A stretch of DNA of 38,014 nt from Polyangium fumosum (lineage in GTDB: Bacteria > Myxococcota_A > Polyangia > Polyangiales > Polyangiaceae). Below the pieces are notes generated by a model, which saw nothing but the letters and a program-made list of their open reading frames with translations, had not been told where the DNA came from and did no database searches. The stretch spans positions 1 to 38,014 of the forward strand of contig NZ_SSMQ01000095.1 in the NCBI RefSeq assembly GCF_005144585.1, written 5' to 3'. Shown here in pieces: positions 1-38,014 of this stretch (the first letter of the stretch is position 1; every line of letters begins with the position of its first letter). Both the position numbers and the translations under genes were made by a program.

Positions 1-7
1 AGCGCTG

Positions 8-161
8 GCGCTGGTCCGGGTCCCGGGGCGGATAGCCCCGGGTGGGGCCTGGGGCAACGCCCCAGCGAGGCGGCCCCGAGATAAGACCAATGCTCAGGCC
101 CCTGGCTGGTCCGGGTGCAGGGGCGGACAGCCCCTGCTGGGGCCTGGGGCGAAGCCCCAGC
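8..161. repeat. Hairpin-array repeat, two tandem right halves (copy D, cut by window edge)
   Basis: This stretch contains two successive right halves of the multi-hairpin element described at 26494. First half: stem CCCGGGGC/GCCCCGGG (22-29/35-42) with loop GGATA, then CTGGGGC/GCCCCAG (49-55/59-65) with loop AAC. Second half: a degraded CCAG-type hairpin (about 95-109), then GCAGGGGC/GCCCCTGC (117-124/130-137) with loop GGACA, then CTGGGGC/GCCCCAG (144-150/154-160) with loop GAA. The order and the GGACA and GAA loops match the right ends of the complete copies. The last hairpin ends 20 nt from the stop codon of the leftward gene at 181. No left half is visible inside the window. Confidence 0.75.
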
Positions 162-180
162 AAAACGGCCGCCGGCGAAC

Positions 181-1356
181 TCAGGCCTGACAGGCCCGCG
201 CCGCCGGCGGAACCTCGTAATCACGGAACTCGAACGGATCGCCGAGCCGGCCATCCATGGCTGCGCGGGCGATGTTGTACATCTCCCGCGCCGTCACGTA
301 ATGCACCCGGAAACCTCCCTGCTTTCCCAGCCACGCGAGCGCTTCGTGGAAACGGCGCTGCGGGGCGCCGAGCAGACTCTCGGCCTCGCGCTCGGGCGCG
401 CCGTGCGTCGATAGCTTCACGAAGACCCATTCCGGCTTGCCTCGCACCGACACGCCCTGGTCGATCCAGCTCTCGAGCCGCGGCAGGGTCGCCGGATCCC
501 GCGCCGTCAATGCGCCCGCGTCGATCCGGAGCGGCAGCCCCGGGCCCTGCCGGAAGGAGAGCGCGAGTGGGCCCTGCATGCAGAGCACCCGCTCCATGCG
601 CCCGTCGCCCACGCTCGCCGGCCTCCCCCGCTCGTGCGCCTTGCGGCGCTTCACGTCGCCGGACGGATAATAGATGCTGTTCACGATCCGCGGCTGCGTC
701 CGGTCCGGCGCCGACGGGAACGTGAAGTCGGCGTAACAGCCGAGCTCGTGCAGGAGGTCGAGCTCGTCGTCGACGCCGCAATGCGCGCCGTCGGCACGCG
801 AATTCGCCAGGCACCAGTTGCCGTGGATGAACGCCCATCGATCCGCGCCATGCACCCGCGGCACGAGGCCGTGCCGGCCGAGCGAGACGAGCGTCTCCTC
901 GAACTTCTCTCGCAGCGTGCTCCGCGTGTCCCGGTCGTGGTGCAGGTGCACCTCCACCTCGCCGAGCCCCATCGCCACGAGCTCGGCGAGGGGCTCGACG
1001 AGCGCTGGATCGTACTGATCGCCCGGATAAAAAAACGTGTGCCGCGGGGGCCTTCCATTCGCGTCCCGCAGCGACGCGGCGAGCGCGGGGTAGCCGCGCC
1101 GCCACGCCGCGACCCGGGTGAGCCCGCGCGAGAGCGGCGCCGCGCCAGGCGATCTCGCGTCGCCGGTCCAGAGCGGCTCGAAGTGATCGCAGATCGCCAC
1201 GAGCACGTGCTTCGGCCGCACGACCTCGCCGAAGACGAGCCGCTCGACGCCGCGGACGAGCCGCGCCTCGGCCCAGCTCCCCATCCACGGCGCGAGCTTC
1301 TCGGCCCACGGCGCGATCCGCCCCGCCACCGCTTTGTGCGCGGCCTCCACCTTCAT
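181..1356 (-). CDS. NodB-like polysaccharide deacetylase family protein (exopolysaccharide locus)
   Basis: A predicted 391-residue cytoplasmic protein with no signal peptide or membrane segment. Motifs recalling the carbohydrate-deacetylase (NodB-like) fold are an early DHFEP stretch (about residue 57), EVEVHLHHD, GNWCLANS and CGVDDELDLLHELGCYADFTFPS-like sequence in the middle. The His/Asp-rich strands fit a metal site, but I cannot place the catalytic residues with certainty. The start was chosen because its ATG overlaps the upstream gene's TGA by 4 nt (ATGA), implying translational coupling; the longer upstream reading frame is Arg-rich and overlaps the kinase gene. Its position as last gene of a polymerase-copolymerase operon suggests that it edits or trims the exported polysaccharide. 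The family call is moderate and the substrate is unknown. Confidence 0.7.
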   Translation of the reverse strand: MKVEAAHKAVAGRIAPWAEKLAPWMGSWAEARLVRGVERLVFGEVVRPKHVLVAICDHFEPLWTGDARSPGAAPLSRGLTRVAAWRRGYPALAASLRDANGRPPRHTFFYPGDQYDPALVEPLAELVAMGLGEVEVHLHHDRDTRSTLREKFEETLVSLGRHGLVPRVHGADRWAFIHGNWCLANSRADGAHCGVDDELDLLHELGCYADFTFPSAPDRTQPRIVNSIYYPSGDVKRRKAHERGRPASVGDGRMERVLCMQGPLALSFRQGPGLPLRIDAGALTARDPATLPRLESWIDQGVSVRGKPEWVFVKLSTHGAPEREAESLLGAPQRRFHEALAWLGKQGGFRVHYVTAREMYNIARAAMDGRLGDPFEFRDYEVPPAARACQA

Positions 1357-4085
1357 GCGCTCGCCCTCCCCTTCGGCGCGCCGCTCCACGTGCGCACGTC
1401 GTTCAGCACGACCCCGAACATGCGCCGGTCGCCGAGCTGTTTTGCTGCGCGCGAGAGCTCGCTGCCCTTCGTCATGCCCGCGCGGGCGAGCAGGATGCAG
1501 ACGTCGCTCACGTCCTCGAGCACGTTCGCGTCTCCGGAGCCGAGCACCGCGCAGCCGTCGATGACCACGTAATCGTAGCTCTCCTTCAGCGCGCGCACGG
1601 CCCCCTCGAACCACGTCGAATGCAGCGCCGTCGGGAACGCCGCCTCCGTCGCCGGCTCGGCGAGCACGTAGAGCGAGGCGCCGATGCGGAGCACGCTCCA
1701 GGGCTCCCATCGGCCGCTCATGTGCCTCCGGAGTTGCGCCGAGAAGCCCATCTCCTCGGGCACGCGCAGGCGCAGCATCGAGGCGAGCCGCGGCCGGCCG
1801 AGGTTGCCCTCGACCAGCACGACCCGCGCCCGCTCGGCCTCGGCCAGGGTCATCGCGAGCCGCGCCGCGACCGCGCTCTTGCCCTCGCCGATCCCCGGGG
1901 AGAGCACGCTCACCACGAGCGGGCTCTCGTCTCGCTTCTGCTCCAGTCGGTGCCGGAGCACGCGGAGCGCGCCGAGCACGGCGGGCGGCGCGCCTCGCAC
2001 GAGCTCGAGCGCCCCTTCGTTTTCGGGGTCGAAGGGCATCCCCACGACCTCGACCTCCGGCGCGATCGCCATCGCGCCCGCATTCGGGTTCCGCAGCGAG
2101 AGCGCGGCCGGCTCGCTCTCCGGCGGCAGCTCGTCGACGGCGTCTTCGTCGAGGAGCTCGGCCGGTAGCTCCTCGTCCGCCGGCTCCTCGGCCGGCGGCG
2201 GTTCGCTCTTCGCCTTCGCGAGGTAGTCCGCGAGCGTCGCGCCATAGGGCAGCGTTTGCATGCGGATCCGCTTGGACGGCAGCGGCTCGTCCCCGGGCTC
2301 CGGGGTGGACGGCGGCGCGCCGAGTGGCATGACGACGGGCTCGTCGGTCAGCGGCGCTTCCGCCTCCTCGAATCGAATTTCAATGGATCCGCTTTCCGGC
2401 GGCCGGCTCTTCGGCCCTGCGTCGGCGGGCCTTCGCGACGAGGGCGGCGGCGGCGGCCCCGACGCCTCCCGCGTCACGAGCGCGGTGCTCGTCTTCGGCT
2501 CGGGAATGTGGGGCACCGACACGAGCAGCGGCGGCTCGCCGAGCGCTTCGACGTCGCCCTCGTCGAGGATCGTCTCGCACAAGAGGACACGCGCGCCCGC
2601 ATAGCCGAGCGCGAGGAACAACGCGACGAACGAGCCGGCGAAAAACACGCGGCCGCGCCCGCGATCCGGCTTCACCGGCAGGTAGGCCGGATCCACCACG
2701 ACGAGCGCCTCCTGGGCTTCTTCCTCGGCGGCCGACGCGCTCAGGCTCGCGCCGCGCTCCTTGTCCTGCACCTTGCGGAAATGGTCCCGCGCTCGCTCCA
2801 GATCGAGCCGCAGCTTGTGCCACTCGGTCTCGAGCTCCACGATTTCGGGATCGCTCGTCTCGGGGGCCGTCGCCGTCCCCGCGCCCGTTCCCAGGGCCGT
2901 CCCGGTGTTCGGGCCTGGGCTCGGGACCACGGCCCTGCCGCGCGGCCCGGCCGTCCTTCGGGCCGAGATCTGCGCGGCGATCGAGCGGCGCTCCTCCTCC
3001 AGCGCCGCGCGGCGGGCCGGATCGATTCCCTCGCCCTCGACGGGAGGCGGCGCGACCCCGCCCGTTCGCAAGAGGTCGAGCGTCTTTTCGGCCGTTGCGA
3101 GCGCGCTCCGCGCCCGCGACACCTTCGATTGCGCGGAGATCGCGTCCGGGTGCACGGGCGTGACCTTTTGCAATTTCGTCGCGAGGTCCGTCTCCGCCGC
3201 GGCGAGCGCGGCCGCGGCCGCGTCCCTTTGCTTTTGCGCGTCGCTCACGTTCACGGGCAGCGGCGGCGGCGGCGCGCCCGGCTTCCCCGGGCCGGCGAGC
3301 TCGGCGTCGATCTGCGCGAGCCTGTGCAGGAGCCGCGCGAGCATCGGGTCCGCGGGCGCTTTTTCTCGGCTGGCCTGCGGCGAACGATGCACCGGGTTCG
3401 CTTGCGGGGCCGGGGGCGCCGCGCCGGGCTGCGGCGCCGTCGGGGCGTAGGGCGAGTCGTTGATGCCCCACGTGAATTGCGGGTGCTTGGCGAGGAACCG
3501 CGCGAGCGCCCGGCTCGCGTCCTCGACCGCGCGATTGGCCTCGTCGAGCTCGCGGCGCAAGACGTCGTGGTTCAGCGCGGCCGTCGTGAGGTTGTCTTTG
3601 CTGTAGTCCCCGATCATCACCTCGGCGAGGCGCTTCGTGACCGACTGCGCCGTGGCCGGATCGTGGTGCGAGAACGAGAGCGCGAACGTGTCCTGGGTGC
3701 GGGCGCGGAAGGAGACGTTTTTTTGCATCTCCGCCACGGCCTCGAGCATCGATTTTTCCGCGAGCTCGGGATAAAGGTCGAATTCCTGGATGATCGACGA
3801 GAGCGTGCCGCGCGAGAGGATGATCTCCTTCAATCGCGGGCCGAGCCGCGCCGCGCGCTGGGCCGCGCTCTCGCCTTCCCGGCCGGCGCGCACGACCTCG
3901 CGGTACATGACCGTCGTCTCGCTCCGGTAGATGCGCTTCGTGGAGAGCGCGAGCAAGAGCGAAGCGAGGACGAGCGCCGCGGCGATGGCGATCGTGCTCC
4001 GCGCATATCCGCGCGTGCGTTTCATGAGGACGACGAGCCGCGCGAGTCGCTCGCGTGGTGTGCTCTCGGTGCTCAGGCGGACCAT
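1353..4085 (-). CDS. Wzz/Wzc-like polysaccharide copolymerase with a degenerate BY-kinase domain
   Basis: A 910-residue inner-membrane protein. TM1 lies at about 30-49, followed by a long periplasmic Wzz-type region with coiled-coil and Pro/Ala-rich stretches, then TM2 at about 480-500. A cytoplasmic Pro/Glu-rich linker of about 200 residues follows, then a P-loop domain from about 705. Walker A is present (GIGEGKSA, Lys736), as is a Walker B-like VVIDG (Asp843). The Walker A' motif, normally with two Asp, reads VEGNLGRP (Glu759), and the C-terminus has no tyrosine cluster. These proteins normally control chain length and export together with Wzy and Wza. Here autophosphorylation may be lost while the structural copolymerase role is kept (inference). 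A strong GGAGG lies just upstream of the ATG. It follows the polymerase gene by 91 bp and overlaps the deacetylase gene by 4 nt. Confidence 0.88.
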   Translation of the reverse strand: MVRLSTESTPRERLARLVVLMKRTRGYARSTIAIAAALVLASLLLALSTKRIYRSETTVMYREVVRAGREGESAAQRAARLGPRLKEIILSRGTLSSIIQEFDLYPELAEKSMLEAVAEMQKNVSFRARTQDTFALSFSHHDPATAQSVTKRLAEVMIGDYSKDNLTTAALNHDVLRRELDEANRAVEDASRALARFLAKHPQFTWGINDSPYAPTAPQPGAAPPAPQANPVHRSPQASREKAPADPMLARLLHRLAQIDAELAGPGKPGAPPPPLPVNVSDAQKQRDAAAAALAAAETDLATKLQKVTPVHPDAISAQSKVSRARSALATAEKTLDLLRTGGVAPPPVEGEGIDPARRAALEEERRSIAAQISARRTAGPRGRAVVPSPGPNTGTALGTGAGTATAPETSDPEIVELETEWHKLRLDLERARDHFRKVQDKERGASLSASAAEEEAQEALVVVDPAYLPVKPDRGRGRVFFAGSFVALFLALGYAGARVLLCETILDEGDVEALGEPPLLVSVPHIPEPKTSTALVTREASGPPPPPSSRRPADAGPKSRPPESGSIEIRFEEAEAPLTDEPVVMPLGAPPSTPEPGDEPLPSKRIRMQTLPYGATLADYLAKAKSEPPPAEEPADEELPAELLDEDAVDELPPESEPAALSLRNPNAGAMAIAPEVEVVGMPFDPENEGALELVRGAPPAVLGALRVLRHRLEQKRDESPLVVSVLSPGIGEGKSAVAARLAMTLAEAERARVVLVEGNLGRPRLASMLRLRVPEEMGFSAQLRRHMSGRWEPWSVLRIGASLYVLAEPATEAAFPTALHSTWFEGAVRALKESYDYVVIDGCAVLGSGDANVLEDVSDVCILLARAGMTKGSELSRAAKQLGDRRMFGVVLNDVRTWSGAPKGRASA

Positions 4086-4176
4086 CTGCTCCCTCCGCGC
4101 TCGGGCGCGAGGGGCCTTCCGGCAATGACCATGCTCGGCGACTCCTCGCTCCTTTGGTTTGTCGAGAACATACGAT

Positions 4177-5631
4177 TCAGCCCATCATGTGCAGCACGAC
4201 CCACACGATCGGGAAGAGCAGGAGGCACGCCGCGCAGACGGTCGCGGCTTCGCGCATGTCGATGCGCACCGAGAACCGCGGATCCGCCGCGCGCGCGGCC
4301 TGGTAGAGCGCCGCGGAGGCGCCGAGCAGCATGTAAAGGAATTCCTTGTAGGACCATGAAAGGAAGAAGATCCCGACGTACGCCCCGAGGAGCGAGATCG
4401 CGAGCGCCGGCGCGAGACGGCGGAGCTCCGCGTCCACGTCGTACGCGCCGAACCACAACTTCAAGGGCACCTTGAGGGCGCCGTAGAGAACGAGCGAAAA
4501 GAGGAACGCCCCGATGAGCCCCGTCTCCGCCGCCGCGAGCAGGTAGCTGTTGTGCGCCGTGAGCCCGCGCGTCGATTCGTCGGCGAACTGGCCGACGCCG
4601 AAGCCGATCCCCTTCGACTTTCGGATCATCGTGAGCGCCTCGGCCACGAGATCGAGCCGCTCGTCCGCGGACGCCTCGGCCTCCGCCCCGCTCCGCCCGC
4701 CGAGCAGGAGCACGGGCGGAAACGCGATGCAGCCAATGACGACGCCGAAGACGCCTGCGCGCCGGATGAACGCGAGCCCCATCACGACGAGGAAGACGAG
4801 GACACCCATGCGTGATTGGGAAAGGACGATCATCACGGCGAACGCGAAGGCGATGACGAGCGCCGGGACGACGCGGAAGATGGACGCGACGCCGGCGAGC
4901 AATCTGTCCGTGAGCAGGATCGGGAGCCGGAGCGACGCCGCGGTCGGCTTCTGGTTCGGATCGCGGGACGATCGTTTGCGTTCGGCGAACGCGAGCGCGA
5001 AGGGCAAGGCCATCACGGCGGCGAGCGAGAGTTCGTTCGGATCGGCGAGCGTGCCGCGATAACGTACGCGGCCGCCGATCGTGGCCGTGCCGAACGGACC
5101 GACCCGCTCGCAACGGTAATTCACGTCCGGCAGGCCGTCCTTTCGACAATCGAGCGCGTTCTCGCAGCCGCGCCCGTCGTACTCGAGCTCGCCTTTGCCC
5201 TCCCAGTCGCTTTTTTCGGCGATCATGCAGCCGAAGGGGCCCTGGGACTGGACGAGCGCGACCGTCGAGGCGAAAATCATGCAAACGAGGAGCGTCCAGC
5301 AAAACCGCCGCAGGCCCTTCGTCGTGCCGAGGCCGAGCGAGATCACGCCGAAGATGCAGAGCACGATGGCGAGCTCGGTCCCCTCCTTTTGCAGGACCGC
5401 GGGCTTGCGCACGAGCGTGACGAGCGCTCCCCACAGGAAAAACGCGAGGACGAAGGGGGCGTGCGGCGGGAGATCGACCCGGGCGCGACCGCGAAGGACG
5501 TCCACGACGAAGGCCACGGTGAAGAGCGCGAACACGATATAGAGGAGCGGCAGCCCGGCGAGGGCCGGCACGAACTCCTGGGGTTTCAAGACGACGAGCG
5601 CGCAGAGCACGCACACGATGATCGAAGCCAT
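4177..5631 (-). CDS. O-antigen ligase/polymerase (Wzy-like) membrane protein
   Basis: A 484-residue polytopic inner-membrane protein. Hydrophobic segments are spread along the whole length, with a long periplasmic loop in the middle that holds several Cys (GCENALDC) and the RYRGTLADPNELS motif, which is typical of O-antigen ligase/Wzy-family proteins. A second conserved-looking stretch, GIGFGVGQFADESTRGLTAHNSYL, matches the family's HN(S/T) motif. The protein probably polymerises polysaccharide repeat units at the periplasmic face. I chose the ATG at 5631 because the first membrane helix starts right after it; a GTG at 5724 in the same frame would add 31 polar residues. It is the first gene of a leftward operon with the copolymerase and deacetylase genes and is divergent from the export lipoprotein gene. 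Confidence 0.85.
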   Translation of the reverse strand: MASIIVCVLCALVVLKPQEFVPALAGLPLLYIVFALFTVAFVVDVLRGRARVDLPPHAPFVLAFFLWGALVTLVRKPAVLQKEGTELAIVLCIFGVISLGLGTTKGLRRFCWTLLVCMIFASTVALVQSQGPFGCMIAEKSDWEGKGELEYDGRGCENALDCRKDGLPDVNYRCERVGPFGTATIGGRVRYRGTLADPNELSLAAVMALPFALAFAERKRSSRDPNQKPTAASLRLPILLTDRLLAGVASIFRVVPALVIAFAFAVMIVLSQSRMGVLVFLVVMGLAFIRRAGVFGVVIGCIAFPPVLLLGGRSGAEAEASADERLDLVAEALTMIRKSKGIGFGVGQFADESTRGLTAHNSYLLAAAETGLIGAFLFSLVLYGALKVPLKLWFGAYDVDAELRRLAPALAISLLGAYVGIFFLSWSYKEFLYMLLGASAALYQAARAADPRFSVRIDMREAATVCAACLLLFPIVWVVLHMMG

Positions 5632-5720
5632 GTCCCCCGAGGGCGCGCCTTCGCGGATGGCTTTCCCGCGGCGCGCGTGGCCTCTTTCGTAGCAGGGGTC
5701 GGCGCTTCGAGCATTCGGGA

Positions 5721-5740
5721 TCACCCTTTGCCACGGGTGA
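5721..5740. promoter_or_regulatory. Inverted repeat in the divergent exopolysaccharide promoter region
   Basis: TCACCC (5721-5726) and GGGTGA (5735-5740) form 6-bp perfect arms around an 8-nt spacer. They lie between the divergent polymerase and export-lipoprotein genes, 22 bp before the rightward ATG. This could be an operator coordinating both directions. Short GC-rich inverted repeats are common by chance in this genome, so confidence is low. Confidence 0.3.
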
Positions 5741-5762
5741 CGCTGCTCGTCGGAGGAATGCC

Positions 5763-6395
5763 ATGGATGTGCACGAAAAGAAGAGAATCGCCCGGGGCGT
5801 GAAGGGACGATTCGTGCGGGGATGCCTCGCGCTTCTGGGGCTCGTGGCCTCGGCGAGCTGCGGCGGCGCGCGCCCGACCTACGATTACACGACGGAGCTA
5901 CGCGTGATGCGGACGTACACCGTGGGCCCCGGGGACGTGCTCGAGGTGCGCGTCTGGCACAACGAGCAGCTCAGCCGCAGGGTCACGGTGCGCCCCGACG
6001 GATTCATCACGCTCCCGCTCGTCGGCGATATCGTTTGTGGTGGAAAGACCGTGGAGCAGATCGGCAAGGAGATCACCGAAAAGGGCCAGCAGTTCTACAC
6101 GGAGCCGCTGGTCGTGTCCGTCGAGGTCGCCGAGCTGCACAGCTATCGCATTTACGTGCTGGGCGAGGTGACGCGGCCGGGCGAGTTCACGCCGACGGGG
6201 CAAGTGACCGTGCTGCAGGCGATCGCGCTCGCTGGTGGATTCACGCGGTTTGCCGCGCCGAACGAAATCGTCATCGTGCGCAAGGACGCGCATGGCGAGC
6301 GGCGGATCCCGTTCGCGTTCACGGCCGTGGTGAAAGGCGGGGATCTCCGCGAGAATTTGCCGCTCCTGACGAATGACACGGTGGTCGTTCCCTAG
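5763..6395 (+). CDS. Polysaccharide export outer-membrane lipoprotein (Wza-like, Poly_export/SLBB)
   Basis: A 210-residue exported protein. The N-terminus has basic residues, a hydrophobic core and a lipobox-like VASASC (Cys about 33). The Poly_export domain starts at YTVGPGDVLEVRVW (about 51) and includes VRPDGFITLPLVGDI. An SLBB-type domain follows (YVLGEVTRPGEFTPTG, VLQAIALAGGFT, about 130-180). This is shorter than E. coli Wza (about 360 residues) and lacks the C-terminal outer-membrane helix region, as in many short myxobacterial homologues. It should form or seal the periplasmic/outer-membrane export channel for the polymer made by the divergent operon. A good Shine-Dalgarno sequence, GGAGGA, lies 5 nt before the ATG. 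Confidence 0.9.
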   Translation: MDVHEKKRIARGVKGRFVRGCLALLGLVASASCGGARPTYDYTTELRVMRTYTVGPGDVLEVRVWHNEQLSRRVTVRPDGFITLPLVGDIVCGGKTVEQIGKEITEKGQQFYTEPLVVSVEVAELHSYRIYVLGEVTRPGEFTPTGQVTVLQAIALAGGFTRFAAPNEIVIVRKDAHGERRIPFAFTAVVKGGDLRENLPLLTNDTVVVP

Positions 6396-6634
6396 TGCAC
6401 CCCCTGGTCATTCGAGAGTGCATCCCGGCGTTCCAGTTCCGGTGAACGAGTGCGGCAAGATCGGTAGATGCAACGCGGTTGCATTGAATTGGTGATAAAA
6501 TTTACCCATTACGGACAATTTTCGGCGGCGACAAAGACAGGCGTTGACACCAATCGCGAAAAAAAGGAAGGTCGGCATTCTCCGGGCCCCCGGATGCACC
6601 CGCCACGACCTTTCCCATTTCGAGGTGTCAGTCC

Positions 6635-8473
6635 ATGCGTCATCGTCGCCTTGCCACGCTCGCTCCCCTGACGTTCCTCCTCGCCGCCTGCGCCGTCGAT
6701 GGCCAGGACGTTGATAATCAGGCCGCTCCGCAGGATGAAAACGACAGCGTCCACGTCGGCCATGATGCCCAGGCGGAGAAGGTCGCCGCGGACCTCGCTC
6801 TTCAGAGGATCGCAGCCGAGCGGCCCGAGATCGTTCGGGGCGTCGGGGACCTCTCGGTCAGGCGCGTGCGTATCGACAAGCGGGGCGAGTCGGTGAACCG
6901 CTTCGTGCAGTCGATCGATGGCATCCCGGTCTTCGGCGGCGAGGCGATCGTGCGCCTCGATCAGCGCGGCCAGCTCCGGACGGTGCGCGACTACTTGCAC
7001 CGGAACCTCAAGGTCGAGACGAAGCCGACCCTCGCCGAGATCGACGCGCGCAACGTCGCGTACGCCGCGGTCGACGGTGTGGTCTCGCGGGAGATCGGCA
7101 CGGATCTCCAGATCCTGCCCCGCCCGATGCTCGGCGCGGCGCTCACGTACCGCGTGCAGCTCGAGGGGACGCTGAACGACGGATCGCCCACGATGCCGGT
7201 CGTCTTCATCGACGCGCAGACGGGCGAGATCGTCGATCAGTACGACAACCTCCAGACGGGCAAGAGCCTCCAGACGTACACGCTGAACAACGGAACGTCG
7301 TTCAACAGCGCCACGCTGAAGCTGACCACGACGGGGACGACCACGACGGGCAGCGGTGATGCCGTCGTGACCCAGGCGCACGACAACGCCAACCGCACGT
7401 ACGACTTCTACTTCAACAACTTCGGCCGCGACAGCTACAACAGCACGGGCGCGACCATCAAGTCGTACGCGCACTACAGCACGGGTTATGTGAACGCGTA
7501 CTGGGACGGGACGCGGATGGTCTATGGCGACGGCAATGGCACCGATGCGTCGGCGCTCACGGTGCTCGACGTCGTGGCCCACGAGCTCACGCACGCGGTC
7601 ACGTCGTACGAGTCGAACCTGACGTACAGCTACGAGTCGGGCGCGCTGAACGAGGCGATGAGCGACATCTTCGGCGCCGCGGTCGAAGCGGCCCGCGACG
7701 GCGCGGTCACGACGAACACCTGGAAGATCGGCGAGGAGTGCTGGACGCCGGCCACGGCGGGCGACGCGCTCCGCTACATGTACGACCCGAAGCTGGCGGG
7801 CGACTACGACTACTACCCCGAGCGCTACACGGGCTCGCAGGACAACGGCGGCGTGCACTGGAACTCGGGCATCGCGAACCTCGCGTTCTACCTCGCGGTC
7901 ATGGGCGGCACGCACCCGCGCGGCGAGACGACGAACCAGGTCCCGGCGCTCGACGCGAACCCGGTGAACAGCATCAAGATGGGCGCGGCGATCTTCTACG
8001 ATGCGAACACGAACTGCCTCAGCGCGAGCTCGGACTTCGCGGCCGCTCGCACCTGCACGGTGGAGGCCGCGACCGAGCTCTACGGCGCGGCGGCGGCGAC
8101 GTCGATCAGCGAGGCGTGGGCGGCCGTCGGCGTGGGCGGCAGCAACGGCGGCGGCAGCGGCGGCGGGACGTACACGCCGATCGGCGAGGTGGCCGGCATC
8201 TCGGTCGGGAAGAACAAGTGGAGCACGTCGTACACGCAGGCGACGCCGGCCGGCGCGACGACGCTGAAGGTCGAGATCTCCGGCGGCACGGGCGACGCGG
8301 ATCTCTACGTGCGCAAGGGCTCCGCGCCGACGCTCACGCTCTACACCTGCCGTCCGTACCTCGAGGGCAACAACGAGGTCTGCGAGATCCCCGCCCCGAG
8401 CGGCACGTACTACATCAAGCTCTACGGCTACGTGGCGTCGTCGGGGATCACGCTGAAGACGAGCTACAAGTGA
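6635..8473 (+). CDS. Secreted thermolysin-family (M4) zinc metalloprotease with PPC domain
   Basis: A 612-residue preproprotein. The signal peptide ends in a lipobox (LLAAC, Cys about 19). An FTP/PepSY-type propeptide (about 45-200) should act as intramolecular chaperone and inhibitor. The catalytic domain contains HELTH (His316, Glu317, His320), and NEAMSD supplies the third zinc ligand at Glu340, 24 residues on as in thermolysin. GGVHWNSGIANLAFY (about 405-420) holds the active-site His. A Gly/Ser linker at about 505-512 leads to a C-terminal PPC domain (about 525-610), commonly removed after secretion. A GAGG Shine-Dalgarno lies 9 nt before the ATG. Predation or nutrient acquisition is a plausible role in a myxobacterium (inference). 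The gene is monocistronic, with a hairpin after it. Confidence 0.95.
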   Translation: MRHRRLATLAPLTFLLAACAVDGQDVDNQAAPQDENDSVHVGHDAQAEKVAADLALQRIAAERPEIVRGVGDLSVRRVRIDKRGESVNRFVQSIDGIPVFGGEAIVRLDQRGQLRTVRDYLHRNLKVETKPTLAEIDARNVAYAAVDGVVSREIGTDLQILPRPMLGAALTYRVQLEGTLNDGSPTMPVVFIDAQTGEIVDQYDNLQTGKSLQTYTLNNGTSFNSATLKLTTTGTTTTGSGDAVVTQAHDNANRTYDFYFNNFGRDSYNSTGATIKSYAHYSTGYVNAYWDGTRMVYGDGNGTDASALTVLDVVAHELTHAVTSYESNLTYSYESGALNEAMSDIFGAAVEAARDGAVTTNTWKIGEECWTPATAGDALRYMYDPKLAGDYDYYPERYTGSQDNGGVHWNSGIANLAFYLAVMGGTHPRGETTNQVPALDANPVNSIKMGAAIFYDANTNCLSASSDFAAARTCTVEAATELYGAAAATSISEAWAAVGVGGSNGGGSGGGTYTPIGEVAGISVGKNKWSTSYTQATPAGATTLKVEISGGTGDADLYVRKGSAPTLTLYTCRPYLEGNNEVCEIPAPSGTYYIKLYGYVASSGITLKTSYK

Positions 8474-8491
8474 TCGAGCGGTAGGCGAGGT

Positions 8492-8519
8492 GCGCCGCGC
8501 GGCAAACCCTGCGCGGCGC
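8492..8519. terminator. GC-rich hairpin between convergent genes
   Basis: GCGCCGCGC (8492-8500) pairs perfectly with GCGCGGCGC (8511-8519) around a 10-nt loop. It lies between the stop codons of the protease gene and the leftward deformylase gene, so it may terminate both directions. There is no clear U-tract. Confidence 0.55.
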
Positions 8520-8533
8520 GCGCCCTCCCCTCC

Positions 8534-9130
8534 TTACGACTCTACCCCGAACACCTTCTTCACCTCCGCGACGGGCGCTTCGAGCCAGCGCGCGCCCATC
8601 TCGTCGTTGCACGAGAGCGTCCGCGTGATCATGCGATCCACGTAGAGCATGCCGCGCAGGTGATCCACCTCGTGCTGCAGGATGCGCGCGGGCCAGCCCC
8701 TCGCCTCCCAGCGGAGCGGCTCGCCTTTCTCGTCGAGGCCCGTCACCTCCACGGCGAAATTCCGCTCGACGAGCGCCATGTACCCCGCGACGGACAGACA
8801 TCCCTCGAAGTAAGTCGCTTTTTCCTCGCCGATCACGCGGAGCTCGGGATTGAAGACGACGGTCAGCGGGAACGGGGCGCGGCCGCGTTCTTCGCGTTGC
8901 TCCTTCGTGAGGCGCGCCATGCGGGTGCTATCGTCTTCGAGCACGATCACCTGCAGGCTCACGCCGATCTGCGGGGCGGCGAGGCCCACGCCGGGCGCCT
9001 GGCGCATCGTCTCGACCATCTTTTTCACGAGCAGGCGGGTGTCGCGGCTCGTGATCTGATCCCTCGCGACGGGCGCGGCGGCGGCGCGGAGGACGGGGCT
9101 ACCGGCTTGTACGATCCTGGGCTTCGACAT
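8534..9130 (-). CDS. def: Peptide deformylase
   Basis: A 198-residue cytoplasmic metalloenzyme that removes the formyl group from N-terminal Met of nascent proteins. All three signature motifs are present: GVGLAAPQIG (47-56), EGCLSV with metal ligand Cys111, and QHEVDHLRG with His153, Glu154 and His157. An insertion of roughly 15 charged residues (about 66-85) between motifs 1 and 2 is longer than in type I enzymes of E. coli. The ATG at 9130 was chosen because the protein then starts at the usual distance from motif 1 and lies 20 bp after the upstream gene's stop; the longer frame would overlap that gene with an Arg-rich sequence. It is probably co-transcribed with the 9151 gene. Confidence 0.95.
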   Translation of the reverse strand: MSKPRIVQAGSPVLRAAAAPVARDQITSRDTRLLVKKMVETMRQAPGVGLAAPQIGVSLQVIVLEDDSTRMARLTKEQREERGRAPFPLTVVFNPELRVIGEEKATYFEGCLSVAGYMALVERNFAVEVTGLDEKGEPLRWEARGWPARILQHEVDHLRGMLYVDRMITRTLSCNDEMGARWLEAPVAEVKKVFGVES

Positions 9131-9150
9131 CGGGACGCGGGATCGTGCCC

Positions 9151-10143
<993 letters not shown>

Positions 10144-10193
10144 CGTCTCCGCCCCCTCGACCCTCGTGGTGCGGATCGATAAACTCGACCGCC

Positions 10194-11273
<1,080 letters not shown>

Positions 11274-12374
11274 TCAGAAGAAATAGCGGAAGGCCAGGCG
11301 GCCGCCGAGGGCGCGCGTAGGGGGGCCGGGCGAGGCCGTGTCCCCGGCGGCGCGCCTCGCCTGCGTGAAGCCGTACGTCCCGATGAACCCCAGCGTGAGC
11401 GCGTCGCGCCCCGTGTAATACACGCCCGCCGCGACGCGCTCGGTCGTGTAGGCCATGGGCGCGGCGCCGAGGATCTCCGCATTGCGACGATCGAGGCCAC
11501 GGTTTTCGCCGCGCTCGATCCCCGCTTCGAGCATCGCCCCCACGGGCGCGAGGGGCGCGAGGTCGACCGAGGCCGCGACGGACGCCGCATACGCGCGCGG
11601 CGCCGTGCGGGAATCGAGGTTCGGGCCGCCGCGCAGGCGTGTATCGAGCGCCTCGCCCCCGAACGAGGCCTGAATGCCCACGTGCTGTCCGAACGACTTC
11701 GCCGCGCTCGCGAGCGCGTGGACGCCGAAGCTCCGCTCGTCCACGTGCAGCGCCCCCGCCCCGTCGAAGGTCTTGAACGCGCAGCCGAGATCCCCGGCGC
11801 GGAGGCAAATGAATCGCGCCGGCTCCCGCATCACCGCGTCCGCCTCGCGCATCATGGCGTCCACGAGCCCGGACGGCCGCGCGCGCACCCCGCCGGCGAG
11901 GACGAGGCCCGCCCGCAGGCCGACCGAGAGGCCGAGCACCTCGCTGTGCAGGACCTCGAAGCCGAGGTGCGGGCGGACCTCGTAACCCGTGCGGATTCCA
12001 TGAAGATAGGTCGTCGCCGCGTTGCCGCCGACGTCCATTTGAAAGGCCGCGCGCGCTCCGATTTCCGCGCCGCGCACGGGCGCGATTCCCACGGCGAGCC
12101 GCTCCTCGAACAGGAAAAACTTCTGGCCGTCGTGGGTGGGGAGCGGCAAGCCCATCAGGGCTACGGGCGGGGCGCCGGCGCCGTCCTGGAGGCGGAGGCC
12201 CATCGAGGTGTCGATGCCGACGTGGGTGGTCGTGAAAGGGCCTTCGAGCAGCACGGGTGGCTGGAACCTGTGGCCCTCGAGGGTGCGCGCCGCGGCGCCT
12301 CCGCCCTCCTCTGCTGCGGCGCGCACGGGCACGGCGGCGAGGAGCGCGGCGAGGGCCGCGGCGCAGGCGATCAC
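11274..12374 (-). CDS. Secreted, probable outer-membrane beta-barrel protein
   Basis: A 366-residue protein with a Sec signal peptide (VIACAAALAALLAAVPVRA, then AAEEGG). The mature part has many short amphipathic beta-strand-like stretches alternating with Gly-rich turns, ending in LGGRLAFRYFF. A C-terminal aromatic residue is the usual outer-membrane assembly signal for BAM substrates. Two Cys occur in the middle (ICLRAGDLGCAF). The GTG at 12374 was chosen because it overlaps the TGA of the upstream lipoprotein gene by 4 nt (GTGA) and sits right at the signal peptide; the longer frame is antisense to that gene. Function is unknown. Translational coupling suggests that it acts together with the upstream Cys-rich lipoprotein. 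Confidence 0.75.
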   Translation of the reverse strand: MIACAAALAALLAAVPVRAAAEEGGGAAARTLEGHRFQPPVLLEGPFTTTHVGIDTSMGLRLQDGAGAPPVALMGLPLPTHDGQKFFLFEERLAVGIAPVRGAEIGARAAFQMDVGGNAATTYLHGIRTGYEVRPHLGFEVLHSEVLGLSVGLRAGLVLAGGVRARPSGLVDAMMREADAVMREPARFICLRAGDLGCAFKTFDGAGALHVDERSFGVHALASAAKSFGQHVGIQASFGGEALDTRLRGGPNLDSRTAPRAYAASVAASVDLAPLAPVGAMLEAGIERGENRGLDRRNAEILGAAPMAYTTERVAAGVYYTGRDALTLGFIGTYGFTQARRAAGDTASPGPPTRALGGRLAFRYFF

Positions 12375-12634
12375 TTGACGCGGCAGGCCTTCGTGCTGGT
12401 GCCCGTCACGCCGTTGCAGGACTCGCTCGCGGCGCACTCCGAATCCTGCGTGCAGACCTTGAGGCACTGCGGCTCCGTGGCCGTATCGGTCGGCTTTCCG
12501 CAGATCGCGTCGTCGACACATTCGTCCGCCGCTCCCTCGGTCTCGCATGGCTCCCCCACCTCTGCCGCGGAACATGCAAGCAGAACGGTGGTAAAGGAAG
12601 CGAGCACCAGCGCGACGAGGCTATTTTTGAGCAT
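12371..12634 (-). CDS. Small Cys-rich lipoprotein
   Basis: An 87-residue precursor: a hydrophobic signal peptide ends in the lipobox LLAC (Cys about 21). The short mature part contains about seven further Cys, some in the pattern C..DSECAASESCNG that recurs in myxobacterial secreted proteins and may form disulfides or a small metal-binding module. A strong Shine-Dalgarno (AAAGGAG, complementary to 12641-12647) precedes the ATG at 12634. The 3' end overlaps the outer-membrane-protein gene by 4 nt. Function is unknown. Confidence 0.8.
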   Translation of the reverse strand: MLKNSLVALVLASFTTVLLACSAAEVGEPCETEGAADECVDDAICGKPTDTATEPQCLKVCTQDSECAASESCNGVTGTSTKACRVK

Positions 12635-13192
12635 GAATGTCTCCTTTCGTCAGGGGCGTCAGACTATCGCCCCGGCTCCGGCATACGCGCTCTTTTTCTT
12701 TCGCGGACATGCCATTTTCTGGTCACTCGGATGACCAGCAGGCGCCCCGCCATCAAAACGAAATACGCGGTCGCCGTGGAAATCATTCAATGGTCGGCGC
12801 GCGGTGCGTCGCCTCGCACGCGCTCGCAATGGGACGGCGGCGGGACGCGCGGCGATCCCCCTGGGGCTCCCTCCCGCCGGAACGGATCTCGATCGACGGG
12901 CGCGCCCGCGGGGGACGAGAGAAACGGAGGGGGCCGGCCACCAGGGACGGACTGGCCGTCCGCCAATGGATTGTCGCAGACGTGGAGGCGGTCGGTCGCG
13001 GCCGCATTCGCACCGACGCACCGCAGCGTCAGCTCGCGCGCGTCTACGCTGGATCGGGCAAATCCCTACTCTTCGCGAATTTGTGACAAGTGTCACATTC
13101 GATCGAGCGGAAGAGCCCAAGGCTCGAAGAGATCCGGGGATCCCCCGAGGAAATCTTTCCCAACCTGCTCGCGTTAAGCTACCCTCCCCGCA
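12635..13192. other. Long intergenic region between divergent genes
   Basis: These 558 bp separate the leftward Cys-rich lipoprotein gene from the rightward DUF2169 gene. I see no convincing gene: the reading frames here are Arg-rich, mutually overlapping and without clear ribosome binding sites. It must hold both promoters. The only outstanding motif is the TGTGACA palindrome at 13082-13097. Confidence 0.6.
13082..13097. promoter_or_regulatory. Perfect 16-bp palindromic operator candidate
   Basis: TGTGACAAGTGTCACA has 7-bp perfect arms around an AG spacer and lies 95 bp upstream of the DUF2169 start. Its AT content stands out against the flanking GC-rich sequence. The half-site TGTGACA resembles, but does not match in spacing, CRP/FNR-type half-sites (TGTGA-N6-TCACA); the arms here are closer together. 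It is probably a dimeric-regulator site; the regulator is unknown. Confidence 0.5.
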
Positions 13193-15637
13193 TTGGAGAT
13201 CGTCCGACTCTGCCCATTCAGCGTCGCCACCGTGGTGTGGGAAGAGCGCCCCGGAGGCTATCGCCTCACGATCGGGGTGAAGGCGACGTTCACGCTGGTC
13301 CACGGCGAGACGGCGCTCCTCGCGCCGAGGCAGGACACGGCCCACGGCGATATCTCCTGGGATCACAACCCGCAAGCGGCGCTCTTCGCGCCGAGTGACT
13401 TCGTCCCGTACAAGCCGAAGATCGACGTCGCGTTCTCGGGCCGCGCGTTCGCCCCCGGCGGCATGCCGGCCGAGGTGCTCACGCCGCGCCTCCGCGTGGG
13501 GCATTTCGAGAAGTCGCTGCGCGTCTGCGGGCCGCGCATCTGGATGCCGGGTCATACGGGCAGCCTGCGGCCGAGCGCGCCGGAGCGCTTCTCCGCGATC
13601 CCGCTCCGGTACGAGCTCGCCGTGATGCAAGGCGAGAACATGAGCGGCATCCCCTCGGGCGGCGGGAGCGCAGGCTGGCCCTTGCCGCGCATCGAGACGA
13701 GCGAGACGTGCCCGCCGAACGCGACGCCGGGCTTCGGCCCGCTGCCGATCCGCTGGCGCGCCGAGCACCGCGGCGCCCCGGACGAGGCCGTCACGTTCGC
13801 GCGCCGCATCCGCTCCGAGCACGCCACGGCTCCCGCGTCGCTCCCCTTCTCGCTCTTCAACTGCGCGCCGAGCGAGCAGCAGATCGACGAGCTCGAGCCC
13901 GCGCCGAGCATCTTGCTCGAACACCTGACCCGCAAGGCCCCGCGCTTCGAGTCGCGTCTGCCGAACATCCGCCCGCGCGTGTTTTACGCGCACCGCGGTT
14001 CGGTGCGGCCTTTCGAAATCGACGTGCGGCTCGACACGATCTGGATCGACGGCGTGCGCCTCGTGGCCGTGCTTTCCTGGCGCGGATCGACGTCGGTGCC
14101 CGAGCCCGACGAGCACGCGCTCGGCCGGATCATCGTGGCCTCCGAGAGCCCCGAGATGACCGTGAGCCTCGAAGACGTGGAGTCGCCCCCCGTCGCGCCC
14201 GAGGATTCGAGCCCGCGGCCCATCCTCCCGCGCCCCTTCGAAGGCGAGATCGCGGAGGACGAAGGGTACACGCTTCTGCCGTCGGCCCCCGCGCAGCACG
14301 CGCCGGAGGAGCCAGCCCCGCTGCCCGTCGAGCCGCTCGCGCTCGGCGGGAGCCTGCCCGCGCGGCCGCGCGACAGCTCGGTGCCGATCCCGCCGTCGGG
14401 CGAGCGCCTCATCGAGGATCGCGCGTCGTCGAGGTTCGTCGTGGACGCGGCCTTCCCCGGGCCGAGCCAGCTCGTCGAGCGCGCAGCACGCGCGGAGGTC
14501 GAGGACGAGAGGCCCGCGCAGGTCGAGACCTCAGTCTCATGGGAGGCGGATGTTTGGCCCGGCGACGCAGCCGCGATGCGGTTGCCGCCCCCGCCCACGT
14601 CGACGAGCGTGCCGCAGGGCGAGCAACCCCGAGGCGAAGAGGAAGAAGATCCGGCCGACCGCGCACCCGCGACCGCGCGCACGGGCACGACGAGCCCGCC
14701 GCCGGCGGAGAGCTTCGGCGTGATCACCGAGCGCGAGTCGATCGCGCCGCCGACGCTGGTGCCGAGCACGCGCAAGACAGGGACGCTCGCGCCGCCTCCC
14801 ACCTTGCCCGGCGGGTCCGTCGCCGCGAGCGCGCGTCTGCTCGACGCCCCGCCCACGACGCAGCGCGCTCCAGCGCTTTTGTCGTGGTCCGAGCCGACGG
14901 GTTACATGCCCGCCGCGGGGACTGCCTCGACGACGACCGCATCGCCCGTGTCGCCGGCGGAGAACGCAGCGTTCTTCACGGCGTCGGCCGTGGTGTCGTC
15001 GGGCCCCGCCCTGCCCTCCGCGCCCGCCACGCCGTCGCCGAAGCCTTCGGTCGTGTCGGTCGAGACTCCGCGTCCGTCGGGCGCCGGTCGCAGGCCCTCG
15101 ACGTCGAGCATGGCCGCGCCGCTGCTGATGGCCGCAGACCTGCCGCTCGAGCTCTGCGCGTGCGTGGCCGCGCGTATCGATCGTCGCCCCGAGGATCGCG
15201 CGCGCATCCTGTCGGAGATGGGTTTGTCCGATCCGCGCTGGGTGTCGACCGAGCGGACGTGGGTCAGCGCGATCCGCGCCGAGACCGAGCAAGGGCGGAG
15301 CGAGCTGCGGCTCGCCTACGATCGGGCGTACGTGCAGCAGCTCGAGATCGAGCGAGGCGCGCTGGAGATCGCCGACTACGCGCGGCTGATGTTCTCGGTG
15401 GAGCACAGCGACGCCGACGTGGTGCTGGCGGAGCTCGGCCTCGCGCGCGTCTGCCTCGTGCGGATCGAGCGCGTCTGGCAGGAGCGCATGGAGGCCGATC
15501 CAGCCTTCCGCGCGCGGGTGCGGGAGGCGCTCGCCTCGGCAAGGCGGGCGTACGCGCGGGTGAGCCCCGATGGCCGCAGCGGCGCGACCTACGCCGAGGC
15601 CGCCACGCCCTCGCGGCCCCGATCGAGTGATCGATAA
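13193..15637 (+). CDS. DUF2169 domain protein with long linker and C-terminal helical repeats
   Basis: An 814-residue protein without a signal peptide. Residues about 10-305 match the DUF2169 style (opening LCPFSVATVVWEERPG, then DISWDHNP, SDFVPYKPKIDV, RTWGPRxW-like CGPRIWMPG, LPIRWRAEH). A disordered Pro/Ala/Glu-rich linker runs from about 320 to 640. The C-terminus has two related helical units of about 65 residues (ELCACVAARIDRRPEDRARIL and EIADYARLMFSVEHSDADVV), each with a conserved Trp. In proteobacteria DUF2169 proteins are often encoded beside type VI secretion effectors, where they act as loading adaptors; no such genes are visible here. The start is a TTG at 13193; no better ATG or GTG precedes the domain. 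The function here is unclear. Confidence 0.85.
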   Translation: MEIVRLCPFSVATVVWEERPGGYRLTIGVKATFTLVHGETALLAPRQDTAHGDISWDHNPQAALFAPSDFVPYKPKIDVAFSGRAFAPGGMPAEVLTPRLRVGHFEKSLRVCGPRIWMPGHTGSLRPSAPERFSAIPLRYELAVMQGENMSGIPSGGGSAGWPLPRIETSETCPPNATPGFGPLPIRWRAEHRGAPDEAVTFARRIRSEHATAPASLPFSLFNCAPSEQQIDELEPAPSILLEHLTRKAPRFESRLPNIRPRVFYAHRGSVRPFEIDVRLDTIWIDGVRLVAVLSWRGSTSVPEPDEHALGRIIVASESPEMTVSLEDVESPPVAPEDSSPRPILPRPFEGEIAEDEGYTLLPSAPAQHAPEEPAPLPVEPLALGGSLPARPRDSSVPIPPSGERLIEDRASSRFVVDAAFPGPSQLVERAARAEVEDERPAQVETSVSWEADVWPGDAAAMRLPPPPTSTSVPQGEQPRGEEEEDPADRAPATARTGTTSPPPAESFGVITERESIAPPTLVPSTRKTGTLAPPPTLPGGSVAASARLLDAPPTTQRAPALLSWSEPTGYMPAAGTASTTTASPVSPAENAAFFTASAVVSSGPALPSAPATPSPKPSVVSVETPRPSGAGRRPSTSSMAAPLLMAADLPLELCACVAARIDRRPEDRARILSEMGLSDPRWVSTERTWVSAIRAETEQGRSELRLAYDRAYVQQLEIERGALEIADYARLMFSVEHSDADVVLAELGLARVCLVRIERVWQERMEADPAFRARVREALASARRAYARVSPDGRSGATYAEAATPSRPRSSDR

Positions 15638-15701
15638 CGTGACCGCAGCGTGAAGATTGACGCCTCGCCCGCTGGCCCAACGTGAGCGGCGGGAGGCGAA
15701 G

Positions 15702-15875
15702 ATGAACGCACCGACCGCGATCCTCGCCGCCGCGAACCTCTTCGCGGCGCAGATGGTGGAAGAGAAGGCCGCGCCCACGACCCGATCGACGTGGTTCTGG
15801 GTGGTCTTGCTGGTGATCGCCGTGCTCGCGCTCGCCTGGTACTTCCGGGCCGGGACGATCGGCCGGAGGCCTTGA
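15702..15875 (+). CDS. Small single-pass membrane protein
   Basis: A 57-residue protein: a short Ala-rich N-terminus, then one strong transmembrane helix (about 28-48, WFWVVLLVIAVLALAWYF) and a short basic tail. The ATG at 15702 was chosen for its good GGAGG (15692-15696); the longer frame starting at 15657 adds only polar residues. It lies 64 bp after the DUF2169 gene, possibly in the same transcript, and is convergent with the phosphatase gene, only 3 bp between stops. Function is unknown. Confidence 0.65.
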   Translation: MNAPTAILAAANLFAAQMVEEKAAPTTRSTWFWVVLLVIAVLALAWYFRAGTIGRRP

Positions 15876-15878
15876 GCC

Positions 15879-16655
15879 TCAGGCGCGCGTGTAGTTCGCG
15901 CGGCGGCCGGCCCAAGGCGGATCGTCGGGTTCGATGCGGACCAGCACGACCGTGATGTTGTCGCGTCCGCCGTTCGCGTTCGCCGTGTCGATGAGGCGCG
16001 TGCACGCCTCGGTGAGGATGTCGCTCTCGCGCACGATGATCGCGATCTCCTCGTCGGACACGAGCCCATGCAAGCCGTCCGAGCAGAGGACGAAGACGTC
16101 GTGCGGCTCGACGCGCTCGGCGCGCAGGTCGACGTCGACCGTGGGGCTGATGCCGAGCGCGCGCGTGATGACGTTCTTCGGCAGGTACTTGAGATCGAGC
16201 TCGGTGAGATCGGGCCGCTCGAGCAGCGCGTCCGAGATGAGCGAGTGGTCGCGCGTGAGCTGCTTGAGCTCGTCGCCGCGCAGGCGGTAGCAACGGCTGT
16301 CGCCCGCGTGCGCGACGAAGAAGGTGCGATCGTCCGGCGCATACGCGCCCGCGACGACGGTCGTGCCCATGCCGCGGTGCAAGCGCGAGTCATCTGCGCG
16401 AGCAAAGATCCGCGCGTTCGCTTCGAGCACGGCAGCGCGCAGGCGCTGGCCGACGGTTACGTCGGGCTTGCACTCGTTGCGGAAGTACTTGGCGATGGAG
16501 CTCGCGGCCATCCGGCTCGCCACCTCGCCGGACTGATGTCCACCCATGCCGTCGGCCACGACGAACACGTTGAACTCCGGCAGAAGGATGAAGCGATCCT
16601 CGTTGTGGTGCCGCTGTCTGCCCACGTCGGATAGGCCTGCCGCGACTGCTCGCAT
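15879..16655 (-). CDS. PP2C-family Ser/Thr protein phosphatase (Stp/PrpC-like)
   Basis: A 258-residue soluble protein of minimal PP2C length. The metal-binding motifs are all present: GLSDVGRQRHHNEDRF (N-terminal Asp), VVADGMGGHQSGEVAS, GMGTTVVAG, AHAGDSRCYRLR, TRDHS, LCSDGLHGLVSDEEI and GGRDNITVVLV. It should dephosphorylate Ser/Thr residues on substrates of the many eukaryotic-like kinases that myxobacteria carry; no kinase gene is adjacent. The ATG at 16655 lies just before the domain; an in-frame start at 16736 would run past the divergent gene's promoter. The 58-bp gap to the aldehyde dehydrogenase gene holds both promoters. Confidence 0.93.
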   Translation of the reverse strand: MRAVAAGLSDVGRQRHHNEDRFILLPEFNVFVVADGMGGHQSGEVASRMAASSIAKYFRNECKPDVTVGQRLRAAVLEANARIFARADDSRLHRGMGTTVVAGAYAPDDRTFFVAHAGDSRCYRLRGDELKQLTRDHSLISDALLERPDLTELDLKYLPKNVITRALGISPTVDVDLRAERVEPHDVFVLCSDGLHGLVSDEEIAIIVRESDILTEACTRLIDTANANGGRDNITVVLVRIEPDDPPWAGRRANYTRA

Positions 16656-16666
16656 CCGCCGGGTAT

Positions 16667-16676
16667 TGTACGTACA
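16667..16676. promoter_or_regulatory. Short palindrome in a divergent promoter gap
   Basis: TGTACGTACA is a perfect 10-bp palindrome within the AT-enriched 58-bp gap between the phosphatase and aldehyde dehydrogenase genes. It is a possible operator for one or both; on its own the evidence is weak. Confidence 0.3.
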
Positions 16677-16713
16677 TTTCCTGGCCGACGAACAGGTCCT
16701 AAGCTTGCTCCCC

Positions 16714-18096
16714 ATGCTGGAGCTGGTCGTCGACAATCCCTACACCCTCGACGTGGCCGTCAGGCGCCCGCTCGCCGAAGCCGGTGAGGTGGACCAGGCC
16801 CTGGAGGCCGCCCGCGCCGCCGCCCGGGCGTTCGCCGGGGCGCCCGTGAAGGACCGGGTGGCCCTCTGCCTCGCGGCCATCGCGCGGATGGAAGAGCGGG
16901 CCGAAGCGATCGCAGCCGACATCACCGCCATGATGGGCAAGCCCCTGCGTCAAGCGCGTGGCGAGGTGGGCGGGATGGCCAAGCGAGCCCGGTACATGGC
17001 GAGCATCGCCGAGGCCTCCCTCGCAGACACGGTCTTGCCGCCCCAGGAGGGCTTCGAGCGGCGGATCACGCGGGCCCCGCTGGGAGTCGTGTTCAACCTG
17101 CCCGCATGGAACTATCCGCTGCTCACGGCGGTGAACGTGGTGATCCCGGCCGTGCTCGCGGGGAACGCGGTGGTCCTGAAGCACTCGCCGCGGTCGCCGC
17201 TCTGCGGAGAGCACTTTGCCGACGCGCTGCGTGACGCGGGGGCGCCGGCCGGGCTCGTCCAGGCGCTGCACTGCGATCACGAGATGGCAGGGCGCATCGT
17301 GGCCGATCCACGCGTGGACCACGTGGCGTTCACGGGCTCGGTCGCAGGCGGGCACAAGGTGTACGCAGCGGCCGCAGCCGCGCGCTTCGTGGACGTGGGT
17401 CTCGAGCTCGGCGGCAAGGACGCGGCGTACGTGGCAGCAGACGCCGATCTCGACAAGGCGATCGAGAACATCGTCGACGGCGCCTGTTACAACGCAGGCC
17501 AGAGCTGCTGCGCCGTCGAGCGCGCGTACGTGCACCGGAGTCTCTACGACAAGTTCGTCGAAGGGTGTCTCGCGCTGATGAAGTCCTACCGTCTCGGCGA
17601 TCCCACGGCCGCCGAGACGACCATGGGCCCCATCGCGCAGCCGCATCACCCAGCGTTCATCCAAGCACAAATCGATCGCGCAGTCGCCGCAGGCGCGCGG
17701 GTTCTCTTGGGAGGCAAACGAACGCAAGTCGACGGGCGCGGGCGGTTCTTCGAGCCAACCCTGCTCGTGAACGTCGACCCACGCATGGACGTGATGCGAA
17801 TCGAGACGTTCGGCCCCGTGCTGCCCATCACGCCCGTGGACTCGGACGAGGAGGCCGTGGCGCTGGCGAACGACAGCGATCTCGGCCTGACAGCGAGCAT
17901 CTGGACAAGGGACCGAGCACGCACCGAGCACCTCGCAAAGCAGCTCGACGTCGGCACCGTCTACATGAACCAGTGCGACACGCTCGACCCAGCCCTGCCC
18001 TGGACCGGCGTGAAGGACAGCGGCAAGGGCTCGAGTCTGTCCGCGCTCGGCTTTCTGCACCTGACGCGGCCAAAGGCGCTGAACTTCAAGCTTTGA
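16714..18096 (+). CDS. NAD(P)-dependent aldehyde dehydrogenase
   Basis: A 460-residue cytoplasmic enzyme of the ALDH superfamily, oxidising aldehydes to acids with NAD(P)+. Visible signatures are FNLPAWNYPLLTAVNVVIPAVLAGN (oxyanion Asn region), VVLKHSPRSPLC, FTGSVAGG (cofactor loop), the general-base Glu in LELGGKDAAYV (about 231), and the nucleophile Cys in NAGQSCCAVER (about 265). ETFGPVLPI closes the family pattern. The length is slightly short of the usual 480-500. The FNLPAWNYP and LELGGKD context recalls succinate-semialdehyde dehydrogenase-like subfamilies, but the substrate cannot be fixed. ATG 16714 was chosen because the domain begins immediately; the frame upstream overlaps the divergent phosphatase gene. 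A hairpin-array repeat starts 4 nt after the stop. Confidence 0.93.
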   Translation: MLELVVDNPYTLDVAVRRPLAEAGEVDQALEAARAAARAFAGAPVKDRVALCLAAIARMEERAEAIAADITAMMGKPLRQARGEVGGMAKRARYMASIAEASLADTVLPPQEGFERRITRAPLGVVFNLPAWNYPLLTAVNVVIPAVLAGNAVVLKHSPRSPLCGEHFADALRDAGAPAGLVQALHCDHEMAGRIVADPRVDHVAFTGSVAGGHKVYAAAAAARFVDVGLELGGKDAAYVAADADLDKAIENIVDGACYNAGQSCCAVERAYVHRSLYDKFVEGCLALMKSYRLGDPTAAETTMGPIAQPHHPAFIQAQIDRAVAAGARVLLGGKRTQVDGRGRFFEPTLLVNVDPRMDVMRIETFGPVLPITPVDSDEEAVALANDSDLGLTASIWTRDRARTEHLAKQLDVGTVYMNQCDTLDPALPWTGVKDSGKGSSLSALGFLHLTRPKALNFKL

Positions 18097-18100
18097 GAGC

Positions 18101-18434
18101 GCGGGGCTCTGCCCCGCACCCCGGAAGGGGGCTGTCCGCCCCCTTCACCCCGGACCAGGCACGGCCTGGACCGAGGGTGGAAGAACTGCGCGATGCGCAG
18201 TTCTTCCAACGGGCCCGTGGCAAGACTGTGGGGGTGGTTTTCAAGCCAGCGACGAGGGCGCTGCCGGTTGAACCCGTAGCGTCGCGGTCTTGGTTGGCAG
18301 GATCGTCGCCGGTCTTGACGCTGGCTGTTCGATGAACTGCGCGGAGCGCAGTTCATCGACCCTGGGTCCAGCGCCTCGCTGGTCCAGGTCCAGGGGTGGA
18401 CAACCCCTGGTCGGGGTCCGGGGTGAAACCCCGG
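18101..18434. repeat. Hairpin-array repeat, complete copy A
   Basis: Eight hairpins in order. H1 GCGGGGC/GCCCCGC (18101-18117, loop TCT). H2 GAAGGGGGC/GCCCCCTTC (18124-18146, loop TGTCC). H3 CCAGGC/GCCTGG (18155-18169, loop ACG). H4 TGGAAGAACTGCGC/GCGCAGTTCTTCCA (18178-18208, loop GAT). H5 TCGATGAACTGCGC/GCGCAGTTCATCGA (18329-18359, loop GGA). H6 CCAGCG/CGCTGG (18368-18382, loop CCT). H7 CCAGGGGT/ACCCCTGG (18390-18410, loop GGACA). H8 CCGGGGT/ACCCCGG (18418-18434, loop GAA). A divergent 120-bp centre separates H4 and H5. The element exactly fills the space between two convergent genes: 4 nt after one stop and 2 nt before the other. Confidence 0.9.
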
Positions 18435-18436
18435 CG

Positions 18437-19252
18437 CTACGTCGCCGCTTCGAACTGGTACGTCGCGCGCTCGGCGCCTTCGACCTTCACGACGACGCGG
18501 TTGGGTTCGAGGTGCACGATGGCGTGTGCGGCGGCGGGGCGGCCGGGGGCGTCGTCGTCGAGGTTTTCGATGAGGCTTTGCAGGGTGACGAAGGGGATGC
18601 CGTCGATCACGTCGAGGTGGTTCCAGTGCAGGTGACCGTTGAAGACGGCGCGCACGACGCCGCTCTCGCGCAGGAGGGTCCGGAGTGCGCGCCGCTCCTC
18701 GACGAGACAGATGTGTGGCGCGCCCTCGAACCAGCGGTTGCCGCGGAGATCCTGATCGGCTGCGCTGTGGTGCATGAGAACCACTGTTGGTGCGCGCGTC
18801 GCGGCGAGATCCTCGCGTAGCCAGCGGAGTTGCTCCTCGCCCACCGTGACGTCGTGATCCTTGCGCTCGCGCGTGTGGAGCACGATGAAGTGGAAGCCGC
18901 CGCGATCGAACGCGTGGTAGAGCCGATCGAGATCGGGACGCTGCCAGACGGAGAGGAGCTCCGACGGCGAGAGGTGCGCGGTGTCGTGGTTCCCCGCGAC
19001 GTTCACGAGCTCGGCGCGCGCGCTGCGGAGGAGGTGGATGCACGCGGCGTAGCGGGCGAGGTCGGCGTCGTGGTCCTCGTCCTCGATGTCGTCGCCGAGG
19101 TTCACGACGAGGTCGGGGTGGACGACTTCGTTCATGCGGGCGACGAAGGCTTTGGCGAGGCCGGGGGCGCTGCGGGTGAGCTTGCGCAGCTTGCCCGCGA
19201 ATCCAGCTTCGGGGCCGAAGTGGAGATCGGTGATCAGGCTGAGCGTGAGCAT
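18437..19252 (-). CDS. Calcineurin-like metallophosphoesterase (CpdA-like)
   Basis: A 271-residue soluble protein with the full set of binuclear-metal motifs: DLH (Asp9, His11), NLGDDIED, VAGNHD, LMHHS and the final NGHLHWNH. The overall organisation is that of class III cyclic-nucleotide phosphodiesterases (CpdA) and related phosphoesterases; the substrate cannot be decided from sequence. The ATG at 19252 is 7 bp after the stop of bolA, indicating an operon. Its own stop sits 2 nt from the end of a hairpin-array repeat. Confidence 0.9.
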   Translation of the reverse strand: MLTLSLITDLHFGPEAGFAGKLRKLTRSAPGLAKAFVARMNEVVHPDLVVNLGDDIEDEDHDADLARYAACIHLLRSARAELVNVAGNHDTAHLSPSELLSVWQRPDLDRLYHAFDRGGFHFIVLHTRERKDHDVTVGEEQLRWLREDLAATRAPTVVLMHHSAADQDLRGNRWFEGAPHICLVEERRALRTLLRESGVVRAVFNGHLHWNHLDVIDGIPFVTLQSLIENLDDDAPGRPAAAHAIVHLEPNRVVVKVEGAERATYQFEAAT

Positions 19253-19259
19253 GCCGATC

Positions 19260-19583
19260 TCAGGACTTGTCGTGCTTCGAGCCGCCGAGACAGGGCGGCG
19301 ACTGGAAGCCTGGGGCGCCTTCGGCGTCGAACTGCGCGGGCGTGAGCGCGCGGATCGTGAGCGCGTGCAGGCCTGAGCGCAGCTCCGTGGCGAGGGCTGT
19401 GTGCACCTTGCGGTGCCTGTCGATGGTGCCGAGACCCTCGAAGGCGGGGCTCACGATCAGCACCTTGAAGTGCGTCTCGGAGCCTGCGGGCACGTTGTGG
19501 TTTTTGCTCTCGTTCTCGACCGTGAGGAACACGGGCGCGAGGGCCTCGGAGAGCTTCTGCTCGATCCTCTCTTGACGCGACAC
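19260..19583 (-). CDS. bolA: BolA family protein
   Basis: A 107-residue small protein with the BolA signature: an N-terminal helix (RIEQKLSEALAP), then VENESKNHNVPAGSETHFKVLIVSPAFEG and the conserved IDRHRKVHTALATEL helix, with the His residues that ligate [2Fe-2S] together with monothiol glutaredoxins. A C-terminal extension (TPAQFDAEG then SPPCLGG) with one Cys is typical of many BolA proteins. The likely role is iron-sulfur trafficking or stress and morphology regulation. Translation starts at GTG (19583). It is probably co-transcribed with the phosphoesterase gene 7 bp downstream. Confidence 0.92.
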   Translation of the reverse strand: MSRQERIEQKLSEALAPVFLTVENESKNHNVPAGSETHFKVLIVSPAFEGLGTIDRHRKVHTALATELRSGLHALTIRALTPAQFDAEGAPGFQSPPCLGGSKHDKS

Positions 19584-19648
19584 GCGGCGAGCTTAGCCCG
19601 GATTTCGCATCTCTCCCATCCTGCTCGGGCCTGGGTTACAAAGGCGCG

Positions 19649-20152
19649 ATGACACGCTTCCCCCATGCTTTCTTCGCGCGCGTCCTCTGCGCCTCGGGGC
19701 GCTCGCTCGTCTTGTGCGCGGCCCTGCTCGCCGGCTGCAGCGACGAGAGCGACGACACCACCACGGAGACGACCACGACCGATCCGCCCACGATCTCCAT
19801 CAAGAGCCCTTTGGAAGGCGCCTGCGTCTCGATCGGCGAGGTGCCGGACGTTCGGATCCCCTTCTTGCTCGACGTCAAAGCGCTCTTGCTGCGGCCGCCC
19901 GGGTACTGCGGCGACACGAAGGCGTGTGGACACCTTGAACTCTCGGCGAACGGCAAGGTGGTCGGCCGCGGCTCCGGGACGGTCGTGGAGTTCCCGATGA
20001 TCGGCGTTGCGAATCGGTACGACACGTTCGACGTGGAGATCGTCGTCGTGGATGACGGGGGCGCGCCGCTCGCCGGCGGTGAAGGGAGCGTGCTCCGCGC
20101 GACACGGACGATCACGACGGCGGCGTCGTGCGACAAGGGCGGAGGTGCGTGA
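19649..20152 (+). CDS. Secreted lipoprotein of unknown function
   Basis: A 167-residue precursor with a long signal peptide ending in the lipobox LLAGC (Cys about 30), followed by a Thr-rich linker (SDDTTTETTTTDPP) and a domain of alternating beta-strands (TISIKSPLEGACVSIGEV, HLELSANGKVVGRG, DTFDVEIVVVDDGGAPL) that looks immunoglobulin-like. Four mature Cys could form two disulfides. Its TGA overlaps the ATG of the following large lipoprotein gene by one base, so the two are translationally coupled and probably work together at the outer membrane. Confidence 0.8.
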   Translation: MTRFPHAFFARVLCASGRSLVLCAALLAGCSDESDDTTTETTTTDPPTISIKSPLEGACVSIGEVPDVRIPFLLDVKALLLRPPGYCGDTKACGHLELSANGKVVGRGSGTVVEFPMIGVANRYDTFDVEIVVVDDGGAPLAGGEGSVLRATRTITTAASCDKGGGA

Positions 20153-23100
20153 TGCGGGTGCGACGCGAGGACCGCGGGAAATGGGCTGTGCGCGCGGTCG
20201 TCTCCGGGATGGCCTTGATCCTGGCTGCCGGGAGCTGCGTCGCGCCGCCTCCACCCAAGACGATGTCGACGTCGGACGTCCGCTGCGACAAGGCTGCGCT
20301 TGCCACGTGTGAGGGCGCGATCGTCGCGGCCGCGCGGGAAGAGCGGGATCCGACGGCGCTGATCGACGCCTACGCTGCGGCGCGGGCCGAGCGTGACGCC
20401 GCCGATCGGTGGGCCTCGCTCTGGCGTGACGCGAAGTCCGATCCGAAAGCGCGCGCTGCGAAGTCGGTCGTCTTGCGCGAGCAGAGCGGCAGCGACACGC
20501 CTTCGCCGCGGGTCTCCGCGCGAAAAGGAGCCGTGGAGATCCGGACCGGGCCGCTGCCCCGCCCGGCGTCGATCGACGCGTCAGCGCTGCTCGCCGCGAT
20601 GGGTGCGTCGCTCGGCTGGGAGACGATCGCGCGCGTCCCTGCCGACACGAAGACGTTCACGGAGATCTTCCCGAACGATCCGCTCCGCCCCTTCATGGCC
20701 GGCCTACCGCCCGTCGTGCAGGACATCGTTTCGCGTGATCCCGAGGGGATCCTCGATCTCGATCTGGAGATCGCCCAAGCGGTCCGACGCGCCGCCGAGC
20801 ACGCCGCGAGCTTCCGCTACGTCAACGCAGCCGGCGAGGCCGATCGCCTTTCGAACCTGCTCGAAAGGCGCAACGCCGCGAGCGAGCGCAAGCCCTCGCA
20901 TCCTTCCGAGGAAGCCGAGCCCGTGCTCCGCGGGAGGTACTTGCTCACGCTGCTGGAGAGCGCCGGCATCGCGCTCGAACCTCCGGCGGGCGCCTCGATC
21001 TCGCCGTACCCGAACGCTCGTTCGAGTGGCCCCCCCGGGCCGGACACGTTGCGCGACGGCACGCCATACGGCCACCTCCTGCGCGTCCGCGCCGCGGAGG
21101 ACGACGGCGCGACCTGGAAGGTCGTCGGCGACGCCATCCTCGCGGCCGTGCCGGAAGGCAACCGCGAGGGGATCCGCGCGCTCTTTGGCCCGCGAGAGGC
21201 GTGCGTCGCCGTGCCGCCGCCGAGCTTCCAGGGGCCCGACGATCTGGCCTTCGCGTATTCGATGGGCCGCTCGCTCGCGCCTTCGCTCTCGCTCGACACG
21301 ACCCGGAAGAACCTCCTACCGCTCGCGGCGTGGTTGCCCCGGTACGACGCGTTCGTGCGCACGGTGGGCGAGGCCCGCACGACCTGGACCCACGCCTTCG
21401 CGTTGACGCAGCAGCGCGGCGAGCTCTCGGGGATCTCGCTCGCGCAGACGCCCACGTATCGGCGTGCCTCGATGCTCGTCTCTGCGCACCTGGCCGCGCT
21501 GTCGCAGCTCCACCAGGCCCACCCCGATCGCACGCGCTCGATGAGCGTGGTCACGCTCGCGTACGCCCCCGGCCTGGTCTCCGACCCGGCGCTGCGCGAC
21601 GCGCTCGTGGATCTGCTGCGACGCATGATCGAGGATCGGTTCGCGCGCGCGAAGGACGCCCCCGAGGTCTTCGAGGCCGCCTTCACCGGCGCGCTCGCCG
21701 CGACAGCGTACCCGGCCGCCATCCAGAGCGCGTTTTACACAGGCCTCGTCGGCGCGTTCCGCAAGAAGCTCGACGGGGATCTCGCGCGCCAGAGCGGCTG
21801 GGGCGTGGCCGGGCTCTTCACCGCCGACGTGCTCGTGCGCATGCTCCTCGGCGAACGACCCGATCTCGACGCGGCCGCGGCCCGGGTCGGGCAAGCCCTC
21901 GCCGATCCGTCCGTCGCCCGGCGCCCGCTCGCGCGCCTCGCCGCCAGCGTGGCCCGTTACCTCGCGCTCGGCAGCGCCGGCAAGCTCGACCCCGACGCCG
22001 CCGATCCGGCCCGCTTCCCCGCCGATCGCAAGGCCGCGCGGGACGCTCTGCGCGAGAGCCTCGCCGGCCTCGGCGAAGGCGCGGAGCCGATGCCCGCGGC
22101 CCTGCTCGACGACGTGGTGACCCTTGGCGATCAAACGATCACCGCGCTCGCGACGATCCTCCTCGACAAGCCTGCCGGCTCCGAGCCGAAGTGCGGCGGC
22201 GCGAAAGGCGGGCCGAGCCCCGCGGCGCGCCGCGTCCTCGCGCGGATCGGCGACGTGCGGAGGCGGATCCTCGCGAGCCCCTCGTATGCCAAGGGTGACG
22301 GCGCGACGATCCGCCGCGCGCGGCTCGTCGTGACGATCCTGTCGGACGCGATCGACGTCGCGTCGCCGCGGAAGAACAAGGCCGCGCCCTTCGCCTTCGT
22401 GATCCCGGCGGCGGACGCCGACCGCGCCTTTTCGGCCGGGCTCGCCGCGTGGGAGGAGCGCGCGTTCGCCGACGCGATCACGTCGATCTACGGCCTCGTG
22501 CGGACCTACCTCGCCGAGCCCAAGGCCTCGTCGATCGACGCGACCCGCGTGAGGAGCCTGCTCAGCGCGCTCGCGGCGATCTTCCGTGATGAAAGCGCAG
22601 GCACCTCGGTCGGCCTGCTCGACGCGCTCGCCCGTGCTGCCGCGGTGGAGACCCCGCAGGGCGGGCTCGACGCGCTCCTCGTCTCGCTCGCCGGCACCTT
22701 GCGGGCCCAGGGCAAGCAGGATCAGGCTGACTTTTGCCTGCTCGGCGGCGTGCTCGTCTCGGTCGCCACGGACAAGCCGCCGCCCGACGCGGCCATCGCC
22801 GCGGCGTCGAGCGGCGCCTCCGAGCTCGGCTGGGCCCTGCGTTTCGCGCGCGAGGTCTTCCGGGCGCGGCACGGAGAGCCGCCGCGGCCGAGCGAGTACG
22901 CCGAGGGCATGCGCGGCGCCGTCACGCGCGCCTGCGAGGATCCCGGGGCCGCGGACGCCGTGGTCTCCGTGATGGACGCGATGCGGCTCGCGAACACGGG
23001 CGACCGCGCGAAGGCGCGCGAGAAACTCGACGCGTTCCTCGCGAAGGCCGAGTCGAGCGGGCTCGTGATGCCCCGCATGACGTACCGCTACGAGGAGAAG

Positions 23101-24510
23101 ACCGTCTCCAAGGTCCTCAACGTGATCTTCGACGTCTCCTTCGGCGCGGGCTTGCTCGAACGTTCTTCCTCGTTCCAGCTCGGCCTCGGCGTGCGCTCGC
23201 CCCGCAAACCCGAGGGCTCGTTCGCCGCGTACCTCGCGCCGATCGCCGGCCCCGATCGCGACACCGAGGCCGCGCGGTACTACGTGCACGCCTCCGCCGT
23301 CGCCGCCGCCTACCACTTCCTCGACGGCGACGTCGATCGCGGCGCCTCCGCCGCGTCCCGCGCGATCGACGCCGCGATCTTCGGCGCGCGCCTCGGCGGC
23401 CGATCGCTCGGCCCGGCCGATCCGAAGACCCTCGCCGTCGACGCGCGCGCCGTCCTCGCCGTCACGGCCGTCCTCGCCGCCGACGCCGGCATGCCCTTGC
23501 TCGCCGGTGATCTCTGGTCACTCGTCCGCGCCACGCTCGACGAGGACACGGACGACGCCGCCCTGCGCGAGATCCTCTCGACGACGCCCGTCGCCTTCGC
23601 CGGCATGCCCACCGCAAAACCCCTGCTCGATCGCGCCGCGCGTGCCCTCGCCGTGCTCGGCGAGCCCCTCGCCTGCACCGAGGACAAGGTCGAGCTCGGC
23701 GGCTACGAGGCGCCTGCGTGTGACACCTACTCCCTCGCCCTCTCGCTCCGCGCGGGCGGCGCGCTCCACAAGCTCCCGCGGATCCGGCGCGGCGACACCG
23801 GCAAGGCTTGCGGCGGCCCCCTGCCCGCCCTCGATACGTTCCTCGGCGGCATGGACGAGAAGAACTACGACCCCGACGCGTTCACCCGCGCCACGCTCGA
23901 TCTCGCCTCGGCCGGCCGCGTCTACGACGCCGCCATCCTCCTCGCCCGCCAGCGCCAGCCGAGCCACTGCAACCCGAGCCTCCTCGGCGCCGCCCGCTCG
24001 ATCGGCCGATCGAAGCTCCTCGGCCCGAGCTTGCGGGCCGACACGCTCAGCGTCGCCGTCAACTGCGCCCCCCTCGAAGACGCCGCGCTCGACGATCTCG
24101 CCGCGCTCGACGCGGACACGGCGGCCCTCGCCGATCGCAGCCGCAACCTCTCCGTGCTCGTCTTCGCGACCGAGCTCGGCCTCACCCGCGACCGATGGGA
24201 TGTGCTGGCCAAGCTCGCGAGGAGCCCCACGTTCGTCTCGCGATGGGTCGACACCAGCCCGCAGGCATCGCTCTTCGCCCTCGTCCTCGCGCACGCCGTG
24301 GCGATCCTCGCGAAGGAGCCCACCCTCGCCGAGCCCGCTTCGCGCTCGTACGATCTCTTCTGCGTCACGCTCCCGCCCGCCGACAAGGCCGCCTGCGAGG
24401 CGATCCGGGCCCTCGGTCAGCCGGAGGGAGATCCCGAGGCCCAGGCCAAACGCGCGCGCGAGGCGGTCTCGGCCGCGCTGCAAAGGATCACGCAGAAGGC
24501 CCGGCGGTGA
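20152..24510 (+). CDS. Very large (1452-residue) alpha-helical lipoprotein, unknown family
   Basis: A 1452-residue protein. An N-terminal signal with a basic start, hydrophobic core and lipobox-like AAGSC is followed by a Pro-rich PPPPK segment. The rest is Ala/Leu/Arg/Asp-rich and predicted largely helical, with short repeated helix-turn-helix stretches (for example ALARAAAVETPQGGLDALLV and AVLAVTAVLAADAGMPLLAG) suggesting a TPR-like or HEAT-like solenoid. No catalytic motif is visible. Cys are sparse but present in late segments (ACTEDKVELGGYEAPACDTY). ATG 20152 is supported by GGAGG 7 nt upstream and coupling to the preceding lipoprotein gene. Third positions are almost all G/C along the whole length, so it is a genuine single gene. 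Function is unknown. Confidence 0.82.
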   Translation: MRVRREDRGKWAVRAVVSGMALILAAGSCVAPPPPKTMSTSDVRCDKAALATCEGAIVAAAREERDPTALIDAYAAARAERDAADRWASLWRDAKSDPKARAAKSVVLREQSGSDTPSPRVSARKGAVEIRTGPLPRPASIDASALLAAMGASLGWETIARVPADTKTFTEIFPNDPLRPFMAGLPPVVQDIVSRDPEGILDLDLEIAQAVRRAAEHAASFRYVNAAGEADRLSNLLERRNAASERKPSHPSEEAEPVLRGRYLLTLLESAGIALEPPAGASISPYPNARSSGPPGPDTLRDGTPYGHLLRVRAAEDDGATWKVVGDAILAAVPEGNREGIRALFGPREACVAVPPPSFQGPDDLAFAYSMGRSLAPSLSLDTTRKNLLPLAAWLPRYDAFVRTVGEARTTWTHAFALTQQRGELSGISLAQTPTYRRASMLVSAHLAALSQLHQAHPDRTRSMSVVTLAYAPGLVSDPALRDALVDLLRRMIEDRFARAKDAPEVFEAAFTGALAATAYPAAIQSAFYTGLVGAFRKKLDGDLARQSGWGVAGLFTADVLVRMLLGERPDLDAAAARVGQALADPSVARRPLARLAASVARYLALGSAGKLDPDAADPARFPADRKAARDALRESLAGLGEGAEPMPAALLDDVVTLGDQTITALATILLDKPAGSEPKCGGAKGGPSPAARRVLARIGDVRRRILASPSYAKGDGATIRRARLVVTILSDAIDVASPRKNKAAPFAFVIPAADADRAFSAGLAAWEERAFADAITSIYGLVRTYLAEPKASSIDATRVRSLLSALAAIFRDESAGTSVGLLDALARAAAVETPQGGLDALLVSLAGTLRAQGKQDQADFCLLGGVLVSVATDKPPPDAAIAAASSGASELGWALRFAREVFRARHGEPPRPSEYAEGMRGAVTRACEDPGAADAVVSVMDAMRLANTGDRAKAREKLDAFLAKAESSGLVMPRMTYRYEEKTVSKVLNVIFDVSFGAGLLERSSSFQLGLGVRSPRKPEGSFAAYLAPIAGPDRDTEAARYYVHASAVAAAYHFLDGDVDRGASAASRAIDAAIFGARLGGRSLGPADPKTLAVDARAVLAVTAVLAADAGMPLLAGDLWSLVRATLDEDTDDAALREILSTTPVAFAGMPTAKPLLDRAARALAVLGEPLACTEDKVELGGYEAPACDTYSLALSLRAGGALHKLPRIRRGDTGKACGGPLPALDTFLGGMDEKNYDPDAFTRATLDLASAGRVYDAAILLARQRQPSHCNPSLLGAARSIGRSKLLGPSLRADTLSVAVNCAPLEDAALDDLAALDADTAALADRSRNLSVLVFATELGLTRDRWDVLAKLARSPTFVSRWVDTSPQASLFALVLAHAVAILAKEPTLAEPASRSYDLFCVTLPPADKAACEAIRALGQPEGDPEAQAKRAREAVSAALQRITQKARR

Positions 24511-24553
24511 TATCGTCCGCCCGCTTTTTGGCCCGCCCTGAGGAGACGCTCGC

Positions 24554-26074
24554 ATGACCCAGGCCCAAGACAAACCCCGCCGCGAGGCGGGCATCCTCCT
24601 GCACCCGACCTCCCTGCCCGGCCCCTACGGCATGGGGGATCTCGGCGCCTCTGCGCGGCGCTTCCTCGACTGGCTGGCCCAGGCCGGGCTCGGCCTCTGG
24701 CAGGTCCTGCCCCTCAACCCGACCAGCAACAACTGCCCCTACGTCTGCTGGTCCGCCTTCGCCGGCAACCCGCTGCTCGTCGACCTCGTCCGGCTGCACG
24801 AGCTCGGCCTGCTCGACGCCGCGGACCTCGCGCACGACTTCACGCCCGCGAGCGTCGTCGACTTCGACGCCGTGCGCGCCTTCAAGGAGCCGCGCCTCGA
24901 TCGCGCCGCCGAGCGCCTCCTCGCGCACCCCGAGCACCCGCTGCGCAAGCCGCTCGCCGCCTTCCGCGAGGCCGAGGCCTCGTGGCTGGAGGACGCCGCG
25001 CTCTTCTGGCTCCTCTCGCGCAAGAACGGCGGCAAGGCCTGGTGGGACTGGGAGCCCGCCCTGCGCGACCGCGAGCCCGCGGCGCTCGCCAAGGCCCGCG
25101 CCGAGTTCGCCAAGGAGATCGAGCGCGAGATCGCCATCCTGTTTTTCTTCGAGCACCAATGGTCGGAGCTCCGCGCCTACGCCCACGCCCGTGGCGTGCG
25201 GATCGTCGGCGACCTGCCGATCTACGTCGATCGCAACAGCGTCGACGTCTGGGCGCACCGAAGCCTCTTTCACCTCGACGAGCTCGGCACGCCGCAGACC
25301 GTGTCGGGCGTGCCGCCGGACTACTTCAGCGAGACCGGCCAGCTCTGGGGCAACCCGATCTACCGCTGGGATCGCATGGCCGAGGACGACTTCTCCTGGT
25401 GGCGCGCCCGCCTCCGCCGCGTCCTCGCGCACACGGACATCGCCCGCATCGATCATTTCCGCGCGTTCGCCGCGTACTGGGAGATCCCGTTCGGCGCCCC
25501 CGACGCGCGCGGCGGCCGCTGGGTGAAGGGCCCCGGGCTCGCGTTTTTCCAGGCGCTCGAGCGTCACGGCAAGATGCCGCTCGTCGCCGAGGATCTCGGC
25601 ATGATCGACGAGGCCGTCCACGAGCTGCGCCGCGCCGCCGGCCTGCCTGGCATGCGCGTCCTTCAGTTCGCATTCGGCGGCGACGCGGACAACACGCACC
25701 TGCCCCACAACCACGAGCCAGACAACGTCGTCTACCCGGGCACCCACGACAACGACACCACCGTGGGCTTCTGGCACGCGACCGCGCCGCACGTGCGCCA
25801 GCACGTGCAGCGTTACCTCCGCGTGAGCGGCCAGGACATCGCGTGGGACTTCATCCTCGCGGCGTTCGCCTCCACCGCGAACACAGCGATCATCCCCATG
25901 CAGGACGTGCTCTCGCGCGGCAGCGAGGCGCGCATGAACAACCCCGCCACGACCCGCGACAACTGGCGCTTCCTCTTGCACGGCGACGTCTTCCGCCGCG
26001 AGACGGCCATGCGCCTGCGCGAGCTCGCCGATCTCTACGGACGCCTGACAACGCCGCCCGGAGCTGCCCGATGA
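24554..26074 (+). CDS. malQ: 4-alpha-glucanotransferase (GH77, amylomaltase)
   Basis: A 506-residue cytoplasmic enzyme that transfers alpha-1,4-glucan segments, acting in maltodextrin and glycogen metabolism. Signatures: GILLHPTSLPGPYGMGDLG at the N-terminus, VLPLNPTS, SAFAGNPLLVDL, GDLPIYVDRNSVDVW (about 217), SGVPPDYFSETGQLWGNPIY, nucleophile Asp in ARIDHFR (about 299), acid/base Glu in VAEDLG (about 346) and the third Asp in GTHDNDT (about 399). This is the compact plant D-enzyme/Thermus type, not the longer E. coli form. GAGGAG precedes the ATG. The stop overlaps the next gene's ATG by 4 nt. Confidence 0.96.
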   Translation: MTQAQDKPRREAGILLHPTSLPGPYGMGDLGASARRFLDWLAQAGLGLWQVLPLNPTSNNCPYVCWSAFAGNPLLVDLVRLHELGLLDAADLAHDFTPASVVDFDAVRAFKEPRLDRAAERLLAHPEHPLRKPLAAFREAEASWLEDAALFWLLSRKNGGKAWWDWEPALRDREPAALAKARAEFAKEIEREIAILFFFEHQWSELRAYAHARGVRIVGDLPIYVDRNSVDVWAHRSLFHLDELGTPQTVSGVPPDYFSETGQLWGNPIYRWDRMAEDDFSWWRARLRRVLAHTDIARIDHFRAFAAYWEIPFGAPDARGGRWVKGPGLAFFQALERHGKMPLVAEDLGMIDEAVHELRRAAGLPGMRVLQFAFGGDADNTHLPHNHEPDNVVYPGTHDNDTTVGFWHATAPHVRQHVQRYLRVSGQDIAWDFILAAFASTANTAIIPMQDVLSRGSEARMNNPATTRDNWRFLLHGDVFRRETAMRLRELADLYGRLTTPPGAAR

Positions 26075-26490
26075 GCGAGCAATACCGCCTCGCCTCTCCG
26101 CAGTGCCCGCTCTGCGCGGGCCTGCTGCAAGAACGCCCCACCCCCGGCGCCGTGGTCGACGTCTGCGCCGACTGCCACGCCGTGTGGATCGACTGGTTCG
26201 ACGGCGACGTCTCCAGCGTCGCCTCGGCCGTCGAGGTCCGCCCGGCGGTCCCGCAGGCGCGCCCGGGGGCTCGCACCTGCCCGCGTTGCCGCGACACCCT
26301 CGCGCCCGAGCACCTGCGCGGCCACGGCCCCGAGATCCTGCGCTGCCCCGGCTGCGCGGGCGTCCTCATCCCCTCGACGATGCTCGCCGAGGTCGTGGCC
26401 CTCGGCCCGATCGAAGACACCTCGCCCCCCACGCCGGAAGAGGGCCTCTTCCGGCGCATGCTCAACGCCATCCGCGCCCTCGGAGCCTAG
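26071..26490 (+). CDS. Double zinc-ribbon (TFIIB-like) protein
   Basis: A 139-residue soluble protein with two four-Cys zinc-ribbon modules: CPLC...CADC in residues about 10-35 and CPRC...CPGC in residues about 70-95, each followed by an aromatic or hydrophobic strand (VWIDWFDGD; GVLIPSTMLAEV). This is the zf-TFIIB-like arrangement seen in small bacterial proteins of unknown role. The 4-nt ATGA overlap with malQ means the two are translated together; no functional link is obvious. A hairpin-array repeat begins 3 nt after its TAG. Confidence 0.8.
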   Translation: MSEQYRLASPQCPLCAGLLQERPTPGAVVDVCADCHAVWIDWFDGDVSSVASAVEVRPAVPQARPGARTCPRCRDTLAPEHLRGHGPEILRCPGCAGVLIPSTMLAEVVALGPIEDTSPPTPEEGLFRRMLNAIRALGA

Positions 26491-26493
26491 CGC

Positions 26494-26794
26494 TGGGGCT
26501 TTGCCCCAGGCCCCAGCAGGGGCTGTCCGCCCCTGCACCCGGACCAGCCAGGGGCTGGACCCGGGGTCGATGAACTGCGCGATGCGCAGTTCATCGAACA
26601 GGCCCGGTCAAGACCAGCAGCGGCGTTGCCAACCGAGACCGCCGCGCTGCGGGTTCGGCTGGCAACCTGGGTTCTTCGTGGGCCTGTTTGAAAAACTGCG
26701 CACCGCGCAGTTTTTCAACCCTCGGTCCAGGGCCGTGCCCTGGTCCGGGTCCAGGGGTGGACAACCCCTGGTCGGGTCCGGGGTGAAACCCCGG
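26494..26794. repeat. Hairpin-array repeat, complete copy B
   Basis: H1 TGGGGC/GCCCCA (26494-26508, loop TTT). H2 GCAGGGGC/GCCCCTGC (26516-26536, loop TGTCC). H3 CCAGCC/GGCTGG (26544-26558, loop AGG). H4 TCGATGAACTGCGC/GCGCAGTTCATCGA (26567-26597, loop GAT). H5 TTGAAAAACTGCGC/GCGCAGTTTTTCAA (26688-26718, loop ACC). H6 CCAGGGC/GCCCTGG (26727-26743, loop CGT). H7 CCAGGGGT/ACCCCTGG (26751-26771, loop GGACA). H8 CCGGGGT/ACCCCGG (26778-26794, loop GAA). The centre is bounded by AACAGGCC and GGCCTGTT (26597-26604, 26681-26688) and also contains a GTTGCCA/TGGCAAC pair. The element lies between convergent genes. Confidence 0.92.
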
Positions 26795-26817
26795 CGGCGC
26801 CACGCTGTGCCCCTCCC

Positions 26818-27768
26818 CTACTTCGGCGGCGGTTCGACAGGTGCGAACGTCGTCGAACCGGCGCCCCAGAACTGGAGGTTCGGGTTCCCTGGGATCGCGA
26901 TCGGCGTCGACGTGACGCTGGTGCCGTTTGGGTTGAAGGTGAGTTCGAAGAGGAAGCCTGAGTTCGTGAAGCCGTAGACGCTGCCTGCCCAGAAGGCGAT
27001 TCCGAAGACGTCCGAGTTTCCGACGGGGCCCCAGTTCTTCACGAGTGCGCCTGTCTTCGGGTTCACCTCGATCAGACAATCGTCGCAGCCGTTGCCCTTC
27101 ACCGTCAGGTACGTCCCGCCGCCCTTCACCGACACGATGTCCCCGCTCGACGAGTAGCCGCCGCCGATCGAGCCGACGGTCGTCATCACGCCGGTGACCG
27201 TGTCGATGCGCACGTACGTCGCGTTCTCGTAGCCGACGAGCACCTCGTGGTTCGGATCGAGCGTCCCTGCCGGCACGAACGAGAGCGAGTTCGGGTAGCT
27301 CCCGCTCGCGATCTCCGTGCACTTTGCGGTCGTCTTGTCGATCCAGTAGAGCCCGTAGAAGCTTGTCCCGACGATCTTCGAGTCCTTGTCGATCGCGATG
27401 TCGATGACGTCGCCGCAGCCCTCGAAGTAGCCCACGACCGAGACTTCTTTCGTGTAGGGCTCGAGTTTGTAGAGCCGATCGGGGCTGTGCCCGAACACCT
27501 CCGCGGGCAGCTCCGGGTCGGGCGTCCCGCCGTCGGTGGGGAATTCGAACCCGCCCGCGCCGCCGTCCCCGCCTGCGCCCCCTGGACCTGCCGTTCCTCC
27601 CTGTCCGCCCGTGCCGCCCGTGCCGCCCGAGCCCCCTTGCCCTTGCCCTGCGTCGCCACCTTGCCCGCCCGTGAACGTGCCGTCCGTGCTCGCGGCCGAG
27701 CAACCGAGCATGAGCGCCGAAGCGGTGAACAAGGCGAACGAAGAAAAAAGGAAGAAGGCTCTTTGCAT
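26818..27768 (-). CDS. Gly-rich lipoprotein with a beta-propeller-like domain
   Basis: A 316-residue precursor: the signal peptide ends in lipobox MLGC (Cys about 24), followed by a low-complexity Gly/Thr/Gln linker of about 55 residues (GGTGGTGGQGG type) and a domain of about 240 residues. That domain has repeated strands of the type DRLYKLEPYTKEVSVVG, GLYWIDKTTAKCTEIA, TYVRIDTVTGVMTTVG and CLIEVNPKTGALVKNWG, each pairing an aromatic strand with a T/DxxTG turn, as in WD/YVTN-like propellers. ATG 27768 has a GGAG upstream; the longer frame has no signal at its start. It is divergent from another Gly-rich propeller lipoprotein gene. It is probably cell-surface; ligand unknown. Confidence 0.8.
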   Translation of the reverse strand: MQRAFFLFSSFALFTASALMLGCSAASTDGTFTGGQGGDAGQGQGGSGGTGGTGGQGGTAGPGGAGGDGGAGGFEFPTDGGTPDPELPAEVFGHSPDRLYKLEPYTKEVSVVGYFEGCGDVIDIAIDKDSKIVGTSFYGLYWIDKTTAKCTEIASGSYPNSLSFVPAGTLDPNHEVLVGYENATYVRIDTVTGVMTTVGSIGGGYSSSGDIVSVKGGGTYLTVKGNGCDDCLIEVNPKTGALVKNWGPVGNSDVFGIAFWAGSVYGFTNSGFLFELTFNPNGTSVTSTPIAIPGNPNLQFWGAGSTTFAPVEPPPK

Positions 27769-27990
27769 GGGCAAAACTCCGCGAATTCGTCGTCCTTCGC
27801 GGACGCCGATCCAGGAACGTAGGAGACCAGACCCCCTCCTGGGCGTCAAGCCGCGCCCCGGACACGATTTCCCGAAGGATTCTGGCCCGAAACGGCGGGA
27901 AGCGGCCGGGGTATTGTGGATGGCCTTGCAATCAGTAATGTGACGGAAACTCGGGATCACTCCCCTCGGTCTACGCCGGAGGCTTCAGAC

Positions 27991-30141
27991 ATGCTTCGCC
28001 GATCGCGACTCCTTTCTCTTTCTTTCCCCACGATCACGCTCGCCTTGCTCAGCGCCGTCGCTGGCTGCGGCGAGCCCACACCCGACACCACCGGCGGCGT
28101 CGCGCAGGGCGGCGCCGGCGGCACTGGAGGCACCGGTGGGATGGGCGGTGGTGGGATGGGCGGCGGCGGCACGGGTGGCCAGGGCGGCCAGGGCGGCGGT
28201 GGGATGGGCGGCACCGGCGGCATGTCCGGCTGCACCCTCGGCACCACGCAGCCCTGTTACGCCGGGCCCGACGGCACCCAGGGCGTCGGCCCCTGCAAGG
28301 CCGGCGTGCAGACGTGCGAGCCAAACGGTGAGTTTGGCGCGTGCGTCGATGAGGTCCTGCCCGCGGCCGAGACGTGCAACGGCGTCGACGACGACTGCGA
28401 CGGCAACGTCGACAACGATCCGAGCTGCGTCTGCGTGCCGGGCGACATGATGGACTGCTACGACGGACCCCCCGGCACCGCCGGCACGGGCGTCTGCGTG
28501 GGGGGCAAGGCCACGTGCGCGGCCGACGGCCAGTCCTACGGCCCGTGCGTCGGGCAGGTCCTGCCCTCGGCCGAGACCTGCAACATGCAGGACGACGACT
28601 GCGACGGCGTCGTGGACGACGGCATCGGCTGCGCTTGCGCGCCGGGCACGAGCATCAACTGCTACACCGGCCCCGACAACACGAACGGCGTCGGGCTCTG
28701 CAAGGGCGGCAGCCAGACCTGCCTCGCGGATGGAACGGGCTACGGCGCCTGCATGGGCGAGGTCCTGCCCTCGCTCGACAACTGCGCCTCCCCGGCGGAC
28801 GAGGACTGCAGCGGCGCGGCGCTCGCTTGCACGGGCGACCACGTCGTGAGCAAGCAGTTTGGCGGCGCCTCGAACCAGGTCGGCATGGACGTCGCGGTCG
28901 ACGCCCAGGGCAACGTTTACACGATCGGCCACTTCGAGGGCTCGATCAACATGGGCGGCGCCATCGGCACGCTCACGAGCGCGGGCAGCACCGACGTCCT
29001 CGTCGCGAAGTACGACCCCATGGGCAACGTCCTCTGGGCGAAGCAGTACGGCAACACGGCGGCCCAGGTCGGCAACGGCATCGCGGTCGACGGCGCGGGC
29101 AACGTGTACGTCACCGGCTCGTTCCAGGGCTCGATCAACTTCGGCATGGGCGCCATGACGAGCGCGGGCGGCGACGATCTCTACGTCGCCAAGCTCGACA
29201 CGGACGGCACCTTCCTCTGGCAGCGGAGCCTCGGCAACACCGTGACCCAGCAGGGCATGGACATCGCGGTCGACGCGACGGGCGCGGCCTACGTGACCGG
29301 CCAGTTCTCGGGCGACATCACCTTCGCCGGGCAAATCCAAAACGTGGCGGGGCTCGACGCGATGCTCCTCAAGTACTCGAGCACCGGCGGCGCGCTATGG
29401 GGCAAGGGTTTTGGCGGCACGGGCACGCAGTTCGGCTACGAAGTCTCCGTGACCCCCGCGGGTCAGGTCACGTTCGTCGGCGCCTTCCAGAACACCATCA
29501 GCTTCGTCGGCAACACGCTCACGAGCGCGGGCGACTATGACATCGTGGTGGCTCGGTTCGACGCCGCCGGCACGCATCTGTGGAGCAAGGGCTACGGCGA
29601 CGCCGCGAACCAGCGCGCGTTCGCCGTGGCCACGGATCCCACGGACGGCTCCGTCGTGCTCACGGGCGAGTATGCCGGCTCGTTCTCGTTCGACGGCGGC
29701 ATCACCACGCTCACGTGCGCGGACGGCACGGACAACGTCGACGGGTACATCGCCAAGCTCGACATCATGGGTAACCACGTCTGGAGCAAGTCGTTCGGCA
29801 ACCTGACCGCGCAGCGCGGTCAGGGCCTCGCGATCGACGTCTTTGGCAACATCGTGATCACCGGCGAGTTCTTCAACCAGGTCAACCTCGGCGGCGGCGC
29901 GGTCGTCAGCGCGGGCGGGCGTGACGTCTTCGTCGGCAAGCTCAACCCGAGCGGCGCGCAGCTTTGGCTCGACCGGTACGGCAGCGGCATGCTGACGAAC
30001 CAGTCGGGCGAGTCCGTCGCGATCGACCCGCAGACGAACACGTGGGTGACGGGCACCTTCGAAAACATCATCGACTTCGGCGGCGGCCCCTTCACGTCTG
30101 CCGGCGCGACCGACATGTTCCTCGCGAAGCTCGCTCCCTGA
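27991..30141 (+). CDS. MopE-motif and SBBP seven-repeat beta-propeller lipoprotein
   Basis: A 716-residue precursor. The signal peptide ends in lipobox AVAGC (Cys about 26), then a Gly-rich linker (about 40-85). Three Cys-rich modules follow, two with the MopE-type putative metal-binding motif (ETCNGVDDDCDGNVD and ETCNMQDDDCDGVVD) and one degenerate (PADEDCSG). The C-terminal 430 residues contain seven SBBP-type units with the pattern VAVDAxGNVYxTGxFxGxIxFGG followed by AKxDxxGxxLWxKxxG. Seven units would close a seven-bladed propeller. Such proteins are abundant on myxobacterial surfaces; a role in adhesion or metal binding is inference. GGAGG precedes ATG 27991. A terminator-like hairpin follows the stop. 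Confidence 0.88.
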   Translation: MLRRSRLLSLSFPTITLALLSAVAGCGEPTPDTTGGVAQGGAGGTGGTGGMGGGGMGGGGTGGQGGQGGGGMGGTGGMSGCTLGTTQPCYAGPDGTQGVGPCKAGVQTCEPNGEFGACVDEVLPAAETCNGVDDDCDGNVDNDPSCVCVPGDMMDCYDGPPGTAGTGVCVGGKATCAADGQSYGPCVGQVLPSAETCNMQDDDCDGVVDDGIGCACAPGTSINCYTGPDNTNGVGLCKGGSQTCLADGTGYGACMGEVLPSLDNCASPADEDCSGAALACTGDHVVSKQFGGASNQVGMDVAVDAQGNVYTIGHFEGSINMGGAIGTLTSAGSTDVLVAKYDPMGNVLWAKQYGNTAAQVGNGIAVDGAGNVYVTGSFQGSINFGMGAMTSAGGDDLYVAKLDTDGTFLWQRSLGNTVTQQGMDIAVDATGAAYVTGQFSGDITFAGQIQNVAGLDAMLLKYSSTGGALWGKGFGGTGTQFGYEVSVTPAGQVTFVGAFQNTISFVGNTLTSAGDYDIVVARFDAAGTHLWSKGYGDAANQRAFAVATDPTDGSVVLTGEYAGSFSFDGGITTLTCADGTDNVDGYIAKLDIMGNHVWSKSFGNLTAQRGQGLAIDVFGNIVITGEFFNQVNLGGGAVVSAGGRDVFVGKLNPSGAQLWLDRYGSGMLTNQSGESVAIDPQTNTWVTGTFENIIDFGGGPFTSAGATDMFLAKLAP

Positions 30142-30151
30142 GGATCCTCCT

Positions 30152-30175
30152 GGGGGCTCGCCCGAACGAGCCCCC
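30152..30175 (+). terminator. Terminator-like hairpin after the propeller lipoprotein gene
   Basis: GGGGGCTCG (30152-30160) pairs perfectly with CGAGCCCCC (30167-30175) around a 6-nt loop, 10 bp after the stop codon. It is followed by TTCGTT, a weak U-rich stretch. Confidence 0.65.
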
Positions 30176-30235
30176 TTCGTTCCACGCTTGGGGCTACGCT
30201 CGGGCGAGCCGAGCTACGCCCAAACCCCCGAGACC

Positions 30236-30778
30236 ATGCACCCTCTTCACGATATTCACGTCGTCCCTTCCTCCATCGCAGAGTTCGTCCCTGCGGTCGT
30301 CGAGATCCCCCGTGGATCCAAGCTCAAGTACGAGCTCGACAAGCGCACCGGGCTGCTCATGCTCGACCGTGTCCTCTACTCGTCGGTCCACTACCCTGCG
30401 AATTACGGGTTCATCCCGCAGACGCACGCGGGCGACGGGGATGCCCTCGACATCCTCGTGCTCATGCAGGAGCCCGTGCATCCCCTAACCATCGTGCGCG
30501 CCCGGCCCGTCGGCGGGTTTCGCATGCGGGACGACAAGGGCGTCGACGACAAGATCATCGCGGTGGCGATCGATGATCCTGCGTATGCCCATTACGAGGA
30601 GGCGACGGAGCTGCCGTCGCACGTCCTCGCCGAGATCCGGCGATTCTTTCAGGACTACAAGATCCTCGAAGGCAAGATCAGCGAGGTCGACGATCTCTAC
30701 GATCGCAAGCGCGCCCTCGACGTGATCGCCGAGTCGATCGCGACCTATCGGAAGGACGCGGCCTGGGGCAAACCCTGA
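30236..30778 (+). CDS. ppa: Inorganic pyrophosphatase (family I)
   Basis: A 180-residue soluble enzyme that hydrolyses PPi to two phosphates, pulling biosynthetic reactions forward. Family I signatures: VVEIPRGSKLKYELDK, DRVLYSSVHYPANYGFIPQT, the metal-binding DGDALDILVL and DDKIIAV, and FFQDYKILEGK. The usual signature DGDPLD carries Ala in place of Pro. The ATG at 30236 was chosen because the conserved region starts soon after; an in-frame GTG/ATG region upstream would cross the preceding hairpin. It is monocistronic. A hairpin-array repeat starts 25 nt downstream of the stop. Confidence 0.95.
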   Translation: MHPLHDIHVVPSSIAEFVPAVVEIPRGSKLKYELDKRTGLLMLDRVLYSSVHYPANYGFIPQTHAGDGDALDILVLMQEPVHPLTIVRARPVGGFRMRDDKGVDDKIIAVAIDDPAYAHYEEATELPSHVLAEIRRFFQDYKILEGKISEVDDLYDRKRALDVIAESIATYRKDAAWGKP

Positions 30779-30803
30779 CAGGACGCTGCGCGGAGGCGCG
30801 GAG

Positions 30804-31106
30804 CTGGGGCTTTGCCCCAGGCCCCACCCGGGGCTGTCCGCCCCGGGACCCGGACCAGCCAGGGGCTGGACCCAAGCTCGATGAACTGCGCGATGCGCAG
30901 TTCATCGAACAGGCCCGGGTCAAGACCAGCAGCAGCGTTGCCAACCGAGACAGCCGCGCTGTGGGTTCTGCTGGCGCCCCGGCTTGTTCGTCGGCCTGTT
31001 TGAAAAACTGCGCGGAGCGCAGTTTTTCAACCCTGGGTCCAGCGCCTCGCTGGTCCGGGGTCGAGGGGGCGGACAGCCCCCCGCGGGGACCGGGGCAGAG
31101 CCCCGG
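30804..31106. repeat. Hairpin-array repeat, complete copy C
   Basis: H1 CTGGGGC/GCCCCAG (30804-30820, loop TTT). H2 CCCGGGGC/GCCCCGGG (30827-30847, loop TGTCC). H3 CCAGCC/GGCTGG (30855-30869, loop AGG). H4 TCGATGAACTGCGC/GCGCAGTTCATCGA (30878-30908, loop GAT). H5 TTGAAAAACTGCGC/GCGCAGTTTTTCAA (31000-31030, loop GGA). H6 CCAGCG/CGCTGG (31039-31053, loop CCT). H7 GGGGGC/GCCCCC (31065-31081, loop GGACA). H8 CCGGGGC/GCCCCGG (31090-31106, loop AGA). The 91-bp centre closely resembles that of copy B and has the same AACAGGCC/GGCCTGTT boundary. Unlike A and B it lies between two genes on the same strand, with the right end near the promoter of the next gene. Confidence 0.92.
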
Positions 31107-31201
31107 CGCCCACCTTGTCTCCTCGAACCCTCCACCCTACCTCCTCGGGCGCCACGGAACGTTCGGCGCCCTTCGGGCGTCCATCCATCGAGGCCGAGGT
31201 C

Positions 31202-31849
31202 ATGATGGAGATCATTCTCGTTGTGGGGTCCCTGCTCCTGCCGTCGCTGCTGTACGTGGGAGGCCGTGTCGCGGGGCGTGATGTGTGGGGGCTCGTCCTT
31301 TCGCGGTACGAGAAGCGCGGCGGCAGCGCCTACCGCGCCGCCGAGGTGCCGGTCTGGGTGCCTGGCAAGACGCCGTGGTCGGTCAAGCTCGCCGCGATTA
31401 CGAGCTTCCTGCTCGGGCAGATGGTCATCCCGGGGGCGCTCGCGGCGCTCGTGGGGCTCGTCATCAGCCTGGAGATGCTCGGCAGGCCTATCGAGGCCAT
31501 GGAGCCCGCCATCCTCATTCTCACGCTCTCGGCGCCGAGTGGCCTGTACGTCGCCGGGTCGTTGCTCGGGCTCGGCATCCTCATGCTCCGCCGCGGCCCG
31601 GACGCCGCTGCGCGGGCCCGCTGGGTCGGCCGCTGGTCGGCCCTCCACAACGTCCTCTTGGTCGCGGCGCTCCTCGTCTTGTGTGGCCCGAAGCGCGACA
31701 TCGTGCCGATCGTCGCGTATGCATTCGTCTCGCTCGTGCACGCGGCGCTCCTCTTCGCCGCGGCCCGGGCGCTCGATGCGCACGATGAGGCGCAGGCCGG
31801 GGAAAACCTGCCCGCGCCGGGCGAGACGGCTCCAGCGGCTGCCGGTTAA
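31202..31849 (+). CDS. Multi-pass membrane protein, unknown function
   Basis: A 215-residue inner-membrane protein with about five hydrophobic segments: EIILVVGSLLLPSLLYVGG, an Ala/Leu-rich pair around residues 70-105 (SFLLGQMVIPGALAALVGL), ILILTLSAPSGLYVAGSLLG, NVLLVAALLVLCG and IVAYAFVSLVHAALLFAAA. The tail is acidic and Pro/Ala-rich. No catalytic motif is recognised. ATG 31202 (or the adjacent 31205) has a GAGG 8-11 nt upstream. Its TAA and the convergent gene's TAA share the palindrome TTAA (31846-31849). Confidence 0.75.
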   Translation: MMEIILVVGSLLLPSLLYVGGRVAGRDVWGLVLSRYEKRGGSAYRAAEVPVWVPGKTPWSVKLAAITSFLLGQMVIPGALAALVGLVISLEMLGRPIEAMEPAILILTLSAPSGLYVAGSLLGLGILMLRRGPDAAARARWVGRWSALHNVLLVAALLVLCGPKRDIVPIVAYAFVSLVHAALLFAAARALDAHDEAQAGENLPAPGETAPAAAG

Positions 31850-33066
31850 AGCTCGATCCCTGCCGTCCCCTCCGGCAGGAGGGAAAAGCGCAGCGAATCC
31901 GATCCCTGCACCGCCATCGCCACGCCTCCCCCGATGAACGGCACGAGCCGTTTGGCGATCTCGAACGAAACGAGCACGCGCGCCTTGTACAGCTCGTCGT
32001 GTGTCGTGAGCGGCACGCCCTCCGCGAAGAGCCGGTTTCCCGCGAGATCCCCGGCCACCGCGAATCCCTCGGCGATCGGCACGCGCGCGCCCAGCGTGAG
32101 CCCTGCCGTGAACGCAGGTTGCCGTTTCCCGTCGGGGAGCGGCCGGTTGTGGAGGCCGATCCCGAGGATCGAATACGCATACGCGCTCGCGAACTTCACG
32201 CCGAGGTTCGCGAAGATCGAATTCGACCCCCAGATCACGGGGTGGACGCCGCCGCGCCGCGGAATCGGCAGGAGCCCGAGCGACTCGCCTTCGAGCTTGT
32301 CGGTGATGTTCAGGACCCCCACCTGCACGCCTTTGATCCGGCGCGCTACGTTGATGAGCCCGATTTGCACGCCGCGCACCTCGGCCGAGACGTTCACGAT
32401 TCCGAGCTGCAGGCCGTCGACGCGCCCGATGTTCGTCCCGCCCGCCATTTGCAGCCCGCGGACCTTTCCGCGGGCGACTGAAACGAGCCCGCCGACGAGG
32501 ACCCCGTCGACATCGGCGTACACGTAACTCGCCATGCCTGCGAGCGCGAGGCCGGTCATCCGCCCGCTCGTCCACCCCATGAGCCCGGCGATTTGCGCGC
32601 CTGCGAAATCGCCTCGTGCAATGGAAAAGATGCCATCGAGCTCGAGCCCCTCGGCGCGTCCATCGACGACGTGCGCGAGCCCGATCTGCGCGCCCCGCAT
32701 ATCGTACCCGACCCAGCCCACGGGCCCGATCTGCAACCCGCCGAGATAACCGATCCGGCCGAGCACGAGGGCCAGGTCGAGGTGGGTAAAGATGTCCGGC
32801 GCGCCGGCATTCGTGGCGATCGGATACATGAACCCGACGTTGACGGGTTGATACCGGACGCTCGAAGGCGATGGCGGGGGCGGCTCTTCGAGGACGAGGG
32901 GCGGAGGATACGCCGGGTCGGGGAGCGGCGCGGGCGCGGGCGCGGGAATGGCGACGGGAGCGGCTTCCTCAGCGGCCGCGGCGGCGGTGGGCAGGCCGAG
33001 GGCGAATGCGACGGCCGCGGCGAGCATTCTCCTTGCGGGAGTGGTGGGATCGGGACGCGGCGTCAT
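31846..33066 (-). CDS. Secreted surface-repeat protein (resembles LA_2272-type repeats)
   Basis: A 406-residue precursor: Sec signal peptide (RRMLAAAVAFALGLPTAAAAA), a Pro-rich segment to about residue 70, then an array of short repeats of the pattern G(L/V/A)QIGxxNVxxxxRG, such as GGLQIGPVGWVGY, GAQIGLAHVVD, GLQLGIVNVSA, GVQIGLINVAR and GVQVGVLNIT. The unit of about 20-22 residues probably forms a beta-solenoid or barrel-like sheet; it resembles the surface repeat described in Leptospira LA_2272-type proteins. The C-terminal 130 residues look like beta-barrel strands and end in SLLPEGTAGIEL. Function is unknown; outer-membrane or surface location is inferred. Confidence 0.8.
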   Translation of the reverse strand: MTPRPDPTTPARRMLAAAVAFALGLPTAAAAAEEAAPVAIPAPAPAPLPDPAYPPPLVLEEPPPPSPSSVRYQPVNVGFMYPIATNAGAPDIFTHLDLALVLGRIGYLGGLQIGPVGWVGYDMRGAQIGLAHVVDGRAEGLELDGIFSIARGDFAGAQIAGLMGWTSGRMTGLALAGMASYVYADVDGVLVGGLVSVARGKVRGLQMAGGTNIGRVDGLQLGIVNVSAEVRGVQIGLINVARRIKGVQVGVLNITDKLEGESLGLLPIPRRGGVHPVIWGSNSIFANLGVKFASAYAYSILGIGLHNRPLPDGKRQPAFTAGLTLGARVPIAEGFAVAGDLAGNRLFAEGVPLTTHDELYKARVLVSFEIAKRLVPFIGGGVAMAVQGSDSLRFSLLPEGTAGIEL

Positions 33067-33170
33067 GGCGCGGGATGGAGCGTAGCCGGTTTCGAGCGCG
33101 TCGCGAAGGGGGATGCGGAGAGGCCGATCGCTTCTCGTGCCAGGACGTCCCGTGTTACTTCTATCGGGTG

Positions 33171-33542
33171 ATGCGAAACCTCTGGCACGGAGCGCTCTTT
33201 TCTTTGTTGCTCGTCGCGTGTGACCCCGCCGGTCACCTTCGGGTGGTCGTGGTGCAGGGCGGCGCGGGGCCCGATCGGGAGCCCATCGCGGATGCTTCGG
33301 TATGGCTCGACTGTCCGATCGGCGAAAGAACGAAGCTTCAGCCGATGCGAGCCGCAGGGCAGTTCTACGGCATCCAGATCCCAGCCGTGGATCTCGACTG
33401 CGTCGTGACCATCGAGACGCCCGACGGCGGAGGCGGTCGGTATCGCGTGCGGGATCTTTGCATCGACGAGCCGCTGCGCGAAGGCTACGGCTGCAGGGAC
33501 GCGTTTCTCTACGTCGCCATTGCGCATGGCCCCGGGAGCTAG
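33171..33542 (+). CDS. Small lipoprotein of unknown function
   Basis: A 123-residue precursor with lipobox LLLVAC (Cys about 17). The mature domain has strands HLRVVVVQGG, ADASVWLDC, GQFYGIQIP and VVTIETPDGGGGRYRV, suggesting a small Ig-like or carboxypeptidase-regulatory-like beta-sandwich; four mature Cys may pair. The ATG lies 104 bp from the divergent repeat-protein gene. Function is unknown. It stops 18 bp before another lipoprotein start at 33561. Confidence 0.75.
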   Translation: MRNLWHGALFSLLLVACDPAGHLRVVVVQGGAGPDREPIADASVWLDCPIGERTKLQPMRAAGQFYGIQIPAVDLDCVVTIETPDGGGGRYRVRDLCIDEPLREGYGCRDAFLYVAIAHGPGS

Positions 33543-33560
33543 GGTGTAGCATCGGGGGTC

Positions 33561-33674
33561 ATGAAGAATTCATGGGGGTGGTGGCTCGTCGCGGGCGTCG
33601 TGTTCGTTTCGGCGTGCAGGCATGCTCGCCGGGCTTGTCGGCAACGGCTGGGGGCTTCTTCGTCGACATGGTAG
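33561..33674 (+). pseudogene. Lipoprotein reading frame truncated by repeat DNA
   Basis: The frame starts at ATG 33561 with a good lipoprotein signal peptide, MKNSWGWWLVAGVVFVSAC. Immediately after the lipobox Cys it enters the GCCGGGCTTGTCGGC-type repeat and is Arg-rich (RHARRACRQRLGASSSTW) until a TAG at 33672. The signal peptide is convincing and the tail is not, so I read this as a lipoprotein gene cut by repeat insertion or expansion. A downstream stretch in another frame (about 33730-33850) could be the remnant of its body, but this is uncertain. Confidence 0.55.
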
Positions 33675-33713
33675 CCGGGCTTGTCGGCCAGGTAGCCGGG
33701 CTTGTCGGCCCGA
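33622..33713. repeat. GCCGGGCTTGTCGGC repeat, dispersed locus 1
   Basis: Three imperfect copies of a core (T/A)GCCGGGCTTGTCGGC start near 33622, 33668 and 33690. The first unit is 46 bp and includes the companion segment AACGGCTGGGGGCTT and GTCGACATGG; the second is only 22 bp. The same units occur as a 43-bp tandem array at 36409. No spacers of independent sequence separate the units. Confidence 0.8.
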
Positions 33714-33900
33714 CGGGGGAAGATCAGTTGCCGCTCGCTCCCCTTCACTGCGCCCACGCCAGCCGGGCGGCAAACAGTCGTTCGATCCGCGTGGAGCAAG
33801 ATTCCGACGATCGCCACGCGAGGAGCGTGCTACGTCCCCGCGCGAAATTTGTCCTAGGTGTTACCCCGGAGACTCCATGCGACTGCATTGCAGATACAAT

Positions 33901-35373
33901 ATGAAAAATGCATCAATGATCGTGCCGGTTCTCGCCTGCGCCCTCGCTGCTTGCGGTGGTGAGCAGGCGGGTGATGGAATCGAATCCATCGGCGTGAACC
34001 AGGAGGCGCTCAACCAGAGCAGCATCACCGTCACCGTGGACTCGAGCATGACCAGCAAAGAGCGGTGCCGCGTGCCTTCCTCGATGTTCGACAGCCTGCA
34101 CGCCAATACCTATCAGCCGCCTAGTTACGATACGACCAAGTTTCATAGAGGAGAGCAGCTTCTCATCAAGCGCGGCACTACGCTCCGAGGCCTCTGTACC
34201 GTGGACGGCGTGGCGAGCTCCACTAGCGACATCCAGGTGAGCCAGACCCTCTTCACCAACCGGGTCGCGCTCGCCGGCGAGACGACCTCGGCCACGGGCG
34301 TCACGGTGTCGAACGAGTACGCGTCAGGGGTCGTGCCCGCGATCGCGGAGCCGGCGACGACCCTCTCGGCGGTGAAGAACAGCTCGTCGAACAAGGTCCG
34401 AGAGTTCCTGTCACGCGACGCGAACACGAAAGTGGTCTACACGGCGCCCCATCCCTTCGAGGACTACACCTTCGACCAGGTGGAGGGCATCTACAACCAC
34501 AACCCGACGCGAAATGGCGCCTGGGTGGTGGGCATCAACAGCAACGATTTCAGCGCAGACGCCAAGTTCCACATCACCTCGGCCGACATCAGCTGGCGCA
34601 GCTTCCCCTTGCTCGAAGGCTTCGTGGCGAACCCGGTCAATTACTCGGTGTCGTTCCACCGACATGCGTGCCCGGGCGTGGACATCCAGGTCGGCGGCAG
34701 TATCTCCTCCTACTTCCGGCAGGGCGTCGCGGAGATCCTCAGCGAGTACTTGCAAGGGGAAGGGCTCGACATCGCGTGGTCCAACACGAGTGGATGCGAT
34801 CTCGATGGCAGCAACCAGTTTAATTACGTCAATTGGCTCGGGTTGAACGGCGGCGTCCAGATCGAGCAGAGCCCTGCCGTGCTCGACAACACGACGCGGC
34901 GCGAGAAGGCGAGGGACGCCGTCCGCTCGGTCTACGACTGCTTGCTGGACCCCGCCGACGATTCCGACGTACACGATCCAATAAGTGGCTATCAGACCGT
35001 CGTCTACGCCACGGACGGCGACTATGCGACCGACGGCGAATGCCCCCGTTTCATCGGTGACATCGAGGTTCCGTCGACCCCCTTGAACCGCCGGAAAGAG
35101 GTGATCACCGCGGTGTGGAGCTGCGAGGTTGGCGACACGGCGCACGTCGACATCTACCTCATACCCAGCTACGGCTACGCGTTCCGCGTCGGGGGAGGCA
35201 TGATTGAGCACGTGTTGACCTCGGATATGAACTGCGACTCCGTGAAGGTTACCACGGGCCCCACTCCCTGGATCGAACCCGAAATCTACGGCGGCGCCAC
35301 GTACCGCGCCGTCATCCGCGCGAACAGCAGCACCGGCCAGCCGAAGGGCGCCGTGTTCGCCATTCAATGGTGA
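33901..35373 (+). CDS. Lipoprotein resembling poly-gamma-glutamate hydrolases
   Basis: A 490-residue precursor with lipobox LAAC (Cys about 18). The central region fits the poly-gamma-glutamate hydrolase (PghP-like, zinc carboxypeptidase-related) pattern: KVVYTAPHPFEDYTFDQVEG (candidate His and Glu ligands), SVSFHRHACPGVDIQVGG, then NQFNYVNWLGLNGGVQIEQSP, equivalent to the NR..GGVQLE segment of that family. The C-terminal 110 residues form a separate beta-rich domain with several Cys. The substrate could be poly-gamma-glutamate or peptidic cell-wall material. ATG 33901 was chosen because the signal peptide starts there; an ATG at 33877 adds eight residues. Base composition is less G/C-rich than its neighbours, suggesting acquisition. 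Confidence 0.65.
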   Translation: MKNASMIVPVLACALAACGGEQAGDGIESIGVNQEALNQSSITVTVDSSMTSKERCRVPSSMFDSLHANTYQPPSYDTTKFHRGEQLLIKRGTTLRGLCTVDGVASSTSDIQVSQTLFTNRVALAGETTSATGVTVSNEYASGVVPAIAEPATTLSAVKNSSSNKVREFLSRDANTKVVYTAPHPFEDYTFDQVEGIYNHNPTRNGAWVVGINSNDFSADAKFHITSADISWRSFPLLEGFVANPVNYSVSFHRHACPGVDIQVGGSISSYFRQGVAEILSEYLQGEGLDIAWSNTSGCDLDGSNQFNYVNWLGLNGGVQIEQSPAVLDNTTRREKARDAVRSVYDCLLDPADDSDVHDPISGYQTVVYATDGDYATDGECPRFIGDIEVPSTPLNRRKEVITAVWSCEVGDTAHVDIYLIPSYGYAFRVGGGMIEHVLTSDMNCDSVKVTTGPTPWIEPEIYGGATYRAVIRANSSTGQPKGAVFAIQW

Positions 35374-35978
35374 TTCTCGCCGCCCGGTGGCTCCTGGGGC
35401 GCCCCCCGTCGTAGTGACGTGCGCCCCCGGGGCTCCGGGGCCGTGGGGGTCGTCCCCTGCTCTTCCTTATGTTTCGACCGGCCCGATGGTTCACCAGAAG
35501 GCGCATGTCCCGTTCTGGCGGCGGCCAACGCGGCAAGTGGCTTGCCGACGGCAGCATGCGTAGCGCGCGCGGCATCGGTCGATGCCTCTCCCTCCGGGAT
35601 CAGCGCGAGCAGCTTCCCGGCAGCGTTGTGCGCGATGCCTGCGGCCTCCACGTCGCCCGCGGCTGCGGCCGTGATCTCCCCCTGCACGATCTGCGAGGAC
35701 GACAAGATTCGTGCGCAATGCAAGCCCCCGCCGCCCGAGGTCTGAGCATGGGTCGCATCGCAAGCCGCCGCGCCGGGGCGCTGCCCCGGGCCCCGCGGGG
35801 ATCCAGAACCCAGCGCACGATCAAGCTCATTGGATGCAAGGAAACCGCGACGTATACGTGCGACGTGAAGAAGGGCGCGCGCACCGAGATCGAATGCAAG
35901 CCCAAGGGGTGACGCCGACGACGACGCGCGCCGGGTCGTGGGCGCTCGCCCCCGAGGGGATTTGACCCGGCGCGCGCC
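35374..35978. other. Poorly defined region, no confident gene
   Basis: About 600 bp with competing frames and no decisive start. On the plus strand 35419-35745 reads as an Ala/Ser/Cys-rich chain ending CTICEDDKIRAQCKPPPPEV. On the minus strand 35364-35723 gives an equally plausible Ala-rich hydrophilic chain. A separate plus-strand stretch at about 35818-35912 (IKLIGCKETATYTCDVKKG, then IECKPKG) looks like the tail of a small secreted Cys-rich protein, but lacks a credible beginning. A remnant of the hairpin-array repeat lies between these at 35773-35800. I read the region as decayed or rearranged coding DNA. Confidence 0.4.
35773..35800. repeat. Probable remnant of a hairpin-array left end
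   Basis: CCGGGGC/GCCCCGG (35773-35779, 35783-35789) with a 3-nt loop GCT, followed by the palindrome CCCCGCGGGG (35791-35800), reproduces the start of the complete elements: H1, then GGCCCC leading into H2. The H2 loop and everything after it are missing. Confidence 0.45.
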
Positions 35979-36389
35979 TCAAGGGCAATCGCGGATCAGG
36001 GGGTACTTGTAGAAAAACGGCGCGGTTGCGTGGAACGGCTGCCAGCCGCTCGCCAGGGCCCCCGCAATCATCTCGCGGACCATCGCCGGCGTCACGGCCG
36101 TCTGATGCGGGCTCAACCAATTGTCCGGTCGGCTGACCACGAGGTCGACCATGAGCACGCTTCCGGAGACGGCGTCGCGCGGCTGAATGGCGAGCGTCAT
36201 CGACGTTTGGAAGGCCGCTTGATTGTACGTCGGCTTCTTCCGAATTCGGAAGGCATCGTCCGTGTCGCCCACGCGAACGACCCTGCGGCCTTTCCTGGGA
36301 ATTGTCATGGTGTCCTGTGTAGGGCTTTGCCTGCCCCGCGGCACGCGTTTTCCGGTTGTCGGCGACTTCTTCCGCGGCTCGGTGGCCAT
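35979..36389 (-). CDS. Hypothetical small protein
   Basis: A 136-residue soluble protein with a basic N-terminus (EPRKKSPTTGKRVPRGRQ) and a C-terminal domain: MTLAIQPRDAVSGSVLMVDLVV, then VTPAMVREMIAGALASGWQP and FFYKYPLIRDCP. The pattern of a helix ending in GWxP followed by an aromatic strand is seen in many small bacterial hypothetical and immunity-like proteins; I do not recognise a named family. ATG 36389 is used; another in-frame ATG at 36410 is the first base triplet of the adjacent 43-bp repeat array, and neither has a clear Shine-Dalgarno. The promoter, if any, must lie within or beyond the tandem repeats. Confidence 0.6.
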   Translation of the reverse strand: MATEPRKKSPTTGKRVPRGRQSPTQDTMTIPRKGRRVVRVGDTDDAFRIRKKPTYNQAAFQTSMTLAIQPRDAVSGSVLMVDLVVSRPDNWLSPHQTAVTPAMVREMIAGALASGWQPFHATAPFFYKYPLIRDCP

Positions 36390-36408
36390 GAAGTCCAAGA
36401 TCGAAGGC

Positions 36409-36558
36409 ATGGTCGCCGGGCTCGTCGGCAACGGCTGGGGGCTTGGTCGACAGGGTCGCCGGGCTCGTCGGCAACGACTGGGGGCTTGGTCGACATGGTC
36501 GCCGGGCTTGTCGGCAACGGCTGGGGGCTCCGTCGACATGGTCGCCGGGCTTGTCGGG
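36409..36558. repeat. 43-bp tandem repeat (about 3.5 units)
   Basis: Units start at 36409, 36452, 36495 and 36538, exactly 43 bp apart; the last is partial. Consensus begins ATGGTCGCCGGGCTTGTC and continues GGCAACGGCTGGGGGCTTGG and TCGAC. Units differ at a few positions (CTC/CTT, ACGGC/ACGAC, TTGG/TCCG). The length is not a multiple of 3, so no protein repeat is maintained. It abuts the 5' end of the leftward hypothetical gene. Confidence 0.92.
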
Positions 36559-36701
36559 TAGTGGCCGGATATCCGTGAAAGTGGCTGGATGACGATCCGG
36601 CGTGCGCGGCGTGATCTACGCTTGTGCAAGACGTCGCCCCGATGGCGCAGACACACCACCGGGGCGACTTGACGCAACCACGCTCACACGAGGTCACGCC
36701 C

Positions 36702-37055
36702 ATGCACGATCTGTCATGGCCCGGCTCATACGGCCAAGAGAACGATCCGCCCTGCCCGCCCGCCGAACCTGAGACGCCGCGCCGTCGCAAGTCGGGCGCG
36801 CTCATGCTCTCCGAGGGCGAAGCGCGCCACGTCCGCGTCGCCGTGCGGAAGCTCCGCCGCGCGTTCGGGAGCTTCCGCGCGCTCTCCGCCATGACGGGGA
36901 TCCCGGCGAGCGCGCTCCGCCGTGCCGCGAACCCGAAAAGCTCGCCCACGGGCACGCTCGCGATCCGCATCGCCGCCGCCGCTGGCGTCGCGGTCGAGGT
37001 GCTTCTCGGCGGCAAGCTCGTCGTGACCACGCCCGTCATCGGGAGGGCGGCATGA
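36702..37055 (+). CDS. Small XRE-like helix-turn-helix DNA-binding protein
   Basis: A 117-residue protein: a polar N-terminus rich in Pro and Glu, then a basic helical domain from about 45: EARHVRVAVRKLRRAFGS, SFRALSAMTGIPASALRRAAN and TLAIRIAAAAGVAVEVLLGG. The middle two helices match the HTH_3/XRE core (recognition helix IPASALRRA). Shine-Dalgarno GAGG lies 8 nt before ATG 36702. The stop overlaps the next gene by 4 nt (ATGA). The pair is probably a regulatory module of an accessory element. Confidence 0.75.
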   Translation: MHDLSWPGSYGQENDPPCPPAEPETPRRRKSGALMLSEGEARHVRVAVRKLRRAFGSFRALSAMTGIPASALRRAANPKSSPTGTLAIRIAAAAGVAVEVLLGGKLVVTTPVIGRAA

Positions 37056-37318
37056 AGCGCTCCCGCGTGAGGGAACGTGAGCGCCTTCGGGCGCCCGTCG
37101 AGACGACCGACCCGGTCGCGCTGGCGGCCTACGCGGGCGGGCTGCGCCCCGTCGTCGCGAGCCTTCGGACGCTCGTCGAAGATGCGACCGCAGCGCCGTC
37201 GCAACGCGTCCACGCGCGCTCCTACCTGCGTCGGGAGATCCTCCGCGGCATCCGCGAGCTGGAAGCCCGGATCGACGCCGCTGCGATTGTCCCACAGCAC
37301 TCTTCCGCCACCATTTAG
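37052..37318 (+). CDS. Small helical protein coupled to the HTH gene
   Basis: An 88-residue basic, Arg/Ala-rich protein, largely helical (RLRAPVETTDPVALAAYAGG, VVASLRTLVEDATA, SYLRREILRGIRELEARIDAA). It has no recognised family. Its ATG overlaps the HTH gene's TGA, so both come from one transcript; a palindromic terminator candidate follows 8 bp after the stop. Function is unknown. Confidence 0.65.
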   Translation: MKRSRVRERERLRAPVETTDPVALAAYAGGLRPVVASLRTLVEDATAAPSQRVHARSYLRREILRGIRELEARIDAAAIVPQHSSATI

Positions 37319-37326
37319 CCTCATCC

Positions 37327-37354
37327 CGAAAAGCGCACGATCGTGCGCTTTTCG
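37327..37354. terminator. Perfect 28-bp palindrome, probable bidirectional terminator
   Basis: CGAAAAGCGCACGA (37327-37340) is followed directly by its reverse complement TCGTGCGCTTTTCG (37341-37354). The A-tract on one arm and T-tract on the other give U-rich 3' sequences in both directions. It lies 8 bp after the stop of the HTH operon. Confidence 0.75.
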
Positions 37355-37597
37355 AACTTCCCTCTTCAAAACGGACGTGCTTTCCATGGCCCTACCACGT
37401 ACCCGGAGTGGTTCCGGTCACATGGCACGGCTTGCCTTCGGACAAGCCGAGGACTGCGAAGTAGAAGGGCGAGCCGCGGAGCTTCGCCCCGTCATGCTCG
37501 CCCGTCATCCCGTGGCAAGGATGTCGGTGACCATGTCAGGGCGGCGGTCCTGAGTCAAGGGGCCGGATATCTGCGCGCTTGCCCATGAGGACAACGC

Positions 37598-37903
37598 ATG
37601 GGTTTCGACGATTTGAAGCGCAATTATCAGGCCGCAGCCGACGCGGCACACGCCGCTGCAGAAAAGCAAGAGGCTCAAGTAAAAACGAAGAAAGAGGCCG
37701 ACGAAGCGGAGCGCAAAGCCTGGCCAGCCGCCTTGGAAGCGGCCATGCCTGTGATCAACGCAGTGGCAGAGGAGGCGGCAAAGACGATAAAAGGGTTCCA
37801 CATCGCTCCAAGGCAGGTGCCGACGCTCGAAAGGAATGCGCCGTTTCAACACGGCAGACCGAACGACAAGCACCATTACAATGAAGCCCATGGTGCGTCG
37901 TGA
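37598..37903 (+). CDS. Helical hypothetical gene, probably interrupted by a group II intron
   Basis: Starts at ATG 37598 with GAGG 8 nt upstream. Residues 5-60 form an Ala/Glu/Lys-rich amphipathic helix (NYQAAADAAHAAAEKQEAQ and EEADEAERKAWPAALEAAMP-like sequence), then KTIKGFHIAPRQVPTLERNA and a His-rich end. After 98 codons plus one base the DNA changes to a group II intron-like 5' end at 37893, so the last residues (GAS) and the TGA at 37901 belong to the intron. The true C-terminus would lie beyond the window. Codon use is less GC-biased (several A/T third positions) than the main genome genes. Function is unknown. Confidence 0.6.
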   Translation: MGFDDLKRNYQAAADAAHAAAEKQEAQVKTKKEADEAERKAWPAALEAAMPVINAVAEEAAKTIKGFHIAPRQVPTLERNAPFQHGRPNDKHHYNEAHGAS

Positions 37904-38014
37904 GGAGATCGACCAAACGGCCGGGACACCGGTTCGAGGGTCGGTCTTGCGCTGCACGTCTCCAACGGGTGAGAGTCCCGTCCGGGTAAGCGCCGGAGCG
38001 CCCGGTAGCAGGCC
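37893..38014 (+). mobile_element. Group II intron, 5' end (runs off the window)
   Basis: Begins with GTGCG, the bacterial group II intron 5' consensus, followed by TCGTGAGGAG. Domain I-like elements follow: GGCCGGGACACCGGTTCGAG, GCTGCACGT, then the typical ACGGGTGAGAGTCCCGT, in which ACGGG pairs with CCCGT around TGAGAGT, and CCGGGTAAGCGCC...GCGCCCGGTAGCAGG, in which CCGGG and CCCGG pair. The reverse transcriptase/maturase gene would lie beyond 38014. Identification is from remembered family features, not a covariance-model search. Confidence 0.65.

Follow-up and report, generated by a model that had tools for sequence, protein, structure and literature searches.

The hairpin-rich repeats of Polyangium fumosum and its relatives show a strongly supported preference for the ends of genes. 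We consider it fairly probable that they constitute a genus-specific, non-autonomous mobile repeat of composite, REP- and MITE-like character, which inserts and persists at the ends of genes, where its hairpins would become the 3' ends of mRNAs. The element would enter the DNA at a stop codon or within a few bases of it, moved by a transposase presumably acting in trans, and a copy would be kept there because neither flanking gene is damaged, the stops being retained and the edge of the element itself being able to supply a TAG. Its hairpins may then serve as the mRNA 3' end, either to shield it or to assist termination on both strands.

Form and distribution of the repeat family

The window is the whole stretch of 38,014 nucleotides analyzed here, from contig NZ_SSMQ01000095.1 of P. 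fumosum. Its elements belong to a single polar, non-coding, hairpin-rich family with hundreds of copies in the 12.98-Mb genome, found in all six Polyangium genomes examined and in none of the 372 other Myxococcota_A genomes sampled (two candidates scored per genome). A full copy (289–337 bp, eight hairpins) comprises two inverted arms of four hairpins each, usually one alpha and one beta, around a centre of about 90 nt. Other forms measure about 95–150 bp, including the single-arm versions, and about 800 bp, with no ORF called in six examined instances of the latter. The window contains no match to Rfam 15 at the gathering score. The two arms of a copy seem to avoid having the same hairpin, but this was rejected as a sign of selection, as it follows from mostly fixed alpha and beta arms in random orientation.

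In the window, with arm edges set by profile, distances to stops counted from those edges, genes called with a custom gene caller and elements given without strand, element A (18100..18435; full form, ~331-bp class) lies between convergent genes, at a site occupied in four relatives. It is 3 nt from the TGA stop (18094..18096, plus strand) of an aldehyde dehydrogenase gene (PF00171), and its arm is one base from the TAG stop (18437..18439, minus strand) of the opposing gene, which has no Pfam match and by eye appears metallophosphoesterase-like. Element B (26492..26795; full form, 304-bp class), likewise between convergent genes, abuts a TAG stop (26488..26490, plus strand; 1 nt between) that is TGA at the same position in three relatives, and ends 22 nt before the opposing stop (26818..26820, minus strand). 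Its inner hairpins are of the TCGATGAACTGCGC type in arm alpha (26567..26597) and of the TTGAAAAACTGCGC type, with A5 and T5 inside the stem, in arm beta (26688..26718). Element C (30803..31107; full form) lies 24 nt downstream of the TGA stop (30776..30778, plus strand) of ppa, encoding inorganic pyrophosphatase (PF00719), in a tandem context, the next called gene (31202) being on the same strand. Copy D, at the contig edge, is represented by two partial right arms (9..66 and 83..161), which by eye resemble one element nested in another; it ends 19 nt before a stop, and its left context falls beyond the contig. The convergent-gene setting originally proposed for the four copies therefore applies to A and B, whereas C is tandem and D is cut by the contig edge; the stop distances given with that proposal were right to within 2 nt (for B, 1 nt measured against 3 noted).

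Placement at the ends of genes

Positions relative to stop codons were counted in tiled samples of the own genome (G000; 1.19 Mb, about 9% of the genome) and of the relative G004 (1.14 Mb). Placement proved far from random, confirming the original observation of elements close to stop codons. Against a null of random intergenic placement (5000 simulations, with selection against promoters outside the null), convergent gaps hold 37 of 64 elements in G000 (7.1 expected, sd 2.5, simulation maximum 19) and 29 of 49 in G004 (5.7 expected, maximum 16), while 48/64 and 34/49, respectively, have a stop no more than 30 nt away (6.2 expected, simulation maximum 16; 5.3 expected, maximum 13), the two sets of counts not being independent since many element sites are common to both genomes. 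In the two samples combined, elements occupy 62/300 gaps between convergent genes, 39/1069 tandem gaps and 8/301 divergent ones. Three further species agree, with convergent shares of central elements of 10/14, 10/12 and 9/14, and a fourth, G001, does so weakly (2/8 convergent, 4/8 within 30 nt of a stop).

A bias of this kind could in principle arise with neither targeting nor function, if random insertions survived only where nothing was disrupted, mainly in convergent gaps. The genome is gene-dense, there is little room in free convergent gaps (in G000 their median length is 10 nt), no matches fall in the intragenic class (1/126 has a 76-nt overlap with a called gene), and copies that avoided promoters would give the same picture. 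However, in tandem gaps, which are roomy, the copies still hug the stop, 36/39 being closer to it than to the start of the following gene and 27/39 no more than 30 nt from it, and four of the five exact target duplications discussed below fall on a stop codon; we accordingly regard purely random insertion as quite unlikely. Within tandem gaps arm polarity shows no preference relative to the upstream gene (10 beta, 8 alpha, 5 other). Specific targeting of TGA by all copies was rejected, given that TGA is not enriched among element-adjacent stops (82/123 vs 1236/1683) and that the excess of the CTGAG stop context is only modest (15/76 vs 77/773 and 11/50 vs 83/784; p about 0.02 each, in samples that are not independent).

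Gene-end placement and the supply of stops are already known from published GTAG/CGTC REPs (PMC3733652). These REPs are hairpins present in high copy number in intergenic regions, for the most part flanked by convergent or unidirectional genes and often with less than 20 bp to the 3' end of either neighbour, and their termini can supply a TAG stop; they are single hairpins of 20–40 bp, and the GTAG type is tied to RAYTs (PMC3733652). The Polyangium elements are similarly intergenic and close to gene 3' ends. Unlike the REPs so described, they reach several hundred bp in the full form, with two different arms, lack a detectable Y1 transposase in half of the genomes, and have the tags at a minority of arm edges (GTAG at 22/187 and CGTC at 38/187, 60/187 in total as a raw count). 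REPINs or BIMEs are inverted REP pairs, in which a spacer separates two hairpin units of opposite orientation; the Polyangium element shares the two inverted units but is much longer, with its four hairpins per arm and usual alpha-plus-beta composition. That it is nevertheless an ordinary REPIN/BIME whose mover is a RAYT, the Y1 tyrosine transposase associated with REPs, appears very improbable, despite the resemblance of its inverted hairpin units, gene-end placement and edge tags to the published GTAG/CGTC REPs (PMC3733652). A search for Y1_Tnp (PF01797), positive in 5/14 control genomes, found none in three of the six element-bearing Polyangium genomes, which have 261 to 391 first-look element candidates, and the four Y1_Tnp loci of the remaining three are without any arm; on these grounds a RAYT is disfavoured as the mover. 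Furthermore, a few single-arm and full copies combine inverted termini with 3-bp or 9-bp duplications, which Y1 enzymes are not known to make. No autonomous partner or transposase was found in the DNA examined (about 9% of the genome).

Empty sites and target duplications

Comparison of orthologous sites points to mobility. Of 53 element matches in G000 that could be mapped to G004, 20 are absent there and 33 have the element, and 4 of the 37 G004 matches mappable to G000 are absent from the latter. At site B the element is missing from y55x31 and takes a single-arm form in 6x1, 15x6 and G004. Species-specific and shared matches are equally near stops (14/20 and 23/32), suggesting that the stop bias was present early, and by eye 17 of 18 flanking stops within 50 nt keep their position in the allele that lacks the element. 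These empty orthologous sites, together with a few clean target duplications, bear out insertion at gene ends.

Among clean-ended insertions, of which there are five, the target duplication is or contains the stop codon of the gene in four. Two of these come from the 48 single-arm copies searched, and have 9–10 of 10 end bases matching and a 3-bp duplication that in both cases is the stop TGA, unmatched by any shuffled flank. In g4d 215715, a 121-bp relative that lacks arms but shares these ends, the duplication is likewise on the stop, and in L193, a full copy from G001, the stop lies within a 9-bp duplication; the fifth insertion (C114 88979), whose ends are weaker, has an exact duplication away from any stop. 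Of two motif controls, one likewise yielded a single exact duplication and a single pair located on a stop. The ends of most copies are ragged, convincing duplications being confined to 2/48 single-arm and 1/129 full copies, and 3-bp duplications of full copies number 17 against 8 in a mismatched-flank control. Hence, duplications of 3–9 bp were rejected as a general trait of full copies. By-eye duplications at C113 87801, C44 97606 and site B of G004 were left uncounted, not being the best in the systematic search.

Bacterial MITEs are non-coding, with inverted ends, target duplications and polymorphism between species. The Polyangium elements are comparable in being non-coding and in their insertion polymorphism between relatives, and a few copies also combine inverted ends with a target duplication; they differ in that most copies are without recognizable ends and the clean duplications are mostly on stop codons. 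The CTGAGCAT start of a few intact-ended full copies, with the 9-bp duplication, recalls IS10 and IS50 (IS4-type), whose ends start with CTGA and which make a 9-bp target duplication, although in Polyangium this duplication is seen in one copy only. Candidate end motifs of the elements are GAGGGTGTTCC and CTGAGCATNGGTCTC. Allowing one mismatch, the tiled DNA has 57 occurrences of GAGGGTGTTCC (6 near elements) against 39 of the reversed motif, and 59 of GCATGGGTCTC (14 near elements) against 19.

A more far-reaching proposal, which we advance tentatively and consider unlikely, is that for this family the insertion site is the stop codon as such, and that the target it duplicates is or contains the stop triplet, so that the gene end would be rebuilt at each insertion. 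Such a habit would be common to single-arm, two-arm and armless elements, a gene-safe mode of transposition fitting new hairpin 3' ends across the genus.

Hairpins and the ends of transcripts

The stems of both arms covary. Paired stem cells amount to 98.4% against 88.1% in shuffled alignments, and compensatory double changes number 277 against 79 (shuffle maximum 108), while further standard pair types (27) show no excess over shuffles (mean 23.8, maximum 28). In 18 pairs of orthologous copies there are 57 double paired changes against 15 broken ones. As the stems covary, a role as bidirectional terminators or in mRNA protection is plausible, and the elements may possibly take part in ending transcripts.

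A rather unlikely alternative to a mobile repeat that lands at gene ends is that insertion is broad, and that stop-adjacent copies were kept by positive selection as domesticated bidirectional terminators or 3'-end protectors. Besides the covariation, which extends to orthologous copies, it draws on other hairpins at sites that lack the element: in four relatives, site C holds a terminator-like hairpin and a metallopeptidase gene (about 1.1 kb) instead, and by eye three empty alleles have an unrelated hairpin at the same place. Canonical terminators are also rarer in occupied than in free convergent gaps of G000 (2/36 vs 17/111; 1/14 vs 6/29 for gaps of 25–200 nt only), and in the 304-bp class the inner hairpin of arm beta has a GC stem flanked by A5 and T5. 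This T run, however, lies inside the hairpin stem and is missing from the other common inner-hairpin types. A consensus scan for intrinsic terminators, in which a GC hairpin is followed by a U tract, gave no excess over shuffles (1 site vs 0.4 expected in 26400–26900; 8 vs 5.3 in 18000–31200), and at lowest energy the RNA of B folds into a single long arm-against-arm hairpin, not eight local ones. Moreover, in tandem gaps canonical terminators are commoner beside elements (6/22 vs 66/524 in G000; 4/17 vs 55/506 in G004), the occupied gaps being longer, and the species-specific matches are as stop-biased as the shared ones. Hairpins of the CCCCTCTCCC type, possible replacements for elements, are few, with 6 in G000 and 9 in G004.

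The same alleles bear on the suggestion that the element inserts specifically into termination hairpins. The hairpins of the empty alleles, including that at site C, point weakly in this direction; where the element is present, however, the other hairpin is missing, not split.

Crowding at the ends of genes is a familiar trait of REP-like repeats. In Polyangium, the empty, single-arm and full alleles of one gene junction in relatives make targeting, retention and terminator replacement experimentally separable. Duplication of the stop codon, if true of more copies, would furnish a mechanical explanation of gene-end placement. Finally, where G000 alone has the element, the G004 gap is the longer one by over 400 nt in 5/19 cases, as against 6/550 among element-free gaps; this link to gene gain or loss beside elements suggests that they also shape gene content in the very large Polyangium genomes.

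Anatomy, folding and distribution of the element

The window contains three full copies of a single repeat, namely copies A (18100-18435), B (26492-26795) and C (30803-31107), and copy D, made up of two partial arms (9-66 and 83-161) at the edge of the contig, where one element is seemingly nested in another (1-170). Several draft contig ends fall in these repeats (C66, C114, C116, C138 and C196). A direct-repeat family of 37-64 nt, with several units in tandem at 43-nt spacing, is present at 33621-33703 and 36408-36573. Full copies of the element, ranging from 289 to 337 bp, comprise two inverted arms enclosing a centre, with four local hairpins per arm in the consensus of 83 arms. Arm alpha starts with CTGGGG and has the inner stem TCGATGAACTG, and arm beta starts with CCGGGG and has the inner stem TTGAAAAACTG in copies of about 304 bp or TGGAAGAACTG in those of about 331 bp; this pattern is not followed by a minority of copies. 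The exact inner hairpin occurs at 338 places in the 12.98-Mb genome carrying the window (as contig C195), as against none for the reversed control.

The other forms are single-arm hits and copies of about 800 bp. Single-arm hits with enough space on either side number 48: 26 bear a hairpin of the GCATCGACCGC type, which belongs to a distinct short form, 18 are truncated copies with the full form's inner hairpin, and four have neither. The long form (C114:25090-25985, C116:24110-24960 and C114:149340-150190) contained no called ORF in the six copies examined. Two such copies share 96.5% identity across 840 nt, each adjoining a called gene of equal length and score.

Copy B folds much better than shuffled sequences both as DNA (z -12.7) and as RNA (z -16.3 and -13.5 on the two strands), as does copy A (z -9.2), and the predicted lowest-energy RNA fold of B is one long hairpin with arm paired to arm. 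Across the 83 arms of the P. fumosum genome, and with a shuffle that leaves kinship among arms in place, the 31 stem pairs are 98.4% paired versus 88.1% with shuffled partners (maximum 89.1%), double changes are seen in 17 pairs versus 8.4 (maximum 11) and in 277 cells versus 79 (maximum 108), and further pair types show no excess (27 versus 23.8, maximum 28). When the partners are shifted by one or two columns, pairing falls to 34-48%. As judged from these sequence comparisons, the structure of the element is maintained. Between orthologous copies, a stem difference is a double change that keeps the pair in 57 cases, a single change that keeps it in 8 and a broken pair in 15; gene conversion among copies could have contributed.

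An initial search of 20 genomes recovered many matches in all six Polyangium genomes compared, and one weak match, lacking any arm, in a single genome outside the genus. In the phylum sample, with two candidates scored per genome, matches were found in 5 of 377 genomes, all five of them Polyangium.

Placement at gene ends and relation to terminators

The original prediction placed the elements flush between the stop codons of convergent genes, and its element-to-stop distances are correct within 2 nt. The convergent setting holds for copies A (3 and 1 nt from the stops) and B (1 and 22 nt), and fails for copy C, which occupies a tandem gap 24 nt behind ppa (PF00719). Placement on a larger scale was studied in 1.188 Mb of P. 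fumosum DNA (the window and six contigs picked for containing top hits) and 1.14 Mb of syntenic DNA from the close relative G004, using gene calls from a custom codon-usage caller and arms located by a profile HMM. Joining distant paired arms gave 70 and 49 elements, respectively. Of the six joined pairs in P. fumosum, the one at C114:6533-7377 (L103) consists of two inverted single arms around a truncated beta-lactamase-like reading frame (PF13354); it was tallied as one divergent element despite the enclosed frame, and no arm was detected at the corresponding place in G004.

Relative to uniform insertion over element-free intergenic DNA, a null that ignores selection against promoters, and leaving out six P. 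fumosum elements without a neighbour on one side, 48 of 64 elements in P. fumosum and 34 of 49 in G004 lie within 30 nt of a stop (6.2 and 5.3 expected), and 37 of the 64 and 29 of the 49 lie in convergent gaps (7.1 and 5.7 expected). An element is present in 62 of the 300 convergent gaps, 39 of the 1069 tandem gaps and 8 of the 301 divergent gaps, and 36 of the 39 in tandem gaps are nearer the stop than the next start. In a sample of 52 loci from the other four genomes, with a neighbour uncalled at four loci, the convergent share of central elements is 2/8 (G001), 10/14 (G002), 10/12 (G003) and 9/14 (G005). The placement observed in the window is confirmed.

The accompanying interpretation, of hairpins acting as terminators or protecting mRNA 3' ends, or of preferential insertion at termination hairpins, is partly supported. 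A CCCCTCTCCC...GGGAGAGGGG hairpin occupies the junction in three empty alleles (orthologous junctions without element) of G004, opposite C22 147275, C44 67095 and C66 44188. Among convergent gaps of P. fumosum, 2 of 36 with an element and 17 of 111 without one contain a canonical terminator, but such terminators are commoner beside elements in tandem gaps (6/22 versus 66/524); the gaps compared differ in length. A consensus terminator scan of the elements showed no excess. On this evidence, termination by the elements is still something we infer.

Turnover between species and gene content

Of 76 hits in P. fumosum, 53 could be placed in G004, by a mapping that left out most of C116; 33 have an element there, loosely defined as any element within an interval no longer than 4 kb, and 20, including both arms of one joined pair, do not. 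Reciprocally, 37 of 50 G004 hits were placeable in P. fumosum, with an element at 33 and none at 4. The region orthologous to the window is present in Polyangium sp. y55x31, 6x1 and 15x6. Site A holds an element in these three and in G004. At site B the window has a full copy, 6x1 and 15x6, like G004, have a single-arm copy, and y55x31 has no element, its stops being 5 nt apart. Four common sites have a full copy in P. fumosum and a single-arm copy in G004, and 7 of 18 orthologous full-full pairs differ in length by at least 26 nt. At C22:52934-53241 the centre is inverted relative to G004 (locus frame g4e, 61836-62143) with the outer arms unmoved, its identity being 27% in the same orientation and 91% as reverse complement.

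At site C, what stands downstream of ppa in y55x31, 6x1, 15x6 and G004 (L047/L048/L049 and L123) is a terminator-like hairpin and then an extra gene, a metallopeptidase (PF00413, Pfam, from the G004 copy), in place of which the window has the element (30779-31110). Since all four relatives have this gene, it was probably lost in the window. G004 is more than 400 nt longer at 5 of 19 gaps with an element in P. fumosum alone (Fisher p about 1e-5) and at 5 of 32 gaps with an element in both (p about 1e-4), each compared with the element-free gaps, of which 6 in 550 show such a difference. Site C, with the extra gene in 4/4 relatives read, is the one place where the direction of gene-content change is known.

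Proposed entry at the stop codon and relation to known REPs

Of the stops within 50 nt of an element, 17 of 18 are, by eye, in unchanged position in the empty allele, which shows that the stops predate the element. A search of the 48 single-arm hits for matching ends with a 3-bp duplication found two unmatched by any shuffled flank, and in both the duplicated triplet is the stop TGA. Paired GAGGGTGTTCC ends occur 39 times, overlaps included, in 2.70 Mb of scanned sequence; exact duplications in the tiled DNA are those of the two single-arm hits, an armless 121-bp G004 element on a TGA stop, and one weaker-ended pair off any stop. With two control motifs the numbers of pairs were 22 and 17; the first control yielded no exact duplication and no pair on a stop, the second one of each. 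Another armless copy that sits on a stop was left uncounted, its search pattern already holding TGA. The armless elements of about 121 bp with GAGGGTGTTCC ends (G004 7675715-7675835 and P. fumosum C118:82343-82463), flush on a stop with a 3-bp duplication, are possibly a second small mobile family sharing the stop-codon habit. Of the 129 full copies, a single one, from G001, combines intact CTGAGCATNGGTCTCA ends with a 9-bp duplication including the stop; as all remaining copies have ragged ends, stop-codon entry is seen in few copies.

At sites A, B and several others, a TAG one base ahead of the arm ends the gene, and a TAGC lying at the edge of the arm can provide a gene's stop. The stop at site B is TAG in the window and TGA at the equal position in y55x31, 6x1 and 15x6. 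Stops adjoining elements comprise 82 TGA, 34 TAG and 7 TAA, against 1236, 295 and 152 overall.

Gene-end placement is not in itself new, since published GTAG/CGTC REPs are placed alike: convergent copies are mostly separated from the two 3' ends by no more than 20 bp, copies between unidirectional genes lie close to the end of the upstream gene, and their termini are able to provide TAG (PMC3733652). Convergent intervals are discussed as safe places for REP insertion in PMC1525189, and in E. coli a REP lying up to 15 nt from a stop reportedly stalls ribosomes (PMC12306157, citing earlier work). Among the matches listed for repeats of Polyangium, Sorangium and myxobacteria, titles and abstract openings do not describe the family. 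The Polyangium element resembles the GTAG/CGTC REPs in its proximity to gene 3' ends and the TAG that its terminus can supply, but differs in size, polarity, stop-codon duplications and genus-wide turnover, and it offers a testable, if still thin, case for stop-codon-directed insertion.
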